Shown here: positions 1 through 64,000 of the stretch, piece after piece
How positions within the stretch are numbered: position 1 is the stretch's first letter
How the letters are laid out: each line of letters opens with the position of its first letter
Origin: Flavobacteriaceae bacterium
GTDB lineage: Bacteria; Bacteroidota; Bacteroidia; Flavobacteriales; Flavobacteriaceae
DNA length: 64,000 bases
Direction: 5' to 3'
Assembly: GCA_021647985.1 (NCBI GenBank)
Contig: JAKITQ010000007.1
Location: 1-64,000 of the forward strand
Position numbers and translations under genes: made by a program
Notes under the pieces: model-generated
Databases searched by the model: none
What the model saw: the letters and a program-made list of their open reading frames with translations, nothing else
What the model was told of the DNA's origin: nothing

Positions 1-90
1 TTCAAATTGTAAGTGCTCTTCAAATTTCTTACAGACATAATCATATATTTTCACTAACTTGTAATCCTTGTTATTGTTGTTTGTATCCAA
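1..90 (-). CDS. Possible transposase N-terminus, cut by window edge
   Basis: The reverse strand reads open to the window edge and gives a short peptide containing KDYKLVKIYDYVCKKFEEHL. To my recall this resembles the start of transposases of Bacteroidota insertion sequences (a K-L-V-x-I-Y-x-Y-V-C pattern), but only about 30 residues are visible. No ATG is seen; a TTG lies at the right end and the frame stays open a little further upstream. A strong hairpin follows at 139-181, which would fit an IS end. The assignment is tentative, and the piece could be a fragment of any protein or chance coding. Confidence 0.35.
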   Translation of the reverse strand, partial: MDTNNNNKDYKLVKIYDYVCKKFEEHLQFE

Positions 91-138
91 AATAATCTTG
101 TTGAAATTGACTATTAAGATACTGAATGTCAATAACTT

Positions 139-181
139 AAACAAGTTTAAACTGTTGTTTTTCAACTAATTTAACTTGTTT
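139..181. repeat. Long imperfect inverted repeat (hairpin) with T-run
   Basis: AAACAAGTTTAAACTGTTG is followed after five bases by CAACTAATTTAACTTGTTT, its near-complete reverse complement, and then by a T-rich stretch on the plus strand. It lies between the putative transposase fragment and mnmA. It may be a rho-independent terminator reading rightwards or a terminal structure of an insertion sequence. Nothing else is recognisable in the remaining intergenic DNA up to 290. Confidence 0.6.
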
Positions 182-294
182 TTTTGTTTGTTTTTAACTC
201 TTGATTCGCATTTATAACTTAGTTTTATACTTCTAACATTTTTTTATACTACATCAACTTACTACAAACTCCTGTAAACTACCAATCAATTTAC

Positions 295-302
295 TATCTT
301 TG
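295..302 (+). promoter_or_regulatory. Bacteroidota -7 promoter box for mnmA
   Basis: TATCTTTG matches the Bacteroidota -7 consensus TAnnTTTG and lies 20 bases before the mnmA start codon. No clear TTG -33 box stands at the ideal distance. The same box type recurs upstream of several other genes in this window. Confidence 0.6.
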
Positions 303-322
303 CAAACTCAATTTTTTGTAAA

Positions 323-1510
323 ATGAAAAGAGTTATTGTTGGCTTATCCGGAGGTGTAGATTCGAGCGTTGCTGCATATTTATTAAAAGAGCAAGGTTAT
401 GAAGTTATTGGCTTGTTTATGAAGAACTGGCATGATGATTCTGTTACCATATCCAATGAATGCCCATGGTTAGAAGATAGTAATGATGCTATGCTTGTTG
501 CCGAAAAATTGGGAATCCCTTTTCAGGTTGTTGATCTCAGTGAACAATATAAAGACCGCATTGTAGATTATATGTTTCGTGAATATAAATTGGGTAGAAC
601 ACCAAACCCCGATGTATTATGCAATAGAGAAATAAAATTCGATGTATTTATGAAAATAGCCCTTGATTTAGGAGCAGATTATGTAGCTACGGGTCATTAT
701 TGCCGTAAATCGGAAATTGATAAAGATGGGGAGTTAGTATATCGTTTGTTAACAGGTAAAGATGTCAATAAAGATCAGTCGTATTTTTTATGTCAATTAT
801 CTCAAGCACAACTTGCCAAATCTCTTTTCCCTATTGGGGAATTGACCAAACCAGAGGTTCGTAAAATTGCTGCGGAATTAGATTTGGTAACTGCCGATAA
901 AAAAGATTCGCAAGGCCTATGTTTTATTGGGAAAGTTCGACTCCCTGATTTCTTACAACAAAAATTAAAACCAAAAGAGGGAATTATCGTTGATATCCCA
1001 AAAGATTCTCTATTATACAAAAGGGAATTGCCCAATTTTCATAATAAAGAAGAGGAGCTAGAATTTCTTAGTAAGAAAGTAATTTATTCAAAAGATAATG
1101 GAAAAATTATGGGTAAACATCAAGGAGCACATTATTTTACAAAAGGGCAACGTAAAGGTTTGGCAGTTGGAGGAACTATAGAACCTCTCTTTGTAGTAGA
1201 AACAGATGTAAATGAAAATGTTATTTACACGGGAGAAGGTAAAAATCATCCAGGTTTGTATCGGTATGTTTTATTTGTAAATAACGATGAAATTCATTGG
1301 GTTCGTAATGACTTGACTTTGCAAGAGGGTGAAGAGATGAAGGTACAAGCTCGTATTCGATATCGTCAAGCTTTAGAAAGTGCAACTTTGTACAAAACAA
1401 AAAAAGGACTGTATGTTGCTTTTGAAAATCAACAATCAGCTATTACCGAAGGTCAGTTTGTCGCCTGGTATCAGGAAGATGAATTATTGGGTTCGGGAGT
1501 TATATCTTAA
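323..1510 (+). CDS. mnmA: tRNA-specific 2-thiouridylase MnmA
   Basis: MnmA installs the 2-thio group on U34 of tRNAs for Lys, Glu and Gln, using ATP to adenylate the base and sulfur delivered as a persulfide. The N-terminus carries the PP-loop GLSGGVDSS (about residues 7-15). The two catalytic cysteines are visible at about Cys100 ([11 protein letters not shown]) and Cys200 (SQGLCFIG). C-terminal parts include the family signature [15 protein letters not shown]. At 395 aa it is somewhat longer than the roughly 360-370 aa of E. coli MnmA because of a charged insert near residues 235-270. It is transcribed alone from a TAnnTTTG box 20 bases upstream. The identification is firm. Confidence 0.96.
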
Positions 1511-1608
1511 TTTTATAAAGTTTAGAGTTAAAAAAATTTGTTTATAAATTATCCTCTTGAGTCACGATAGCTATCAGGGTTAAGGGTATATTTACTATAA
1601 AAGTAGAA

Positions 1609-3210
1609 ATGTATAAAAAAATATTTTCCATATTAACCTTTCTATTCTTATTCAATATATGTTCTTCTCAAGAACATGCTTGGGTTTATTTTAAGGATAA
1701 ACCAGATGAAGCTGCTTTCTTGGCAAGTCCGTTAAGCATGCTCACTCAAAAAGCCTTAGATAGAAGAACAAAGCAAAATATAACTTTAGATAATAAAGAT
1801 ATTCCCATTTCAAATACTTATATAAGCTCTGTAAAAAATGCTATTGGAATTGAAGTAAAATCTAAATCTAAATGGTTAAATGCGCTACATATTATAGGTT
1901 CTGAAACTGATATTAATGCCTTAGCTGATTTGTCTTTTGTAGATTATATTGAATTCGCCGCTAATAATTTAAATGCTAGTTCAAAATCAATTAATGTGAT
2001 TCAAGATAAGTTTGAAGTAAAAATAGATTTTAATTATGGTAGTTCGGCAAATCAAATCGAAATACTAAATGGTGATTTTTTACATCAGCAAAATTTTACG
2101 GGTAATGGTATGACCATTGCTGTAATGGATGGTGGCTTTCTTGGAGTTAATACTTTTACTGCTTTTCAAAGAATACGAGATAATAATCAAATATTGGGTG
2201 GTTATGACTTTGTAAACAGGAGTACTAATTTTTATTCAGGTATTTCACATGGAACTTCAGTACTGTCAACTATGGCTGCATTTGTTGACGGGCAATTAGT
2301 GGGTACTGCGCCTGATGCCAATTATTATTTATTTATTACAGAAGACGGTTCACAAGAAACCCCATTAGAAGAAAGTTTATGGGTAGAAGCAGCAGAAAAA
2401 GCAGACAGCCTTGGCGTTGATGTAATCAACACATCTTTAGGATATAGTACTTTTGATGATTCTCGTTATAATTATACTTATGCAGATATGAATGGTACCA
2501 CTACATTTATTACACGTGGCGCAGATATTGCTTTTTCTCGTGGAATGATCGTTGTGAATTCCGCAGGTAATTCTGGTAATAACCCTTGGCATTATATTAC
2601 GGCTCCTGCAGATGGATTTAATGTATTGGCTATTGGCGCTGTAGATGGTAATGAGAATATAACCGGATTTAGTTCTTTTGGGCCAACCTCAGATAGCAGA
2701 ATAAAACCAGATGCTAATGCCAAAGGCGGAGGTACTACTTTAATTAATGGCTCAGGAAATGTTTCAACAGGAAATGGAACTTCTTTTTCATCTCCGGTAA
2801 TCTGTGGAATCATTGCTTGTTTATGGCAAGCCTATCCTTATAAAACCAATATAGAGATTATTCAAATTATAAAAGAATCAGGGCATTTATATTCAAACCC
2901 GAGAGATCAGGAAGGTTATGGTATTCCCGATTTTGAAACAGTTTTTAATACCTTATCAGGAAATAATATCTTTGCGGATAGTTTTAAATTGTACCCAAAC
3001 CCGTTTCAAAACACTATTCGATTTCAGTTTATCAATAATTTTGACAATCTTCAAGTAACTATATTTGATTTGTTGGGGAAGAGGTTGTTAGCAAAAAAGG
3101 TAACTCAAAACAATCCTTTGATCAATGTAAATAATCTGTCTCAAGGAATTTATATTTTAAGAGTTAATCAAAATAAGAAGTCAAAGTCTTTTAAAGTGAT
3201 AAAGAAATAA
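1609..3210 (+). CDS. Secreted S8 (subtilisin-like) serine protease with T9SS sorting domain
   Basis: This is an exported subtilase. A signal peptide covers about residues 1-20. The catalytic triad is visible as Asp174 (TIAVMDGGF), His214 (SHGTSVLS) and Ser392 (GTSFSSPV), with the oxyanion Asn in NSAGNSGNN near 321. The last 80 residues form a type IX secretion C-terminal domain: LYPNPFQNTIRFQF, then a GIYILRV strand and the final KSFKVIKK. The protease should therefore pass the outer membrane by T9SS and be attached to or released from the surface. Its substrate is unknown. It ends directly before the next gene (stop and start abut at 3210/3211), so the two may be cotranscribed. Confidence 0.93.
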   Translation: MYKKIFSILTFLFLFNICSSQEHAWVYFKDKPDEAAFLASPLSMLTQKALDRRTKQNITLDNKDIPISNTYISSVKNAIGIEVKSKSKWLNALHIIGSETDINALADLSFVDYIEFAANNLNASSKSINVIQDKFEVKIDFNYGSSANQIEILNGDFLHQQNFTGNGMTIAVMDGGFLGVNTFTAFQRIRDNNQILGGYDFVNRSTNFYSGISHGTSVLSTMAAFVDGQLVGTAPDANYYLFITEDGSQETPLEESLWVEAAEKADSLGVDVINTSLGYSTFDDSRYNYTYADMNGTTTFITRGADIAFSRGMIVVNSAGNSGNNPWHYITAPADGFNVLAIGAVDGNENITGFSSFGPTSDSRIKPDANAKGGGTTLINGSGNVSTGNGTSFSSPVICGIIACLWQAYPYKTNIEIIQIIKESGHLYSNPRDQEGYGIPDFETVFNTLSGNNIFADSFKLYPNPFQNTIRFQFINNFDNLQVTIFDLLGKRLLAKKVTQNNPLINVNNLSQGIYILRVNQNKKSKSFKVIKK

Positions 3211-4152
3211 ATGAACAATAAAATTACCAAACTATTTAATATAAAATATCCAATTATTCAGGCCGGAATGGTATGGGTGAGCGGTTATAAATTGGCATCT
3301 GCAGTGAGTAATACAGGGGGATTAGGCTTGATAGGAGCGGGGTCAATGTATCCTGATATATTAAGAGAACATATTCAAAAATGTAAAAAAGCAACCAATA
3401 AACCCTTTGGTGTGAATATTCCACTTTTTTATCCAGAAATGGAAAAAATTCTTCAAATAATAATTGAAGAGCATGTAAAAATTGTTTTTACATCTGCAGG
3501 TAATCCTAAATTGTATACTTCCTTTTTAAAGAAACATGGAATTACAGTGGTTCATGTGGTTAGTAGTGTAAAATTTGCCTTAAAATCTCAAGAAGCTGGT
3601 GTTGATGTAATTGTGGCTGAAGGTTTTGAAGCGGGAGGACATAATGGTAGAGAAGAAACCACTACATTTACTTTAATACCCATGGTAAAGGAAAAAATAA
3701 AGATACCACTTATTGCTGCAGGTGGAATAGCTACAGGTAGAGGTATGCTTGCTGCAATGGTTTTGGGAGCAGACGGTGTACAGATTGGTAGTAGGTTTGT
3801 AGCCAGCGAAGAATCATCGGCACATAAAAATTTTAAAAATACTGTCATTGCCACAGAAGATGGAGGAACACATTTAACCTTAAAGGAATTAACACCAGTT
3901 AGATTGATCAAGAATAATTTTTACAATCAGGTTCAAAGTTTGTACCAACAGAAGCCAAGTACCGAACAGTTAAAAGATTTATTGGGACGAGCAAGAGCCA
4001 AACGAGGTATGTTTGAAGGTGATTTGGACGAAGGAGAATTAGAAATAGGTCAGATAGCAGGGTTAATTCATCACGTTAAACCTGCAGCTACTATAGTAAA
4101 TGAAATTATTAAAGATTTTAATATAGCAAAATCTAAGCCGTATGCATTCTAA
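3211..4152 (+). CDS. Nitronate monooxygenase / FabK-like FMN enzyme
   Basis: This is a TIM-barrel FMN protein of the 2-nitropropane dioxygenase family (NPD/FabK). Visible family signatures are the N-terminal PIIQAGMVWVSG, the GGLGLIGAG loop, EGFEAGGHNGREETTTF with the His typical of nitronate monooxygenases, and the phosphate-binding IPLIAAGGIATGRGM followed by GADGVQIGSRF. At 313 aa it has the usual length. It may oxidise nitronates, or act as an enoyl-ACP reductase II; sequence alone does not decide. It follows the protease without a gap and converges on the lytic transglycosylase with a four-base overlap of the stops. Confidence 0.85.
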   Translation: MNNKITKLFNIKYPIIQAGMVWVSGYKLASAVSNTGGLGLIGAGSMYPDILREHIQKCKKATNKPFGVNIPLFYPEMEKILQIIIEEHVKIVFTSAGNPKLYTSFLKKHGITVVHVVSSVKFALKSQEAGVDVIVAEGFEAGGHNGREETTTFTLIPMVKEKIKIPLIAAGGIATGRGMLAAMVLGADGVQIGSRFVASEESSAHKNFKNTVIATEDGGTHLTLKELTPVRLIKNNFYNQVQSLYQQKPSTEQLKDLLGRARAKRGMFEGDLDEGELEIGQIAGLIHHVKPAATIVNEIIKDFNIAKSKPYAF

Positions 4153-5075
4153 ATTGGAATCTTAAAATAGTAAACACGATTGGTTTTGTTATTCAATTTA
4201 CTTTCGCGCAACCAAGGATTGTGAATTTTTAATATTTTGTAATTAATTTTTTGGTTTAATGCAAAACTCGCTAAATCTGTTATGGCTGTATCAATTTTAA
4301 TACTTTTTGTTTTAATTTGATTATAAAGATCTTCTTTTTCAAAAACAAAACCATACTTATAAGGATTCGATATAATTTCTTTAATTGCAACAATTCTAGG
4401 TAAATAGCGAGCAGTTTCATCTACCAAAAGCAAATCGTAATAATCATCAACTTGTTGTGCTTCAATCCGTCTAGAAATTCCTCTTTTGCCCGCATTATAG
4501 GCAGCGGCAGTAAGTGTCCAATTACCAAATTTTTCTTTGGCTTCCAATAAATATTTACAAGCTGCTATTGTTGATTTTTCAATATTATATCTTTCATCAA
4601 CATTGCTGTTTACCTCTAAATTATATTCTTTTGCTGTTTTGGGCATTAATTGCCAAAAACCTTTAGCACCTGCCGGGGAGGTTACATTTTGTAACCCACT
4701 CTCAATTAAAGCCAAGTATTTAAAATCGTCAGGTATTCCAAATTCTTTCAATATGGGTTCAATAACCGGAAAAAATTTATGTGCTCTTTTAAAAAATAAC
4801 AAGCCATTAGATTGCCAATAGGTATTTACCAATAATTCACGATCAATTCTTTCTTTGACATCCATTTTTTCAATAGGTACTCTTTCTCCTGCGAAATTTA
4901 AATTTTTAGGAATCTTTAAGGCTCTAATCTCGTAGTTTTCGCTCGTGTTTTTAGCAGAATCGATACTTATGTTATTCTTATCGTTAGATATTTTCGAGAA
5001 TTTTTTAGCGTTGATAAAAAATATACCAACAATTACAACACTTAATACAATAACAACACGGGAAGCTCTATACAT
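4149..5075 (-). CDS. Membrane-anchored lytic transglycosylase (SLT/MltD-like, GH23)
   Basis: This is a murein-cleaving enzyme of the periplasm. An N-terminal hydrophobic anchor (VVIVLSVVIVGIFFI) is followed by a Ser/Asn-rich linker and a GH23 domain. The catalytic Glu lies in ALIESGLQN, followed by the family motifs AGAKGFWQLMP and AAAYNAGKRGI. No LysM repeats are visible after the catalytic domain, so at 308 aa it is shorter than E. coli MltD. It is the last gene of a minus-strand run beginning at marC, 18 bases after rfbC. It probably trims glycan strands by forming 1,6-anhydro ends. A role in recycling or in inserting envelope complexes cannot be told apart here. Confidence 0.88.
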   Translation of the reverse strand: MYRASRVVIVLSVVIVGIFFINAKKFSKISNDKNNISIDSAKNTSENYEIRALKIPKNLNFAGERVPIEKMDVKERIDRELLVNTYWQSNGLLFFKRAHKFFPVIEPILKEFGIPDDFKYLALIESGLQNVTSPAGAKGFWQLMPKTAKEYNLEVNSNVDERYNIEKSTIAACKYLLEAKEKFGNWTLTAAAYNAGKRGISRRIEAQQVDDYYDLLLVDETARYLPRIVAIKEIISNPYKYGFVFEKEDLYNQIKTKSIKIDTAITDLASFALNQKINYKILKIHNPWLRESKLNNKTNRVYYFKIPI

Positions 5076-5093
5076 GACTAAAAATTTATTAAA

Positions 5094-5633
5094 TTAAAAG
5101 GGATTTTCAAATGTAGTAAAATTTTCTGCTTGTTCATCTTTTTTTGCCAAAATAGGTTGATTAATTCCCCAGTCAATATTAAGGTTAGGGTCATTCCATA
5201 AGATAGACGACTCACTGTTAGCGTGATAGTAGTTTGAACATTTGTAATTTATAATCGTGTTATTTTCTAAGCACAAAAAACCATGAGCAAAACCTATAGG
5301 AATATACAGTTGTTTTTTGTTTTCGCTATTCAATACATGTTTAAAATGTTTACCATATGTTTCCGAAGATTTTCGTAGATCTACGGCAACATCCAAAATA
5401 CTACCTTGAATGACCCTGACTAATTTTGCTTGAGCAAATGGTGATTTTTGAAAGTGTAAACCTCTTAAAACTCCTTTTTGAGATAGAGATTCATTATCTT
5501 GAAGAAAGTTTGTTTTAATTACTTTATTCATTTTTTTTTGATTGTACGACTCAAAAAAATATCCGCGATTATCGCTAAAAACATTGGGTGTAATTAAAAT
5601 TAGATCTTTTATAAATGTATTTTCGATAATCAT
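5094..5633 (-). CDS. rfbC: dTDP-4-dehydrorhamnose 3,5-epimerase
   Basis: RfbC/RmlC is a cupin-fold epimerase acting on dTDP-4-keto-6-deoxyglucose in the dTDP-L-rhamnose pathway. Visible signatures are FFESYNQ, the GVLRGLHFQ loop holding the catalytic His, GSILDVAVDLRKSS, and IPIGFAHGFLCLE. The length of 179 aa is typical. It is isolated here: rfbA, rfbB and rfbD are not in the window, so the rest of the pathway must be encoded elsewhere. It follows the alpha/beta hydrolase gene by three bases and precedes the lytic transglycosylase, which suggests one transcript. Confidence 0.93.
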   Translation of the reverse strand: MIIENTFIKDLILITPNVFSDNRGYFFESYNQKKMNKVIKTNFLQDNESLSQKGVLRGLHFQKSPFAQAKLVRVIQGSILDVAVDLRKSSETYGKHFKHVLNSENKKQLYIPIGFAHGFLCLENNTIINYKCSNYYHANSESSILWNDPNLNIDWGINQPILAKKDEQAENFTTFENPF

Positions 5634-5636
5634 AAT

Positions 5637-6296
5637 TTACACAATAATTTTTTCAAGGATGTTATTAATTTTCTTTGCTTTTACAATAATCATGGCATGG
5701 GTTCCTCCTTCAACAATAATACTGTTTTTAATATACTTTATCGGAAATATGGCATCTTCACTTCCGTGGATATGAAATATATTTTCATTATTATTTTTTG
5801 GTTGCCAATGTAATACATTATATATGGCCCAATCTAGGTATTTTTTATTTCTAATATCTAAATACTTGTTGTACAGGTCCGATTTGTTTTTAATAGAATT
5901 GATAAACCCAAATTTACTAAAATCTTCAATTTCAGATAGCTTTTTTGAAGGAAATAATTTATAAGCCTTGGTTATCTTGAGTAATTTTAATCTTTTAGGA
6001 AGCTCGTTTAAATTTTTAATACTTGAAATTATGACAACCTGTTTTGTAGGTATTATTTGACTTAATTCTTGTACAATTATTCCTCCAAAGGAAACGCCAA
6101 CCAATACAGGGTTTTTATGTTCAATGTTCTCAGCTATTCTTTTTACATAATTTTCTAAACTTTCATCAATAGATTCAGGTATAACCCAACTTAAAAAGTG
6201 AAATTCAAATTTCTCCTCAGGCAATTTTATATATTCAAATATTTTTGCACTTGCAGCCAAACCTGGCATAAAGTAGATATGTGTTTTATTTGGCAT
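5637..6296 (-). CDS. Alpha/beta hydrolase of unknown substrate
   Basis: A 219-aa alpha/beta hydrolase with a visible triad: nucleophile Ser69 in the elbow VGVSFGG, an Asp in HIHGSEDAIFP, and a His in VEGGTHAMI. The N-terminal strand HIYFMPGLAASA supplies the oxyanion turn. It is small and lacks a lid insertion and a signal peptide, so it is probably cytosolic. Its start overlaps the end of the MarC gene by 11 bases, consistent with translational coupling. The substrate is unknown; such proteins are common in flavobacteria. Confidence 0.8.
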   Translation of the reverse strand: MPNKTHIYFMPGLAASAKIFEYIKLPEEKFEFHFLSWVIPESIDESLENYVKRIAENIEHKNPVLVGVSFGGIIVQELSQIIPTKQVVIISSIKNLNELPKRLKLLKITKAYKLFPSKKLSEIEDFSKFGFINSIKNKSDLYNKYLDIRNKKYLDWAIYNVLHWQPKNNNENIFHIHGSEDAIFPIKYIKNSIIVEGGTHAMIIVKAKKINNILEKIIV

Positions 6297-6930
6297 GGAG
6301 TATAGATAATAAGATTGGCTTTAGTCCGCTAAAGAAAAATTCAACTGCAATTACCATTACTATTAAGCCCATCAATCGCATCATTACCTTATTACCGGTT
6401 TCTCCTAGCTTATCGGTTATTTTACTTGCGCCAACAAGAATCATATAAGTAATTAATAATACGAGAAAAATAACAGAAATTAATATTATTTTTTTTAGAA
6501 TAGTTTCTGACCCTTGCATTAAAATTATCGCATTGGTTATAGCACCTGGTCCGCAAATCATAGGAATAGCCAATGGTGTAATCGAAATATCATCAACATA
6601 AGCATCTATATTAGCTTCACTTTCTGTATGTTTTATACTTACCAACCTCGCTTGAAGCATATCCCAACCCATGGCAAAGAAAATTACACCACCAACAATA
6701 CGGAAACTATTTACAGAAATACCAAAAAACTGAAATAATATCTGGCCAGAAAAAGCAAAGGCAATTATTGTAAAAAAGGCTACTATACTTGCTTTTTTTG
6801 CTGTACTTTTTCTTTTTTCTTTGCTTAGTGATGAGGTCATCGTCATAAATATTGGCATCGTTCCCAAGGGGTTAATCAAAGTAAAAAACGACGTAAAAAC
6901 CAATATTGCAAAGGTGTAATATGAATCCAT
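6286..6930 (-). CDS. MarC family integral membrane protein
   Basis: A six-helix inner-membrane protein of the MarC/UPF0056 family, 214 aa. The N-terminal segment FFTLINPLGTMPIFM and the central PLAIPMICGPGAI are family signatures. The family's transport function is unresolved; its early link to multiple antibiotic resistance in E. coli is not supported by later work. It is the first gene of a short minus-strand run with the hydrolase, rfbC and lytic transglycosylase, and it starts 10 bases after mtaB ends. Confidence 0.9.
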   Translation of the reverse strand: MDSYYTFAILVFTSFFTLINPLGTMPIFMTMTSSLSKEKRKSTAKKASIVAFFTIIAFAFSGQILFQFFGISVNSFRIVGGVIFFAMGWDMLQARLVSIKHTESEANIDAYVDDISITPLAIPMICGPGAITNAIILMQGSETILKKIILISVIFLVLLITYMILVGASKITDKLGETGNKVMMRLMGLIVMVIAVEFFFSGLKPILLSILHAK

Positions 6931-6940
6931 TGAATTTTTT

Positions 6941-8275
6941 TTAAGCTAAAATAGGATTTTTAATCCAATCAAATTTAACCAAACCATCTTCATCAATTTT
7001 TTTTAATTTAATTTGATGTACCGTGTTTACTAAATCAGGGTTCCATATGGTTTTAACTTTTACATAGTTCTCTGTAAAACCTTGTATATAACCACCTCTA
7101 TTCTCTCCTTCGAAAAGCACGGATAAATTGTTTTCAAGCTGACTTTCATAAAATGCCCTACGTTTTTTAACAGAAAGACCTCTTAGCATTTTGCTTCTCT
7201 TGATGCGAACTTTTTGCGGTACAACGCTATCCATAGTAATTGCTTCAGTATTAGGTCTTTCAGAATAGGTAAATACATGTAAATACGAAACATCTAAGTC
7301 ATTTAAAAAGTTATATGTTTCCAAAAAAATCTCATCAGTTTCCCCTGGAAAACCAACAATTACATCAACGCCAATACAAGCATTTGGCATGACATTTTTG
7401 ATTCTTGTTACTCTATCGATATAAGTTTCTTTTTTATAGCGACGTTTCATCAATTGCAGCAATTTATTACTCCCGCTTTGCAGCGGAATATGAAAATGCG
7501 GTACAAAACTATTTGATTTTGCAACAAAATCTATGGTTTCTTGTTGTAGTAAATTTGGTTCAATAGATGATATACGTATGCGTTCAATACCTGGAATGAT
7601 ATCTAAATTTTGAACCAGTTCAAAGAAGGTGTGTTCATGAGTTTTATTACCAAATTCACCTTTGCCATAATCACCAATATTAACTCCAGTTAAAACAATC
7701 TCTTTGATGCCTTTTTCAGATATTTCTTTTGCATTTTTTAATACATTTTCTAATGTATCGCTACGAGAAATACCTCTGGCAAGTGGTATCGTACAATAAG
7801 TACATTTATAATCACATCCATCTTGTACTTTTAAAAAGGCACGAGTTCTATCACCAATAGAATAAGAACCAACATAAAAATCTGCCTCATTAATTTCACA
7901 AGAATGCACTTCGCCAATTTCATTCTTGGTTAGATCATTAATATAGTTGGTTACTTTGAATTTTTCTGTGGCTCCTAAAACTAAATCAACACCATTTACA
8001 TTTGCCAATGTCTCTGGTTTTAATTGTGCATAACACCCTATTGCAATTAAAAATGCCTTTTCATTTTGTTTTAATGCCGACTTTACAATGGTTTTAAAAC
8101 GTTTATCTGCATTCTCTGTTACTGAACAAGTGTTGATTACATAAATATCAGCTTTTTCATCAAAGTCAACTCTATCAAAGCCTTCGCTTTGAAAATTTCT
8201 TGCAATGGTTGAGGTTTCAGAAAAATTAAGTTTGCATCCTAAGGTATAAAAAGCAACTTTTTTTTGTGTATGCAT
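6941..8275 (-). CDS. mtaB: tRNA t6A37 methylthiotransferase MtaB
   Basis: MtaB adds a methylthio group to t6A37 of ANN-decoding tRNAs. The N-terminal UPF0004 domain has cysteines in TLGCKLN, INTCSVT and AIGCYAQ that bind the auxiliary cluster. The radical-SAM motif CDYKCTYCTIP lies near residue 160. The TRAM-like C-terminus ends at about 444 aa, the expected length. The TLGCKLNFSE and GCYAQL spacing fits the MtaB rather than the MiaB or RimO subgroup. It is transcribed leftwards from a TATTTTTG box at 8296-8303, divergent from the ABM gene, and probably leads the run into marC. Confidence 0.93.
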   Translation of the reverse strand: MHTQKKVAFYTLGCKLNFSETSTIARNFQSEGFDRVDFDEKADIYVINTCSVTENADKRFKTIVKSALKQNEKAFLIAIGCYAQLKPETLANVNGVDLVLGATEKFKVTNYINDLTKNEIGEVHSCEINEADFYVGSYSIGDRTRAFLKVQDGCDYKCTYCTIPLARGISRSDTLENVLKNAKEISEKGIKEIVLTGVNIGDYGKGEFGNKTHEHTFFELVQNLDIIPGIERIRISSIEPNLLQQETIDFVAKSNSFVPHFHIPLQSGSNKLLQLMKRRYKKETYIDRVTRIKNVMPNACIGVDVIVGFPGETDEIFLETYNFLNDLDVSYLHVFTYSERPNTEAITMDSVVPQKVRIKRSKMLRGLSVKKRRAFYESQLENNLSVLFEGENRGGYIQGFTENYVKVKTIWNPDLVNTVHQIKLKKIDEDGLVKFDWIKNPILA

Positions 8276-8295
8276 TATTGTACTTTTAGCGTTTG

Positions 8296-8303
8296 CAAAA
8301 ATA
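8296..8303 (-). promoter_or_regulatory. -7 promoter box for mtaB
   Basis: Read on the minus strand this is TATTTTTG, a match to TAnnTTTG, about 20 bases before the mtaB start codon. It lies inside the short divergent spacer shared with the ABM gene. Confidence 0.55.
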
Positions 8304-8313
8304 CAATAAAATT

Positions 8314-8625
8314 ATGATTGCCAAGACACCCAAAACACCATATTATGCAGTGATTTTTACTTCTTTAAGAACTGATGAAGATCCAGAATATAACAAAATG
8401 TCCAAGCGAATGGTTGCATTGGCCGAAGAACAAAAAGGGTTTTTAGGCATAGAATCAGCTAAAGAAGAATTGGGAATTACGGTTTCTTATTGGGACTCTT
8501 TGGAAAGTATAAGAGCCTGGAAGAGCGTTGATGAACATAGAAAGGCTCAGAAAAAAGGAATAGAAAAATGGTATGCTGCCTATAAGGTTAGAATTTGTAA
8601 AGTAGAAAACGATTATGAATTTTAA
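8314..8625 (+). CDS. ABM-domain (antibiotic biosynthesis monooxygenase-like) protein
   Basis: A small dimeric alpha/beta-barrel protein of the ABM superfamily. Visible features are PYYAVIFTSLRT, the central EEQKGFLGIESA and VSYWDSLESIRAWK, which match the usual heme-degrading or quinol-monooxygenase-like fold. The ORF track starts at a TTG at 8293, but that codon lies inside the mtaB promoter box. The ATG at 8314 gives MIAKTPKTPYYAV and a normal 103-aa protein, so I chose it. The stop overlaps that of the convergent EEP gene by four bases. The substrate is unknown. Confidence 0.85.
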   Translation: MIAKTPKTPYYAVIFTSLRTDEDPEYNKMSKRMVALAEEQKGFLGIESAKEELGITVSYWDSLESIRAWKSVDEHRKAQKKGIEKWYAAYKVRICKVENDYEF

Positions 8626-9647
8626 AGTCCGATAGTTGCAAGTATTGGTTCATGATCGGAATAATCTAAATCAAAACTTTTAAAAGCATTGACATTAAAT
8701 TTTTTATCTACCAAAATGAAATCGATACGCAAAGGATATTTGTTAAAAGAATAGGTTTTTCCAAAACCTTTACCTGCTTCTAAATAAGTGTCTTTTAATG
8801 TTCCTTTAATTTTGTGATAGGCCCATGAATATGCGGTATTATTGAAATCTCCACAAACTATTGTTTTATACTTATATGAATTTTTGTGTGCTAAAAATTG
8901 CTCTACTTGAGCTTGTTGTTTTATAAAGGCAGTTGTTAATCTTTTTAATAATTTTTTTGATTTTGATTCGTCTAATTGCCCCAGGTCTACATTTTTAGCT
9001 TCAATTCCGAATGACTCTAAATGAATATTGTAAATTCTTATTGTGTCATTGTTTTTGATAATATCTATATAAATTGCATTATTAGCAGATGCTTTGAAAT
9101 TTAACGAACCCTTATTTACTATTCTGTATTTTGAATAGATGGCTTGCCCGAAATCATTATTCTTCCCTTTTAGTTCTACATATTTATAAGGGTATTTTAA
9201 TAATAAATCTTTTGTAGGGTAGTATTCTTGGAATGCTATAATATCTGGATTATTTTTATTTATAAAAGCTGTGATTTTAGATGGGATTTCTTTATCGACA
9301 ATCCATTTATATCGATTAAAAAGCCTGACATTAAAATTCATAACTTTTATATTATTACCACTTATTACTATTTTTTCTTTGAATTTATAGGGAAAAAAAG
9401 AAAAGCTAATTGCTAATAAAATACAAAAAGCAGAAAGTAAAAATTGCTTTTTAAAACCAATAATCCACCAGTAAAGAATAAATAGAATATGAGAAAAAAT
9501 CAAAAATGGTAAGGTTAGACTTAAAACAGATAAAAGAGGGAAAGATTTTGGTGATATATACGGAATCACAAATGAGGCTAGAAACAATAATGCGAATACA
9601 TTATTGATAAAAAAAACAATTTTATTTATGAGGGATAAATTTTTCAA
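8622..9647 (-). CDS. Membrane-anchored endonuclease/exonuclease/phosphatase family protein
   Basis: Three N-terminal transmembrane helices (about residues 10-85) are followed by an EEP (DNase I-like) domain. Catalytic motifs are visible in order: KVMNFNVRLFN, DIIAFQEYYP (metal-binding Glu), IYNIHLES, VVCGDFNNT, RIDFILVD and the terminal SDHEPI. The domain probably faces the periplasm or outer surface and could cleave phosphodiesters in nucleic acids, lipids or sugars. It is the last gene of the TPR-ribH-mutL-rhomboid run, nine bases after the first rhomboid. This type of EEP protein next to rhomboids and mutL is common in flavobacteria. Confidence 0.85.
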   Translation of the reverse strand: MKNLSLINKIVFFINNVFALLFLASFVIPYISPKSFPLLSVLSLTLPFLIFSHILFILYWWIIGFKKQFLLSAFCILLAISFSFFPYKFKEKIVISGNNIKVMNFNVRLFNRYKWIVDKEIPSKITAFINKNNPDIIAFQEYYPTKDLLLKYPYKYVELKGKNNDFGQAIYSKYRIVNKGSLNFKASANNAIYIDIIKNNDTIRIYNIHLESFGIEAKNVDLGQLDESKSKKLLKRLTTAFIKQQAQVEQFLAHKNSYKYKTIVCGDFNNTAYSWAYHKIKGTLKDTYLEAGKGFGKTYSFNKYPLRIDFILVDKKFNVNAFKSFDLDYSDHEPILATIGL

Positions 9648-9655
9648 TTATTATT

Positions 9656-10507
9656 TTATTTTTTTCCAATTTTAAATAAAAAATCCTTTTCTTCTTTAGT
9701 TAGAGTTTCATAACCAGATTTACTTATTTTATCTAAGATACGATCAATTTTTATTTGTTGTTCTTTAGGATTTTTGGTTTTAGTTTTTGTTTTATTTTTA
9801 TAAACAGTTTTTAAAGGTTTATCTTTTTTTGGTGCCCAGAAATTACCCAACCAATGCGTAATTTCTTTTCCTTGATTGAAATATACAGTAAGTAAATAAC
9901 CAATTAATGCCCCGCCTAAATGTGCCAAATGCCCACCAGCGTTCCCATCGGGGATTTGAATAATATCTAAAGCTATAAAAAAAATTGCAATATATACTAG
10001 TTTTACATTGCCAATAAATCGAAATCTTAGAGCATATTGTGGAATAAGAGCCGTAATACCTATTAAAATTGCCGTAACACCAGCCGAAGCTCCAACCAAA
10101 ATACTTTCTTGTGATTTTAGTGCTGGTAAAAAATTATAGCTTAGTAAATATACCAATCCACCAAAAATAATTCCTAAAAAGTAATAAGTTAAAAATTGCT
10201 TTCGATTAAAATAGTCTAAGAATAAAATACCTATATAATATAAAAAAAGCAGATTGAATAAAATATGAAAAAAACCGTGATGTAAAAATCCATAAGTTAT
10301 TAAGGTCCATGGTTTAACTATAAATACATCAAACTGAGGAGATAAAGCTAACCAGTTGATAATAAAATTTCCGTCAATTTTAAATAAAAAAGAAAGTGTA
10401 TTTAATATGTAGGTCAATATAAAAATAGAAATATTGATAAAGATGATCTTTTCAACAATACTACCTGTTAAGTATTTGGTTTTTATGTTATGTATCCAAT
10501 TATTCAT
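9656..10507 (-). CDS. Rhomboid intramembrane serine protease (first of tandem pair)
   Basis: A rhomboid protease with six core helices and an extra hydrophilic C-terminal tail rich in Lys (about residues 215-283). The catalytic serine is in VGASAGVTAIL and the catalytic histidine in GGHLAHLGGALIGY; the HGFFHILFNLLFLY loop carries the usual HxxxN-like motif. It cleaves membrane proteins within or near the bilayer; the targets are unknown. It lies 10 bases downstream of the second rhomboid gene, so the pair should be cotranscribed. The tail ends in KSGYETLTKEEKDFLFKIGKK, a short motif often found on Bacteroidota rhomboids and possibly a docking element. Confidence 0.92.
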   Translation of the reverse strand: MNNWIHNIKTKYLTGSIVEKIIFINISIFILTYILNTLSFLFKIDGNFIINWLALSPQFDVFIVKPWTLITYGFLHHGFFHILFNLLFLYYIGILFLDYFNRKQFLTYYFLGIIFGGLVYLLSYNFLPALKSQESILVGASAGVTAILIGITALIPQYALRFRFIGNVKLVYIAIFFIALDIIQIPDGNAGGHLAHLGGALIGYLLTVYFNQGKEITHWLGNFWAPKKDKPLKTVYKNKTKTKTKNPKEQQIKIDRILDKISKSGYETLTKEEKDFLFKIGKK

Positions 10508-10516
10508 TATTACAGT

Positions 10517-11260
10517 TTAGTTCCACTTTTGAAATTGATTTTTTTGCCAATATTTCATCATAATAAATCCAATTAGTGCGCCACCAACATGTGCAAAATA
10601 TGCTGTATTTGCTCCAAATAGAGAAAATCCGGTAAGGCCCGAAAACAAATCCAAACCTATCAATACCGGTATAAAATATTTGGCGGCAATAGGAACCGGA
10701 AAAAATATTAAAGCAAGTTTCGCATTTGGGAAAGACATACCAAAGGCTACCAACACTCCATACACTGCACCTGAGGCACCAATGGCCGGTGTGTTATATA
10801 TTTGATAAAGTTCGGTAATACTTTTTTCAGAAACGTATTCTAATATCCCTGTATTATAACTTCCAGTAGTCAAAAGGTTTTGAATATCAACATTTTGAAT
10901 TCCGGCATTGATCAACTCATTGTAAATATTATTGAATTGAAAATAATTGACACCAGTATATATTAAACCTGCACCAATACCTGCAGAAAAATAAAAGAAA
11001 ATAAACTTATTTCTACCCCACATTTGTTCGAGAGGAGAGCCAAAGGCCCAAAGCGCATACATGTTAAATAATATGTGTGTAAAGCCTCCATGCATAAACA
11101 TATGACTCACAAATTGCCATAAGCCAAAGTGTTCATTTTGAGGAAAAAATAGTGCTAAATATTGATCTAATGGTAAAGAAGGTATTAGACTTTTAGCAGC
11201 AAATAAAATTACATTCAATATAATTAAATGTTTAATGGCTTCAGTAATTTTTCCCATCAT
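10517..11260 (-). CDS. Rhomboid intramembrane serine protease (second of tandem pair)
   Basis: A 247-aa rhomboid. The motif HGGFTHILFNMYALW lies in helix 2, the nucleophile Ser in IGASGAVYGVLVAFG, and the catalytic His in AHVGGALIGF. It has a longer loop between helices 3 and 4 (about residues 105-160) than its neighbour and lacks the hydrophilic tail. The two proteins differ enough that the pair is an old duplication, or independent recruits, rather than a recent copy. It starts six bases after mutL ends. Confidence 0.92.
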   Translation of the reverse strand: MMGKITEAIKHLIILNVILFAAKSLIPSLPLDQYLALFFPQNEHFGLWQFVSHMFMHGGFTHILFNMYALWAFGSPLEQMWGRNKFIFFYFSAGIGAGLIYTGVNYFQFNNIYNELINAGIQNVDIQNLLTTGSYNTGILEYVSEKSITELYQIYNTPAIGASGAVYGVLVAFGMSFPNAKLALIFFPVPIAAKYFIPVLIGLDLFSGLTGFSLFGANTAYFAHVGGALIGFIMMKYWQKNQFQKWN

Positions 11261-11266
11261 AATTTG

Positions 11267-13099
11267 TTAGTTGAATTTATCTTCTAATTCTTTTAAGGTT
11301 AAAGTAATATAAGTGTTTTTGCCAAAAGGTGAAAAATTAGGTTCTTTGCACAAAAATAATTCATTCAAAATATTTTCTTGTTCTTTTTGTGTAAGTTTTG
11401 TACCTGGTTTTATTGCTAAACTTTTTGCCAAACTTTTTGCGATACTATCCATTTGGCTAAAGTTTGATTCGGGTATTTCATTTTTAATATGATCGATTAA
11501 TTCTTCTAAGATACCAATAACCTCACTTTCTGAAATCGTAGTTGGAATTGAATCTAATACAATGGCGTCATCCATAATTTTGGATATATGAAATCCGGCG
11601 CTTTGTAAATCTAATTGCATGTCTTTAAGTATGACAATATCCATTTTATTCAAACGTACTTTTAAAGGAAACAAAAGCTGCTGATTACCAATACCATCTG
11701 TAGTTAATTTGGCCAAATACTTTTCATACAAAATACGTTGATGGGCAAAATTTTGATCAATTAATACCATTCCAGATTTGATAGCACTTACTAAATATTT
11801 TTTATGAATTTGATATGTGGTAAAATTGTTTGCTTCTTTAGTTTCGTCAAAAAGTAGCTGACTAATATTTTCGGATTCAACTTCAATATTATCTAAAATT
11901 TCTTTGTTTACATTATTATCTAAATATAGAGCTTCCCAGTTGGCAGGCACTTCTTTTTTTTGGTGCTTGTAAGTGTAATTTTGATCTGATTTAAAAGGGT
12001 TAAAGTCTCTATCAATGGTAATTACAGGTGATTTACCTTGTATTTTACTTTTAAAAGAGTACGGCGTATCGAGGCTTGCATCTCTGTCAAAATCAAGAAC
12101 AGGAGAAACACTATACTGACCCAAACTATGTTTTATAGTTGAACGAATAATAGCATATAAGTCTCTTTCATTATCAAATTTTATTTCAGTTTTTGTTGGA
12201 TGAATGTTGATGTCAATACTTTGTGCAGGAACGCTTAAAAATAAAAAGTAGGAGGGGTGATAACCATGATTTAATAAGCCTTCAAAAGCACTTACAACTG
12301 CATGGTGTAAATAGGGGCTTTTAATATATCTGTTATTCACAAAAAAGAATTGTTCACCGCGTTTTTTCTTCGCAAAATTAGGCTTAGTAATAAATCCCTC
12401 AATTTTTAATATATCAGTTTCTTCACCAATTGGCACCAATTTTTCATTAGTATTCGCACCTAAAATACTTACTATTCTTTGTTTTAAATTACCCGATTTT
12501 AAATTATATATTTCTCCTTCATTATGGTATAGGCTAAAGCTAATTTCAGGATAAGTAAAGGCGACACGTTGAAAGGCATCAATAATATGTCTTGTTTCAA
12601 TCGTATTTGATTTTAAAAAATTTCTCCGTGCCGGAATGTTATAGAAGAGGTTTTTTACTTCAAAACTAGAACCTTTTTGTGTAGAAATCATTTCTTGAGA
12701 AAGAACTTCACCACCATGAATTTTTATTTGATTACCCAGTTCTTGATTTTCTTGCTTTGTTTTTAATATTACATGGGCAATTGCTGCTATAGAGGCTAAT
12801 GCTTCGCCTCTAAAACCGTTTGTATGTAAATTGTATAAATCATCGGCTGTTTTAATTTTAGATGTTGCATGGCGTTCAAATGCCAATCGCGCATCTGTTT
12901 GACTCATACCCAGTCCATTATCAATTACTTGAATCAAAGTCTTACCTGCATCTTTTATGATGAGTTTTATTTTTGTAGCTGAGGCATCTACTGCATTTTC
13001 TAGCAATTCTTTTACCACAGAAGCAGGTCGTTGAACCACTTCTCCTGCTGCAATTTGATTCGCTACATTATCAGGAAGTAATTGAATTAAATCAGACAT
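11267..13099 (-). CDS. mutL: DNA mismatch repair protein MutL
   Basis: MutL couples mismatch recognition by MutS to strand incision and removal. The N-terminal GHKL ATPase is clear: ELLENAVDASA (motif I), DNGLGM (motif II) and HTNGFRGEALASIAA (motif III), followed by the transducer domain with NIHPTKTEIKF. The C-terminal dimerisation domain is present. The endonuclease motif usually written DQHA(x)2E(x)4E reads DQNFAHQRILYEKYL here, so key residues differ (see findings). The length of 610 aa is typical. The start overlaps the stop of the 96-aa gene by one base. Confidence 0.96.
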   Translation of the reverse strand: MSDLIQLLPDNVANQIAAGEVVQRPASVVKELLENAVDASATKIKLIIKDAGKTLIQVIDNGLGMSQTDARLAFERHATSKIKTADDLYNLHTNGFRGEALASIAAIAHVILKTKQENQELGNQIKIHGGEVLSQEMISTQKGSSFEVKNLFYNIPARRNFLKSNTIETRHIIDAFQRVAFTYPEISFSLYHNEGEIYNLKSGNLKQRIVSILGANTNEKLVPIGEETDILKIEGFITKPNFAKKKRGEQFFFVNNRYIKSPYLHHAVVSAFEGLLNHGYHPSYFLFLSVPAQSIDINIHPTKTEIKFDNERDLYAIIRSTIKHSLGQYSVSPVLDFDRDASLDTPYSFKSKIQGKSPVITIDRDFNPFKSDQNYTYKHQKKEVPANWEALYLDNNVNKEILDNIEVESENISQLLFDETKEANNFTTYQIHKKYLVSAIKSGMVLIDQNFAHQRILYEKYLAKLTTDGIGNQQLLFPLKVRLNKMDIVILKDMQLDLQSAGFHISKIMDDAIVLDSIPTTISESEVIGILEELIDHIKNEIPESNFSQMDSIAKSLAKSLAIKPGTKLTQKEQENILNELFLCKEPNFSPFGKNTYITLTLKELEDKFN

Positions 13100-13389
13100 T
13101 AAAATAATTTATGCAATTCAAATAAATATGCCGAGATTCCAACTAATATTGTAATTATTATTGCAAGTCTAAGATTAACACCTCTACTTGAAGCAATTTT
13201 TTTCTGGCGTTTCCAATCAGATTTAAGTTGATCTTTGGTTAGCCTAAATTTTGGGGAATTAGTTGTCGACTCCTCTTTGTTTTTATATTTGTTCTGTAAA
13301 TTTGCCAATCGTTCTTTACGCTCGTCGTAATAACGAGGTTTATAATTAAAAACGTAATGAGCTCGTAGCTTAAAGGCATTTCCAAACAT
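13099..13389 (-). CDS. Conserved small membrane protein between ribH and mutL
   Basis: A 96-aa protein with a basic, hydrophilic N-terminal two thirds (AHYVFNYKPRYYDERKERL; QNKYKNKEES) and one C-terminal transmembrane helix (LAIIITILVGISAYLF). No known domain is recognised. Flavobacterial genomes often carry a protein of this shape here, sometimes mislabelled as a riboflavin synthase subunit because ribH is upstream; nothing in the sequence supports that label. It overlaps mutL by one base. Function unknown; the tail-anchored layout suggests an adaptor on the inner membrane. Confidence 0.7.
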   Translation of the reverse strand: MFGNAFKLRAHYVFNYKPRYYDERKERLANLQNKYKNKEESTTNSPKFRLTKDQLKSDWKRQKKIASSRGVNLRLAIIITILVGISAYLFELHKLF

Positions 13390-13518
13390 AGCACTTTATT
13401 AAATTGAGATAAACAAATTTACTGAAATATTAATAGTTAGTCAAATAAATTTATGTTAAAAGGTTTACATGAATTATTTAAGAATATTTAATTAGAATTG
13501 TATATATTATAAAAACAG

Positions 13519-13992
13519 CTATTTTAAATTAGCCATTTTTATCGCTGCAATAGCACATTCAACTCCTTTGTTGCCATATTTTCCACCAGATCGATCTATA
13601 GATTGTTGTTTCGTATCATCGGTTAAAACACAAAAAATTGTAGGTACATCGTACAACAAATTAATATCTTTAATACCTTGAGAAACTGCTTCGCAAACAA
13701 AATCAAAATGCTTGGTTTCACCTTGTATTACATTTCCTATAGCAATTACGGCATCTAATTTGTTTGTTTTAATTATATGTTTACAGCCATATATTAATTC
13801 ATAACTACCTGGTACATGCACGGTAATTATGTTTTCAGCCAAAGCACCGTTTTCAATTAAAGTATCCCATGCTCCTTGGTTTAAACTTTCAGTGATATCA
13901 TCATTCCATTCAGAAACAACAATCCCAAATCGAAAATTTTTCGCATTTGGGATTGAGTTTTTATCGTATGCTGATAAATTTGTAGTAGCCAT
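13519..13992 (-). CDS. ribH: 6,7-dimethyl-8-ribityllumazine synthase
   Basis: RibH condenses 5-amino-6-ribitylaminouracil with dihydroxybutanone phosphate, the penultimate step to riboflavin. Motifs are visible in order: FGIVVSEWNDDIT (substrate loop), VPGSYELIYG, and AIGNVIQGETKHFDFVCEA with the catalytic His. The length of 157 aa is normal for the icosahedral or pentameric enzyme. It follows the TPR gene by 31 bases. No FMN riboswitch is recognisable upstream. The other rib genes are not in the window. The 129-base gap to the 96-aa gene shows nothing I recognise. Confidence 0.95.
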   Translation of the reverse strand: MATTNLSAYDKNSIPNAKNFRFGIVVSEWNDDITESLNQGAWDTLIENGALAENIITVHVPGSYELIYGCKHIIKTNKLDAVIAIGNVIQGETKHFDFVCEAVSQGIKDINLLYDVPTIFCVLTDDTKQQSIDRSGGKYGNKGVECAIAAIKMANLK

Positions 13993-14023
13993 GAATTATA
14001 AAATTTAATAGGTACTATATGCT

Positions 14024-14788
14024 TTATTTTTTACCAAATTGAGCTCTTTGTATATAGATGTTTATATTTTTTGCTTCATCTGATTTAGAATAAGAAATTT
14101 TAATGTTTGTAAAATATTCTTCTGCTTTGTCAAATTCTTTTAACTCTAAAGCAATATTACCTGCTTTAAAGAAATATAATGGTGAAGTGAATTTGTTGTC
14201 TTTGTAATTGGCAGCATCAACATAATATTTTAAAGCATCTTCAAACTGGTTTATTTCAGTAAAAGCATCACCAATACTACCCAAAGCAATTGCCCCTAGT
14301 ATTTCATCATCTGAAGAAAAATCACTTAAGTATTGAATTGCATTTTCATAATCACCTGTTTTTAAATAAGCAATACCACTCATGTATTTGGCCAAATTAC
14401 CAGCTTTTGTACTTCCATAATTATCAACAATGTCAATCAAACCGTATTTACCATCAGCTCCGTTTAAACTTAAATTGTAAAGTGAGTCAATTGCAACGGT
14501 TGAACCTTGTGCTTGTTCAAAGTATCTTTTTGGGTAGGCCAATTCATCAGCCGCTTCAATTTCTTTTGGTTCTAGTATATAGTTATTGTATGCCAAGTAA
14601 CCTACAATAATGACTACTATAGCTATTAATCCACTAAAAATAATTTTTTGATTTTTTTCAACCCATTGCTCCGACCTAGAAGCAGTTTCATCTAAAGTAT
14701 TAAAAACTTCAGCGGTGGTACTTTGATTTTCAATATTAACCTTATCCGCTTTTTTTACTTTATTTCCTTTTTTTTTGTATGTTGCCAT
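14024..14788 (-). CDS. Tetratricopeptide-repeat membrane protein (YfgM-like)
   Basis: A 254-aa protein with a charged cytosolic N-terminus, one transmembrane helix (IIFSGLIAIVVIIVGYLAY, about residues 50-68) and a periplasmic domain of TPR-type helices (GIAYLKTGDYENAIQYL, EINQFEDALKYY, LKEFDKAEEYF). The layout resembles YfgM-type ancillary proteins of the translocon, which help periplasmic chaperoning; this is inferred from architecture only. It is the first gene of the ribH-mutL run and has a TACTTTTG box 22 bases before its start. It is divergent from recF. Confidence 0.82.
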   Translation of the reverse strand: MATYKKKGNKVKKADKVNIENQSTTAEVFNTLDETASRSEQWVEKNQKIIFSGLIAIVVIIVGYLAYNNYILEPKEIEAADELAYPKRYFEQAQGSTVAIDSLYNLSLNGADGKYGLIDIVDNYGSTKAGNLAKYMSGIAYLKTGDYENAIQYLSDFSSDDEILGAIALGSIGDAFTEINQFEDALKYYVDAANYKDNKFTSPLYFFKAGNIALELKEFDKAEEYFTNIKISYSKSDEAKNINIYIQRAQFGKK

Positions 14789-14809
14789 CTCTGTATTATA
14801 TTATTTTCG

Positions 14810-14817
14810 CAAAAGTA
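14810..14817 (-). promoter_or_regulatory. -7 promoter box for the TPR-ribH-mutL run
   Basis: The minus strand reads TACTTTTG, a full match to TAnnTTTG, 22 bases upstream of the TPR gene start. The rest of the divergent spacer towards recF is AT-rich with no other recognised site. Confidence 0.6.
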
Positions 14818-14994
14818 TAATTTTTATTGAAAATTATAACTTATTTTATGCTTAATTTTTGTTTTTTTGTGAGGGTGTACAGTTTTGTTGTTTAAAAACC
14901 ATAATGCACTACAACACAATTGATTGAGAAAAAATTTAATAGTTAAAGTGATTTTAATGTATAAAGCTTATAAAATAAAACAGATAGATAAAGG

Positions 14995-16095
14995 ATGTAT
15001 TTAAAAACCTTATCTATTATTAATTATAAAAACTTCGATTCAAAAATTTTTGAATTTGACAGTAATATCAATTGTTTGGTTGGTAAGAATGGTGTTGGAA
15101 AAACCAATGTGTTGGATGCAATATATTATTTGTCACATGCCAAGGGCTATTTTAATTCTGTAGCTTCGCAAAATATAAAACACGGTGAAGATTTTTTTGT
15201 GCTTGACGGCACTTATCAAAAAGAAGAAAGGGAAGAGCATATTCATTGTAGTTTTAAAAAAGGTTTAAAAAAAGTAGTCAAAAGAAATGGAAAAGAATAT
15301 GAAAAGTTATCTGATCATTTCGGTTTGATTCCGCTGGTAATAATATCGCCTTCAGATGCCAATTTAATTATTGAGGGAAGTGATTTAAGAAGAAAATTTA
15401 TGGATAGTATTATCTCCTTAAATGATAAAGATTACTTGCAAAACTTAATAAAATACAATAAGATTTTAGCACAAAGAAATTCATTGTTAAAATATTTTGC
15501 GGCAAATTTCACCTTTGATGCAGTAAATATTGAAGTTTATAACGAACAACTTATTACCTATGGGGAACGATTATTGGAGCAAAGAAAAGTTTTTATTAAA
15601 AAATTTACACCTATTTTTGAGAAGCGATACCAACATATAGTTAATGCCTTAAGTGAGGGAAAATATGTTGAACAAGTCTCTTTGACATATAAAACGCAAT
15701 TGGAAAAAATAAACTTTAAAGATTTGTTGGTAAATACAATGGAAAAGGATAAGTTATTGCAATATACCTCTGCAGGAGTACACAAAGATGATTTGGTGTT
15801 TAAGATCAATGGATACCCAATAAAAAAAGAAGGTTCTCAAGGGCAGCAAAAGTCTTTTTTGATTGCATTGAAATTGGCTCAGTTTGATTTTATTAAAATG
15901 CAATCCGAAGTAAAACCTATATTGCTGTTAGATGATATTTTTGATAAATTAGATGAAGATAGAGTAAGTCAGTTGATAGATTTGGTAAATGCCTCTAATT
16001 TTGGTCAAATATTTATTTCGGATACGCATCCTGAAAGGACGGAACAATTGATAAAAAAAGCAAAACAATCTTATTGTATGTTTACATTGGGTTGA
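14995..16095 (+). CDS. recF: DNA replication and repair protein RecF
   Basis: RecF is an SMC-like ATPase that helps RecO and RecR load RecA at gaps. The Walker A motif is [17 protein letters not shown] (about residues 30-46). The ABC signature region is in [20 protein letters not shown] and Walker B in [16 protein letters not shown]. At 366 aa the length is typical. It is not beside dnaA, dnaN or gyrB, so this is not the classic origin cluster; the flavobacterial arrangement beside a DUF721 gene is usual. It is divergent from the TPR gene. Confidence 0.95.
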
Positions 16096-16096
16096 T

Positions 16097-16200
16097 AGGT
16101 AGGAGGTAGTTGGTAGCAGTAAGTTGAAAAGTTAAAAAGTTGAAAGTTGAGTAAACTATGATTGCAAGGGTTCAAGTTAAAAAGTTTAAGTTAGGTATTG
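16097..16200. repeat. Low-complexity interspersed repeat (GTTGAAAAGTTAAAAAGTTG type)
   Basis: Between recF and the DUF721 gene lies a run of near-identical short units: GTTGAAAAGTTAAAAAGTTGAAAGTTGAG, preceded by GGTAGGAGGTAGTTGGTAG and followed by GTTAAAAAGTTTAAGTTAGG. Related tracts occur at 38393-38475 and 41229-41335. The tract has no coding potential that I can see. It looks like a dispersed intergenic repeat family rather than a protein-coding remnant. Confidence 0.6.
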
Positions 16201-16265
16201 GTAATTAATTCGTGTAGCATATTAAATAAAATTAAAATTCAACAAAAAGCAGAAAGAAATTATTT

Positions 16266-16562
16266 ATGGCAAAAAGAGAAAATGAAACATTCAAAATAAA
16301 AGATTTAATGCCGCAGATGCTAAAAGAAAATAAATTGCAAGGCGGTATTAATCAGATAGATGTAAAAGAAATATGGGGAGAAGTAATGGGTAACGGTGTG
16401 CTAACCTATACGGATTCTGTATTGCTTAAAAATAAAACTTTGTATGTAAAGCTCACTTCTTCTGCCTTACGGGAAGAGTTGAGTTATGGAAAAGATAAAA
16501 TAGTTGTAATGCTTAATGATGCCTTAGAAAATATAAGTATCACAACCATAAAATTAGTCTAA
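16266..16562 (+). CDS. DUF721 (DciA-like) domain protein
   Basis: A 98-aa protein with the DUF721 fold: KDLMPQMLKENKLQGGINQIDVKEIWGEVMG, then VLLKNKTLYVKLTSSALREELSYGKDKIV. DUF721 includes DciA, the ancestral bacterial helicase loader. In Bacteroidota this short form beside recF is widespread, and a role in DNA replication is plausible but inferred from family and neighbour. It is followed at once by a bidirectional terminator. Confidence 0.85.
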   Translation: MAKRENETFKIKDLMPQMLKENKLQGGINQIDVKEIWGEVMGNGVLTYTDSVLLKNKTLYVKLTSSALREELSYGKDKIVVMLNDALENISITTIKLV

Positions 16563-16596
16563 AAAAAACCCGATGAAAAACATCGGATTTTTTTTA
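16563..16596. terminator. Bidirectional rho-independent terminator
   Basis: CCGATG-AAAAA-CATCGG forms a six-base-pair stem, preceded by eight A and followed by nine T. It therefore works in both directions between the convergent DUF721 gene and ndk. Confidence 0.85.
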
Positions 16597-16612
16597 GACA
16601 TCTCTTAAATAT

Positions 16613-17032
16613 TTAGAAAATCTCTCTACCTGAGAAATGAAAACTTCCTTCAATAGCAGCATTTTCATCACTATCCGATCCGTGAACTGCATTTTCTCCA
16701 ATAGAAGCAGCATATAATTTACGAATTGTTCCTTCGGCAGCTTCATCTGGATTTGTAGCACCAATAAGTGTTCTAAAATCTTCTACGGCATTTTCTTTTT
16801 CTAAAATCGCAGCAACAATTGGTCCACGAGTCATGTATAAAACCAATTCACCAAAAAATGGTCTTTCACTATGAACAGCATAAAATGCTTTGGCTTCCGC
16901 TTTGCTCATTCTTGTTTGTTTCATTGCTACAATTTTAAACCCTGCAGCATTTATCTTTTCTAAAATTGCACCTGTATTTCCTTTTTCAAGTGAATCAGGT
17001 TTTAGCATTGTAAATGTTCTATTTGTTGCCAT
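16613..17032 (-). CDS. ndk: Nucleoside diphosphate kinase
   Basis: Ndk transfers the gamma-phosphate between nucleoside tri- and diphosphates through a phosphohistidine. The active-site signature [12 protein letters not shown] with the phosphorylated His is present, along with [13 protein letters not shown] and the Kpn-loop region [17 protein letters not shown] take the ATG at 17032 ([10 protein letters not shown]) rather than the TTG at 17041 in the ORF track; this gives the usual 139 aa. It is monocistronic, with a TATTTTTG box upstream and a shared terminator downstream. Confidence 0.96.
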
Positions 17033-17057
17033 TTTAATCAAAAATTTAAATTTCGTG

Positions 17058-17065
17058 CAAAAATA
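17058..17065 (-). promoter_or_regulatory. -7 promoter box for ndk
   Basis: The minus strand reads TATTTTTG, a TAnnTTTG match, about 26 bases before the ndk ATG. Confidence 0.55.
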
Positions 17066-17106
17066 CGCGATTTGATTAATATAAATGTAGGCAGTTGGTA
17101 AAAAAA

Positions 17107-18132
17107 TTAATATTTTTGAGAGTATGATGTGTAAAGCATGTTGTTTTCCCCTCGAATTTCCATTTTTACTAGGTTTTTTTTGAAATCAATTTTTAAGATA
17201 CCAAAATTTTTATTTGCAACGACATCCTTAATTCTGTATTTGTTTTTTTCTTCTTTAAATGTTGTGTAGCTATGCGTTAATCCACTTGAAGTGAAATCAA
17301 TTAATGGGTAATTCATACCTGTTATGGTATCTTTTGAGATTTCGGCAATATGTCTATCTCCGGATAAGATAATAACACCCTTTGCTTTTGATTTAGAAAT
17401 TATTTGTTTTAATTTATCTACCTCATGCGGCATGTTACCCCAGCTTTCAAACCCGTGTTCAAATGATAAAAATTGTACACTGCTCATGATGATGTTGAAA
17501 TTTGCTTTTGAGCTATTTAATTCATTTTCTAACCAATTCCATTGGGCTTCGCCAAGCATACTGCCTTCTCCGTATTTGTTTGGGATGTATCGTTTTATAC
17601 CTGTTGTATCGGTAGTTAAATTATTTCTAAAATATCTTGTATCTAAAATTATAATATTAATTGTGTTTTGACCAAAATTGTATTTTCGACTATGATATAT
17701 ACCTGCATATTTTCTTCTGTCATCATTTTTGTCAACATCAAAAAAATCTAAAAATAACTGTTGTACACTATCTTTTTTTGGATATGCAATTCCTCCATCA
17801 TTTAAGCCATAATCATGGTCGTCCCAAGTTCCTATGACAGGTACTTGTTTTTTAAAATTTACATAGGAAGCATCGTATTTTTGTTTGTTGTAATTTTTTT
17901 TCATGAATTCCATATCATCCGTATCAGAATAGATAATATCTCCTCCCCAAACAAAAACATCTGGATCGTTTTTTAATATTTCGCTCCACAAATTATTTTT
18001 AAGATTTTGATTATTACATGAACCAAAAGATAATATAAATTGATTTTTAGACAAATCCTTATTGTCTTCAGTTTTGTCACAAGAGATAAATAGAAGACCT
18101 AAAATAAATATATAAAAAGTATAAAATTTCAT
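17107..18132 (-). CDS. PhoD-like alkaline phosphatase/metallophosphoesterase lipoprotein
   Basis: A 341-aa exported metallophosphoesterase. A lipobox (LLFISC, Cys near residue 19) marks it as a lipoprotein. The PhoD-type metal sites are visible: [36 protein letters not shown], and [11 protein letters not shown] near the C-terminus. It probably releases phosphate from phosphodiesters or monoesters in the periplasm or at the surface. PhoD enzymes commonly respond to phosphate limitation; I saw no Pho-box here. Only a short unremarkable AT-rich spacer separates it from divergent nrnA. Confidence 0.87.
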
Positions 18133-18223
18133 TAGAAATATTTTTTATAAAAATAAATAAAATTCGCTTCTAAAAAATTTAAAATCAACAATTTTCAAGT
18201 TTATGTTTTTCAATTATTAACTG

Positions 18224-18231
18224 TATATTCG
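18224..18231 (+). promoter_or_regulatory. Candidate -7 box for nrnA-gldI-PPIase run
   Basis: TATATTCG is one mismatch from TAnnTTTG and ends only six bases before the nrnA ATG, which would make the message nearly leaderless. It is listed as a candidate only. Confidence 0.35.
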
Positions 18232-18237
18232 CAAACT

Positions 18238-19257
18238 ATGAATTTAGATGATTTTCAAGAAATAAAAGAACTATTATCAGCTCCTAAAAAAATAGCAATT
18301 GTATCGCATAGAAATCCTGATGGAGATGCATATGGTTCTTCTTTAGCATTATATGGCTACTTATTAAAATTGCATCACGATGTCACTTTTGTGTCTCCAA
18401 ATGATAGTCCTAATTTTTTGAAATGGTTGCCCAGTGAAAATAAAATAGTAATTTTTGAAGATTCGACAGAAAAGGCAACAAAAATTTTAAAAGAAGCAAA
18501 AATTATTTTTATTCTAGATTTTAATGCTACACATCGAGTTGGTGAAAAAATGCAAAAAGTGTTGGATATTGTGCAACCCATTTTTGTAATGATTGATCAT
18601 CACCAACAGCCAGGAAATTTCGCTCAATTTACTTATGTAGACCCTAAGGTTTGTTCAACGAGCCAAATGGTTTATCAATTTATGGATAAACTCAACCATT
18701 TAAGTTTTATAGATAAAGATATTGCAACCTGTTTATATACAGGTATTTTGACAGATACAGGTTCTTTTAGATTTCCGGCAACAACAAGTGACACACATAG
18801 AATTGTTGCAAATTTATTAGATAAAGGAGCGAGTAATTCAGAAATATATAATAACATTCATAATGATAGTACCTATAGCCGATTACAATTATTGGGTAAA
18901 GCCTTGCAAAATATGAGAGTAATAGAGGCATATCAAACTGCTTATATTACTTTATCACAAAATGAATTGAATAGTTTTAATTATCAAAAAGGGGATACGG
19001 AAGGTTTTGTAAACTATGCATTATCCTTAAAAAACGTATTATTTGCAGCAATTTTTATTGAAGATAAAAAACAAAAAATCATAAAAATTTCTTTTAGATC
19101 GGTTGGCGATTTTTCTGTTAATGATTTTTCAAGAAATCATTTTAATGGTGGTGGTCACATAAATGCAGCAGGTGGTAAAAGTGAAGTTTCCTTAACAGAA
19201 ACGGTCACAAAATTTATAGAATTATTACCAAAGTATAAAAAAGAATTAAAGCTATAA
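18238..19257 (+). CDS. DHH/DHHA1 phosphoesterase (NrnA-like nanoRNase/pAp phosphatase)
   Basis: NrnA-type enzymes degrade very short RNA oligomers and may dephosphorylate 3'-phosphoadenosine 5'-phosphate. Motifs in order: VSHRNPDGDAYGSS (motif I), IFILDFNATHRVG (motif II), VMIDHHQQPGNF (the DHH motif III), TGILTDTGSFR (motif IV), and the DHHA1 signature NGGGHINAAGG. At 339 aa it is full length. It leads a three-gene run with gldI (two-base gap) and a PPIase; this gene order is familiar from flavobacteria. Confidence 0.9.
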   Translation: MNLDDFQEIKELLSAPKKIAIVSHRNPDGDAYGSSLALYGYLLKLHHDVTFVSPNDSPNFLKWLPSENKIVIFEDSTEKATKILKEAKIIFILDFNATHRVGEKMQKVLDIVQPIFVMIDHHQQPGNFAQFTYVDPKVCSTSQMVYQFMDKLNHLSFIDKDIATCLYTGILTDTGSFRFPATTSDTHRIVANLLDKGASNSEIYNNIHNDSTYSRLQLLGKALQNMRVIEAYQTAYITLSQNELNSFNYQKGDTEGFVNYALSLKNVLFAAIFIEDKKQKIIKISFRSVGDFSVNDFSRNHFNGGGHINAAGGKSEVSLTETVTKFIELLPKYKKELKL

Positions 19258-19259
19258 CA

Positions 19260-19796
19260 ATGCATAAATTATTTTTTTTATCAACGTTTATTTTTCTTGT
19301 CCTTTCGTGTTCGAAATCCGAACCTAGAAAACCTATTGTTCGAAAAACGAGCTCATTTATGCATGAGTCGATTGAACGAAATAAAGTTTTGAACAAATTG
19401 GAAGACGATATGATTCGTTTAAAGATGGAAAAAGATAGTTTGCATAGTTATATCAATTCTGAACACGGCTTTTGGTATTTTCATATAGATAAAGATACCT
19501 TAAATAGTAATTCTCCTATACCTGGAGAAGAGGTTGTATTTACCTATGAGATTAAAGATTTAGAGGGTTCCATTATTTATTCTAAAGAAGAATTGGGTGA
19601 GAAAAACTACTTTGTAGATAAAGAAGAATTAATTACAGGTTTGCAAGACGGGATTAAACTAATGAAAGAAGGTGAAACCATTGTTTTTCTTTTTCCATCC
19701 TATAAGGCATTTGGCTATACAGGTTTTGGTAGAGTCAAACCAAATCAGCCTTTGATTTATACAGTACAATTAAAACAAATTAAAACAATTAAATAG
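19260..19796 (+). CDS. gldI: Gliding-motility FKBP-type peptidyl-prolyl isomerase lipoprotein GldI
   Basis: GldI is a lipoprotein required for gliding in Flavobacterium johnsoniae and is thought to fold Gld/T9SS components in the periplasm. The lipobox is FLVLSCSKSEP (Cys17). After a helical linker, the C-terminal FKBP domain (about residues 85-178) shows VVFTYEIKDLEGSIIYS, EELITGLQDGIKLMKEGE and IVFLFPSYKAFGYTG. It lies between nrnA and a second PPIase, with two-base gaps on both sides. The T9SS cargo protease at 1609-3210 fits with this gene. The GldI name rests on context and architecture as well as motifs. Confidence 0.85.
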   Translation: MHKLFFLSTFIFLVLSCSKSEPRKPIVRKTSSFMHESIERNKVLNKLEDDMIRLKMEKDSLHSYINSEHGFWYFHIDKDTLNSNSPIPGEEVVFTYEIKDLEGSIIYSKEELGEKNYFVDKEELITGLQDGIKLMKEGETIVFLFPSYKAFGYTGFGRVKPNQPLIYTVQLKQIKTIK

Positions 19797-19798
19797 AA

Positions 19799-20905
19799 AT
19801 GAAAATTATTAAGTTAACATTATTGGTATTAATAGTAAGCTTATCTTCGTGTAAAACATCTAAATACAGTGATTTAGATGATGGCATGTATGCGGATCTA
19901 GTGACGGATAGAGGAGATATATTGTTGAAATTAGAATATGATAAAACACCTATAACGGTAGCAAATTTTGTTGCATTGACAGAAGGTACAAATGCGTTTG
20001 TAGATAAAGAGTTTAAAGGCAAACCTTTTTATGATGGATTAAAATTTCATAGGGTTGTAAAAGATTTTATGATTCAAGGTGGAGACCCAAGGGGTAATGG
20101 ATCAGGAGGTCCTGGTTATAAGTTCGAAGATGAGTTACCTATGGATGACGATGGTAATTTATTACTATCACATGATTCGGCAGGAACTTTATCTATGGCA
20201 AATTCTGGTCCAGGAACTAATGGCAGCCAATTTTTTATTAGCCATAAAGAGACTAAGTTTTTAGATGGTCGTCATACAGTATTTGGTCATGTAATTAAAG
20301 GGCAGGAGGTTGTTGATTCGATTCAAAAAGATGATATTATTAACAAGATAGCAATAATAAGAGTAGGGAAAGAAGCAAAGAAATTTGATGCCGCAAGTGA
20401 GTTTAATAATTATTTTGAAAAAATTGAAGAAGAAAAGAAAGTCCAACAGGAAAAAAAGGATAGATTAAAAGCTGAATTCTTAGAATTTATAAAAGAGAAT
20501 GAAGACAAAGCAACTGTTTTACCTTCTGGATTAAAAGTAATTAGTATGATTAAGGGTGATGGTGTTAAACCAACACTAGGTACGAAAGTAATGGTTAATT
20601 ATGCTGGGTATTTTACATCGGGTGATTTGTTCGACACTAATATTAAAGAAATTGCAGAGTTACATAGTAAATATGATCGCCGAAGAGATAAAATGGGAGG
20701 ATATAAACCTGTTCCGATGGATTATAGTCCGGATGCGCAATTAATAGCTGGTTTTAGAGAAGGTTTACAACAAATGAATTTTGGGGATAAGGTATTATTA
20801 ATCATTCCATCGCATTTGGCTTATGGTGAGCAAGGTGCAAGAGGGGTAATTCCGCCAAATACGGATTTACTTTTTGAATTAGAAATTGTGAAGGAAACTG
20901 AATAG
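19799..20905 (+). CDS. Cyclophilin-FKBP fusion lipoprotein (peptidyl-prolyl isomerase)
   Basis: A 368-aa double-headed prolyl isomerase. A lipobox (LSSCKTSK, Cys19) is followed by a cyclophilin domain (about residues 30-185) with FHRVVKDFMIQGGDPRGNG, GTLSMANSGPGTNGSQFFI and HTVFGHVIKGQEVVDSI. A coiled linker rich in Glu and Lys leads to a C-terminal FKBP domain (about 255-368) with VMVNYAGYFTSGDLFDTN and LIIPSHLAYGEQGARG. Two unrelated PPIase folds in one chain is unusual in general but seen in Bacteroidota. It is translated with gldI and probably serves the same exported proteins. Confidence 0.9.
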   Translation: MKIIKLTLLVLIVSLSSCKTSKYSDLDDGMYADLVTDRGDILLKLEYDKTPITVANFVALTEGTNAFVDKEFKGKPFYDGLKFHRVVKDFMIQGGDPRGNGSGGPGYKFEDELPMDDDGNLLLSHDSAGTLSMANSGPGTNGSQFFISHKETKFLDGRHTVFGHVIKGQEVVDSIQKDDIINKIAIIRVGKEAKKFDAASEFNNYFEKIEEEKKVQQEKKDRLKAEFLEFIKENEDKATVLPSGLKVISMIKGDGVKPTLGTKVMVNYAGYFTSGDLFDTNIKEIAELHSKYDRRRDKMGGYKPVPMDYSPDAQLIAGFREGLQQMNFGDKVLLIIPSHLAYGEQGARGVIPPNTDLLFELEIVKETE

Positions 20906-20984
20906 TGTCTATTTTCGACCAGGCACTAAACAATATTCCGATATATACCCAAATCATTTAGGTTTACGGGAGTTTTGGCGAAAG

Positions 20985-22013
20985 TTATTTTTTTCGATAT
21001 AAAGCAATCAATTTTTGAGTGGCCTCAAATGGCGTAGATTCATGATTTTCAATATTCTGAATTTGCTTTTTAAGCTCAATTTTTATTTTTTTATGTGTGT
21101 AAAAGTCGTCTTGTAATTGTTGATTGATACTTTGAATTAACCAATTTTTATTTTGATTCACCCTGTTATTTTTGAACCAATTATTTGATTTGGTGAGTTG
21201 AACAAATGCCAAAACAATTTGCCAAACTTCCTCAATACCATGATTATTTAAAGCGCTACAAGTAGTTACTTTAGGTATCCAATGATTTTCTTTTTGAGGG
21301 TAAAGGTGCAGTGCCCTACTAAATTCATTTTTAGCAAAATTTGCACTTTTAACATTTTCTCCATCTGCTTTATTAATTACAATGGCGTCGGCCATTTCTA
21401 TAATACCGCGTTTAATACCTTGTAATTCATCTCCAGCTCCAGAAATTTTTAGTAATAAAAAGAAATCGACCATAGATTTAACCAAAACCTCCGATTGTCC
21501 CACACCAACAGTTTCTATTAAAATGATATCGTAGCCCGCAGCCTCGCATAAAATGATGGCTTCTTTTGTTTTGTGAGCTACACCCCCTAGAGAATCACCT
21601 GCCGGACTAGGTCTAATAAATGCATTTTTATCATTTACTAAATTATCCATTCGGGTTTTGTCGCCTAGAATACTGCCTTTATGTACCGAACTACTTGGGT
21701 CAATAGCCAATACAGCGACCTTTTTATTTAAAGAAGTTAAAAGGGTTCCTAAGGCTTCAATAAATGTACTTTTACCAACTCCTGGCGCACCTGTGATACC
21801 TATCCGTATTGAATTGTTGGTGTAAGCTAAACATGATTTTATTAAGTTTGTAGCTTTAACTTTATCATTTTTATTGGTGCTTTCAATCAATGTAATTGCT
21901 CTGCTTAAATAGCTAATATTACCATTTAAAATTTCTTTCAAATACTGTGATGCAGTAATTGTTTTAGCATTTTTGTTTTTAATGGATTTTTTAAAATTTG
22001 ATTTTTGTATCAT
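20985..22013 (-). CDS. meaB: Methylmalonyl-CoA mutase-associated GTPase MeaB
   Basis: MeaB is a G3E-family GTPase that protects and reloads B12-dependent methylmalonyl-CoA mutase. The Walker A loop is GITGAPGVGKSTFIEALG (about residues 73-90), followed by AIDPSSSVHKGSILGDKTRM, IILIETVGVGQSEV and the guanine-specific VINKADGEN. At 342 aa it is of normal length. The mutase genes are not in the window. No terminator is clear between it and the convergent PPIase gene. Confidence 0.93.
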   Translation of the reverse strand: MIQKSNFKKSIKNKNAKTITASQYLKEILNGNISYLSRAITLIESTNKNDKVKATNLIKSCLAYTNNSIRIGITGAPGVGKSTFIEALGTLLTSLNKKVAVLAIDPSSSVHKGSILGDKTRMDNLVNDKNAFIRPSPAGDSLGGVAHKTKEAIILCEAAGYDIILIETVGVGQSEVLVKSMVDFFLLLKISGAGDELQGIKRGIIEMADAIVINKADGENVKSANFAKNEFSRALHLYPQKENHWIPKVTTCSALNNHGIEEVWQIVLAFVQLTKSNNWFKNNRVNQNKNWLIQSINQQLQDDFYTHKKIKIELKKQIQNIENHESTPFEATQKLIALYRKK

Positions 22014-22133
22014 TTTTCAATGGATCAATTCCGCGAAAGCGATAATAATGCTTAAATTTAAAATAAAAATATTTAAAGTTGAATTTTTTTTTAAAGAAAA
22101 TGCAACAGTTTATATTTTTACTCGTATTTATAA

Positions 22134-22313
22134 TACCTTAAATCCGCAAGGGTTTTCGTAGCGAAAAGTCTAAATGTCTGTTAGTGTTGGTCTAGCACAT
22201 AAAAAAGTAACACAGGCATGTCACTAGATATGGTGAGTAAGTTTTTTTGAGCATTGTCAACAACGATGGGCAGGTAGGCTTTGCAGTAGAAATACTCTTA
22301 CGGATTTAAGGTA
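22134..22313. mobile_element. 180-bp element with near-perfect terminal inverted repeats (MITE-like)
   Basis: TACCTTAAATCCGCAAG at the left end and CTTACGGATTTAAGGTA at the right end are inverted copies differing at one base. They bound about 180 bases with no ORF. This is the classic look of a miniature inverted-repeat element or a solo IS remnant. Flanking direct repeats are at best three bases and not convincing. It stands directly upstream of the decayed sigma-factor gene. The remainder of the meaB-to-sigma gap (22014-22133) shows nothing recognisable. Confidence 0.6.
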
Positions 22314-22330
22314 ATAGAAGATTTAATTCA

Positions 22331-22591
22331 ATGAATAAAAATTTACAGGCGCATTTGATTGAGAAATGCAAAAACAATGAAACTTTGGCTCAAATGCAAT
22401 TGTATGATTTGTATTGCAAGGCTATGTATAATACGGCTTGTAATTATATTAAAGATGATATTATTGCGCAAGATATTATGCAGGAAGCATTTCTTAAAGC
22501 GTTTGTAAAAATAGAATCTTTTACAGCTGAAGCTTCTTTTGGGTCTTGGTTAAAAAGAATTGTAATTAATCAAACTTCTGAAAGTGTATGA
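22331..22591 (+). pseudogene. Truncated ECF sigma-70 factor (region 2 only)
   Basis: The 86-aa product is a clear sigma-70 region 2: LYCKAMYNTACNYIKDDIIAQDIMQEAFLKAFVKIESF, then ASFGSWLKRIVINQT. It stops after SESV, just where the linker to region 4 should begin. Region 4, which binds the -35 element, is absent, so it cannot be a normal sigma factor. The next frame carries the tail of another protein, which suggests that one deletion joined the two. ECF factors of this kind are usually about 180 aa. Confidence 0.8.
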
Positions 22592-22796
22592 AAATAAAAT
22601 GGAAAAGAAGTTGCTGCAAATGGAAAAAGAAATGGAGGTGAAATATGCTAAAAAAATGAAAGAAAAAGGCGCGAAAATGTCTAAATTTAACATTAAAAAA
22701 AGATTGGTTATTAAAGTTCCTAGTGGAGCAACATTAAAAGTTGATTCACGATATGGTAAAATATCATTACCAGATAATATAAAGATTATAAATTAA
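22584..22796 (+). pseudogene. Remnant of a sigma-operon downstream gene (DUF4097-like repeat fragment)
   Basis: A 70-aa open stretch: a Lys/Glu-rich helix (MEKKLLQMEKEMEVKYAKKM) and then VIKVPSGATLKVDSRYGKISLPDNIK. The second part resembles the strand repeat of proteins encoded downstream of flavobacterial ECF sigma genes, where a phrase like VPxGAxxKxxxRYGxxxLPxN precedes a long beta-helix-like domain. Here it ends almost at once. It is out of frame with the truncated sigma factor and starts with GTG in the ORF track. I read it as the far end of the same deleted operon. Confidence 0.55.
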
Positions 22797-22841
22797 TTAT
22801 TGTAGGATAAACGCAAAACAGTTTGGTTTTTATTATATTAA

Positions 22842-22872
22842 AACATCTAAAATATTCTTTTAGGTGTTTTTT
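22842..22872 (+). terminator. Rho-independent terminator after sigma remnant
   Basis: AACATCTAAAA, a five-base loop and TTTTAGGTGTT form an 11-pair stem with one G-T pair, followed by a run of T. It separates the decayed sigma operon from cysS, and its survival fits the idea of a once-active transcription unit. Confidence 0.75.
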
Positions 22873-22900
22873 TTATTCAATATTTTAATAGAAATGTTCT

Positions 22901-22908
22901 TATCTTTG
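22901..22908 (+). promoter_or_regulatory. -7 promoter box for cysS
   Basis: TATCTTTG is an exact TAnnTTTG match, 31 bases upstream of the cysS ATG. Confidence 0.6.
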
Positions 22909-22939
22909 AAAACTTGTAAATAAACCTAATAAAGTAATA

Positions 22940-24400
22940 ATGCAAAGCCTAAAAATATATAATTCTCTAAGTAATAAAAAAGAAGTTTTTAAACCTATTA
23001 AAGATGGCTTTGTAGGTATGTATGTTTGTGGGCCAACAGTATACAGCAACGTACATTTGGGCAATGTAAGAACCTTTATGTCATTTGATATGATTTACAG
23101 GTACTTATTGCATTTGGGTTATAAAGTGCGTTATGTTCGCAATATTACAGATGCTGGTCATTTAACCGATGATGATGCCGAAGACAAAATATCTACCAAG
23201 GCTCGATTAGAAAAATTAGAACCCATGGAAATCGTACAAAAATACACCATTGATTTTCATAACATTTTACAAAAATTTAATAATTTACCTCCGAGTATTG
23301 AGCCAACAGCAACGGGGCATATTGTAGAACAAATAAAAGCGATTGAAACTATTATAGAAAATGGTTTGGCTTATGAGGTAAATGGATCTGTTTATTTTGA
23401 TGTAATAAAGTATAATAAAACGGAGAATTACGGTATTCTTTCTAAAAGAAAAATTGAAGATGCCATTGAAAATACAAGAGCTCTTGATGGGCAAAGTGAT
23501 AAAAAAAATGCACAAGATTTTGCTTTGTGGAAAAAAGCAGGGCCTGAGCATATTCAACGTTGGGATTCTCCTTGGGGAGTAGGTTTTCCTGGCTGGCACT
23601 TAGAGTGTACGGTAATGAGTTCTAAATACTTAGGTGAAGAATTTGATATTCACGGTGGTGGAATGGATTTAAAATTTCCACATCATGAATGTGAAATAGC
23701 ACAAGCCCAGGCTTGTAATCATGTAGCACCAGTAAAATATTGGATGCACGGAAATATGTTAACCATGAATGGAAAGAAAATGTCAAAATCAACAGGTAAT
23801 AATATTTTACCAAAGGAGATTTTTACAGGAGATAACCCAAATATTACCAAGGCTTATTCGGCAAGTGTAGCTAGATTTTTTATGATGCAGGCTCACTACC
23901 GCAGTGTTTTAGATTTTTCAAATGAAGCGATTATGGCGGCAGAAAAAGGTTTTAATCGTTTGATGGAAGCACTAAATTTATTGAATAAGTTGGAAACATC
24001 GGCGAATTCTTCTTTCGATGTGAGTAAATGGAAACAGCAATGTTATGATGCCCTGAATGATGATTTTAATACGCCAATATTAATTGCCAATTTATTTGAA
24101 GCGGTAAAAATTATCAATCTGATTCACGATCATAAAGAAACTTTAAACGAACAGGATTTAGATAATTTTAAACAGGCAATACACGCTTTTGTTTTTGATG
24201 TTATCGGACTTGAAAACACATCAATTTCTAACGATAATTCAGATAAATTAAATGGTGTTGTAGAAATTTTAATTGCATTGAGAAACCAAGCAAGAGAAGA
24301 TAAAGATTGGAATTTATCGGATAAGATAAGAGATGAATTAATAGCTTTAGGAATACAACTTGAAGATGGCAAAGAAGGCACAACATTTGCTATAAATTGA
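22940..24400 (+). CDS. cysS: Cysteinyl-tRNA synthetase
   Basis: CysS charges tRNA-Cys. The class I signature is present as [17 protein letters not shown] (HIGH equivalent HLGN) and KMSKSTGNN (KMSKS). Zinc ligands appear in the N-terminal [18 protein letters not shown] and [10 protein letters not shown]. The C-terminal helical anticodon-binding region is complete, giving a normal 486 aa. It begins a run with yidD, whose ORF in the track overlaps its stop by four bases. Confidence 0.97.
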
Positions 24401-24432
24401 ATGAACTAGATTTTAATTGTTTTCTAAAAAGT

Positions 24433-24669
24433 ATGCTTAGAAAAATTTTAATATATCCTTTTGTTTTATTGGTGAAATTTTATCAGATTGCTATTTCACC
24501 ATATATACCAGCCAGTTGCAGATATACGCCTACTTGTTCACATTACACACTTGAAGCTTTAAAAACACATGGATTGTTTAAAGGTGGTTGGTTAGCGATT
24601 AAAAGAATATTTAGTTGTCACCCCTGGGGGGGGAGTGGTTATGATCCGGTTCCTGAGAAGAAAAATTAA
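24433..24669 (+). CDS. yidD: Membrane protein insertion efficiency factor YidD
   Basis: YidD is a small amphipathic inner-membrane-associated protein that aids YidC-dependent insertion. The family core is plain: [40 protein letters not shown], then [18 protein letters not shown] choose the ATG at 24433 ([10 protein letters not shown]), giving 78 aa, over the 24397 ATG in the track; the extra residues [12 protein letters not shown] are not family-like, although an ATG overlapping the cysS stop could couple translation. It lies between cysS and lgt. Confidence 0.9.
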
Positions 24670-24727
24670 TTAGAATGGGTAAATTTATTTTCTTTAATAT
24701 ATATTTACCAGAACAAAAAAGAATAAA

Positions 24728-25537
24728 ATGATTTATTTGAGTATAGATTGGAATCCAAATATTGAACTATTTAAAATTGGTTCTTTCGCAATAAGATATT
24801 ACAGTTTAATGTTTGTGATCGCCTTTGTATTGGGCTTACAATTAATGAAACGAATTTTTATTAAGGATAATGTATCCATAGAAAAATTGGATTCATTTTT
24901 TATTTATGCTGTGGTTGCAGTTTTATTGGGGGCAAGAATTGGACATTTTTTATTTTATGATACAAAGTTTTTATTTGAACACCCTTTAGAAGTGCTATTA
25001 CCTGTAAGATTTAATCCTTTTCAATTTACTGGTTATCAAGGGTTAGCAAGTCACGGCGCCGTAATTGGGGTGTTGATTGCTATGTATTATTACAGTAAAA
25101 AGGTATTAAAAAAACCAATGATTTGGATTCTAGACAGAATAGGGATTCCGGTTGCCATTGGAGGTGTGTTTGTAAGAATAGGAAATTTAATGAACTCTGA
25201 GATTATTGGTAAACCAACCAACTCAGATTATGGATTTATTCTTAGGCAATTGGGAGAAGATTTTCCAAGGCATCCAACGCAATTGTATGAAGCTTTTGGT
25301 TATTTAATAACCTTTATTGTTTTGTATTTGGTTTATTGGAAAACGGATAAAAAAGAGAAATCAGGATATATTTTTGGTTTGTTCTTTGTCCTTTTATGGT
25401 CGGTAAGATTTATTGTTGAATTCTTTAAAGAAGCACAAGTAGATAATCGAGCAACTTGGGATTTGAATACGGGACAATTGCTAAGTATACCATTGGTATT
25501 ATTAGGGTTTTATTTTATGTTTAGGAAAACGAAATAA
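24728..25537 (+). CDS. lgt: Prolipoprotein diacylglyceryl transferase
   Basis: Lgt moves diacylglycerol from phosphatidylglycerol to the lipobox cysteine of preprolipoproteins, the first step of lipoprotein maturation. Seven transmembrane segments are visible. Signatures are GYQGLASHGAVIGVLIA with the essential His, and VRIGNLMNSEIIGKPT. At 269 aa it is normal. Many lipoproteins in this window (GldI, PhoD, VOC, glycine-zipper) would be its substrates. Confidence 0.95.
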   Translation: MIYLSIDWNPNIELFKIGSFAIRYYSLMFVIAFVLGLQLMKRIFIKDNVSIEKLDSFFIYAVVAVLLGARIGHFLFYDTKFLFEHPLEVLLPVRFNPFQFTGYQGLASHGAVIGVLIAMYYYSKKVLKKPMIWILDRIGIPVAIGGVFVRIGNLMNSEIIGKPTNSDYGFILRQLGEDFPRHPTQLYEAFGYLITFIVLYLVYWKTDKKEKSGYIFGLFFVLLWSVRFIVEFFKEAQVDNRATWDLNTGQLLSIPLVLLGFYFMFRKTK

Positions 25538-25658
25538 TTTTTGAGACCATCATAATGCCAAGAGATAGGGTTTTTACTGTTCTACCTCTTAGAAATGCTG
25601 TCAATTTTTAAAATTATCACGTAAAATATTTTTATGTAGCTTTCTTCAAAACAGTAAT

Positions 25659-27443
25659 TTATTTTTCTAAATATTTTATAAGTCTATGACTCTTAGGTAA
25701 GTTCATTTTAACCAATAGTTCTTTCCACCTTGGTTCATCATATATGAGTTTAAATATTGACCAATTAATTGCTTCAATCAAATCAGGGTCAGACACTGTG
25801 TAAGCTAAATTTAAGTATTTAAGAACTTTTTCTTTATCTCCTCTATAAGCATATATTTCTGCTATTAAAGCTTTTGCATTTTCATCATTGGAAGAAATAA
25901 ATTTTTCTAATAATTGATCAGATTCTGCTCTTCTACCTAATCCATAAAGTGCTATGCTTTGTGCAAAATAATTAATGTGTTCTAATGGTTCTTTTTTTGC
26001 TGCATCTAAAGCATTTTGATACTCTTTTTTTGCAACATATATTTTGGCCAAAAGAAAATTACCATATGGTGCTGAAGGGTAAAAATGCAAATAAGTATCA
26101 ACGGATTGTAGTGCTCCATCAAAATCTTCTAACCAAATTTGTACGATACCTTTATTTCTATAATACCCATATTCTTTTGGGTTTAATTTAAGAAGCTTAT
26201 TATGATCATTAACAAGATCAACAAGATTATTTGTTATTCCAGAGAATCCTTTAACTATAGCAGCATTAGCCAATATATAAGCATTATTTGGGTTAATTTT
26301 AAGCGCTTTATCAATATTGTAATTTGCAGAATTAAAATCCATGTTTTGTTGTAGGTCTAATCTGGCTAACGCTGCATAAGCGTTACCATTGTTGCCATCT
26401 AATAAGATTGCCTTTTCAGCGGCTTTTCTTGAATCTTTAAGACCTTTAATTAAAGGTGTTTTTTGATAGTTTATGGCAGATGCAAATATTGCCCTACTAA
26501 GCAATGCATATGCCGGAGCAAATGTCGAATCCATTGCTATTGACTCTTCTAGATTTTTAATCACATCTTCCATAAATTCAACATTATTCTTAAAAAATAG
26601 AAAATCTGCTTGAAGATATAACGAATAAGCTTTAGGATTGACTATGGAAGGTTTCGAATATTCCTTAAAAAGATGTAATTTTAGTTGCTCTCTTACTTTT
26701 AAACTAATATCATTTTGCATTTTAAAAATATCATCTAGTTTGCGATTAAAAGTTTGAGTCCATACTGTTTCTCCGTTTGAAGCGTCTATTAATTGAATAT
26801 CAATGCGTACTTCATTTCTATTTTTACGCACACTACCATCAATAATATAGTTAACTTGGAGCTCTTTTCCAATGGATTTAATATTTGCATTTGTACCTTT
26901 ATAAGTAAATGAAGAACGTCTATCAATAACAAACAAATCCTTCATTTTAGATAATAAACTTATTAGCTCAGTACTCATACCGTCAGAAAAATATTCCTGA
27001 TCTTTTTCTTTACTAATATCTTCAAAAGCCAAAACAGCCAAAGAGTTCGGCTGTACACCCATTTGTGTATTAGATAATTGTGAGTCGTCTGTACCTATAA
27101 ATTGATTATAGAGTAATACGACAATAGCTAATGAAAGTGTGATGATTATTACTTTATTTAGCTTACGGCCTTTTTGCAATGATTTTGGAGTCTCAGGATC
27201 AATCGTTTTAGTTTTTTTAATGCCACTCGGTGTAATCTCATACACCCAGGCTATAATTAAACTAAGAGGAAATCCAATACCTAGGATAACCAAGATAGTT
27301 TTTAATATATAGAGTGGAGCATCAAAAGTTGGAAGGATAATTGATAGTACCTGTATAATAAGCCATGCAGATACTAAATATGCTATACCAACCTTAATTA
27401 CTTGTCGTCTTTTAAGCTCTGCGAAATATTTATTTAGGCCCAT
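25659..27443 (-). CDS. TolB/adenylate-cyclase-like signalling protein with TPR repeats
   Basis: A 594-aa membrane protein. Residues 1-35 form an amphipathic start (KYFAELKRRQVIKVGIAYLVSAW) typical of this family, then two helices lead to a third helix near residue 100. A TolB-like domain follows (SLAVLAFEDISKEKDQEYFSDGMSTELISLLSK ... YIIDGSVRKNRNEVRIDIQLIDASNGETVWTQTF). The rest is TPR helices. The N-terminal catalytic or DNA-binding domain found in many relatives is missing, so it is likely a scaffold or sensor rather than an enzyme. It is monocistronic. Confidence 0.8.
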   Translation of the reverse strand: MGLNKYFAELKRRQVIKVGIAYLVSAWLIIQVLSIILPTFDAPLYILKTILVILGIGFPLSLIIAWVYEITPSGIKKTKTIDPETPKSLQKGRKLNKVIIITLSLAIVVLLYNQFIGTDDSQLSNTQMGVQPNSLAVLAFEDISKEKDQEYFSDGMSTELISLLSKMKDLFVIDRRSSFTYKGTNANIKSIGKELQVNYIIDGSVRKNRNEVRIDIQLIDASNGETVWTQTFNRKLDDIFKMQNDISLKVREQLKLHLFKEYSKPSIVNPKAYSLYLQADFLFFKNNVEFMEDVIKNLEESIAMDSTFAPAYALLSRAIFASAINYQKTPLIKGLKDSRKAAEKAILLDGNNGNAYAALARLDLQQNMDFNSANYNIDKALKINPNNAYILANAAIVKGFSGITNNLVDLVNDHNKLLKLNPKEYGYYRNKGIVQIWLEDFDGALQSVDTYLHFYPSAPYGNFLLAKIYVAKKEYQNALDAAKKEPLEHINYFAQSIALYGLGRRAESDQLLEKFISSNDENAKALIAEIYAYRGDKEKVLKYLNLAYTVSDPDLIEAINWSIFKLIYDEPRWKELLVKMNLPKSHRLIKYLEK

Positions 27444-27516
27444 TGATTTCGAAATATAAGAGAATTTCTTGTTTTATGCGCACAACTTACTAATTTTATT
27501 TTATCGATATATTCGT

Positions 27517-28299
27517 TTATACCTCTTTATCTTTATCATACGGAATTTTATCAAGCAGATAATCAATGGCCTCAGCACGAGCGTCAGTTTTTCGATTTGC
27601 TTTAATTACTTTAAACGGGATGCCTCCTTTTTTTGTGTTTTCAAACATTTTGTTTTTATAAGCGGTATATGAATCCCACAAATCCTGAGCTCTTTCGTCT
27701 ACCTTGCTCATTTTCCATTGTTTGAGTGGGTTATTTTTTAATTCTTCAAATCTTTTATTTTGCTCTTTTTTTGAGATAGACATATAAATTTTCACCAATT
27801 GAATACCTGATTCAGTGATCATTTTTTCAAAATTATTTACATGATTTAAAAATATTTCATATTCTTTTATGGTACAAAAACCATTTACAGGTTCTACAAC
27901 GGCTCTATTGTACCAGCTCCGATCAAAAAAAACTATTTCTCCTGCTTTCGGAAATTGCTTTACATAGCGTTGAAAGTACCATTGTGTTTGCTCTTCTTCA
28001 GTTGGACGTGGAAGTGCAACGATTCGAAAATGACGGGGATTGATTCGTTCTGTAATTCTACGAATGGCGCCCCCTTTACCTGCAGAGTCTCTACCTTCAA
28101 AAATCACAATTACTCTTTCATTATTATCAATAATACAAGTTTGCAATTTAATTAATTCTACCTGTAGTTTTTTTAATTTTGATTCATAATCAACATATCG
28201 AATAGTTTTCTGTAAATTAATTGTTTCATTGATTAATAAGGATGTAAGTCCTTTATTAGAATTTAATTTTTTAACATCATTGGGTGAAAGTGTATCCAT
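27517..28299 (-). CDS. ppk2: Polyphosphate kinase 2 (second of tandem pair)
   Basis: PPK2 enzymes phosphorylate nucleoside di- or monophosphates from polyphosphate. Walker A is FEGRDSAGKGGAIRRITERI and Walker B is VFFDRSWYNRAVVEPV; the lid region has SKKEQNKRFEELKNNPLKQWK. At 260 aa this is a single-domain PPK2 of the ADP- or GDP-using type. It lies 13 bases after the other ppk2, in the same run as the cbb3 assembly genes. Sequence differences between the two suggest distinct nucleotide preferences, but the motifs alone do not show which. Confidence 0.9.
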   Translation of the reverse strand: MDTLSPNDVKKLNSNKGLTSLLINETINLQKTIRYVDYESKLKKLQVELIKLQTCIIDNNERVIVIFEGRDSAGKGGAIRRITERINPRHFRIVALPRPTEEEQTQWYFQRYVKQFPKAGEIVFFDRSWYNRAVVEPVNGFCTIKEYEIFLNHVNNFEKMITESGIQLVKIYMSISKKEQNKRFEELKNNPLKQWKMSKVDERAQDLWDSYTAYKNKMFENTKKGGIPFKVIKANRKTDARAEAIDYLLDKIPYDKDKEV

Positions 28300-28312
28300 T
28301 TTTAATTCTAGA

Positions 28313-29170
28313 TTAATTAATTTTGTTTATGGCGCGATAGTAATGCATAATTACATTTGGGTCTGATAACAAAGGCGTATTAAAATCATCTTTACCATCA
28401 TAATCAATTCGAGATAAAACATGACGCATACATTCCAATCTGGCTGTTTGTTTGTTGTTTGTTTTTACAATAGTCCACGGACTGAAAGAAGTATGTGTTT
28501 TGTTAAACATAAGCTCTTTGTATTTTGTATATTTCTCCCAATATTCTTGCCCTTTTTGATCTACAGGGCTAAATTTCCAACGTTTTAACGGATTGTCTTT
28601 TCTGGCATCAAATCTTTTTGCCTGTTCTTCTTTTGAAATGGATAACCAGAATTTTATAATTACGGTACCTTCTTCATACAGCATGTGTTCAAATTCAGGT
28701 AACTGCATCATAAACTGTCTGTACTGTTCATCTGTACAAAAACCCATAACTGGTTCAACTACGGCTCTATTATACCAACTTCTGTCAAAAAAAACGATTT
28801 CACCCGGGTTGGGTAAATGTTGTATGTAGCGCCTAAAATACCATTGTCCTTTTTCAAGAGTGGTAGGCCTGTTTAAGGCAACCAAACGCATGGCTCTTGG
28901 GTTTAAATGTTCTGTAAACCGTCGGATATTACCTCCTTTTCCGGCAGCATCTCTACCTTCAAAAATGATTGCTACTTTTTTATTATTGTTTTTAACCCAT
29001 TGCTGTAACTTGACCAATTCAATTTGTAAATACTTTTTTTCTTTTTCATATTGAATGGTAGTAATTACTTTATCTATATTGATATTTTTCTTTTTAACAA
29101 TTTGGTGAAGATCTTCACGAGATCCAATGGATTCAAAGTCTTCTTTGGTTAAATTTATTTTTTTTGACAT
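28313..29170 (-). CDS. ppk2: Polyphosphate kinase 2 (first of tandem pair)
   Basis: A second single-domain PPK2, about 285 aa. Walker A FEGRDAAGKGGNIRRFTEHL, Walker B VFFDRSWYNRAVVEPVMGF and the lid segment SKEEQAKRFDARKDNPLKRWK are all present. It also has a C-terminal extension (HVLSRIDYDGKDDFNT) found in the usual PPK2 family. I choose the ATG at 29170 (MSKKINL) over 29191, because 29170 lies just past the stop of the SafE-like gene. The cbb3 cluster therefore seems to run on into two polyphosphate kinases. Confidence 0.92.
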   Translation of the reverse strand: MSKKINLTKEDFESIGSREDLHQIVKKKNINIDKVITTIQYEKEKKYLQIELVKLQQWVKNNNKKVAIIFEGRDAAGKGGNIRRFTEHLNPRAMRLVALNRPTTLEKGQWYFRRYIQHLPNPGEIVFFDRSWYNRAVVEPVMGFCTDEQYRQFMMQLPEFEHMLYEEGTVIIKFWLSISKEEQAKRFDARKDNPLKRWKFSPVDQKGQEYWEKYTKYKELMFNKTHTSFSPWTIVKTNNKQTARLECMRHVLSRIDYDGKDDFNTPLLSDPNVIMHYYRAINKIN

Positions 29171-29175
29171 AAACC

Positions 29176-29886
29176 TTATTTTGTTATACAAGTATTTGGA
29201 TTATTAGAAAGGTGCAATTTTGCATCAGATGGAGAAATATATGGTATACCTAACCCCATTCCTCTTAAAATAAATAGCAATCCAATTATTATTACAAATA
29301 TAGGGATTGCTTTTTGAATTTTATTTCGAATAGATAATTTTAAAAAATTACCTAAAAAAACGGCACCGGTCATCATAGGAATGGTTCCAGCCCCAAATAA
29401 AATCATATAAAATGCACTGGTAGTGATATCGCCAGATGAAATAGCACCTAAAACCGCCATATAAACAAGTCCGCATGGTAAAAAACCATTTAAAAACCCT
29501 ATGGTAAATATTGCTTTATTCGATTTTTTTTTAAGATAAAGACCTAGTTTGAATTTTACCTTTCCAATGCTCGAGTACAATGGTTTGGTAATATTTAGTT
29601 TGTTTAATATTGTGGATGGGGTGACTACTGTTAAAATCATTAAAATTCCAATAACAATTGATAGTCTTTGCTGAAAACCAGATAAGTATAATCCTTTACC
29701 AATAATACCGAATAATACACCAATCAAACCATAAGTAAACAACCTTCCAGCATGATATAGAAAAGTTTGCCAAAACATTTTCACCTTGTTATTTTTGTCT
29801 ACTGGAAGAATAAAGGCAATTGGACCACACATAGCGATACAATGAAAACTACCCAATAAACCTAATATGAAAGCCGTATATAAAAT
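29176..29886 (-). CDS. TauE/SafE (COG2836)-like membrane protein of the cbb3 cluster
   Basis: A membrane protein of the type encoded next to cbb3 oxidases in Bacteroidota, probably helping metal handling or oxidase assembly. It begins with the conserved helix LGSFHCIAMCGPIAF and has the repeat GFLNGFLPCGLVYMA, with cysteines typical of this group. The track starts at a TTG inside that first helix (29856), which is too late. In-frame codons upstream give ILYTAFILGLLG with no ATG, GTG or TTG; I set the start at the ATT at 29886. An out-of-frame ATG overlaps the ccoH stop (see findings). Confidence 0.75.
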   Translation of the reverse strand: MLYTAFILGLLGSFHCIAMCGPIAFILPVDKNNKVKMFWQTFLYHAGRLFTYGLIGVLFGIIGKGLYLSGFQQRLSIVIGILMILTVVTPSTILNKLNITKPLYSSIGKVKFKLGLYLKKKSNKAIFTIGFLNGFLPCGLVYMAVLGAISSGDITTSAFYMILFGAGTIPMMTGAVFLGNFLKLSIRNKIQKAIPIFVIIIGLLFILRGMGLGIPYISPSDAKLHLSNNPNTCITK

Positions 29887-29940
29887 GATTGTAAAATTTA
29901 ATTGTTGAAAATAAAATTGAGTTGTATCAAGAAAAACCCA

Positions 29941-30390
29941 TTAATAATACCAGTTTTCTTTTATTAGATATTTTTCTCCATTATAATTCCAGTCTACCTT
30001 GATGATCCATTTTCCTGAAACCAATAAACTATCTGGAATTACTTTATGCTGTGCACTTAAATTAATTTCTTGGATAAAATCTAATTTTTTATTAGACAAT
30101 CTTTGGAAAATAATATTTCCTGTTATTTTTTGATAATCCATATTATTAGGAAATAAAATATGGATGCCTTCTTTAGAGTTACTTAAAGTAATATTTTGAT
30201 CTAATCTTAATGCGTTGTTTAATTTGTCAATATCTTCCTGATAATGTAATTCATCTTTATAATAATCTTCCGAAACAAGATCATGTTTTAATTCAGGAGA
30301 AAAAGACCTGTAAAAAAAATAAAGTATAAATGACATAAAAAGTACGATCGCTATAAAGATTCCTGTGCCCCAATTAAATTTTATTTTCAT
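29941..30390 (-). CDS. ccoH: FixH/CcoH family cbb3 assembly protein
   Basis: A 149-aa single-pass protein: one N-terminal helix (GTGIFIAIVLFMSFILYFFYRS), then a periplasmic domain with LVSEDYYKDELHYQEDIDKLNNA, the conserved FixH segment, and beta strands ending in KENWYY. FixH/CcoH stabilises the cbb3 oxidase during assembly. It follows ccoG by 29 bases. Its stop TAA overlaps an ATG (TAATG) that should start the next gene but is out of frame with it. Confidence 0.87.
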   Translation of the reverse strand: MKIKFNWGTGIFIAIVLFMSFILYFFYRSFSPELKHDLVSEDYYKDELHYQEDIDKLNNALRLDQNITLSNSKEGIHILFPNNMDYQKITGNIIFQRLSNKKLDFIQEINLSAQHKVIPDSLLVSGKWIIKVDWNYNGEKYLIKENWYY

Positions 30391-30419
30391 TTTAATGTGT
30401 TTGATTTTGTAAAATTAAA

Positions 30420-31820
30420 CTATTTAAACTGTATTGGTCCTGGGAAATTGGTTTTGTCTGTTTCTATGAGTTCATTGTTAAAATAGATTCCTATTTTTAA
30501 TTTTTCTTTGGAGGAATGCATATCTTTTTTTGCAATTTTAATAAATAATGTACCCTCATGCAATTTATTCTTCTCTAAGGTAACCTTTCCTTCAATAACT
30601 TTAATGCTCCCTTTGTGTGAAATTAGTTTGACTTTTAGGTCCACATAAGTATTATTTGTTTTATTTATTAATTTGTACGTATACACATTTCTAATGCTAT
30701 CTCCTTGTGTGCTATATAATTGCCCAGGTAACCTTAAAATATTAGCCTGTACATCATTTCTTAAAAAGATCAACGTAACTAAAAAGATAAGCATAATACT
30801 CAAAATAAAAGTATAGCTTAAAATTCGTTTATTAAAAGAGAATTTTTCACCTTTTTCTATATCATTTTCAGATGCATACCTAATCAATCCTCTTTCAAAA
30901 CCTACCTTATCCATTATTTCGTCACAAGCATCAATACAGGCTGTGCAATTAACACATTCTAATTGTGTACCATTGCGAATGTCAATTCCGGTAGGGCAAA
31001 CTTGAACACATAGTTTACAATCAATACAATCACCAAGTTCGTTTGCTTTTCTATCTTCATTGTGACTTAATTTTTGACGACCTTCACCTCTTTTATAATC
31101 ATATGTTACATTGATGGATTTATTGTCTAATAAAACACCTTGTAATCTTCCGTAAGGACACACAATTATACATACTTGTTCTCTAAACCAAGCAAAGACT
31201 AAATAAAAAATTCCTGTAAATACTAATAGTTTAATAAAGGTCTCTAAATTTTTAATCGGCCCTTCTATTACATGTTTAATCAAAGTATCACCACCTATAA
31301 AATAAGCTAAAAATGCATTAGAAATTAAAAAGGAAATGATAAAAAATAGACTCCATTTCAAAGATTTTTTTCCAATTTTTCCAATATTCCACGCTTGTTT
31401 ATCTAATTTTATTTGTTTTGTTCTATCTCCTTCAATGGCGTATTCTACTTTTCGAAAAACCATTTCCATAAAAATGGTTTGAGGGCATAGCCAACCGCAA
31501 AATATTCGACCAAAAATAACGGTAAAAAGTATAATAAAAACAACGCCAATTAACATCGATAGCACTAGTAGATAAAAGTCTTGTGGCCAAAAAGGTTGCC
31601 CAAAAACATTAAACTTTCTATCTATTATATTAAAAAGTAAAAATTGATGACCATTTATCTTAATAAAAGGAGCAGCAAACAAAAAAGCCACCAATACCCA
31701 GCTTACATAGTTGCGATACTTGGTGAATTTACCTTTTGGTTTTTTTGGATAGATAATATTACGCTTGCCATCTTTATCAATGGTTGCAATACTATCTCTA
31801 AAATTATTGTCCTCTTGCAT
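30420..31820 (-). CDS. ccoG: Cytochrome oxidase accessory protein CcoG (RdxA/FixG)
   Basis: CcoG is a polyferredoxin-like membrane protein that reduces copper for delivery to cbb3 oxidase. Five or so helices are visible, with FGRIFCGWLCPQTIFMEMVFRKVE, VCIIVCPYGRLQGVLLD, and two 4Fe-4S motifs CIDCKLCVQVCPTGIDI and CVNCTACIDACDEIM. A C-terminal Ig-like domain (from about residue 355) completes the 466 aa. A hairpin separates it from ccoP, so it may be expressed at a lower level than the structural genes. Confidence 0.94.
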   Translation of the reverse strand: MQEDNNFRDSIATIDKDGKRNIIYPKKPKGKFTKYRNYVSWVLVAFLFAAPFIKINGHQFLLFNIIDRKFNVFGQPFWPQDFYLLVLSMLIGVVFIILFTVIFGRIFCGWLCPQTIFMEMVFRKVEYAIEGDRTKQIKLDKQAWNIGKIGKKSLKWSLFFIISFLISNAFLAYFIGGDTLIKHVIEGPIKNLETFIKLLVFTGIFYLVFAWFREQVCIIVCPYGRLQGVLLDNKSINVTYDYKRGEGRQKLSHNEDRKANELGDCIDCKLCVQVCPTGIDIRNGTQLECVNCTACIDACDEIMDKVGFERGLIRYASENDIEKGEKFSFNKRILSYTFILSIMLIFLVTLIFLRNDVQANILRLPGQLYSTQGDSIRNVYTYKLINKTNNTYVDLKVKLISHKGSIKVIEGKVTLEKNKLHEGTLFIKIAKKDMHSSKEKLKIGIYFNNELIETDKTNFPGPIQFK

Positions 31821-31842
31821 TATGAAGTATTTAATAAATTTG

Positions 31843-31880
31843 AAAAGGCCTTTGTTATAAAAAATAACAAATAGCCTTTT
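31843..31880 (-). terminator. Hairpin between ccoP and ccoG
   Basis: AAGGCCTTTGTTAT and ATAACAAATAGCCTT pair with one small bulge around an A-rich loop. It stands between the oxidase structural genes and the assembly genes and could act as a partial terminator that reduces downstream expression, or as a stabilising 3' end. Confidence 0.6.
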
Positions 31881-31943
31881 CTACTACTAATTAAAAAATC
31901 AAAAACAAAGTAGTTTCACTTAAGAAAGTGTGATTGGTGAAGA

Positions 31944-32582
31944 CTACTGTTTACTCCATGTAATATCTCCTTCTGCCGCTTTTGGATTAGCAGGAGTTGT
32001 ACCTTGAAGACTTACTACAAAGCTAGATATTTGTTGTCGTTGCTCTAAATTAATTGAACTTTTCCAGGCAACCATCCCTTTTCCAGGGCGACCACCTTCT
32101 GATATGGTATGAAATATTATTTCCATCCCACCACCTAAAATCCATTTATCATCAGTTAAGTTGGGTCCAATACCACCACCTCCGTCTGCCATATGGCAAG
32201 CAACACAAAAAGTATTGTATGCTTTTTTACCTGCTTCCAAACTAGTTGCATCGGTTAAAAGTTTAATATCAGTTTTAAAAAGTTCTGGATTCGCTTTTTT
32301 ATACGCTTCCAATTCTATTTTACTTTGCTTTACCTCCGCTTCATATTCCATTTTCTGGTTGTAATTTTCCGGATTATAGAATACTTGAAAAGTATAATAT
32401 ATGGCAATGATGATGGTGATGTAAAAACCATATTTCCACCAAGGCGGTAATACATTATCTAATTCTTTAATACCATCATAATTATGATCGGTCATTATTT
32501 CATCTTCTTTTCCTAATTCATTGGCTTTGGTCATCATTTGCATGAATCGTTGCCAGCCAGTTAAGTTTTTATTACTGCTCAT
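31944..32582 (-). CDS. ccoP: cbb3 oxidase subunit CcoP (mono-heme cytochrome c)
   Basis: The electron-entry subunit of cbb3 oxidase. The N-terminus has the CcoP signature MTDHNYDGIKELDNVLPPWWKYGFY, one transmembrane helix, and a periplasmic domain with one heme motif, CVACHMADGGGGIGPNL (about residues 131-135). Proteobacterial CcoP has two CxxCH motifs and about 300 aa; this one has one and 212 aa. The shorter form is seen in Bacteroidota relatives. It overlaps ccoQ by 11 bases. Confidence 0.93.
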   Translation of the reverse strand: MSSNKNLTGWQRFMQMMTKANELGKEDEIMTDHNYDGIKELDNVLPPWWKYGFYITIIIAIYYTFQVFYNPENYNQKMEYEAEVKQSKIELEAYKKANPELFKTDIKLLTDATSLEAGKKAYNTFCVACHMADGGGGIGPNLTDDKWILGGGMEIIFHTISEGGRPGKGMVAWKSSINLEQRQQISSFVVSLQGTTPANPKAAEGDITWSKQ

Positions 32583-32766
32583 AAGTGTTGTTTTTTGAGT
32601 CGTTTTCTAAAGGTAAATAACTTATTTCTTTAATACTATTTTTAGGCATTCTTAAAACGATTATCAGCATTGTTGTAAATACGATAAAAAATAATAATAG
32701 TGATATTATAGGATATATTTCAACCCCTTCGATAGTATCTAAATGGTGTTTGATAAATTTCAACAT
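32572..32766 (-). CDS. ccoQ: cbb3 oxidase small subunit CcoQ
   Basis: A 64-aa protein with one transmembrane helix (IISLLLFFIVFTTMLIIVLRM) and the typical short charged tail (SYLPLENDSKNN). Position between ccoNO and ccoP and shape fit CcoQ, which stabilises the oxidase. The sequence is too short to rely on motifs; the identification is mainly positional. Confidence 0.85.
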   Translation of the reverse strand: MLKFIKHHLDTIEGVEIYPIISLLLFFIVFTTMLIIVLRMPKNSIKEISYLPLENDSKNNTYEQ

Positions 32767-32770
32767 AATA

Positions 32771-34918
32771 TTAGTTTTCTGCGGTTTTGACTTTAATATC
32801 TGTTCCTAATCGTTGTAAATATGCAATTAAGGCTACAATTTCTTTATCTTGAATATTGGCATTACCGTAATTTTTAACAAATTCAGGGTCTTGTCTTAAA
32901 TTCTTTTCAATTTGAGCAGCCTGACTTTTTAATAAATATACCGCCTTATCCAGTTCAAATTGTGTGTATGGAACACCCAATTTAATCATGGCGTTAATTT
33001 TAGCAACTGTTTTAGAAATATCTAAATCATCGGTTATAATCCATGGATATTGTGGCATGATTGAACCCGGTGAGGTCAACCTAGGATCTAACATATGGTT
33101 AAAGTGCCAGTTATCATTATATTTTCCTCCTATACGGTGTACATCCGGACCAGTTCTTTTAGAACCCCATAAAAATGGGTGGTCATAAACAAATTCACCA
33201 GCTTTTGAATATTCACCATAACGTGCAACCTCAGACCTAAATGGACGAATCATTTGAGAGTGACAGTTGTTACACCCTTCACGGATATAAATATCTCTAC
33301 CTTCTAATTCAAGTGGAGTATATGGCTTGACAGCTGTAATAGTTGGTATATTGGAATCTATAGTTAATAAGGGTATGATTTCTACCGCGCCACCAATTAA
33401 AATTGCAACAGTAGTCAATATAGTGAATAAAATAGTTCGCCTTTCTAGCCATGAATGCCATCCTTCACCAGCAACTCTAGCAGAAGAAATTTGTTTTAAT
33501 GGAGCGGCCTCTGCCAATTCATCTTCAACAGTTGAACCTGCTTGGGCAGTTTTTATAATATTATATGCTAACAATAAAAACCCAACTAAATACAAGGTGC
33601 CACCAAAAGCACGCATGGCATACATTGGCATTATTTGTGTTACCGTTTCTAAAAAATTACCATAAACTAAGGTGCCATCTGGATTGAATTGTTTCCACAT
33701 GGATGCTTGTGTAAAACCAGCAACATAAAGTGGGAGGGCGTAAAATAATATACCCACTGTTCCTATCCAAAAATGGTAATTGGCTAATTTTTTTGAATAC
33801 AAATCTGTTTTCCATAATTTGGTTGCCAACCAATAAATCATTCCGGCAAGGAAAAACCCATTCCAAGCTAAAGTGCCAATATGAACATGACCAACAATCC
33901 AGTCGGTGTAATGACCAATGGCGTTTAGGCTTTTAAAGGATAAAAGAGGTCCTTCAAAAGTTGTCATACCATAACCAGTAATCGCAACTACAAAGAATTT
34001 TAAAACTGGATTATCTCTAACTTTATCCCAAGCACCACGTAAGGTTAATAAACCGTTGATCATACCACCCCAAGATGGAAATATAAGCATGATTGAAAAT
34101 ACAGTTCCTAAATTTTGAGCCCATTCTGGTAAGGCGGTGTATAATAAATGGTGAGGCCCCGCCCAAATATAAATAAATATCAAAGACCAAAAGTGTATTA
34201 TAGATAAGCGATAAGAATACACTGGGCGATTGGCAACTTTTGGAACAAAGTAATACATGAGCCCTAAAATAGGGGTAGTTAGGAAAAATGCTACTGCATT
34301 ATGACCATACCACCATTGTACTAAGGCATCTTGAACACCAGCATAAATAGAATAACTTTTAAAAGGAGAAATAGGTAATTCTAAATTATTAAATATGTGT
34401 AATACTGCAATAGTTACAAAGGTTGCTATATAAAACCAGATGGCAACGTAAATATGTCGTTGACGTCTTTTTAATATAGTACCTATCATGTTGATACCCA
34501 TTATAACCCAAATTATGGTTATTGCAATATCAATAGGCCACTCTAGTTCGGCATATTCTTTTGATGACGTATACCCTAAAGGTAATGTTATAGCAGCAGC
34601 AACAATAATTAATTGCCATCCCCAAAAGTGGACTTTACTCAACGAATCATGGAACATTCTTGTTTTTAATAATCTTTGCATGGAATAATACATTCCTGCA
34701 AAAAAACCATTGCCTACAAAGGCAAAAATTACAGCATTGGTGTGCAGAGGTCTCAATCTACCAAAGCTGAGCCAAGGTAAATTGCCTAAGTAATTGGGAA
34801 ACATAAATAGAAATGCTACCAATACACCTACCAGCATCCCTACGATACCCCACAATATTGTTGCTGTTAAAAACAGTTTTACAATTTTGTTGTCATAATA
34901 AAATTGTTCTTTTTCCAT
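32771..34918 (-). CDS. ccoNO: Fused cbb3 oxidase subunits CcoN-CcoO
   Basis: A 715-aa fusion of the catalytic heme-copper subunit (CcoN, about residues 1-470) and the membrane cytochrome c (CcoO, about 500-715). The CcoN part has the metal-ligand segments LRPLHTNAVIFAFVGNG, QWWYGHNAVAFFLTTP, WAGPHHLLY and DWIVGHVHIGTLAWN. The CcoO part has one heme site, REGCNNCHSQMIRPFRSE, with the DPRLTSPGSIMPQYPW ligand region. This fusion is characteristic of Bacteroidota. The enzyme is a high-affinity terminal oxidase for low oxygen. Confidence 0.96.
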   Translation of the reverse strand: MEKEQFYYDNKIVKLFLTATILWGIVGMLVGVLVAFLFMFPNYLGNLPWLSFGRLRPLHTNAVIFAFVGNGFFAGMYYSMQRLLKTRMFHDSLSKVHFWGWQLIIVAAAITLPLGYTSSKEYAELEWPIDIAITIIWVIMGINMIGTILKRRQRHIYVAIWFYIATFVTIAVLHIFNNLELPISPFKSYSIYAGVQDALVQWWYGHNAVAFFLTTPILGLMYYFVPKVANRPVYSYRLSIIHFWSLIFIYIWAGPHHLLYTALPEWAQNLGTVFSIMLIFPSWGGMINGLLTLRGAWDKVRDNPVLKFFVVAITGYGMTTFEGPLLSFKSLNAIGHYTDWIVGHVHIGTLAWNGFFLAGMIYWLATKLWKTDLYSKKLANYHFWIGTVGILFYALPLYVAGFTQASMWKQFNPDGTLVYGNFLETVTQIMPMYAMRAFGGTLYLVGFLLLAYNIIKTAQAGSTVEDELAEAAPLKQISSARVAGEGWHSWLERRTILFTILTTVAILIGGAVEIIPLLTIDSNIPTITAVKPYTPLELEGRDIYIREGCNNCHSQMIRPFRSEVARYGEYSKAGEFVYDHPFLWGSKRTGPDVHRIGGKYNDNWHFNHMLDPRLTSPGSIMPQYPWIITDDLDISKTVAKINAMIKLGVPYTQFELDKAVYLLKSQAAQIEKNLRQDPEFVKNYGNANIQDKEIVALIAYLQRLGTDIKVKTAEN

Positions 34919-34938
34919 TTGAAAAGTTTTGTTAATAA

Positions 34939-35121
34939 TTAAGATTTAGTTGCTTTTTTGTTAGATGAATTTTCATTTACTAACTCATCATCAAACAACA
35001 TACGAACAGATGGTGTATACACATCGTCATATTGACCTGATTTAACAGATTTTATAAACAATATAAAAAAGATAATTGCTATAAAAAGGCTTGCAATGAT
35101 TAGCATGAATATGATATTCAT
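34939..35121 (-). CDS. ccoS: cbb3 oxidase maturation protein CcoS
   Basis: A short CcoS: one helix (IIFMLIIASLFIAIIFFILFI) followed by SVKSGQYDDVYTPSVRMLFDDEL, which carries the family core SGQYDDxxxPxxRML. I choose the ATG at 35121 (MNIIFML, 60 aa) over 35145 because MNxxxML is the usual start. It leads the ccoNOQP genes and has the Fnr-type palindrome upstream. CcoS is needed to install cofactors in the oxidase. Confidence 0.9.
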   Translation of the reverse strand: MNIIFMLIIASLFIAIIFFILFIKSVKSGQYDDVYTPSVRMLFDDELVNENSSNKKATKS

Positions 35122-35168
35122 TTTTGTTTTTTTAGTTGAGAACAAATAAAAGAAATGTTAATATTTTT

Positions 35169-35190
35169 AAACATGACAAAAGTCATGTTT
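35169..35190. promoter_or_regulatory. Perfect 22-bp palindrome, candidate Crp/Fnr operator for ccoS-NOQP
   Basis: AAACATGAC-AAAA-GTCATGTTT has nine-base perfect arms around four bases. The half-site ATGAC/GTCAT has the spacing of Crp/Fnr-type operators (TTGAT-N4-ATCAA in E. coli FNR). It is the only strong palindrome in the spacer between ccoI and ccoS, and a Crp/Fnr regulator gene lies beyond ccoI. It probably controls the oxidase genes. Confidence 0.7.
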
Positions 35191-35222
35191 TTAATTTATG
35201 TATTAACATTTAATTAACAATG

Positions 35223-37598
35223 CTAAGATAGTATTTTTTTTGCAATAATATTGGTAGTAATTGTTGCGAAAATCACTACAGTTATGGAGCTAATTGGCAT
35301 AAGTATGGCAGCAACTATAGGAGTTAAATTACCAGAGATGGCGAACAATAACCCAATAATATTATAAAGAAATGATATTGCAAAACTTATTTTTATTATC
35401 GAGATAGTTTTTTTTGATAAGGCAATAAAAGCAGGTATTTTATTAAAATTATTAGCATCTAAAATGGCATCACATGCCGGTGAGAATACGTTAATATTTT
35501 CTGAAACAGAAATACCAACATTGCTTTGCACCAAGGCACCTGCATCATTCAAGCCATCTCCAAGCATCATTACGTTTTGATTGTTATTTTGTAATGATTT
35601 GATATACTTGAGTTTATCTTCTGGTTTTTGGTGGAATAAAATTTGAGAATTTGGTGGTAAAATTTTTGTTAAGATTTCTTTTTCACCAGTATTATCACCT
35701 GTTATAATAGCAATTTTATAATGTTTAGATAGATTAAGGAATATGTTTTTTAAACCTTTTCGATAGGTGTTATTAAAAATATATTTACCCTTTATTTCGT
35801 TATCGAACTTGATATAGATACTGGTTTGGTTGCTTTGATCTTCATTAGATGCAACAAAATTTGAAGAGCCGATTTTAATTTGAATATTATCAATGGTTCC
35901 GGTTAAACCTTTACCTAAAAGCTCATGAAAATTGCTTACTTCAGCATTGTCATCATAAATTAGGTAGTCATATAATATACGACTTAAAGGATGGTTAGAT
36001 CCTCTTAAAATGGATTTGATATTACATAGTTCTATTGGGCTTAAAACCTTGCCAAAATACGCAATTTCAACACTATTACTCGTTGTGATGGTACCGGTCT
36101 TGTCAAAAACCAAAGTTTTGATTTTAGCAATGGCTTCAATGACATTGGTATTTTTGAGATAAAACTTTTCTCGCCCAAAAATACGAATCATATTGCCAAG
36201 AGCAAAGGGAGCCGATAAAGCCAAAGCACAGGGGCATGCAATAATCAATATGGCAGACACAACCTGAAATGCCATGGTCTCATCAATAATATACCAATAG
36301 ATGCCAGCAAAGAATGTAATGCTTAGAATTATTATTGTAAAATGTTTACTAATAGAATCGGTTAGTGACTTGATATTTTTACTCGTGTTTTTTTGAAAAA
36401 TATCATTGCTCCAAAGCTGTGTTAAATAACTTTGTTCCACACCTTGCAATACCTCAATTTCAATGGCGCCCTGCATTTGTTTGCCTCCGGCGTATACTTT
36501 ATCCCCTGAAATTTTTATAACAGGTATAGACTCTCCAGTTACAAAACTATAATCTAAAAGTCCATTCCCGTTTAATAATATACCGTCTACAGGAATAATT
36601 TCTTCATTTCGAATTAATAATCTATCTCCTTTTTTAATATTATGAACGGCAATATTATCTTTGGTTTTATCTTTATTTACTTTTGTAACCGCAATTGGAA
36701 AGTAAGATTTATAGTCTCTTTCAAACGATAAAAAGCCATAGGTTTTTTGCTGAAATATTTTGCCCAATAATAAAAAGAATATCAATCCTGTTAAACTGTC
36801 AAAATACCCTTGACCCGTTTGCGAAAATATTTCATAGCTGCTTCGAAAAAATAAAACAAGTATGCCTAGAGATATTGGCACATCTATATTTAAAATGCCA
36901 TGTTTTAAGCCTTTATATGCAGAAATTAAATAATCTTTTGCCGAATAAACCAAGGCGGGAACGGCTAAGAGAAGCATTAATGCCCTAAAAAATGGTTTAA
37001 ACTGGTTTAACCAATATTCATCCATTTGAAAATACTCAGGAAAAGATAATAACATTACATTGCCAAAGGCAAATCCGGCAACAGCAACCTGATAGATTAG
37101 TTTTCTGTCAATTTTATTTTTGGCAACTTCGGCGTCATCTAAACTAATATATGGTTCATAAGCAATGGAAGTTATTAATTCTACCACTTCTTTAAGTGAT
37201 ATATTTTTGTTGTTAAATGTGATTCGAACTTCTTTTTTGGGAAAATTAACCAATGAAGTTATTACGTTTTTATTTAGTTTGTGTAAATTTTCTAATACCC
37301 AAATACAAGAACTACAATGGATGTTAGGAATATAAAAATTTACTACACTTATATCGCTATCATTAAATTCAATAATTTTAGATGCTATTTCATCATTGTC
37401 TAAATAATCAAATTTGCCTTTGATTTCTGTTGGAATTGTTCCTGGTGCATTTTGTAGATCATAATAACAAGAAAGTTCATTTTGGTTTAAAATTTCATAA
37501 ACGGTTTTACAGCCATGGCAGCAAAACAGCTTATCGTCAATTTTAATTTCATTAACTTTACAAACAGAACCACAATGGTAACAATTGTTTTTATGCAT
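35223..37598 (-). CDS. ccoI: Copper-type P1B ATPase of the cbb3 cluster (CcoI/FixI)
   Basis: CcoI exports copper for oxidase assembly. The N-terminus has CYHCG and CCHGCKTVYEILN cysteine motifs, then an HMA domain with NIHCSSCIWVLENLH. Transport motifs follow: ACPCALALSAPFALGN (CPC in the membrane), the phosphorylation site VFDKTGTITTS, GSNHPLSR (HP motif) and MLGDGLNDAGALVQS. The extra Cys-rich N-terminus and 791 aa are typical of FixI/CcoI rather than CopA. It is the first gene of the minus-strand cluster and divergent from the regulator. Confidence 0.95.
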   Translation of the reverse strand: MHKNNCYHCGSVCKVNEIKIDDKLFCCHGCKTVYEILNQNELSCYYDLQNAPGTIPTEIKGKFDYLDNDEIASKIIEFNDSDISVVNFYIPNIHCSSCIWVLENLHKLNKNVITSLVNFPKKEVRITFNNKNISLKEVVELITSIAYEPYISLDDAEVAKNKIDRKLIYQVAVAGFAFGNVMLLSFPEYFQMDEYWLNQFKPFFRALMLLLAVPALVYSAKDYLISAYKGLKHGILNIDVPISLGILVLFFRSSYEIFSQTGQGYFDSLTGLIFFLLLGKIFQQKTYGFLSFERDYKSYFPIAVTKVNKDKTKDNIAVHNIKKGDRLLIRNEEIIPVDGILLNGNGLLDYSFVTGESIPVIKISGDKVYAGGKQMQGAIEIEVLQGVEQSYLTQLWSNDIFQKNTSKNIKSLTDSISKHFTIIILSITFFAGIYWYIIDETMAFQVVSAILIIACPCALALSAPFALGNMIRIFGREKFYLKNTNVIEAIAKIKTLVFDKTGTITTSNSVEIAYFGKVLSPIELCNIKSILRGSNHPLSRILYDYLIYDDNAEVSNFHELLGKGLTGTIDNIQIKIGSSNFVASNEDQSNQTSIYIKFDNEIKGKYIFNNTYRKGLKNIFLNLSKHYKIAIITGDNTGEKEILTKILPPNSQILFHQKPEDKLKYIKSLQNNNQNVMMLGDGLNDAGALVQSNVGISVSENINVFSPACDAILDANNFNKIPAFIALSKKTISIIKISFAISFLYNIIGLLFAISGNLTPIVAAILMPISSITVVIFATITTNIIAKKILS

Positions 37599-37612
37599 TT
37601 TAACTTTAAATA

Positions 37613-37633
37613 GATGGAATGCAAATTTCCATC
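37613..37633. repeat. Inverted repeat in ccoI/Fnr divergent promoter region
   Basis: GATGGAA-N7-TTCCATC: perfect seven-base arms, about 15 bases upstream of ccoI. It differs from the ATGAC palindrome near ccoS, so it may bind another protein or form an mRNA hairpin in the ccoI leader. Confidence 0.45.
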
Positions 37634-37702
37634 AATTTATTTACATTTAAAAGCTATAAATACCAATTTTTATATAAATTTACAAACCATTAAAATAAGC
37701 CA

Positions 37703-38392
37703 ATGAGAATTAAATGTGAAAAATGTGTAATTAGAGATTTGAATTCATTACATGCTGTTAAAGGAGATGATTTAGAGTGTGTTAATAATGCAAAAAAGAC
37801 ATTACACATTAAAAGGGGAGAGGTTGTTTTTAGTGAAGGTACTGCCTTAAAAGGAGTATATTGTTTACGAAATGGTAAATGTAAATTGACAATATTAACA
37901 CCAAACGGTAAAGAACAGATTATACGATTTATAGGTAAAGGTGAATTGGTGGGCCATCGATCTGTAATTAGTAATTCGGTTGCTCATTTAACGGTAACAG
38001 CTTTAGAAGACATGGATGTTTGTTTTATTCCTAAGGCAGAAATAATAAATTTAATTAAAAAGAATAGCGAATTTTCAATGGAAATAACTAAGTCTTTGGC
38101 AGAAGATTTGGATGAAGCGAATGCATCTATAGCAAATATGGCTCAAAAGAATGTACGAGAACGATTGGCAGAATCACTATTGTTCTTTGAAAGAATATTT
38201 GGAGTAGATAACGAAGGATTTATTTCAGTTACTTTAACCCGAGAAGAAATAGCAAATGCAATTGGCACTGCTACAGAGTCGACCATTAGATTACTTTCTA
38301 GTTTTAAAAAGGAAGGTTTTATAATTCTAGACGGAAAAAAAATAAAATTAATTAACAAAGTTAAATTACAACATTTAACTGAGGGATATTGA
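37703..38392 (+). CDS. Crp/Fnr family transcriptional regulator
   Basis: A 229-aa regulator with an N-terminal cyclic-nucleotide-fold domain (IKRGEVVFSEGTALKGVYCLRNG, IIRFIGKGELVGHRSV) and a C-terminal winged helix (VTLTREEIANAIGTATESTIRLLSSFKKEGFI). Cysteines at 5, 8, 26 and 107 recall the four Fe-S ligands of E. coli FNR, though the spacing differs (CX2C, then 17 residues). It probably senses oxygen, and its place next to ccoI points to control of the cbb3 genes, perhaps through the 35169 palindrome. Confidence 0.9.
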   Translation: MRIKCEKCVIRDLNSLHAVKGDDLECVNNAKKTLHIKRGEVVFSEGTALKGVYCLRNGKCKLTILTPNGKEQIIRFIGKGELVGHRSVISNSVAHLTVTALEDMDVCFIPKAEIINLIKKNSEFSMEITKSLAEDLDEANASIANMAQKNVRERLAESLLFFERIFGVDNEGFISVTLTREEIANAIGTATESTIRLLSSFKKEGFIILDGKKIKLINKVKLQHLTEGY

Positions 38393-38475
38393 GAATCAGG
38401 TATTGAGTATTGAGTATCGGGTAAAAAAAGCACAGATTGTCAAACCAACAACCAACAACTAACAACCAACAACTA
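38393..38475. repeat. Low-complexity intergenic repeat (AACAACCAACAACTAAC type)
   Basis: After the regulator stop the DNA reads GTATTGAGTATTGAGTATCGGG and then CAACAACCAACAACTAACAACCAACAACTAA, runs of near-identical short units that just enter the end of the desaturase gene. The first part is related in inverted order to ACTTGATACCCGATACC at about 41280. It appears to be a member of the dispersed repeat family also seen at 16097. Confidence 0.55.
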
Positions 38476-39360
38476 ATTTCTACTTTCCCATCCTTTTCTA
38501 ATATCGGAAGATAAAACACCTGTATTATCATGTTTCCAACCTGGTGGTTTGATAAGGTATTTAATTTTAGTTAAAAAGGAGGTTTTACTTTTAGTTATAT
38601 CTTTAAATAAATTCATCCATTCCTTAAACGCTATTTTAATGGGGTTATAGGTGTTTATATTGTTAATCAAGCCATATACAGGTTTTTCAACTTCGGGTTC
38701 AAAAGTACCAAATATCTTATCCCAGATAATTAGTATTCCTGCATGATTTCTGTCTAAATATTGAGGGTTTGAACCATGGTGCACTCTGTGATGTGAAGGG
38801 GTATTGAAAATAGCTTCAAACCATTTGGGCATTTTATCGATAAGTTCTGTATGAATCCAATATTGATATATCAAACTAATCGACATTTGTGCCAAGATCA
38901 TTATAGGATGAAACCCTAATAACGGAAGCCAAATCCAAAAAACAAATGACATAAAACTACCTGTCCATGTTTGCCGTAAGGCTGTACTTAAATTATATTT
39001 TTGTGAAGAGTGATGTATGACATGTGAGGCCCAAAAAAACCTATTTTCATGACTTATTCTATGAAACCAATAATAGGCAAAATCATCTGCTAAAAAAATT
39101 AAGATCCATGCCCACCAAACAAAGGGAATAGTAAAAATTCTAAAATTCAAATAAACAAATGTCAGTGCTGCTAAAATTATAGCCTTAGCAAAAATACCTA
39201 AAAACACATTACCTACCCCCATTGAAATTGAGGCAGTTGCATCTTTTAGCGTGTAGGATTTTGATTTATTTTTGCTGGTAATAATTATTTCGATAACTAA
39301 GGTAGCAATAAAAAATGGTATCGCATAAAGTATTAAATCAGGTATGTCAGGTACTTGCAT
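38473..39360 (-). CDS. Sterol desaturase/fatty acid hydroxylase family protein
   Basis: A 295-aa membrane di-iron enzyme. Four or five helices carry the histidine clusters WFHRISHENRFFWASHVIHHSSQ and HRVHHGSNPQYLDRNHAG, the HX3H and HX2HH motifs of the family. The substrate is unknown; bacterial members hydroxylate fatty acids, carotenoids or sterol-like lipids. It is monocistronic, with a TACTTTTG box next to the ribosomal-operon terminator. Confidence 0.88.
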   Translation of the reverse strand: MQVPDIPDLILYAIPFFIATLVIEIIITSKNKSKSYTLKDATASISMGVGNVFLGIFAKAIILAALTFVYLNFRIFTIPFVWWAWILIFLADDFAYYWFHRISHENRFFWASHVIHHSSQKYNLSTALRQTWTGSFMSFVFWIWLPLLGFHPIMILAQMSISLIYQYWIHTELIDKMPKWFEAIFNTPSHHRVHHGSNPQYLDRNHAGILIIWDKIFGTFEPEVEKPVYGLINNINTYNPIKIAFKEWMNLFKDITKSKTSFLTKIKYLIKPPGWKHDNTGVLSSDIRKGWESRN

Positions 39361-39406
39361 GATATATAATTATCAGTCAATATTATAACAATAAATTGAG
39401 TTTAAG

Positions 39407-39414
39407 CAAAAGTA
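39407..39414 (-). promoter_or_regulatory. -7 promoter box for sterol desaturase gene
   Basis: The minus strand reads TACTTTTG, a full TAnnTTTG match, 47 bases before the desaturase start and right after the rplI terminator. Confidence 0.55.
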
Positions 39415-39422
39415 TAAAAAAA

Positions 39423-39445
39423 AGCCTATTCAAAATGAATAGGCT
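39423..39445. terminator. Rho-independent terminator of rpsF-rpsR-rplI
   Basis: AGCCTATTCA-AAA-TGAATAGGCT is a perfect ten-pair stem, with eight T on the minus-strand side and six T on the plus-strand side. It ends the ribosomal operon. Confidence 0.9.
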
Positions 39446-39481
39446 CTATTTTTTATTAACGTTAAGTTAATATATCATTAA

Positions 39482-39934
39482 CTATTTCTTATCCGAAACA
39501 ATTTCAAAAGGTAAATCAATAACCACATCTCTGTGTAACCTTACTTTAGCAGTATATTTGCCGATTCGTTTTATTACACCTCCAGCAATTGTTATAAATT
39601 TCTTGTCAAGTTCCTGGCCTTCAGTAGCTAATGCTTCTGCTAGATTGGCATTATTAACTGAACCAAATAATTTATCACCTTCACCTGTTTTTGCAACAAT
39701 TTTAACTTCTAAAGCTTTTAAAGCTTCGGCTGCTTTGTTGGCAGTTTTTACAATACTTTCTTCTTTGTAGGCTCTTTGTTTTAAAGTTTCAGTCAATACT
39801 TTTTTTGCTGAACTAGTTGCTAATGCAGCAAGTCCGTGAGGAATTAAATAATTACGACCGTAACCATTTTTTACATTAACTACATCATCTTTAAACCCTA
39901 AGTTAGCTACGTCTTGTTTTAATATAAGTTCCAT
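39482..39934 (-). CDS. rplI: 50S ribosomal protein L9
   Basis: L9 is a two-domain protein of the large subunit near the L1 stalk. The N-terminal signature MELILKQDVANLGFKDDVVNVKNGYGRNYLIPHGLAALAT is standard, followed by the long helix and a C-terminal domain ending in DLPFEIVSDKK. 150 aa. It is the last gene of the rpsF-rpsR-rplI operon, 18 bases after rpsR, and ends at a strong terminator. Confidence 0.97.
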   Translation of the reverse strand: MELILKQDVANLGFKDDVVNVKNGYGRNYLIPHGLAALATSSAKKVLTETLKQRAYKEESIVKTANKAAEALKALEVKIVAKTGEGDKLFGSVNNANLAEALATEGQELDKKFITIAGGVIKRIGKYTAKVRLHRDVVIDLPFEIVSDKK

Positions 39935-39952
39935 AATCTAAATCTTATTTAA

Positions 39953-40249
39953 TTATTTTAACATATCACCTACATAAGGCATTAAAGCCAAATGACGCGC
40001 TCTTTTTATTGCTTGAGAAACTTTACGTTGGTATTTTAACGAAGTTCCTGTTAATCTACGAGGTAAAATTTTACCTTGTTCGTTTACCAAATACATTAAA
40101 AAATCAGCATCTTTATAATCTATATATTTGATACCATTTTTTTTGAAACGACAGTATTTTACTTTTACTTTAGTGTCTATTTCTAAAGGAGTAAGATATC
40201 TAATCTCTCCTTTACTGCCACCTTTTGCTTGTTGTTCTAATGATGCCAT
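39953..40249 (-). CDS. rpsR: 30S ribosomal protein S18
   Basis: S18 binds with S6 on the small-subunit platform. [62 protein letters not shown] contains all family signatures. The N-terminus ([19 protein letters not shown]) is Bacteroidota-typical. The first base of its ATG is shared with the rpsF stop. 98 aa. Confidence 0.97.
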
Positions 40250-40596
40250 TATTTTTTAGGATTTTTAGATTTAACTCTTTCTTTTCTTACATCAGCCCAA
40301 GCTGCAGCATGTTTGTCTAGCCCTACAGTTAAGTAACGCATAATGCTGTCATCTCTTCTAAATTCTAATTCGTAAGCAGTGATAATATCACCTGGAGCTT
40401 TGAATTCGAATAAGTGGTAAAAACCAGTTTTTTTCTTTTGAATTGGATAGGCCAATTTTTTTAGCCCCCAATCTTCTTTGTAAATCATTTCGGCACCTTT
40501 AGAAACCAAGTAGTCTTCAAACTTCTTTACTGTTTCCTTTACCTGAGTATCAGATAAAACGGGATTCAAAATGAAAACAGTTTCGTAATGATTCAT
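40249..40596 (-). CDS. rpsF: 30S ribosomal protein S6
   Basis: S6 pairs with S18. [16 protein letters not shown], the [23 protein letters not shown] strand pair and [18 protein letters not shown] identify it. 115 aa. First gene of the operon, with a TATATTTG box about 34 bases upstream. S6:S18 leader autoregulation is known in other bacteria; no such structure was recognised in the short leader. Confidence 0.97.
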
Positions 40597-40629
40597 AAAT
40601 AAAATTTTAAATGTTATTTTTTAAGCGTG

Positions 40630-40637
40630 CAAATATA
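40630..40637 (-). promoter_or_regulatory. -7 promoter box for rpsF operon
   Basis: The minus strand reads TATATTTG, a full TAnnTTTG match, 34 bases upstream of rpsF and divergent from the DUF6495 gene. Confidence 0.6.
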
Positions 40638-40701
40638 CAATATAAAATTGGTATTTATTAAATTAACAGTCAATTAATTTAATCGCTTTCTCGGAAATTT
40701 C

Positions 40702-40709
40702 TATTTTTG
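40702..40709 (+). promoter_or_regulatory. -7 promoter box for DUF6495 gene
   Basis: TATTTTTG matches TAnnTTTG, 43 bases upstream of the ATG at 40752. Confidence 0.55.
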
Positions 40710-40751
40710 CAATCCAAAATATCCATAAGAAAGTAAATTTGATTTAATGAT

Positions 40752-41231
40752 ATGAAATACACACAATTAACAAAAGAACAATTTGAAGAACTACATGAAG
40801 AATTTGCGGTTTTTTTGGCTGCGCAAAGTATTGATGTAAAAGAGTGGGAAAAAATTAAAAAAGACAAACCCGAATTAGCAGATAAAGAATTAAATATATT
40901 TAGTGATTTTGTTTGGGAAAAGGTATTAAGTAAGGCCAATTATTTAGAGCATATTTCAAGTGATACCTTAAATCTATTTAAGTGTAATAAAAACGACATG
41001 CAGCGGATTGTTGTTAAAGTAAATAAGAAAGGTTTTAATTTGTTGGAAGATGCCGGTTTTAATTGGTTTTTAGACAATTCAAAAGATGAGAACATCGAGT
41101 ATTTAAAAGGAAAGAAGGCTTATAAAAAAGAAAGAAACATAGAAATATTCGAACTAATTCAACAAGGTGCAATTGTTGCAAAAGGTGAATTATTTGAAGG
41201 AATTTTAAAAATAATTGGTTCAGAAAGTTGA
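40752..41231 (+). CDS. DUF6495 family protein
   Basis: A 159-aa soluble protein without signal or membrane segments, beginning YTQLTKEQFEELHEEFAVFL and containing SDFVWEKVLSKANYLEHIS and a C-terminal FELIQQGAIVAKGELFEGI. I recall this as a conserved flavobacterial family (DUF6495) of unknown function, often close to the ribosomal S6 operon. The Glu/Lys-rich helices give no enzymatic motif. It is followed by a repeat tract and the convergent rsmD. Confidence 0.75.
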   Translation: MKYTQLTKEQFEELHEEFAVFLAAQSIDVKEWEKIKKDKPELADKELNIFSDFVWEKVLSKANYLEHISSDTLNLFKCNKNDMQRIVVKVNKKGFNLLEDAGFNWFLDNSKDENIEYLKGKKAYKKERNIEIFELIQQGAIVAKGELFEGILKIIGSES

Positions 41232-41335
41232 AAAGTAAAAAGTTAAAATGTTGAAGATTGAAAGTAGAACCCGATACTTGATACCCGATACCAAAATCGA
41301 AGAGGGAAAAGCTAAAGGCCAACAATCAAAAACTA
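41229..41335. repeat. Low-complexity intergenic repeat (GTTGAAAAGTAAAAAGTTAAAATG type)
   Basis: AAAGTTGAAAAGTAAAAAGTTAAAATGTTGAAGATTGAAAG runs from the DUF6495 stop, then ACCCGATACTTGATACCCGATACC, and a further AT-rich part up to the rsmD stop. Units resemble those at 16097 and, inverted, at 38397. No coding potential was seen. Confidence 0.55.
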
Positions 41336-41875
41336 GCTACTTGTTTCAAAAAAACTAAACATATTGCCGCCGTATTTTTTTGATTTGGTAAAGGTTTTAT
41401 TATTGGAAAGATTAGTTTGTTTGGCATGTTCAACAATCAATAAGCCATCTTCACTTAGAAGTTGTTTGTCAAAAACCAAATCAACTATTTTTTGATATTG
41501 TTCATCCGAAAAATCATAAGGCGGGTCGGCAAAAATCACATCGTATTTTGTATTGCTTTTTTCTAAAAAACTAAAGACATCACCTTTAACGGTTTGTATG
41601 CTAAACTCAAGTTCAGTATTAATTTTGTCTAAAAATTTAATACAGCCCTGATGTTGATCTACACTTGTAATATTTTTTGTGCCACGAGATGCAAATTCAA
41701 AACTAATACTTCCTATACCGGTAAAAAGATCTAATACTTTAATTTGGTCAAAATAATAGTGGTTATTTAAAATATTGAATAAAGCTTCTTTGGCCATATC
41801 GGTAGTTGGCCGAACAGGTAAATTATTAGGAGCGGTTATTCTTCTACTTTTGTGTTTTCCCGAAATTATTCGCAT
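41333..41875 (-). CDS. rsmD: 16S rRNA (guanine966-N2)-methyltransferase RsmD
   Basis: RsmD methylates G966 of 16S rRNA. MRIISGKHKSRRI, RPTTDMAKEALFNILNN, the SAM-binding VLDLFTGIGSISFEFASRG and the catalytic DPPY motif in VIFADPPYDF are all present. 180 aa. It overlaps DUF3822 by one base and is probably cotranscribed with it. Confidence 0.95.
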   Translation of the reverse strand: MRIISGKHKSRRITAPNNLPVRPTTDMAKEALFNILNNHYYFDQIKVLDLFTGIGSISFEFASRGTKNITSVDQHQGCIKFLDKINTELEFSIQTVKGDVFSFLEKSNTKYDVIFADPPYDFSDEQYQKIVDLVFDKQLLSEDGLLIVEHAKQTNLSNNKTFTKSKKYGGNMFSFFETSS

Positions 41876-42726
41876 TAAAATTGATTTAATAAGGTATAAA
41901 AACCACGTTTAGTTTCTTCATTAAAATAAGGTCCAAATTTATACTTGGATCTATTCTCCAGTAAAGCAATATTTCTGATGTACTTATATGCCATTTTATA
42001 GTAGGGGTGATCTTTAGATATGTTACCCGATAGCATCAATTCAAATTTTTCAGGATTTAAATTTAATTGCTCTGCAGTAAATAATATATAATAAATGAAA
42101 TCTTCTTTGCTTTTATGTTTGAATGAATTGTAAAATAAAAGCTTGTGATCGGCTATAATTACTATTTCAAAGTGTTTGGTATCTAAATTCACAAACATAT
42201 GTGGGTGTTCGCAAAATTTATAAGTGTTCATTAAATTTTCAATCAATACCGTTGAAAAGTGTTTGTATTCAAAGTTTCCAAATTTTTCTAAAAAAAAATT
42301 ATTTAAATTAACGAAGGGGATATACACATTAACAAGATCATGATTGTCAATTTCATCATAAACTATATAATCATTTTGATAGATTTTTGAAGAATACCGT
42401 ATGTAATTTTTTAAATTTTTTTCATCAAAAAGTGGTTTGGGAACCAGAGTTGATAAATCATTTACATGGGTAATATTTACCGAATTGTATCTTTTTTGTA
42501 ATTGTTTTTCAGATTGGAACAATTGCATCACATTTTCTAAAAGCTTTTGAGGAGAAGAAGAAGTAGAGGCAAATGTTGTGTGATTTATGCCACTAACCTC
42601 ATTGGTGTTTTGGTTAATGACACAAAAAGAAAATCCATCCAAACTGAGTTGGATGGATAAATGACTATCATTATGATAGCTATGTTCTATATGCTTTTTA
42701 GTTTTCTGAATCTTCTTTGTTACCAT
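41875..42726 (-). CDS. DUF3822 family protein
   Basis: A protein of the Bacteroidota DUF3822 family, with a predicted ASKHA-like fold (HLSIQLSLDGFSFCVIN; HMFVNLDTKHFEIVIIADHKLLFYNSF). Function unknown. It is almost always upstream of rsmD in flavobacteria, as here. I choose the ATG at 42726 (MVTKKIQKTK) to limit overlap with the upstream gene to 29 bases; the track start at 42750 would give a 53-base overlap. Confidence 0.85.
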   Translation of the reverse strand: MVTKKIQKTKKHIEHSYHNDSHLSIQLSLDGFSFCVINQNTNEVSGINHTTFASTSSSPQKLLENVMQLFQSEKQLQKRYNSVNITHVNDLSTLVPKPLFDEKNLKNYIRYSSKIYQNDYIVYDEIDNHDLVNVYIPFVNLNNFFLEKFGNFEYKHFSTVLIENLMNTYKFCEHPHMFVNLDTKHFEIVIIADHKLLFYNSFKHKSKEDFIYYILFTAEQLNLNPEKFELMLSGNISKDHPYYKMAYKYIRNIALLENRSKYKFGPYFNEETKRGFYTLLNQF

Positions 42727-43426
42727 CATAAAATGGAGGCCAGTTACCATTTGAGTTTACATCTTTAAGAGAACCTACTGAGATATATTCACCAGGCACG
42801 TTAATTCCTCCAAGCGTTTCTTTTTCTTGACGAATTAAATCTTTATCCATTCCTTCTAATACAACATCTTTATTAACTTTAGCTTCAAAAACATACGTTT
42901 TAACACCTTCCATTTTTTCAAGTACACTAGTTTTTAATTCAAATTTAGCGTTAGTACCAGGTACTTTCATCATATTTTTATAATCTCTGCCTTCAAAAGA
43001 ATTAGCTACAGGCTCAAAACCAATAGTATCTACGGTTCTTTTTTCAACATCAATTGTAATTCTTCCTCTTTGTTCAGTTACAACAATATTCTTAATTTCG
43101 GTAATTGCAAATTTAGCAGTATCTATAAAACTTATTAATTCTTGTTCGTTAGCAGTGAATCTCCTATTAACCTCACCATAAGCTATTTGAGCATCACGAA
43201 TAATTTTTAAGTTATCAATTACTTTGGCATAACGCTCTCTTTTCATTTTGTTAAAATGAATTGGTTTCATAATGCTTTGGTATATTTGATAACTAAAAAA
43301 TATAATAAAAACCCACAATAATAATGAAACTACAGGTTTCAATTTACTAGGTAACTTATTTACAATAAAGTAAGCCAATCCAGCAACGGCCAAAATAGCT
43401 ACAATAATTATTATAATCGAAATCAT
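42698..43426 (-). CDS. Conserved flavobacterial membrane protein of unknown function
   Basis: A 242-aa protein: two N-terminal helices (ISIIIIIVAILAVAGLAYFIV and PVVSLLLWVFIIFFSYQIY), then a periplasmic alpha-helical part (AKVIDNLKIIRDAQIAYGEVNRRFTANEQELISFIDTAKFAI) that resembles a pilin-like helix and strand start, and beta-rich remainder. It has no recognised domain. It leads the run into DUF3822 and rsmD and is preceded by a TAGATTTG box. Confidence 0.75.
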   Translation of the reverse strand: MISIIIIIVAILAVAGLAYFIVNKLPSKLKPVVSLLLWVFIIFFSYQIYQSIMKPIHFNKMKRERYAKVIDNLKIIRDAQIAYGEVNRRFTANEQELISFIDTAKFAITEIKNIVVTEQRGRITIDVEKRTVDTIGFEPVANSFEGRDYKNMMKVPGTNAKFELKTSVLEKMEGVKTYVFEAKVNKDVVLEGMDKDLIRQEKETLGGINVPGEYISVGSLKDVNSNGNWPPFYDGNKEDSEN

Positions 43427-43453
43427 TTTATAAAATTTAAATTAGGTTGTTCG

Positions 43454-43461
43454 CAAATCTA
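43454..43461 (-). promoter_or_regulatory. -7 promoter box for the DUF3822-rsmD run
   Basis: The minus strand reads TAGATTTG, a full TAnnTTTG match, with a TTG about 17 bases upstream, close to the -33 position expected for Bacteroidota promoters. Confidence 0.6.
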
Positions 43462-43638
43462 CAAAATTTTTTGAATCACAAAAGTAATTATTATATATTA
43501 TATATTAAAATTTTGAAACAAATTGATATTCAACTCTTAAAATAGAACTTTTTTTGGTTTTTAATGCTTTTTAGAAAACAAATTCAGGGTTATTTACAAA
43601 ACATAAAAAATGACATAATATATAATCGAAAAGAATTC

Positions 43639-43676
43639 CCTGCCTGCCTAAGGTAGGCTCGAGGCCAGCTAGCAGG
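43639..43676. repeat. GC-rich nested hairpin element
   Basis: In AT-rich surroundings stands CCTGCCTGCCTAAGGTAGGC..GCAGG. GCCTA-AGG-TAGGC forms an inner hairpin, and CCTGC/GCAGG an outer stem. The rest of the 423-base gap (43427-43849) is AT-rich and shows only the promoter box near its left end. Such GC-rich CCTGCC elements are often repeated in flavobacterial genomes; this window holds one. Confidence 0.5.
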
Positions 43677-43849
43677 TTCTGCCTTCGCGGATGGTTGGTT
43701 TTAAGATTTTTTTTTGCTACTATCAAATAAAGCCTCCTGACAACAATAATCCTAAATATTTAAAAATAGCCAATACACTTAACCTAAAATAGTTTATATT
43801 TATAGTAACAAACTTAAAGTAAATACTTTTTGTTATTAAAATAAAAATT

Positions 43850-44221
43850 ATGAGAAATTTATTTTTTTTACTATGGATATGCATGATTGCACCACAAATG
43901 ATAGCACAGGATAAAATTGAAAAAATTAACGATAGAATTGTTATTCACGGTGAAGATGATTGGCAAAAAGTTCAAATTGTGAATTTAGATTTTGATGTTT
44001 CAGAATTAAAAAAGGGAGAAGAGGTAAAGGCCTTTGAGTATGGAGGAATAAATAAAACCATTGAAACTAAAATAGTACAAAAAATAAAAAGAATTGCTGC
44101 TTCAAAAGGATACCATACGGTTGTATTATCGTCCAAAAATATTACGCGAAGAACTGTTCATAGTGATAAAAATGGAAGAAGGTTTAAATCGAGTATTACA
44201 GGTGTTGGTTATACTTATTAA
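43850..44221 (+). CDS. Small secreted protein of unknown function
   Basis: A 123-aa protein with a signal peptide (LFFLLWICMIAPQMIAQ) and a mature part of alternating strands (IVIHGEDDWQKVQIVNLDFDVSELKKGEEVKAFEYGG) ending in a basic segment (RRTVHSDKNGRRFKSSITGVGYTY). No domain recognised. It stands alone on the plus strand between two gene-poor stretches. The signal peptide and even codon use support a real gene. Confidence 0.65.
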   Translation: MRNLFFLLWICMIAPQMIAQDKIEKINDRIVIHGEDDWQKVQIVNLDFDVSELKKGEEVKAFEYGGINKTIETKIVQKIKRIAASKGYHTVVLSSKNITRRTVHSDKNGRRFKSSITGVGYTY

Positions 44222-44689
44222 GTGTAGAATTTATTAAAACAGTCTGCCACATAAGGTGCTTTTGGCTTCAATAACTGAATCCTCCACGCCCGTTATACCC
44301 ATAGTGACCGATGTGGGCAATGAAAATACACGCTGTCTGTAAATGTGACAATACTAATATCTAAATATTTTGTAAAGGTATCGTAGAGGGCGATGTCCCA
44401 AATAACTAAGGTTCTAGGTTTGTTTACAAAGACAAGTATTGAGCAACTTATTATTGACATACAAGAAGAAATAGATATATTGAGTAACATTGTTGTCCGA
44501 TTAAAATTTACGAGAATCCTTAAGAGTTATATAAAGCAATTGATTGTGTGTTTTTTGGCACCATTACCTACATTCCTATACTTAAAAAATTAGATGTGTT
44601 TCGATGCTCAATAATATAAAATAGTATTGCTATTAATGATGGTTGAAATATAGGAATTTAATTAAAATATGAGTCAGATACTCCTTGAT
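44222..44689. other. Gene-poor stretch with no recognised content
   Basis: These 468 bases have only short open frames (66 and 65 codons, on opposite strands) whose translations match nothing I know. A few G/C-rich patches at 44250-44330 differ from the AT-rich norm and could be remnants of an inserted or decayed gene. No tRNA, repeat or terminator is clear. Confidence 0.5.
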
Positions 44690-46621
44690 CTACCTTGATA
44701 TAGGATGATTTATTATTCCAAAATATACGGGTTTACATTTTTTACCAAAGACTGAATTTACAGCATTTTTAATCGGACCAGCTACAACTTGAAATCCTTT
44801 AATCTTTTCAATCTGAATGTTATCCATTTTTCCATAAAAATTTTGTTTTATTTTGGCACAACCATCTTTGTCGAGAACAAATATTGTAAAATTTGGAATA
44901 GTGTACTTAACAAAATCAATAGTTCCCTCGAAAGCAATTCTGTTTTTCACGGTGGCTATTGCTACATCCTCAGTTATTAACTGCCCATTAGATATTTTCA
45001 ATTCAGCAATAAAATTTGATATTAAAGTAGAATCCAATTCTCTTATTTTAAAATTGGATAATTTTAGCCAATCTGATCCCTTTGTAGCGGCTGTTCCTAT
45101 AGGACCAGTTAATAGAAATGCACTCACATCCATCAAATTAAATTTTTGTGTACGCTGATAACTTTTTAGTAAAGCATCTATATCCATTCCATACATAGTC
45201 ATTTTTTTACTGGAGATTACCACTTTTCCAACGAGGTTATTATTTAAATTAAATTTCTTCAATCCAGATATATGAAAATCGGCCAGTAGATCAACTTTGC
45301 CCCGTGAAATTTTCTTATTTTTCTTGGAGTTAAATAATTTTTCCGTATCAATATCTTTTACTTCACAATGGATCAAAACTGTTTTTTCTTGATTACTAAA
45401 ATCAATATTTACATTCCCTTCTTGTTTTGAAAAAGCAGGATTTTCTATGTTAAAAGAAACATTTAAATTATTATTCTGTCCCGAAAACGCTATTTTAACA
45501 CTTGTATCACTAAAAGGTGGGATTTCAATTTTTTCAACCCCCATTTTCCCATTTATTGATTTTAATCCAACTATGTTGGTTGATTTACTTTCCCAATTGA
45601 ATGAAACATTGTCAGCATCTAAGGAAATTCTATCGAATACTTTTTTACTATTATTAATTGGTATGTACTCCATTTTTCCATCTTCAATTTGTAAATGCTT
45701 TATTTTAAATGGATCAAAATGAAAAAGTGCTGATAAATTTATATCGAGATTGATTTTTGCCAAAGAATCCTGTACCCCCAACTTCTCCTTCAGTTCAATA
45801 TATGGAATTACTTTGTCAATTTGATTGGCTATATCGTTATATTGAAAATCTTTTATTTTTAATTGACTGTAAATTTTTAGCTCACCTTCATCACCAATTG
45901 ATGTTTTTGCAGAGAAACTAATAGACCCACATGGCATTGTTAAATCAAAATTATGAAACTCTAAATGTATTTTATCATTAGTTCCATATATTTGACCATT
46001 CACATCAATATTTTCAATATTTTCAAATTCTTTAGACAAATATCGAAATTGAATTATGTTAAAATTAATGTTTGGTAAAATATCTTCTTCTTTACTTTGG
46101 AATTTCAGGAAACCAATGTCAAATTCATCAATTAATTTCATTATTTTTTCTGAAAGTATAACCATAGCATCTGAAAAACTTAAGTTTCTAATTTTGTTCT
46201 TTTTTATATATAATTGTATACCTCTTATATTAATATTATCAACTTTTATTTTTGACAACTTTATTAAGGGCCTTAGATCTAATTTTAGTTCAAATTGATT
46301 TACTTCAATAAAAGGTGGTTCATCATCTCTAACTGTTGAATTTTTTGATATATAATATTTAATTTCACTAAGTCTAAACCCGGTTTTTGGAAAATATTTA
46401 AAGGGCAAAAAAGCAATTCTGTCGATTTTTATTTCTCCTTCATGGTTTTGGTTTACAAATTGTTCAATTTCTTGAATGATCCAATCCTTTTTGTTTTCAA
46501 AAATATACCAAAAAATGCCAATTGTGATAAAACTTAAAACAACTAAGATGCTCATTAGTCTAATAATAAATCTTATTATTCTCTTAATGATATTAGGTAA
46601 TTTGTATGTTGTTTTAGTCAT
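44690..46621 (-). CDS. AsmA-like envelope protein
   Basis: A 643-aa protein with one N-terminal helix (LMSILVVLSFITIGIFWYIF) and a long periplasmic beta-rich part of repeating strands. The C-terminal region has the AsmA_2-type pattern VDLLADFHISGLKKFN, MYGMDIDALLKSYQRTQKFNLMDVSAFLLTGPIGTAATKGSDW and VATVKNRIAFEGTIDF. AsmA-like proteins are bridge-like and thought to carry lipids between membranes. It follows the MscS gene by 16 bases on the same strand and is the last gene of the envelope block. Confidence 0.78.
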   Translation of the reverse strand: MTKTTYKLPNIIKRIIRFIIRLMSILVVLSFITIGIFWYIFENKKDWIIQEIEQFVNQNHEGEIKIDRIAFLPFKYFPKTGFRLSEIKYYISKNSTVRDDEPPFIEVNQFELKLDLRPLIKLSKIKVDNINIRGIQLYIKKNKIRNLSFSDAMVILSEKIMKLIDEFDIGFLKFQSKEEDILPNINFNIIQFRYLSKEFENIENIDVNGQIYGTNDKIHLEFHNFDLTMPCGSISFSAKTSIGDEGELKIYSQLKIKDFQYNDIANQIDKVIPYIELKEKLGVQDSLAKINLDINLSALFHFDPFKIKHLQIEDGKMEYIPINNSKKVFDRISLDADNVSFNWESKSTNIVGLKSINGKMGVEKIEIPPFSDTSVKIAFSGQNNNLNVSFNIENPAFSKQEGNVNIDFSNQEKTVLIHCEVKDIDTEKLFNSKKNKKISRGKVDLLADFHISGLKKFNLNNNLVGKVVISSKKMTMYGMDIDALLKSYQRTQKFNLMDVSAFLLTGPIGTAATKGSDWLKLSNFKIRELDSTLISNFIAELKISNGQLITEDVAIATVKNRIAFEGTIDFVKYTIPNFTIFVLDKDGCAKIKQNFYGKMDNIQIEKIKGFQVVAGPIKNAVNSVFGKKCKPVYFGIINHPISR

Positions 46622-46637
46622 TTAAAATATTATTTTC

Positions 46638-49079
46638 CTACCTTTTAAATTCATTAATAATTCTCCTAATAGGAGCAGCAGACAGAATACCTTCTTCTTT
46701 AAATTTAGTAAATATTTTTAGCGAAATTGCATTATCTGTATTAAGGGTATCTGAAAAGGTGGTCCAATAATATAATGCAAAACTTAAATTTCCTCCATCA
46801 TCATAACCATAAAAATAAGCTATAGGTGCAGGGCCTTTACTTGTTCTTGAATCTTCTGAAGCCATATCACTTAACAAAGCTATAACTTTTTCAGGATCAG
46901 CATTAGGGGCGGTTTTCATAATTATTTTACTTCTTCGATCTCGATTACTTAGCGTATAATTAATAACTTTTTTTGAGATCAAATCCCCATTAGGGATAAT
47001 TGCTTCATAGCCTGAATAGGATTTAATATTACTTGATCTAATGCCAATACTTGTTACAACACCATATTCTTGATCAATTTCAATAGTATCTCCCAAATTA
47101 ATAGGTCTTTCAAATGCAAGGATAAGACCTGAGATAAAATTTAAAACAATATTTTGTAGTCCAAAACCTATACCAACACCTAGGGCGCCAAGCATCCAAC
47201 CAAGTTTACTCAAATCTATACCTGCTGCAGATAGAGCCATATATAATCCAATACCTACTAAAACTATTCTTAATAAAAGTGAGATAGCTGGAGCAACTCC
47301 TCTGGGAAGTGCATTGACCATCCATTCATCTAAAAATAAGGTTGCTGTTAACTTTGCAAGGATAAGTGCTGCAATAAAAATACTAAAAAAAGATAGAATT
47401 CCACCCAGTGAAATAGTCATTTTTCCAACACCCCATTTTACAAGCATTAAGTCATTAACCCATATAGTAATAAGTCCAAAAACGTCAAATCCGTTTAAGG
47501 TAAATAATAACCAAACAAATAAACCTACCCAAATAAGAAATGGATGAATCCGTTGGCGGGTTACACTAACCATTACTGATAAAGGTCTGATACTATAGGA
47601 ACTACGAATTTTAAAAAATAACACAAAAAGACTAGTAATTATCTTTACTGAGAGATAGACCACCATTCCTAAGGTAGTTGAAGTAAGAATACCTGTAATC
47701 AATAATTTAGATAAATTAACCATTCCAATAATATTACCCAAAATTGCAATAATCAATATTAATATATAAAAGGGAGCCAATATATTGAATAATTTATAAA
47801 TTGATTCAAATTGATTTGGTGATTTTTTTATAATTCTTCTTCCCAAAACCAGTGCAATAATTAGAATCACGGCATCTATTATCACTACCCATCTATACAT
47901 AGAAGTTTTAGAATCTAAATATGCCTCAAAAATGGAGATTAAATAAACAACAAAAATCAAGGTTAGAAAAAGGCTAAAACTCTTATTTGTAAGTTTTGGT
48001 AGTAAAATTACTGTTCCAATTAAAATCAATACTATATGTAGTTCCGCAAATATTGGAATAAGAGCTTCATAGAAAAAAGCGGACACTAATAAACCAACAA
48101 CTATAGCAGCTGAGATAGGATTAGAAATAACAATTTTTGCTTGTACCTCTAAAGGGGTTGTTAATTCTTTTATACTTTTTTTCCATTTTTGATTTACACC
48201 TAACATCAACAATAAGAGAGATAAAATAAATATTATCTGTAAAATTGCAGTATTCATATTCAATGACAAAAATTCTTTTAATTGTTTTTTGTTCTCTTTA
48301 AGTCCTGCTAAAATCACCTTTGAAGTAATTATTGAGTCAACTGAGGTTGCATCAATAACAAGAGTCTCTACATTTTTAGATTTCCAAATAGGCTTACTAT
48401 CAAAAATAAAATAATCCTTTTGTAATTGAAGCTCTACCTGTTCAATCTCTGTAATTGTATCATCAATAATCAAAACAAGTTCCGTTAGTCCCTTTTGAAT
48501 AATATAGATATTATCCAAACGCTTGTGGGTTATTTGTGAAATTTCTTCAAGAGTATTTATAATTAAATTCAAACTATTATGTACATCTTTAGATTCACTT
48601 GAACTGACAAGCTTTTCTTTAGTTTTCTTCCATTTAATTAATTCTAAACCAATTTCATCATTAATTTCAACTACCTCCTTTGTTCTGTTTTTAAGTATTT
48701 TTTGAGCAATTTTTATTTCAGAATGATAATTTTTCCACTCTATCTTGTTTACTTTTAGATCTCTACTACTCAAATTACCAACTTCTTTCAATAAAGAATC
48801 CCTTTTGTTGGTCATATCAATAAAAACAACATTTATCAAGGAGTCAACTTCTTCAATTTCAGCACTAGGTTTAAGAATTTCCCTTAATTTGATCATACGC
48901 TGACTTAGTTTTTCAGATGCATCTGAAATATTTTCAATTGAAATGGAGCTTTCAATTGATTGAGTACTATCCGTTACCTGAATATCTTTGCTTTGACCTT
49001 GAACTCTACAAAATAGAAGTATCGTAAATAATAAAAATAAGAATGTTGACTTGAAAAAGTTGTTCGTATTATGTTTCAT
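46638..49079 (-). CDS. Large mechanosensitive ion channel (MscS superfamily)
   Basis: An 813-aa protein with signal sequence, a periplasmic coiled-coil region (about residues 30-270), many transmembrane helices, and a C-terminal MscS core: SKLGWMLGALGVGIGFGLQNIVLNFISGLILAFERPINLGDTIEI, the pore helix and the beta domain. The layout recalls MscK or YbdG-size channels. It should open under membrane tension. It lies between a barrel protein and AsmA. Confidence 0.9.
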   Translation of the reverse strand: MKHNTNNFFKSTFLFLLFTILLFCRVQGQSKDIQVTDSTQSIESSISIENISDASEKLSQRMIKLREILKPSAEIEEVDSLINVVFIDMTNKRDSLLKEVGNLSSRDLKVNKIEWKNYHSEIKIAQKILKNRTKEVVEINDEIGLELIKWKKTKEKLVSSSESKDVHNSLNLIINTLEEISQITHKRLDNIYIIQKGLTELVLIIDDTITEIEQVELQLQKDYFIFDSKPIWKSKNVETLVIDATSVDSIITSKVILAGLKENKKQLKEFLSLNMNTAILQIIFILSLLLLMLGVNQKWKKSIKELTTPLEVQAKIVISNPISAAIVVGLLVSAFFYEALIPIFAELHIVLILIGTVILLPKLTNKSFSLFLTLIFVVYLISIFEAYLDSKTSMYRWVVIIDAVILIIALVLGRRIIKKSPNQFESIYKLFNILAPFYILILIIAILGNIIGMVNLSKLLITGILTSTTLGMVVYLSVKIITSLFVLFFKIRSSYSIRPLSVMVSVTRQRIHPFLIWVGLFVWLLFTLNGFDVFGLITIWVNDLMLVKWGVGKMTISLGGILSFFSIFIAALILAKLTATLFLDEWMVNALPRGVAPAISLLLRIVLVGIGLYMALSAAGIDLSKLGWMLGALGVGIGFGLQNIVLNFISGLILAFERPINLGDTIEIDQEYGVVTSIGIRSSNIKSYSGYEAIIPNGDLISKKVINYTLSNRDRRSKIIMKTAPNADPEKVIALLSDMASEDSRTSKGPAPIAYFYGYDDGGNLSFALYYWTTFSDTLNTDNAISLKIFTKFKEEGILSAAPIRRIINEFKR

Positions 49080-49131
49080 ATATTTTGTGTTGTATTATTT
49101 TAATAAAAAAAACGTGTGAGTTGACTCTTTT

Positions 49132-50136
49132 CTATTTTAAAGGATTTGTATCCTCAATCCAATCAAAACTTTTATTGATAAATTTAGGGGGTTTAAAACG
49201 ATACCCTACAGAAATTTTAATAAAACTTCTTACATTTTTAAGTTTTACAATAGCAATATTATCATAAGATGTAGCAACGGCACTAAATGTTATTCCACCG
49301 AAAAAAGAATTTGAATTATAACCTAAACCAATGAGTGAATTGATATTATAAATAAATTTGCCGCTCCAATTAATATCATCTTTATCAACTCCTTCTGTTG
49401 ATACTTTATTGAATCCATAGCCTAATCCTGGGGACAGACTTAAATTTGAATACCATTTTTTATTAATAACAAAAGTGTAATAATATGCTGTGTTTAAAAT
49501 AAAATTGACACTTTGAACCTTTTGGAAGAGTGAATTATTGGTCATTTTAAAATATTCATAAGTATAACTAGGTATAAAACTACCAGCACTTTTTCTTTGT
49601 ATTTCATTTTGATTTAATACCGCTTTTAATGAATAATTTTTATTGAAATTATAACTCGTAATACCTCTATAAACTCTTGTTTTTGCATGAGGTAAAATAA
49701 TATATTCAGTATTTGAAAGAAGATTAAAATTGTTAAAATCTGATACATCTTCAATATAATAACCAGCAATATTAGATACTTCAAATGTTTGTGCCCATTT
49801 TTTCGAAAAAAAGAAATCTAAATTTATTTTAAATACCGTCGTGTTTCCTTTGAGGTCAGAATCACCTTTTAAAAATTTTGGAGAAAAGCCCAAACTTAAA
49901 TTTAAAAATTTATGATTCACTGCAATCGACATCCTCAAACCTGTATTTGGTTTTACAGAATATTTAGAATTATTTACATCAATTTCAAAAGTTTCTAAAT
50001 CATTATCTAACTCAAATTTCAAATTTAGTTTGTTTTGCATGGTCTCGAAATACACAGAATTAGAAAATGAAGATTCTTCTTGTGAATACATCAATAATCT
50101 TAAGGATAAAAAAAAGATGAATATTAGTTTTTTCAT
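49132..50136 (-). CDS. Outer-membrane barrel protein (DUF4421-like)
   Basis: A 334-aa protein with signal peptide MKKLIFIFFLSLRLLMYSQ and amphipathic strands. QNKLNLKFELDNDLETFEI, KPNTGLRMSIAVNHKFLNLSLGFSPKFL and the terminal GYRFKPPKF fit DUF4421 barrels. I choose the ATG at 50136 over 50196, because the extra 20 residues precede the signal peptide and overlap the upstream gene. Function unknown. Confidence 0.75.
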   Translation of the reverse strand: MKKLIFIFFLSLRLLMYSQEESSFSNSVYFETMQNKLNLKFELDNDLETFEIDVNNSKYSVKPNTGLRMSIAVNHKFLNLSLGFSPKFLKGDSDLKGNTTVFKINLDFFFSKKWAQTFEVSNIAGYYIEDVSDFNNFNLLSNTEYIILPHAKTRVYRGITSYNFNKNYSLKAVLNQNEIQRKSAGSFIPSYTYEYFKMTNNSLFQKVQSVNFILNTAYYYTFVINKKWYSNLSLSPGLGYGFNKVSTEGVDKDDINWSGKFIYNINSLIGLGYNSNSFFGGITFSAVATSYDNIAIVKLKNVRSFIKISVGYRFKPPKFINKSFDWIEDTNPLK

Positions 50137-50153
50137 GACATTGAGGATTTCAT

Positions 50154-51251
50154 TTATTTTAACCAGCCCGTACCAACCGTAATATAAAATGCCCAATCTT
50201 CTGGCCCTCTGGCAATATCGGCTCCCATTTTAAGGCCAAGCTTTCGAGCCAGTAAATACCTAAATCCTCCCCCGGCATTCCAAACAACATCATTTTCAAT
50301 ATCTGAATTGTCAAAAGACTTAATGGCTGTACCTATACCTGTAAAACCTAATAAACCCCAACGAGGTGTAATATTGTATAATTGTTCTGTTTCCGCTAAA
50401 AAAGTTAAGTCTCCCTGATATCTCAATGCGGGAATCCCTCTTAATGTTACGAATGGCAAAGCATAAAAAGGAGTATCTCCAGTTGCTAAAATTGATTCTA
50501 ATCTAAGTGCAGGAATCCACTTATCATTTACAGGAAAATACCAATGTGTAAAGAAGTTTAATCTACCCCAATTTTTTGTGCTTCCAATAATTTCTAAGTT
50601 TTGATCATAACTCAAATGAACCCATAAACCATCTGTTGGAGAAAATGTATTATTTAAATTATCATATTCTGCGATCAATGAAACACCACTATTGGTCAAT
50701 TCTAAATCAATTGGATCAATAAGTTCATTTCCTTTAAAAATTGGTATATTTATGATAGAAAGCCGATATTTTCCTCCCAGAAAAAAATCACTGTTCCCTA
50801 TTCTAAAATTAGCCTGTTGTAAAAACATGAATGCCTGCAATTGAAACTCAAATGATTCCGCATTCGGGTCATAAAACTTTAAAGACAAATCACCATACCC
50901 TACAACGCCCCGATAGCGTACACTATCATTATTCCAAAAACCTAAATAAGCACCACCAACTAACCAGGTACCATTAGTAGTTAATCCCCCCATTAAAGCT
51001 ATGATATCTTCTTTTTGTTCACGATTCTTCTTTTTAAGAAAATAAGCACCTCCTGCTACAGCACCAAACCCTACAGCTGGTTCTGTAATAGGAATTACAA
51101 GAGGAAGAACACCATTATTTTCTAAAATAAAAGTACTGATATCAAATGCATTGTCAAGAGAATCTCTAAACATCTTTGGTTTTTCCTGAGAAAAAATATT
51201 AATAAAGCTGATGAAAAATATGATGATGAAAAAAAATAGATTCCTTTTCAT
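50154..51251 (-). CDS. BamA/TamA-like outer-membrane barrel without POTRA domains
   Basis: A 365-aa protein with signal peptide (FFFIIIFFISFINIFSQ) followed directly by an Omp85-type barrel: PVITEPAVGFGAVAGGAYF-like strands (here IPITEPAVGFGAVAGGAYF), TDGLWVHLSYDQN, ALPFVTLRGIPALRYQG with the conserved RG loop, and GGGFRYLLARKLGLKMGADIARGPEDWAFYI. No POTRA repeats are present. Such short Omp85 proteins are found next to various envelope systems; its cargo is unknown. Confidence 0.8.
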   Translation of the reverse strand: MKRNLFFFIIIFFISFINIFSQEKPKMFRDSLDNAFDISTFILENNGVLPLVIPITEPAVGFGAVAGGAYFLKKKNREQKEDIIALMGGLTTNGTWLVGGAYLGFWNNDSVRYRGVVGYGDLSLKFYDPNAESFEFQLQAFMFLQQANFRIGNSDFFLGGKYRLSIINIPIFKGNELIDPIDLELTNSGVSLIAEYDNLNNTFSPTDGLWVHLSYDQNLEIIGSTKNWGRLNFFTHWYFPVNDKWIPALRLESILATGDTPFYALPFVTLRGIPALRYQGDLTFLAETEQLYNITPRWGLLGFTGIGTAIKSFDNSDIENDVVWNAGGGFRYLLARKLGLKMGADIARGPEDWAFYITVGTGWLK

Positions 51252-51310
51252 AATATATTTTGTTAGTTAAAAATAAATATTAAAGTTTGATATTCAGATT
51301 TATATAAAAT

Positions 51311-51904
51311 CTACTCCACTTCTTCTAAAACAGCCTGGAAAGTTGGAGATACTACAACCAATCGATTTCCATCTAATGAATATTTTGTGTTTGTAACATA
51401 ATCTTTCCCACTAAAAATTAAAGCATCACCAACAATTGTATAAGTTTCTCCAAAAGTTTCGCTTTTCCCGTCTTTCCAAAGAATTAAAGTGGTAACTTTT
51501 GTGTTGGTTTGAAAGGACAGTATAATAGAAGCAAAACCTTTTGCATTCGTTTCATCATCTATTAAACTAATTACTCTCCAGGTACTTCCAGTTAAATTGT
51601 TACTATTGGGTGGTCTAAAAGCAGTTTTTTCATCAGGTGTTATTGATGATTTTTCTAATAACCTGAGTTCTTTTTCTTTTTGATACTGTCTAATTTTTTT
51701 ATCCTCAGCAGAATCGGCCATTAAACCAACACCTCCACCAACAATCGCACCAATTGCCGCACCTTCCCAACCGTCAACCAACCCTCCAACAAAAGCTCCG
51801 GTAGCCGCGCCTTGTGAAGTATTGGTTGATCCACATGAACTTAAAATGATAAATACTATTATAATAGAAATGATTTTACTTAATTTTTTTTTAGAATACT
51901 TCAT
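51311..51904 (-). CDS. Glycine-zipper lipoprotein
   Basis: A 197-aa lipoprotein: lipobox ILSSCGS (Cys24), then a glycine zipper (GAATGAFVGGLVDGWEGAAIGAIVGGGVGLMADSA) able to insert in membranes, a charged helix, and a lipocalin-like C-terminal domain (STWRVISLIDDETN; ETYTIVGDALIFSGKDY). Role unknown; glycine zippers often pack in outer-membrane lipoproteins. Same strand as the barrel genes. Confidence 0.78.
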   Translation of the reverse strand: MKYSKKKLSKIISIIIVFIILSSCGSTNTSQGAATGAFVGGLVDGWEGAAIGAIVGGGVGLMADSAEDKKIRQYQKEKELRLLEKSSITPDEKTAFRPPNSNNLTGSTWRVISLIDDETNAKGFASIILSFQTNTKVTTLILWKDGKSETFGETYTIVGDALIFSGKDYVTNTKYSLDGNRLVVVSPTFQAVLEEVE

Positions 51905-51935
51905 AAGTTTATACTTTTATGGTTTTACAATTATA

Positions 51936-52137
51936 TTACCAATCATCCATGGGTAAATCAACTGCCATAGGCATTCCAAAATCTACATCCATGCCAGGGC
52001 CGTCATCAATAATGATTAACGCTTCTATATGAACTTCCACTATAAGATGAAGTTCCTCCACAACTACTTAGAATTAAAGATAATACAGCAAATGTTATAA
52101 GGAGATATTTATTAATTATTTTCATTTTTTCTTTCAT
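51936..52137 (-). pseudogene. Small lipoprotein gene with a single-base frameshift
   Basis: Not in the ORF track. From the ATG at 52137 (or 52125) the minus strand encodes a signal with lipobox LSLILSSCGGTSSY and stops after SVNHY at 52006. The frame one base on continues DDGPGMDVDFGMPMAVDLPMDDW to a stop at 51936. Removing one T at TATTGATGAC joins the two into a roughly 66-residue lipoprotein. Either a recent frameshift mutation, a sequencing error, or two overlapping pieces by chance; the joined reading looks protein-like. Confidence 0.6.
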
Positions 52138-52162
52138 TTAAGTTATTATTAATTTGACTTTA

Positions 52163-53020
52163 TTAATTCCATTGTTGGATTAAAAATGGAGCTCCATGAG
52201 GTGTAGCAACAAGGGCTACCTTTTTTCCAGATATAACCATAGGATTAATCATAATAGATCCGCCTAATGCAACAATTTTTTTCGCAATCACTTCTGGATC
52301 TGCAACTTTGAGTACAGGAATCCAAATGGGGCTTTCTCCTTTTACAGGAATTTCTGCAATACCAGCAAAATCATACTTCTTACTTTTAAGAATAAAATAA
52401 TTATCATCGTCATCATTTGGTCTTGCCGTAACATTAAGAACATCACCGTAAAAAGAAACAGCAGCCTTTACATCTTTTGTCCATAATTCTGCCCACATCC
52501 ATTGTCCATTCTTTGCATTACTTGCTTTTGGATCACCCGAAGCACTGTGCAAAATTGAAAACACGGCTCCCTGAGCATCCTGCACAACAGCAGTTTTTCC
52601 GCGACCGGATACTTTCATCGAAGCAGATAATATTTTACCTCCTTTAGCTTCAATTTTTTTAGAAACAGCATCAACATCTTTCACAGATGCAGAAACAATC
52701 CAGTAACTATTTTTAGCTCCCTCCATAAGTTCTTTGTCTTCAATAATTCCGGAAACAGGTTTTGCTCCTGACAATGCCATTACATACGCTCCGTGGTCTT
52801 TATAAGTCCATCCCAAAAGTTTTGAAAAGAATTCTTTACTGGCTTGACCATCATTTGTTACCAAGTCAACCCAAACAATTTCACCTTCTCTCCTAATTTC
52901 GGTGTCATTTTCAGAAATAGGCATGGAAAGTTTGTTTGAAGAACAAGCAAAGATCAAAAATACCCATGCAATTATTCCTAATTTTAATAATTTGACTACA
53001 TATTTGTTCATATAATTCAT
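52163..53020 (-). CDS. Exported lipoprotein with two VOC (glyoxalase-like) domains
   Basis: A 285-aa protein with lipobox FLIFACSSN (Cys26) and two VOC domains: WVDLVTNDGQASKEFFSKLLGWTYKD (about residues 50-155) and MWAELWTKDVKAAVSFYGDVLNV (about 168-285). Metal-binding residues are not obvious. VOC proteins are generally cytosolic, so a lipoprotein version is unusual. ATG at 53020 or 53011 both possible. It belongs to the envelope block. Confidence 0.82.
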   Translation of the reverse strand: MNYMNKYVVKLLKLGIIAWVFLIFACSSNKLSMPISENDTEIRREGEIVWVDLVTNDGQASKEFFSKLLGWTYKDHGAYVMALSGAKPVSGIIEDKELMEGAKNSYWIVSASVKDVDAVSKKIEAKGGKILSASMKVSGRGKTAVVQDAQGAVFSILHSASGDPKASNAKNGQWMWAELWTKDVKAAVSFYGDVLNVTARPNDDDDNYFILKSKKYDFAGIAEIPVKGESPIWIPVLKVADPEVIAKKIVALGGSIMINPMVISGKKVALVATPHGAPFLIQQWN

Positions 53021-53070
53021 TTTTAAAGGTTAATACTTTATTTTTAAATGATTGATTTACTATTAATAAT

Positions 53071-53694
53071 TTAAAATAATTTTGCTATGCCCAATCCAAA
53101 ACTCAAACTGTTATAGGCATTTATATTGATATCAAATAATACAGAACCAAAAATTTCCCAGTTATTAGGTATGTGAAATGGAGCTTCCAAACCCAATCTC
53201 ACTACTGCAAAATCTTTATGTTTAGAAAATTCCATTCCTCCCCCACCTAAAAAAGCAAGATGTTTTAAAGGTTTGTAGGTAAGCATTATTGCAGATGAAA
53301 CCGGCCTCCCTCTATCAATAGTCTTATCCTCATTAGTCTCACTTTTAAAAACATTTTCTGACTCATGAGACCCACTGTCACTTACCACAAATTCTTCAAT
53401 AATAATATCATTATGCCAGCCCAATGCCCACTTTTCATTAAAATTATAATTGTAATTGATGGCAAATGAAGGTAAAGTAAGAAAGCTATCCCCAGAATCA
53501 TCTTTAATACCTGTCTTTAAATAAGTATGGCTAATCACAAAAGAAATAGCGTGCTTTTTAAAGTGTTCATTTTTATGTGCAACAATTTTATGATTTTTTT
53601 CAATAGAATTTTCATTTTTTAATTCCTGAGAAAAAGAGGGTTTATAAAATAAAAATAGACCTAGTAAAATGAAATAAAATAATTGTTTTTTCAT
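53071..53694 (-). CDS. Secreted or outer-membrane protein of unknown function
   Basis: A 207-aa protein with a signal peptide (LFYFILLGLFLFYKPSFSQ), a His/Lys-rich mature start (KNHKIVAHKNEHFKKHA), then alternating strands (ISFVISHTYLKTGI; FAINYNYNFNEKWALGWHNDI) that look like a small outer-membrane barrel. The C-terminus ends in a strand with GLGIAKLF. No family recognised. The His-rich start could bind metal; this is a guess from composition. Confidence 0.65.
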   Translation of the reverse strand: MKKQLFYFILLGLFLFYKPSFSQELKNENSIEKNHKIVAHKNEHFKKHAISFVISHTYLKTGIKDDSGDSFLTLPSFAINYNYNFNEKWALGWHNDIIIEEFVVSDSGSHESENVFKSETNEDKTIDRGRPVSSAIMLTYKPLKHLAFLGGGGMEFSKHKDFAVVRLGLEAPFHIPNNWEIFGSVLFDININAYNSLSFGLGIAKLF

Positions 53695-53725
53695 TTAATT
53701 TTTAATTTAATAGTTATTCAATTTT

Positions 53726-54706
53726 TTAAAACCTGTAATCAATTGATGCTAAAAATTGACTGCGATCTCCAATGCCTGCTTCCAAAACAAGGGTCATTCT
53801 CGGATGGAAGCCCCATGCACCTCCAATAAGAAAATTCCAGGGCTCTGTAACGCCTATATCCATAGAATAATTTAATTCATCACCTATAATATCTGCAACT
53901 TCAGGGTCTAATTCCCTAAGATTCACACTCCCCACGATGGTTTCATTTATATCAATATACATAGCCCCTAACCAAAGAGTTCCTGTGCCTTTTGTTTTAT
54001 AGCTATCCAAAATAACTCCTATTCTTGGTGTTAAGGTTTGGGCGGTTACGGTTTGGGTAATTACATCTAAATTAGTCCAGGTATAATTATAATCAACCGT
54101 AAAAAAGTAACTTTTAAAACCTCCTGCCAGTGTAGTACCAAAGCCAGCTGTTGTACCTTTGTAATTAATTTCATCAGTGATTTCAATAGGCTTAACAATA
54201 TCAATTTCTCCAAGATTTGGTAAATCTACTTGTATGCCGGGAATCAAAATCGTAGGTTTCATGTTTCCACTGGTTTTACCCATAACTGCGTATACATTCA
54301 AAAAGGGCAAAATCCAGATATCAGGCCTGAAGGATACATTTACATCTGTTGATACTGCATTATAAAACTTGATATCATAAGGAACATCTTCACCATCAAT
54401 AATCAACTTAAAATTACTTATCTTATTTGTTTGACGCATGACCATAAAACTCATACCAACACCAAATGGAAGTGGTAAAGAATATCCCATTTCACGTATT
54501 TTTTTACCAAAAAAGGGTAGAAAATCAGAAAGGGGCTCTACTTGATTACTTTTTCCAAGATCATCTATTTTATCTTCACAGTCTGACAACCAAATAGGCT
54601 GTTTGTCCTTTTTAGCTCCGGCGCCACTGTTTTGTGCTTTGATTGAGGAAACAAACATTATCAAAAAAACAGCTGTAAATAAAACTATTAGATTCCTTTT
54701 ATTCAT
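53726..54706 (-). CDS. Putative outer-membrane barrel protein
   Basis: A 326-aa protein with a signal peptide (IVLFTAVFLIMFVSSIKAQ) and a mature part beginning WLSDCEDKIDDLGKSNQVEPLSDFLPFFGKKIREMGYSLPLPFGVG, then barrel strands (FKSYFFTVDYNYTWTNL; TPRIGVILDSY; FHPRMTLVLEAGIGDRSQFLASIDYRF) ending in aromatic F, typical of barrels. No named family. It resembles the transport-type outer-membrane proteins often beside sulfatase and DUF1254 genes, but that is weak. Confidence 0.68.
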   Translation of the reverse strand: MNKRNLIVLFTAVFLIMFVSSIKAQNSGAGAKKDKQPIWLSDCEDKIDDLGKSNQVEPLSDFLPFFGKKIREMGYSLPLPFGVGMSFMVMRQTNKISNFKLIIDGEDVPYDIKFYNAVSTDVNVSFRPDIWILPFLNVYAVMGKTSGNMKPTILIPGIQVDLPNLGEIDIVKPIEITDEINYKGTTAGFGTTLAGGFKSYFFTVDYNYTWTNLDVITQTVTAQTLTPRIGVILDSYKTKGTGTLWLGAMYIDINETIVGSVNLRELDPEVADIIGDELNYSMDIGVTEPWNFLIGGAWGFHPRMTLVLEAGIGDRSQFLASIDYRF

Positions 54707-54786
54707 AAAATTCTTAAAACTAAATTATTGATATTATTATGCTCTTTTTTCATCTTTCTGATTTGTTTAAAAGAGTCAAATTAATT

Positions 54787-55257
54787 TTATTTTTGTTCGA
54801 TCATTGGTATCTCCATGGCAATCTTTGCTGAAACCAAGGCTTCAATTTTATTCTCTGCCTGAAAATACTTTACAGCCTTAGCTGCTGGTAAGATCTTTTT
54901 AAACTTTTTATAATAAGATTTTTCAAGTTTGGCTGATTCTGTTTTAAACTGAAGCATCAGATTCCAGATCTCATCCGCTTTTTCATCACTTAAACTCTCA
55001 AAATTATCTGAAAACTCTTTAATTGCTTTAATTCGATTATTTTGAACTATGTACATTTTTTCGTTATACTCATTATACAAGCTCCAAAAAGGTTCCGATT
55101 CAGATTCAGTTAATTCCATAGCTTCTGCAATGGCTGCTTTTTTCTCCGTTTTTAAAACCGATCGCATTACCTCAATATAATCATCCGAGGTTTGTGCATA
55201 AATTCCCGTGGATAGAACTAATAGGAAAATTAATGTAATTGCTTTTTTTGTTGTCAT
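54787..55257 (-). CDS. Periplasmic helical protein of unknown function
   Basis: A 156-aa protein with signal peptide (AITLIFLLVLSTGIYAQ) and an all-helical mature part (EPFWSLYNEYNEKMYIVQNNRIKAIKEFSDN; LEKSYYKKFKKILPAAKAVKYFQAENKI) resembling the Spy/CpxP-type chaperones in length and pattern, although the LTxxQ motifs are not visible. It is just downstream of the DUF1254 remnant. Confidence 0.65.
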   Translation of the reverse strand: MTTKKAITLIFLLVLSTGIYAQTSDDYIEVMRSVLKTEKKAAIAEAMELTESESEPFWSLYNEYNEKMYIVQNNRIKAIKEFSDNFESLSDEKADEIWNLMLQFKTESAKLEKSYYKKFKKILPAAKAVKYFQAENKIEALVSAKIAMEIPMIEQK

Positions 55258-55280
55258 TTTTTATAATTATTTTTTATGTG

Positions 55281-55603
55281 TTATTTATATGAACTATTTC
55301 TTTTTTTAAAGTCATCAGGACGTCATGTTTAATCGAAAAATGTTTTTGTTGTACTGTACAATCTCAATAAAGTAAACCATCCTTTTCCTGGGGCTGTTTT
55401 TAGCCAGTTAGATTCAGAAACTCCTTCAGGTAACTCAGATCCAAATTATCTGTTGGATACCCATTTTCAAAATTATGTGTAAAGTCAAGTGAACCTATTC
55501 TGGTTTGAAATGCATTCTTTGAATAATTTTGACTTTCATTTTTTATCACAACTAGAAATCAAGATTCTTAAATAAATAGTAATACTAGTTTATATATTTT
55601 CAT
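55281..55603 (-). pseudogene. Deletion remnant of a DUF1254/DUF1214 lipoprotein gene
   Basis: Not in the ORF track. The minus strand shows MKIYKLVLLFI (55603), a shifted lipobox-like ILISSCDKK, then FQTRIGSLDFTHNFENGYPTD (the DUF1254 start) and, in another frame, ESNWLKTAPGKGWFTLLRLY (the DUF1214 end) followed by STTKTFFD, TAA, T, TGA and RPDDFKK. The last part reads as FFDKTWRPDDFKK with Lys and Trp codons turned into stops. Only about 320 of an expected 1,400 bases remain, with several frame breaks. It fills most of the 437-base gap before the sulfatase. Confidence 0.8.
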
Positions 55604-55694
55604 AATTAAAAACAATGTATTTATTTTTTATATAAATGTGATGAGCTTATCTGTTAAGAATTTTTTACAGATAAGCCTCATACAATTAACAGTT

Positions 55695-57203
55695 TTAATT
55701 TTGTGGCTTTTTGCTCAAAGTTTTTAATACACCATCTATCCCTAAAGAACTTCCACCAACAGGAGGGAATTCTTTAAATGTTGCTAAAAATTCTCCTACA
55801 TAAGTTTGTGCAGGCACAAATAACCACATATTCTCTGCATACCACCTTGTATACATGGAAGATTCCCAAGATACCTCATATGGATCTGCTCTTAAATTAA
55901 TTACTAATGGCCAAGCCGGTGTTTTTCTAAATGCTTGGCTGATATTCCCTTCCATATAAGTAAAGTGGAGTTTCCAATTCTTATATCTAACAGCATTTAA
56001 ATTACCGCCCTGATCAAAAAAGAATATTTCATTTCTTGGAGACTCTTTAACTTCACCTTTAAAATAAGGCATCATATTATATCCATCCAAATGAACTTTG
56101 AAATTTTTTCCATTTGCCTTATAACCTTTTAATAATTTTTCTTTTACATCGGGCACACCAGCTGCAGCTAAAAGAGTTGGCATCATATCTTCATGAGAAA
56201 AAATGTCATTATACTTGGTTCCTGGCTTAATAACTCCAGGCCAACGTATAACACAAGGTGCTCTAAAGCCACCTTCCCAAGTAGTTCCTTTTTCTCCCCT
56301 AAAAGGAGTAGTTCCACCATCTGGCCACGTAAATTTTTCTGCACCATTATCTGTAGAATACATGATTATAGTATTATCAATAATACCCAATTCTTCTAAT
56401 TTTGCGAGTACTTTTCCAATAGCTTTATCGTGCTCTACCATACCATCTGGGTATAGTCCAATTCCGGTAACGCCTATACTCTCATCTTTTAGATGTGTCC
56501 AAACATGCATACGTGTAGCACTTAACCATACAAAGAAAGGTTTACCAGCTTTGTGGGCACGTTCGATAAAATCAATTGCAGCATTTGTAAATACATCATC
56601 AATAGTTTTCATTCTTTCTTTTGTTAATGGACCTGTATCTTCAATTCTACCATCTGCAAATGAATGTAATACCCCTCTTGGTCCAAATTCTTTATGAAAT
56701 GCTGGATCTTTAGGATAATAATAAGATTCTGGTTCTTCTTCTGCATTTAAGTGATATAAGTTTCCATAAAACTCATCAAAACCATGATTAGTTGGCAGCA
56801 TGTCATCTCTATCGCCTAAATGATTTTTACCAAATTGCCCTGATGTATAACCTTGATTTTTTAATAACTCAGCGATTGTTGGTTGATTGGCTTTAATTCC
56901 TTGTTCGCCACCTGGCATACCAATGGTTAATAACCCTGTTCTAAAAGGGTGTTGTCCTAAAATAAATGCTGCTCTACCTGCTGTACAAGATTGCTGTGAA
57001 TACCAATCGGTAAACATACCGCCTTCATTAGCAATTCTATCAATATTTGGAGTTTGGTACCCCATCATTCCATGGTTATAGGCACTAATATTACCCCAAC
57101 CTATATCATCTCCCCAGATGACAAGAATGTTAGGTTTTTTTTGTGCAAAAAGCCCTGTTATTAATAGGAACATCATTGCGGTTGTAAATAATGGTTTTTT
57201 CAT
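55695..57203 (-). CDS. Secreted arylsulfatase
   Basis: A 502-aa sulfatase with a signal peptide (FTTAMMFLLITGLFAQ). Metal ligands lie in NILVIWGDDIGWG; the formylglycine site is QQSCTAGRAAF (Cys73, CxAxR form), and GKNHLGDRDD and YSTDNGAEKF hold the other catalytic residues. It hydrolyses sulfate esters; the substrate (glycan, steroid-like or small molecule) is not shown. It needs a formylglycine-generating enzyme, which is not in the window. Neighbours are not polysaccharide-locus genes: no SusC/D, no glycoside hydrolases. Confidence 0.93.
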   Translation of the reverse strand: MKKPLFTTAMMFLLITGLFAQKKPNILVIWGDDIGWGNISAYNHGMMGYQTPNIDRIANEGGMFTDWYSQQSCTAGRAAFILGQHPFRTGLLTIGMPGGEQGIKANQPTIAELLKNQGYTSGQFGKNHLGDRDDMLPTNHGFDEFYGNLYHLNAEEEPESYYYPKDPAFHKEFGPRGVLHSFADGRIEDTGPLTKERMKTIDDVFTNAAIDFIERAHKAGKPFFVWLSATRMHVWTHLKDESIGVTGIGLYPDGMVEHDKAIGKVLAKLEELGIIDNTIIMYSTDNGAEKFTWPDGGTTPFRGEKGTTWEGGFRAPCVIRWPGVIKPGTKYNDIFSHEDMMPTLLAAAGVPDVKEKLLKGYKANGKNFKVHLDGYNMMPYFKGEVKESPRNEIFFFDQGGNLNAVRYKNWKLHFTYMEGNISQAFRKTPAWPLVINLRADPYEVSWESSMYTRWYAENMWLFVPAQTYVGEFLATFKEFPPVGGSSLGIDGVLKTLSKKPQN

Positions 57204-57252
57204 AATTTTAAATTTTGGTTTACATTCTCTTGTTTAATTATTTTTATTTATT

Positions 57253-57756
57253 TCACTCTTTTTCTTTAATGACTTTAACATTATACTTGAATAATCCGCT
57301 TAATTTATCCCAGAAATCTCCTCCTAATATAAAAAAGCTGGAAACAAATAGTATATCTGAGCTTATCGTCCACCAAATAGGAAGTTGTTTAAAAAATGGA
57401 AGATATAACTCTAAATAAGGTTGCGTAATTCCAATAATAATTGGTAAACTAAACATAACCAAGCCTATACGGTACCTAGTCAAGCTTACTTCATCTGAAG
57501 GTGCGAATATCTTTAAATAATTTAATGCCTTATTTTTTAAAAATTCAAATCCTTGTTTACCCATTATTGCAACTGCAATAATCATAAAGAGTTCCGGTAT
57601 ACCAAATGCAAGTAAGCCAGATAACACTCTTTTATAAGAGATAGGTAAATCAGAATCAACTACTAAAGGTATTAATAGCGGACTCATAAAGCCTACCACT
57701 AAAACAATAGTACCAATTACCAATTTTGACTTTGATGTATCTGATGATTCAAGCAT
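57253..57756 (-). CDS. Four-helix membrane protein (transporter-suffix-like)
   Basis: About 167 aa, four hydrophobic helices (LVIGTIVLVVGFMSPLLIPLV; IPELFMIIAVAIMG; IGLVMFSLPIIIGITQPYLELYL; ISSDILFVSSFFILGGDFWDKLSGLF). The last phrase resembles the transporter-suffix family, a small membrane protein group of unknown function. I choose the ATG at 57756 (MLESSDTSK) over 57789, which would overlap the upstream gene more. Cotranscribed with the preceding membrane gene. Confidence 0.7.
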   Translation of the reverse strand: MLESSDTSKSKLVIGTIVLVVGFMSPLLIPLVVDSDLPISYKRVLSGLLAFGIPELFMIIAVAIMGKQGFEFLKNKALNYLKIFAPSDEVSLTRYRIGLVMFSLPIIIGITQPYLELYLPFFKQLPIWWTISSDILFVSSFFILGGDFWDKLSGLFKYNVKVIKEKE

Positions 57757-58420
57757 TACTTTTTTTATTTTCTGTTTGATTTGATCCAATCTTTTTTAAG
57801 ATATATCCTAAAGGAATAATTATTAAAAAGGAGAGTGTCCAAGCAGCAGGGCTTATCGATGCAAAAGGCAAGGAGAATAAAGCTGCAATTGGCTCTGGTA
57901 AAATTTGATATAATATAGTTCTTTCTTCATCTTCATTGATTTGATCAGAAGTCAGATTATTCTTTCGGGCATATATCCAGTTATAGACTCCAATAAATCC
58001 GGCAAGAGCCAAAAACACACTTTCCATCTGTAAAGCCAGAGTCATTCCTTCAAATTCCAAATCAAATCGAACAAAATAAAGGTATAACATCAAGCAAAAC
58101 ATTTGAATAACAGCCAAGGTTGCATGCATTGGGGAACTTCTTACCAGATTTCCCAACTGTTTATTGAACTGGATCCAATAAGTAATGATCATAATTAGCC
58201 CAACAACAATTAGAACAAGTTGCATGATATGTTCACTAAATATTTGAGAAAGAGAATGATATTCTAATTCAGGATCATCAGGGCGTGGTAATATCAAAAA
58301 GGCTTGAAAAATCATTAAAGCGTAAAGCACATTAATAATTACCTTGAGGCTATTTAATATACCAACTCCTCGCTCTAATTCAGCTTGAGTATTATCCTTT
58401 ATTTTAAAGAATTTTATCAT
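57749..58420 (-). CDS. Multipass membrane protein (TMEM175-like architecture)
   Basis: A 223-aa protein with about six helices. The middle (IITYWIQFNKQLGNLVRSSPMHATLAVIQMFCLMLYLYFVRFDLEFEGMTLALQM) is reminiscent of the TMEM175/DUF1211 channels, but the FSD motif of their first helix is not present, so the family is uncertain. It sits between the barrel protein and the transporter-suffix-like protein; overlapping reading frames suggest coupled translation. Confidence 0.6.
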   Translation of the reverse strand: MIKFFKIKDNTQAELERGVGILNSLKVIINVLYALMIFQAFLILPRPDDPELEYHSLSQIFSEHIMQLVLIVVGLIMIITYWIQFNKQLGNLVRSSPMHATLAVIQMFCLMLYLYFVRFDLEFEGMTLALQMESVFLALAGFIGVYNWIYARKNNLTSDQINEDEERTILYQILPEPIAALFSLPFASISPAAWTLSFLIIIPLGYILKKIGSNQTENKKSNA

Positions 58421-58461
58421 CTTATTTATTTCTATTTTGTTGCGTTTATTACTTTAAATTA

Positions 58462-59331
58462 TTACTTTTTCCCAACCGGCATTGTATATGAAAGGTTAAT
58501 TCTAAATGAATTTTTCACTGCCGGACCTTGCCAATCTTCATAAATAGCACTGGTTCTATACTCCGCATAGGCATTCCAGGATGCTTTTTCCAAAACCCAC
58601 ACTTTACCGAATCGTGCGCCAAGTGGTAAATAAAACCCTTTGGTATTCCAATCATATAATGCTACAATATCGGCAGTTTGAACATACATTCCGGTGGTGC
58701 CAAACCGATAAGCTATGAAAGGTGCAATACCTAATGGGTTTATATTTGATGTACTTCCATCTTCGGATGCAATCAGAGGAATTGGTTGCAACGCATTTGG
58801 ATCAACACTCCGCCATGATTGTGTAAAAAGCAATCCATAAAACCATTGTCCACTATTGTTAACTATTGCAGCACTAAAACCATAACCCCATTCATCTTTT
58901 GAAACGCCTTCACTACCAGGTGTCGTAATCATAGGGCCAATACCTGCTCTACCATTACCCCAATTGGTAGCATTCGGTATGATCAAAGCAAAAATTTCTG
59001 TATTACCAAAACCTGACTTTTTTTTCTGTAGATCTTCGTAATGACGAATAGTTATTCGAGGTAGGATGGTCATCGATTTTAATGGAACCGGTGCTACAAC
59101 ACGAAGTTGTAAATAATTATCAAGTCCAAGAGTACGATCGGTTATACCGTCACTCAATTTCCCAGTGTGATAATCAGGCATAGTTTGATAGGCTAACTGG
59201 AAACTCCATTGTGTTGCGGTTGCATCCATTGCTTGTGATGCACGGTCTTGTTCTGCGTTATTTTCCTCCTCTTCTTGTGCAAAAACCATAAAGGAAATTA
59301 GCATAAAAAATAGTAATGATATTTTTTTCAT
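58462..59331 (-). CDS. Outer-membrane barrel (porin-like) protein
   Basis: A 289-aa protein with signal peptide (ISLLFFMLISFMVFAQ), an acidic start (EEEENNAEQ) and barrel strands: QWSFQLAYQTMPDY, MTILPRITIRHYE, WFYGLLFTQSWRS, NPLGIAPFIAYRFGTTGMYVQT and the final SFRINLSYTMPVGKK. I choose the ATG at 59331; the track start at 59394 adds an Asn-rich stretch translated from low-complexity DNA. It is similar in type to the barrels that accompany DUF1254 and sulfatase genes elsewhere. Confidence 0.72.
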   Translation of the reverse strand: MKKISLLFFMLISFMVFAQEEEENNAEQDRASQAMDATATQWSFQLAYQTMPDYHTGKLSDGITDRTLGLDNYLQLRVVAPVPLKSMTILPRITIRHYEDLQKKKSGFGNTEIFALIIPNATNWGNGRAGIGPMITTPGSEGVSKDEWGYGFSAAIVNNSGQWFYGLLFTQSWRSVDPNALQPIPLIASEDGSTSNINPLGIAPFIAYRFGTTGMYVQTADIVALYDWNTKGFYLPLGARFGKVWVLEKASWNAYAEYRTSAIYEDWQGPAVKNSFRINLSYTMPVGKK

Positions 59332-59406
59332 TTTCTTAAATTTAATTATATTATTATTTGTGTTATTATTCTTTTTATTATTATAGTTTAACATATTATA
59401 TATAAT

Positions 59407-60396
59407 TTACCAAAAACTCAAAACGCGTTCAAAACACCACATTGTTGCAATGATACCAATGCTGTATGCCGGAACAAGTTTTACCCAATTCTTAGGCTTT
59501 ATTTTTATTTTATTCACTAAAAAGATGATGACAAGTATTACCATCACAAATACGAGTTGACCAAGCTCCACTCCAATATTGAAAAATGCCAAAGCAAACG
59601 GAATATCTGTTTGAGGTAATCCGAGTTCGGTTAAAGCCCCTGCAAATCCAAATCCATGCAAAAGGCCAAAAATAAATGCCACAACCCATGGGTATTTCGC
59701 AGTTAAACCAACATGGCCTTTGATAAAGTGAACAAGTTCAACGGCCAGAAATACAATACTTAATGCAATAACTGCCTCAATAGAAGCAGAAGGCATATAA
59801 ACAAAACCTAAAGCTGCCAAGCTTAATGTTATGCTATGGGCAATGGTAAAAGCAGTTATCGTTTTTAAAATGCGCCAACCTCCAAACGTGATTAGTACCA
59901 GTGCTAAAACAAACAGCAGATGATCAAAACCAAATAATATATGCTCTATACCCAGTTTGAGATAGGTTTTAGAAATATTCCAGACAGATGGTGTATCAGG
60001 AATTACATAAATGGGATTTTTGGGCTTTACCAAACCGCTAAATTTTACTCCGTTAAGCAATTTTATGGTCACTAGTACGTCCATTATTGTATTCTGAAGA
60101 CCATCAAAAGTAATCTCTCCTCCATGAATGTTATCATTAAGTTCATAGTTCCATTCTTGTCGAAGTGCATTGGAAATAAGGCTTGCATTATTACTCGTCA
60201 TCTTCCAATTTTCAGGCAATTCAAGATAAATCTTTGGAACGGTCATCCCTGTTGCGGGTATCTTCCAGACTACATGAAATGAATTTTCTCTTGTTTGTTC
60301 AATTTGTAAATAAGCAGGGCGCACCTCATGTGCATTGGCCGATAAGCCAATAGCAAATAAAACAATTGAATAAACTAAGTTTCTAAATAAATTCAT
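59407..60396 (-). CDS. HupE/UreJ family membrane protein with extracytoplasmic domain
   Basis: A 329-aa protein. A signal peptide (VLFAIGLSANAHEVRPAYLQI) leads to an extracytoplasmic beta domain to about residue 145, then six helices with HupE motifs: LGIEHILFGFDHLLFVLALVL, TAFTIAHSITLSLAALG, GLLHGFGFAGAL and FFNIGVELGQLVFV. HupE/UreJ proteins are Ni2+ permeases near hydrogenases or ureases; no such enzyme is here, so the metal or substrate may be different. It is between the porin-like gene and DUF3604. Confidence 0.9.
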   Translation of the reverse strand: MNLFRNLVYSIVLFAIGLSANAHEVRPAYLQIEQTRENSFHVVWKIPATGMTVPKIYLELPENWKMTSNNASLISNALRQEWNYELNDNIHGGEITFDGLQNTIMDVLVTIKLLNGVKFSGLVKPKNPIYVIPDTPSVWNISKTYLKLGIEHILFGFDHLLFVLALVLITFGGWRILKTITAFTIAHSITLSLAALGFVYMPSASIEAVIALSIVFLAVELVHFIKGHVGLTAKYPWVVAFIFGLLHGFGFAGALTELGLPQTDIPFALAFFNIGVELGQLVFVMVILVIIFLVNKIKIKPKNWVKLVPAYSIGIIATMWCFERVLSFW

Positions 60397-60468
60397 CTAA
60401 ACTTCAAAAAATGACAGTATTAATAAATTATAATTACCATCATGTTAAATTTTTAATCTTTCGTGCCT

Positions 60469-60526
60469 ATATCTCTCGACTTTATGGACAGGCACTAATT
60501 AGCCATAAAGTCTGAGTCTGAGATAT
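60469..60526. repeat. Long imperfect hairpin between HupE and DUF3604 genes
   Basis: GACTTTATGG and CCATAAAGTC (60478-60487, 60503-60512) form a ten-pair stem, and ATATCTC/GAGATAT (60469-60475, 60520-60526) extend it past an internal loop. There is no T-run right after it, so it looks like a processing or attenuation structure, not a simple terminator, in a 144-base spacer. Confidence 0.6.
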
Positions 60527-60540
60527 CATTCTTAATCTGA

Positions 60541-62472
60541 CTATTTAGGATTATACCATATTGGGGACGTATAGGCCCTCTCCTGAGTTGTCATTTCTAC
60601 TTCTTTAGGTAGTGTTAATCCATAACGATACGCATCATAAGCGGTCCATCTTGGTGTTGGTATTTCTATAACACGTGTATAATAAAATGCCCTAAGCTTA
60701 GGATCAAAATCAGGGTCTTTCCAAACACCGATAAGTTCTGGGTCACCAATCGTATTGGTCCATGTTGCATTGGCTACATCTACTGTATTACCAACAGCAG
60801 GAACTTTTCCATCTTTCCCTTTTTTTCGTGTATCCATATCAGACCAGATAACATCATATACTTTTTCATGAGTATTTCCTTTTTTGTCAAGCCAGCCTTT
60901 TATTATTTGTATTCTGTCTAAGTTTCCACTTAATGGATCTTTTAATGCAGCTATTAAAAATGTTGGAGTTTTTCCTTTTGGAGCTTTTTCCAGATCACCA
61001 CCCATTGGAACACCTTTGGCATAGCCAATATCAGCAGGAAGTCGGTAATTGGCATCTTTCGCAATAAAATCCCATCCTCCAAAAAATCGAACCATCATTC
61101 TAGGGCCTGTTGTGGCATAAACTTCCTTTCGCATCATGGCGTCAAATAGTGCCCCACGAGTATTATCTGTTGCCCAAACGCCCGCATAACCAGAAGCAGA
61201 CATTTTAAATCCATCATATTGCCTACCGGAAAATTTTGCCATAGGATGATTCCATCGGTCTTTGTTAGGTTCAGTACCTGGATGTTTCCCCAAATAGTTC
61301 TCCTCTTCTACAGCTGAAATTCCTGTATGTGTATCAGTAGACCCTACCAGTCCAAATTTGTACGGATTGGTTCCCAGTTGTGATTCCAATTTCAGACCAT
61401 TCTTCAATGCCTCGCGTGTATATTCATACTGAAGCATATTATCTGTCTTCACCACCGTTAAATTTAGGTTGCCAATTGCAAGAGTTTCATAATCAGCAAA
61501 TTCATCAGTAGGTGACAGGTAAGCATGAGTTTCTCCATCTCCTTTTATTTGTGTTGTTTCATATAACGGTTCCCAGCGAGCACGGTTTTTAACATAGTCA
61601 CTGGTAAGTGGTTTTCCTGTTGCAGGATTTGTTTCTACCGGAAACATGATTCCATTACTCATATTACCATTATGTGCCAAAGCTAGTACTTGCCCTCCTG
61701 TTTTTGCTTCATATTCACCCATCCACTTCCATAAGTCTTCAGGGTTAAAACTTTTTTCAGTTGTATATGGCAACATCATAGCTGCTTTGTCTTCATTATC
61801 TCTATATAAAACATTACGGTGTAAATTGTTTCCATTTTCAGTGGATGTCCATTCATAGCCGATGATGGTAGTAAAAGTTCCCGGATCATTATACTCATTT
61901 GTAATATCTAGATAACCCTCCCAGATTGTCTTAGCAAATGCCGGATCCATCACAACTTTAGGCATTTTTCCTTGTGAAAACCTATCAATTACATCCATTG
62001 TTGCATCAAAAGCGTCATCTCCTCCGGCATTGAATTGCTTATTCCATTCCCTTACTTTTGGATCTTTCATCAGGTTAGGATTACCTTTAATAATTTCATC
62101 CATAGCTCCCATTCCATCAGAATGGTCGGCAACTACTAACCAATCCAGTGGGCGAGAAAGTTTGAATCGAAGACCGGTAGATGTGGTAACTTCTTCGCCC
62201 CTGGCAAATTTAAAAGCAACATCGGGACCAACTGTAGCACCAAAGCCACGAGCATCTAATGAATTCATTGTATGTACATGTGTATCTCCCCAATAAACAT
62301 TAGTAGGAAAATTACGACCGGCATAGGGTGAATAGTTAGGTTTTTTTACGGCGCTGCGCATGTCGTCTTCGGTAGGACGATCACCAGCCATATTTCCTTT
62401 TTTTTGTGCTAAAACCGAACCGGAAAAAACAACAGATAAACTGAATAAAATAATAGTTACTAATTTTCTCAT
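60541..62472 (-). CDS. DUF3604 domain protein (PHP-like, exported)
   Basis: A 643-aa protein with a signal peptide (VTIILFSLSVVFSGSVLAQ). The DUF3604 domain fills the protein. Metal-site signatures of PHP-like phosphoesterases are visible: WGDTHVHTMN (about residues 61-70), LVVADHSDGMGAMDE, LALAHNGNMSNG and LVGSTDTHTGI. DUF3604 has no proven activity that I know of; the motifs suggest a metal-dependent hydrolase in the periplasm. It follows the parvulin gene by 18 bases. Full length, no truncation. Confidence 0.92.
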   Translation of the reverse strand: MRKLVTIILFSLSVVFSGSVLAQKKGNMAGDRPTEDDMRSAVKKPNYSPYAGRNFPTNVYWGDTHVHTMNSLDARGFGATVGPDVAFKFARGEEVTTSTGLRFKLSRPLDWLVVADHSDGMGAMDEIIKGNPNLMKDPKVREWNKQFNAGGDDAFDATMDVIDRFSQGKMPKVVMDPAFAKTIWEGYLDITNEYNDPGTFTTIIGYEWTSTENGNNLHRNVLYRDNEDKAAMMLPYTTEKSFNPEDLWKWMGEYEAKTGGQVLALAHNGNMSNGIMFPVETNPATGKPLTSDYVKNRARWEPLYETTQIKGDGETHAYLSPTDEFADYETLAIGNLNLTVVKTDNMLQYEYTREALKNGLKLESQLGTNPYKFGLVGSTDTHTGISAVEEENYLGKHPGTEPNKDRWNHPMAKFSGRQYDGFKMSASGYAGVWATDNTRGALFDAMMRKEVYATTGPRMMVRFFGGWDFIAKDANYRLPADIGYAKGVPMGGDLEKAPKGKTPTFLIAALKDPLSGNLDRIQIIKGWLDKKGNTHEKVYDVIWSDMDTRKKGKDGKVPAVGNTVDVANATWTNTIGDPELIGVWKDPDFDPKLRAFYYTRVIEIPTPRWTAYDAYRYGLTLPKEVEMTTQERAYTSPIWYNPK

Positions 62473-62490
62473 AATAATAATTTACAATTT

Positions 62491-63372
62491 TTAATATTTT
62501 TCTTTTTTGTAATGATACTTTTTAAAGACCTCATTATTGATCTCAATAGTGTATTGCTCTCTAAGCCTTGCCATAAATTTTTTGTCCAATTTTTCCTTTC
62601 TTATGGCAATCATTTCTCCTTTAATTTTTTCAGACACATCTTTAAACTCAGGAATGTAACCTGGTTTTCTATTCAAAACATAAATGAGATGCAATCCATA
62701 ATTAGAACTTACAGGACCAACCCATTTATTTAATGGTGAATTAAGCAGCTGTTCAACTATTTCTGTTTCACCAAATTGTGAGCTCAATCTATCCGATTGC
62801 AGGTCTGGATAATTTGACCGGAGCATGGTTTGATCTCCATATTTGGTTATGTCTAAGTCTGAAATATCCATCCCGTTTAACTTGTATTTTAAATTTGATG
62901 CAAGTGATTCAGATGTTTCCGGCTTCCTTTTATCTACATTAAAAAATATTTGTAAAAAACTTATTTCCCCGGATTCCTTTAGTTCATTCTTATGCGATTC
63001 ATAATATGTTTTAATCTCATTGCTTGTTGGTTCTTTTACAGTAAGCATATCTCCGGCTACAAATTCCATTTTCTGGGCAAGTCTTCGGCGTATGATAATA
63101 TCATCTTTATCCAATCCCATTGCTAATGCTTCCTGCATCAATATTTCTTCACGAATATGATCATCAATCAATCCTTGCAGTTCTGTTTCTGTAGGTAGCC
63201 TTCCCAATTGACGCTGCCAATGAGTGTACATTAAATCAATTTGTCCCTTGGTAATTTGTATTGTTTTATTATTAGCTGTATTGTCGTTCCCGAATAATTC
63301 GAAAATAAAGAACAGCATAATGCCTCCAATAATAAAATGAAACAAAGGTTCTTTAATAAGTTTTTTTATCAT
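62491..63372 (-). CDS. Membrane-anchored parvulin-type peptidyl-prolyl isomerase
   Basis: A 293-aa PpiC/SurA-like protein. One N-terminal helix (PLFHFIIGGIMLFFIFELF) anchors it, followed by a SurA-like helical region (ITKGQIDLMYTHWQRQLGRLPTETELQGLIDDHIREEILMQEALAMGLDKDD) and a parvulin core around LNSPLNKWVGPVSSNYGLHLIYVLNRKPG. It faces the periplasm and may fold the neighbouring barrel, DUF3604 or HupE proteins. Confidence 0.87.
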   Translation of the reverse strand: MIKKLIKEPLFHFIIGGIMLFFIFELFGNDNTANNKTIQITKGQIDLMYTHWQRQLGRLPTETELQGLIDDHIREEILMQEALAMGLDKDDIIIRRRLAQKMEFVAGDMLTVKEPTSNEIKTYYESHKNELKESGEISFLQIFFNVDKRKPETSESLASNLKYKLNGMDISDLDITKYGDQTMLRSNYPDLQSDRLSSQFGETEIVEQLLNSPLNKWVGPVSSNYGLHLIYVLNRKPGYIPEFKDVSEKIKGEMIAIRKEKLDKKFMARLREQYTIEINNEVFKKYHYKKEKY

Positions 63373-63495
63373 AAATCAAATATTTAATTGATAAAAATTA
63401 TATTTTAAATCTACCCTTACTATTAGTACAAGTAAAACTTGTATTATAATTCTTTTCATAATGGTTAAATCAAGTGTTAATTTATTGATTTATTA

Positions 63496-64000
63496 TTATT
63501 TCTGTTTGTTCCAGCGGTATTGATAGCTTAAAGAAATTGCATCAAAATCAGGTCCTCTTTTAAATCGAAAACCAGAAATATAAGCGAATTTTACCGTATG
63601 CTTTTTAGCAACAGGCAAAGCATATATCAAACCTAATCTTGATGTTGAAATCTTTGTATCTCTAGGTACATCATTTAATTCTGTTTTTCCACCAATACCA
63701 TATCCAACATTCAATGCTACCCACATTTTTTTTGGCAACTCCCTTATAAAGTGAACTTTAACTGTGTATAATGGTTTTTGCGACAATTGATTTCCATTTA
63801 AAAAATTTGTGTTTTTTGTAAAAATCCACATCCCAACATAAGATTCTATGATCCATTTATTAAAATTTCTTGCAAACCCCCATTGTGTTTTAAAAGCCCA
63901 GCGATTGGAACCAATATTTATAAGTTCCTCCGGATTATAATCACCTGTTGGAGCAATAATTTGCACACTTATTCCTGAAACACTTTCTGGTTTATAATTT
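63496..64000 (-). CDS. Outer-membrane transporter-like barrel (phenol-degradation MetA family), cut by window edge
   Basis: The ORF track begins with a GTG at 63966, but the frame is open to base 64000 (NYKPESVSGISVQ), so the gene is partial. IIAPTGDYNPEELINIGSNRWAFKTQWGFAR and the final FDAISLSYQYRWNKQK match the putative MetA-pathway phenol degradation family of outer-membrane barrels. The start is outside the window. It is the most upstream gene of the visible envelope module. Confidence 0.8.
   Translation of the reverse strand, partial: NYKPESVSGISVQIIAPTGDYNPEELINIGSNRWAFKTQWGFARNFNKWIIESYVGMWIFTKNTNFLNGNQLSQKPLYTVKVHFIRELPKKMWVALNVGYGIGGKTELNDVPRDTKISTSRLGLIYALPVAKKHTVKFAYISGFRFKRGPDFDAISLSYQYRWNKQK

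Follow-up and report, generated by a model that had tools for sequence, protein, structure and literature searches.

A DUF3604, parvulin and HupE/UreJ_2 gene triad shared across bacterial phyla, with a possible role in the maturation of a predicted exported metalloenzyme

Results

The stretch of DNA analyzed here (the window) runs from base 1 to base 64000 of a contig of 76 kb in a draft Flavobacteriaceae genome that is 86.6% complete. Toward its end lies a gene run that an earlier, sequence-only reading had described as a candidate envelope module of at least eight genes. Pfam matches and ORF coordinates confirmed nearly all of this gene list, as well as its arrangement on one strand with short intergenic gaps. 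In order of transcription, the run consists of:

63496..64000, minus strand, barrel 1, 3' part, predicted outer-membrane; Phenol_MetA_deg, PF13557 (5.7e-12); full 303 aa in locus L005 at 6997-7908
62491..63372, minus strand, parvulin (Rotamase_2), 293 aa, membrane-anchored; PF13145 (1.3e-9)
60541..62472, minus strand, DUF3604 protein, 643 aa, predicted exported; PF12228 (1.5e-239)
59407..60396, minus strand, HupE/UreJ_2 permease, 329 aa, with a periplasmic N-terminal domain; PF13795 (4.4e-47)
58462..59394, minus strand, barrel 2, predicted outer-membrane, 310 aa; no Pfam match
57749..58420, minus strand, membrane protein TM1, 223 aa; no Pfam match
57253..57789, minus strand, membrane protein TM2, 178 aa; no Pfam match
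55695..57203, minus strand, sulfatase, predicted exported, 502 aa; PF00884 (2.4e-51), motif C-T-A-G-R
55305..55445, minus strand, stop-containing remnant of a DUF1254 gene (DUF1214 end)

The gaps measure 123 bp between barrel 1 and the parvulin, 18 bp between the parvulin and DUF3604, and 144 bp between DUF3604 and HupE; they are followed by gaps of 12 bp (HupE to barrel 2) and 41 bp (barrel 2 to TM1), an overlap of TM1 with TM2, and a final 49 bp before the sulfatase. Barrel 1 is a barrel by its Pfam match, as had been proposed, but it is not complete in the window, whose end cuts it. A further predicted barrel of 289 aa sits 9 bp upstream of barrel 1, outside the window, so the gene run extends past position 64000. 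Simple scans for promoters and terminators along the run stayed near chance level and give little information on the operon limits. No SusC/D proteins or glycoside hydrolases were recognized among the ORFs from 49132 to 64000 or in L005, as the sequence-only reading had stated, and a polysaccharide utilization locus was rejected on these grounds.

The window has the order parvulin-DUF3604-HupE, whereas DUF3604-parvulin-HupE is usual elsewhere. The same genome carries the core a second time, on contig C41, where two DUF3604 genes precede a parvulin and a HupE that belong to the types seen in the window, in a strand run without sulfatase or barrel. Another contig, C10, starts with a DUF3604 fragment adjoining a transposase-like ORF.

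The DUF3604 protein matches its Pfam profile over the full length (796.8 bits against a cut-off of 20.4, positions 2-591 of 591). The metal motifs noted earlier are borne out: the PHP motifs HxH, H and DxH are present, with H65, H67, D116, H117, H267, D380 and H382 invariant, and an alignment of 57 diverse members keeps H218 besides these residues. The structural model (pLDDT 91) displays a PHP-like domain followed by C-terminal beta strands forming a beta-sandwich. Its closest PDB fold, the PHP domain of RNase AM (7ug9), is a modest match (E 8.3e-4, TM 0.49 on the target), and the CehA/McbA metallohydrolase model is matched weakly by 30 of the 57 relatives, with a best value of 8.4e-6; plasmid-record sequences were left out of the fold-model alignments. 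A sequence search for solved relatives returned none that was useful. Taken together, sequence and model predict an exported metallohydrolase of the PHP type. Structurally characterized PHP enzymes have a trinuclear metal centre, and the exported PHP phosphodiesterase Sb-PDE is a zinc enzyme (PMC5460133). DUF3604 resembles CehA/McbA and Sb-PDE in its PHP-type metal site and predicted export, but Pfam treats it as a family apart, and it has a C-terminal sandwich of its own as well as fixed helper genes. The window protein groups with Gemmatimonadota and Sulfurovum sequences at 72% identity, although these come from metagenome bins that may be mislabelled.

The parvulin (39.4 bits against a PF13145 cut-off of 27) has one N-terminal membrane helix. 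Of the two histidines that mark a parvulin active site, the window protein retains one: the first is replaced by Gln, here as in 14 of 21 members, while the last is kept in all 21. Isomerase activity may therefore be absent, and judging from these residues the protein may work as a holdase rather than as an isomerase. Periplasmic parvulins of the SurA/PpiD/PrsA type have in common with it the parvulin domain, the membrane anchor and the periplasmic side, but they score far lower with the module-parvulin family profile (A7); the module parvulin is confined to DUF3604 genomes in our samples, and its first catalytic histidine is mostly Gln. Solved relatives were sought by sequence, with no useful result.

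HupE scores 160 bits against its profile (cut-off 24.5). A signal-peptide-like start, with the cleavage site judged by eye, precedes a mature N-terminal His23, and 37 of 38 members have a histidine at this position. The N-terminal domain is a beta-sandwich of ~110-120 aa (strands 28-131) whose fold match is ZrgA (8ezw/8f1b); in sequence, HupE has no useful match among solved chains. In the helical body, H152-x5-D158-H159, H187, H247 and E277 are invariant in 35-38 typical members. The two hallmarks of an anglerase, a mature N-terminal histidine and an Ig-like beta-sandwich, are thus both predicted for HupE, and the periplasmic domain probably binds metal. The anglerases Ang-1 and Ang-2 likewise combine a signal peptide, a mature N-terminal histidine and a periplasmic beta-sandwich with a HupE/UreJ_2 permease. 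As described in PMC12537917, the crystallized domain of the two-domain HupE/UreJ-2 protein Ang-1 binds Cu and Ni, and ZrgA is its closest reported fold, a match that it shares with the window domain. The window domain is nevertheless shorter than that of Ang-1 (PDB 9GCE; ~120 against ~175 aa), and has no sequence match to a solved chain; the Ang neighbourhoods described in the text consulted name no DUF3604, parvulin or DUF1254. HupE/UreJ proteins of hydrogenase and urease operons belong to the same permease family, but the window HupE is tied to a parvulin and a predicted exported enzyme and has an additional periplasmic domain.

Divergent HupE forms of 675-738 aa, lacking both the N-terminal histidine and H-x5-DH, occur in four loci (L048, L051, L052 and L059), still near a parvulin and DUF3604. 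Metal transport therefore cannot be a role common to all members. Where the motifs are lost, HupE might have a docking role, or transport might have been lost with another source supplying the metal.

We compared the occurrence of the three genes in 101 genomes sampled by taxonomy alone, namely the order of a Ruegeria (G252), counting full-length DUF3604, HupE with a full-length profile match at E < 1e-100, and the module parvulin at E < 1e-60. All three were found in an identical set of 14 genomes, and the remaining 87 had none of them. Chance agreement of two such sets would have a probability of ~2e-17 if the sets were independent, a value that is too small since kinship among the 14 is ignored. 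Only three of the 248 Bacteroidota genomes, each with a different family code, carry full DUF3604; the module parvulin (E < 1e-95, next best 4e-14) is present in those three alone, and a HupE of ~330 aa beside the parvulin in the same three only. In a set of 40 genomes from many phyla, picked for DUF3604 and long contigs independently of the parvulin, 39 hold the parvulin at E 3e-68 or better, the exception being G262 (2.4 Mb).

Co-occurrence is accompanied by adjacency. The 40 DUF3604 genomes contain 61 strong HupE_UreJ_2 genes; 35 are no more than 6 kb from DUF3604, 34 of them on the same strand, where 0.56 would be expected. Where at least 4 kb is visible on both sides (46 loci), 34 loci have the parvulin and 33 have HupE. 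These two genes adjoin closely in most loci, and 80 named loci, collected by way of DUF3604 across many phyla, show all three genes side by side. The arrangement recurs in annotated plasmid loci of Sinorhizobium, Rhizobium, Rhodobacter, Ruegeria, Roseibium, Ensifer and Pseudoalteromonas. These counts far exceed expectation and rule out a chance neighbourhood; they very strongly support the sequence-only reading in treating DUF3604, HupE/UreJ and parvulin genes as neighbours. Such clusters are not confined to the marine Gammaproteobacteria that this reading named: Bacteroidota, Alpha-, Beta- and Gammaproteobacteria, Thermodesulfobacteriota, Planctomycetota, Verrucomicrobiota, Acidobacteriota, Nitrospirota and further groups have them. 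In two Robiginitalea genomes, DUF3604 and the parvulin are accompanied only by a short HupE encoded elsewhere.

Plain hitchhiking of linked genes is unlikely, because in four of the 14 genomes (G318, G328, G353 and G358) DUF3604 lies on another contig than the parvulin-HupE pair or more than 25 kb from it, and DUF3604 and the pair likewise co-occur unlinked in G256, G266 and G278. Tree distances over 25 loci correlate between parvulin and HupE (Spearman 0.69, p 5e-4), whereas those of DUF3604 agree weakly with either partner (0.16 and 0.29). Given this difference, DUF3604 behaves like a client swapped between fixed helper pairs, and we infer from the sequences that parvulin and HupE form one inherited unit with DUF3604 as an exchanged partner. 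The window would be an example of such exchange, with a DUF3604 like those of Gemmatimonadota and Sulfurovum and a HupE that groups with Bacteroidota (58% identity to L013).

Among the remaining genes of the run, the sulfatase, barrel 2 and TM1 are variable companions. Barrel 1 is 44% identical to a barrel in L016, a locus that also has DUF3604 and a sulfatase. Relatives of barrel 2 in other phyla adjoin a sulfatase, DUF3604 or the parvulin-HupE pair, and relatives of TM1 lie next to barrel 2 in the Gemmatimonadota loci L043 and L050. TM2 has a weak match to a "transporter suffix domain", below the cut-off, and no relatives among the compared loci. The sulfatase carries the CxAxR signature ascribed to it (as CTAGR), and its best solved relative is 7aj0. 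The presumed DUF1254 remnant is real: in a search of the window, this stop-containing sequence matched the DUF1214 end of DUF1254 proteins adjoining DUF3604 in other phyla, with the match to one in L085 at tblastn E 3.5e-7 and 65% identity over 31 residues.

DUF1254 genes lie within 6 kb of DUF3604 in 6 of 60 cases against 0.5 expected, and sulfatases near DUF3604 in at least 14 of 399, counted by eye, against 4.2. Both are thus enriched neighbours, as anticipated, but weakly so and dispensable; within 4.5 kb, a sulfatase is found in nine of the 46 fully visible loci and a barrel of these types in five. A Nitrospirota locus (L018, genome G284) comes close to the full set of the window: within ~18 kb it has a sulfatase, three DUF1254 and three DUF3604 genes, the parvulin and HupE. 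The Gemmatimonadota locus L050 matches the variable genes, with identities of 73% for the sulfatase, 45% for barrel 2 and 32% for TM1. The genes of the proposed eight-gene module do lie together, but a fixed triad joined by a variable block, one resembling the Gemmatimonadota cluster, describes them better. With the triad constant and its companions dispensable, the eight genes represent one of several ways in which genes are arranged around the triad.

Discussion

The occurrence of DUF3604 almost only with the parvulin, and nearly always with HupE, suggests that these bacteria have a three-part system, so far undescribed, which makes or uses the enzyme. We give about an even chance to parvulin and HupE being a membrane pair dedicated to maturation, with DUF3604 as its main client. 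DUF3604 would then be an exported PHP-type metallohydrolase, its export and activity being predicted from sequence and model. The parvulin would reside in the inner membrane, its chaperone domain facing the periplasm, and would fold or hold the newly exported protein. HupE, with a putative metal-binding domain on a metal-permease body, would supply or handle the metal of DUF3604 at the same place, both the supply and its direction being presumed. The pair may serve other exported hydrolases too: it stands beside two DUF1254 genes in Microvirga and, in Ruegeria, beside an enzyme of the arginase family that begins like a signal peptide, and these neighbours are supporting clues for maturation. 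Against it stand the weak matches of DUF3604 to known PHP enzymes by sequence and by fold, the Gln in 14 of 21 parvulins, the four loci whose HupE lacks metal motifs, the two Robiginitalea genomes, and some pairs with no evident client nearby (L127, L133 and L152). More tentatively, the pair could be a general metal-loading machine of the inner membrane acting on the periplasmic side, shared or exchanged among unrelated hydrolases (DUF3604, DUF1254, arginase-like), and a new kind of maturation system; we regard this broader version as possible, at clearly less than even chances.

The same genes could instead serve acquisition, with DUF3604 hydrolyzing an extracytoplasmic substrate (a phospho-, carbamate or other ester, perhaps a metal ligand), HupE importing the released metal or product, and the parvulin only supporting the folding of the envelope parts. 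Such a route would agree with the Rhizobium HupE, a nickel importer, and with the proposal that Ang-type domains feed metal into the permease (PMC12537917), and also with the enrichment of sulfatases and DUF1254 genes near DUF3604. The strictest partner of DUF3604 is, however, the parvulin and not the transporter, HupE forms without metal motifs persist, and the neighbourhood maps show no constant uptake receptor; we consider acquisition conceivable but doubtful. The persistence of the pairing where His1 and H-x5-DH are lost, together with the co-inheritance of the pair, would be explained if HupE were a membrane dock for parvulin and enzyme and no transporter, yet the invariance of transport-type residues in the 35-38 typical proteins makes this unlikely. 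Least probable in our view is the route offered by the sequence-only reading, import and hydrolysis of a sulfated small molecule by all eight genes acting together. Sulfatase, barrel 2 and TM1 do co-occur with DUF3604 in L050 and other loci, and the sulfatase enrichment is about threefold, but most triads have no adjacent sulfatase or barrel, and the C41 triad of the same genome is complete with neither, which leaves this route unsupported as the core function.

Conclusions

Maturation of DUF3604 by a parvulin-HupE pair thus remains our preferred reading. In this genome, the triad sits in an operon-like run alongside at least two barrels, a sulfatase and two membrane proteins; this setting may connect it with the breakdown of some substrate entering the periplasm. 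The triad is not described in the papers searched, among which only PMC12537917 was relevant to the families. DUF3604 is a widespread family, mentioned once and in passing in those papers and so far without an assigned function, and its near-perfect co-occurrence with a specific parvulin and HupE makes it a testable system. If the maturation reading is true, certain exported metalloenzymes would own a dedicated folding and metal-supply pair in the membrane.

Barrel Genes and DUF3604 Loci of the Genome

At locus L005, where the run of the window continues past position 64,000, a further predicted barrel probably belongs to the same run as barrel 1.
L005:7918-8787, predicted barrel of 289 aa, 9 bp upstream of barrel 1, without a Pfam match

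This genome has two complete DUF3604 loci, with a barrel-like protein encoded near each (window 49132-50196 and L006:17646-18641); the two proteins look alike and are predicted to be exported. On contig C10, a 3' fragment of a DUF3604 gene lies close to the contig end (L007:495-3897), followed by a transposase-like ORF and by DUF6515 and DUF2092 genes; DUF2092-like proteins likewise adjoin DUF3604 at L019 and L060.

Variants in Other Genomes

Divergent HupE-like proteins of 675-738 aa, encoded near parvulin and DUF3604 genes at four loci, have neither the N-terminal His nor the H-x5-DH motif, and possess an additional C-terminal region.
L048:12370-14586, divergent HupE-like protein
L051:13306-15333, divergent HupE-like protein
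L052:3458-5614, divergent HupE-like protein
L059:8742-10871, divergent HupE-like protein

In Rhizobium sp. Pop5, DUF3604 and parvulin genes are followed by three consecutive HupE/UreJ family genes (L153:5920-8161), with a DUF1254 gene ~3 kb beyond the triple. DUF1254 genes alternate with genes for ~800-aa sulfatases in Robiginitalea (G250, the genome of L033; C22:541919-551072), a linkage that is independent of DUF3604.

In Ruegeria (G252, L134:6901-10217 and 12260-13672), a second parvulin-HupE pair lies immediately downstream of a gene for an arginase-family enzyme, predicted to be exported, and a further arginase-family gene of this kind follows ~2 kb on. The arginase-family enzyme is possibly a different client of the parvulin-HupE pair.

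Follow-up and report, generated by a model that had tools for sequence, protein, structure and literature searches.

The window, which is the whole analyzed stretch of 64,000 nucleotides from a Flavobacteriaceae bacterium, includes an intact sulfatase gene on the minus strand. In the gap between this gene and a small coiled-coil ORF, no open gene was found by reading the frames, and the gap is occupied by a remnant of the DUF1254/DUF1214 family. The features around the remnant are as follows; types A and B are the two gene types assigned by the typing described below.

54787-55257, minus: small coiled-coil ORF
55302-55603, minus: DUF1254/DUF1214 remnant, from direct reading of the frames
55302..55445, minus: 3' remnant (last 48 codons) of a DUF1254/DUF1214 gene assigned to type A, from PF06742, the C-terminus profile, DNA identity to the G021 gene, and typing
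55445..55448, minus: putative deletion junction; the Asp codon of GYPTD ends at 55448, and A-gene sequence is recognizable from 55445
55446..55603, minus: 5' remnant of a DUF1254 gene assigned to type B, from the frames, the N-terminus profile, identity to L109 gene B, and typing
55622..55676, minus: hairpin between the sulfatase stop and the remnant (RNA fold -18.7 kcal/mol, z -5.3)
55695..57203, minus: sulfatase gene, intact, directly upstream of the remnant (PF00884, 175 bits)
57253..59394, minus: TM178, TM223, and OMP310 (no Pfam family), syntenic with two tandem DUF1254 genes in L216
59407..63372, minus: HupE/UreJ, DUF3604, and PPIase; the same set is near DUF1254 genes in L106

Lesions and family identity of the remnant

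On the minus strand, the 5' part of the remnant starts with an ATG at 55603 and reads MKIYKLVLLFI before a TAA that stops the leader after 11 codons. LRILISSCDKK follows from 55571 in a second frame, and NESQNYSKNAFQTRIGSLDFTHNFENGYPTD at 55540-55448 is back in the frame of MKIYKLVLLFI, so that the leader contains two frame changes besides the stop. Two bases (AA) separate this piece from the next one, FGSELPEGVSESNWLKTAPGKGWFTLLRLYSTTKTFFD, which opens at 55445, 2 bases past 55448, in a frame different from that of NESQNYSKNAFQTRIGSLDFTHNFENGYPTD. It is followed by TAA (55331-55329), Thr, TGA (55325-55323), and RPDDFKK, which extends to 55302. The two longest open pieces, of 38 and 52 codons, use different frames. 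In comparison with intact relatives, the remnant carries several disabling lesions that define it as a pseudogene: the leader stop, the frame changes, a large deletion with a frame change, the TAA, and the TGA. The original prediction had reported both stops near the C-terminus, as replacements of Lys and Trp; the TGA does replace Trp, but the residue at the TAA is Gln (CAA) in the closest intact relatives, not Lys.

The genome is a draft of 80 contigs with 87% completeness, which gives some room for an assembly or sequencing artefact that joined and broke an intact gene. Such an artefact is very improbable, as five or more distinct lesions of several kinds are packed into 300 bases, and every flanking gene is open. 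It is still less probable that the stretch is not dead but encodes a short expressed gene or a regulatory RNA. The strong hairpin that adjoins the remnant might point in this direction, but its position immediately after the sulfatase stop agrees with a role in ending the sulfatase transcript, the open pieces are short and in different frames, and the remnant is not conserved in relatives. The hairpin at 55622-55676 probably ends the sulfatase transcript ahead of the remnant; no strong T run was found there on the minus strand, and the terminator scan did not call it.

The two pieces come from both ends of the DUF1254/DUF1214 family. In the whole-genome scan, PF06742 (DUF1214) matched the C-terminal piece with 25.0 bits and the e-value 5.5 × 10−5, at profile positions 79-111 of 112 only; the score is at the curated Pfam cut-off of 25 bits, and the piece is thus a member of DUF1214. 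With a family profile built from the C-termini of 43 relatives, this piece was the sole significant match among all six-frame pieces of the window (e-value 1.2 × 10−17; next 0.37). The N-terminus profile ranked the N-terminal piece first among all window pieces (e-value 0.047; next 1.7), and 15 of its 20 residues are identical to the intact gene B of locus L109. At the DNA level, the C-terminal piece is 78% identical, over 149 bases and gapless, to an intact gene of 519 codons from a species of the same genus (G021). No match to PF06863 (DUF1254) was found in the remnant, which stops before this domain begins; in the genome scan the domain appears only on contig C11. The original prediction, that both ends of the family are readable here in different frames, is thus confirmed by direct reading and by profiles.

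The same prediction had called the product a lipoprotein. An in-frame signal peptide with a lipobox is absent, since the ISSC motif is out of frame with the start codon. ISSC-like motifs occur in intact Flavobacteriaceae relatives, and this out-of-frame motif is the sole hint that suggests a lipoprotein.

Origin of the two ends

A scan for the C-terminus across one genome per species (84,980 species) yielded 80 loci. Three among the best of them, L109, L110, and L111, each contain two tandem DUF1254 genes. The first tandem gene is the match for the C-terminus of the remnant (62-73%), and the other one for its N-terminus (73-75%); in these loci the best C-terminal match is adjoined by the gene that gives the best N-terminal match. 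The G021 gene was dropped as a model of the whole parent gene, as its N-terminus does not match the remnant.

On a tree of 166 genes, the two genes fall into well-separated clades, A and B, with the support of 0.90 and 0.96 and inner clades at 1.0. Genes of the two clades are often arranged in tandem. Separate profiles of the N-end and the C-end were built for each clade, and each member was typed against profiles built without it. The ends were concordant in all 47 intact genes for which both could be typed; two further genes lack an N-end that could be used. The start of the remnant is typed as B over A by +16.9 bits, and its end as A over B by +14.9 bits. Membership in a clade requires both ends of one type, and the remnant belongs to neither. 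The clades were defined on full-length sequences including the ends, which favors agreement of the ends in intact genes, but the contrast with the remnant is still clear. In a less clade-bound test, the ratio for discordance between the C-terminus and the N-terminus was 0.597 for the remnant, below all 90 intact genes whose N-terminus matched well. The pieces of the remnant are short (20-31 and 48 residues). The lowest intact ratio, 0.61, is probably from a wrong-frame ORF, and the next is 0.64.

The original prediction assumed a single gene that lost its middle, and this would correspond to an internal deletion of about 1.2-1.3 kb, from codon ~50 to codon ~450. This has the simplest geometry: the pieces follow each other in the right order on the same strand, two bases apart. 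The B-type gene of G347, from Flavobacteriaceae, also has some C-terminal features in common with the remnant; the spacing of its PEGxxESNW is the same and the identity is 56%, yet it is typed as B by 22 bits. The combination of a B start with an A end was seen in 0 of the 47 typable intact genes, and the remnant exceeds all 90 in C-terminal discordance. The loss of the middle of one gene is therefore unlikely, while keeping some weight. Because a B start and an A end are never mixed in the typable intact genes, the two ends most likely derive from two neighboring related genes, as judged from these sequence comparisons. Thus, the large internal deletion and the later stops of the original prediction stand, but its two ends would not come from one gene.

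Proposed parental gene pair, deletion, and age of the loss

The remnant is best explained as a pseudogene derived from a tandem pair of type-B and type-A DUF1254/DUF1214 genes, which were fused by one deletion and then decayed; the probability of this reading is estimated at roughly 0.8. Behind the sulfatase gene, and in the same direction, the ancestor would have had first a type-B and then a type-A gene. One deletion of about 2.7 kb would have brought the final 48 codons of A behind codon ~50 of B, in a different frame. Later point mutations and small indels would have generated the two stops near the end as well as the leader stop and frame changes, and the remnant would now produce no protein and have no function. 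We infer the single event at the junction, the size of the deletion, and the absence of expression from these comparisons.

Intact pairs in the B-then-A order are present in L114 (Echinicola arenosa), L117 (Thermodesulfobacteriota), and L213 (another Bacteroidota family; types assigned by best match). The order in L114 is sulfatase-sulfatase-B-A, with the pair directly behind the sulfatases. The points that match the two sides of the junction are 2785, 2715, and 2675 bp apart in L114, L117, and L213, respectively, and the estimate of about 2.7 kb is based on these three distances. The A-then-B order also occurs, in L109, L111, L121, and L133. No intact B-A pair was found at this locus in any closely related genome, and the parent arrangement was reconstructed from distant relatives. 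Type-B genes were sought in 397 genomes of the family, 22 of the genus, and 395 of the phylum, and the nearest are ~45-51% identical.

An intact copy of the lost genes was looked for in the same genome, as the original prediction had proposed. Contig C11 (L006:6561-13716) includes an intact set composed of a sulfatase gene, two tandem DUF1254 genes, and two outer-membrane protein genes. The two DUF1254 genes are intact, but on the tree they belong to neither A nor B, and therefore they are not copies of the lost pair; the search of this draft (80 contigs, ~87% complete) gave no intact gene of either type. The genome also has 15 sulfatase genes without internal stops. Two broken sulfatases were observed at G000:C31:9672-10142 and G000:C32:2072-2442; one has three stops inside, and the other is split in two with a stop.

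The loss had been described as recent, with a comparison of sister strains proposed as a check. The two nearest sulfatase orthologues, in the sister species G003 and G009, show 93% and 85% protein identity. At the same locus in both genomes, outer-membrane protein genes directly follow the sulfatase orthologue, and neither a DUF1254 remnant nor an intact copy was found, so this locus gives no date for the loss. Three candidates for further remnants were rejected: G008:C243 and G012:C220 are at contig ends, and G016:C240, for which the stretch retrieved is truncated, probably is as well. Between the remnant end and the G021 gene, there are 11, 4, and 17 differences on the three codon positions, and between two intact A genes there are 10, 5, and 23. 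The pattern of the remnant is still much like that of a gene under selection; therefore, the loss is probably not old, as far as these small numbers of differences indicate, and a recent loss is plausible.

The sulfatase neighborhood and related systems

The gene content around the remnant is shared in part with other loci. L216, from a genome of the same family, has sulfatase-TM178-DUF1254-DUF1254-OMP310-TM223 in a row, with identities to the window of 59% for the sulfatase, 52% for TM178, 70% for OMP310, and 34% over part of TM223. By best match, its two tandem DUF1254 genes both resemble B, rather than one B and one A. In L106, DUF1254 genes are grouped with a sulfatase, HupE, PPIase, and DUF3604; in L109, A and B are found with DUF3604, an outer-membrane protein, and two sulfatases. 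These gene sets indicate that DUF1254 genes, usually two, are partners of such modules, and they support the original proposal that this module once had a DUF1254 partner. The remnant gives a hint about an uncharacterized module in which sulfatase, DUF3604, HupE, small membrane proteins, and an outer-membrane protein recur beside a tandem pair of DUF1254 genes of distinct types. The DUF1254 genes of the sulfatase module are best treated as a pair, and the correction from one gene to two matters for reconstruction of the module; otherwise, this is an ordinary pseudogene. The literature search found no paper joining DUF1254 with sulfatases, and among titles and abstract starts no paper was found on the function of DUF1254, DUF1214, DUF3604, or VPA0735.

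Similar decay in two other loci shows that losses of this kind are not unique. In L110:376-1000, from a Deltaproteobacteria MAG, a type-B gene breaks off after ~130 codons and continues, in another frame, as a DUF1214 end (PEGAHESNWRRTVPGKGWFVLF), directly after the end of an intact type-A gene; the end piece scored 33.8 vs. 32.0 bits in the clade typing, too close to assign A or B. In L144:7662-8144 (Chloroflexota MAG), a membrane-protein ORF is fused in frame with the final 40 codons of a type-A gene; the fusion lies between two sulfatases, and an intact type-B gene is nearby. Both copies, which come from unrelated phyla, show the same sort of decay through internal deletion, and they are independent of the event in the window because the junctions differ. 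A and B might even belong to the sulfatase module as an obligate pair of genes that is lost as a unit, with one deletion taking both here. This is quite doubtful; if true, the partly deleted copies in L110 and L144 would be further cases in which the pair was lost together or one gene after its partner. As a separate observation, fragments with only the DUF1214 C-terminus are present in L134:7893-8156 (Sphingomonas plasmid) and L171:836-1021 (Desulfosarcina MAG).

The tandem A/B pairs of L109, L111, L114, and L213 consist of the same two types as the remnant. Such pairs often stand beside sulfatases, but the 19 kb read from L213 contain none. The sulfatase neighborhood is common to the window, L109, and L114, and DUF3604 to the window and L109. 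Those four pairs are intact, whereas the pair of the window would be fused and dead. One known relative is VPA0735 of Vibrio parahaemolyticus (PDB 2P3Y, 3VB9), a two-domain protein with PF06863 and PF06742. The intact type-A gene of L109 aligns with VPA0735 across most of its length (e-value 8 × 10−78). The 3' piece of the remnant corresponds to the end of the DUF1214 domain. In comparison with VPA0735, the window keeps only ~50 residues per end, and the whole DUF1254 domain and most of the DUF1214 domain are gone.
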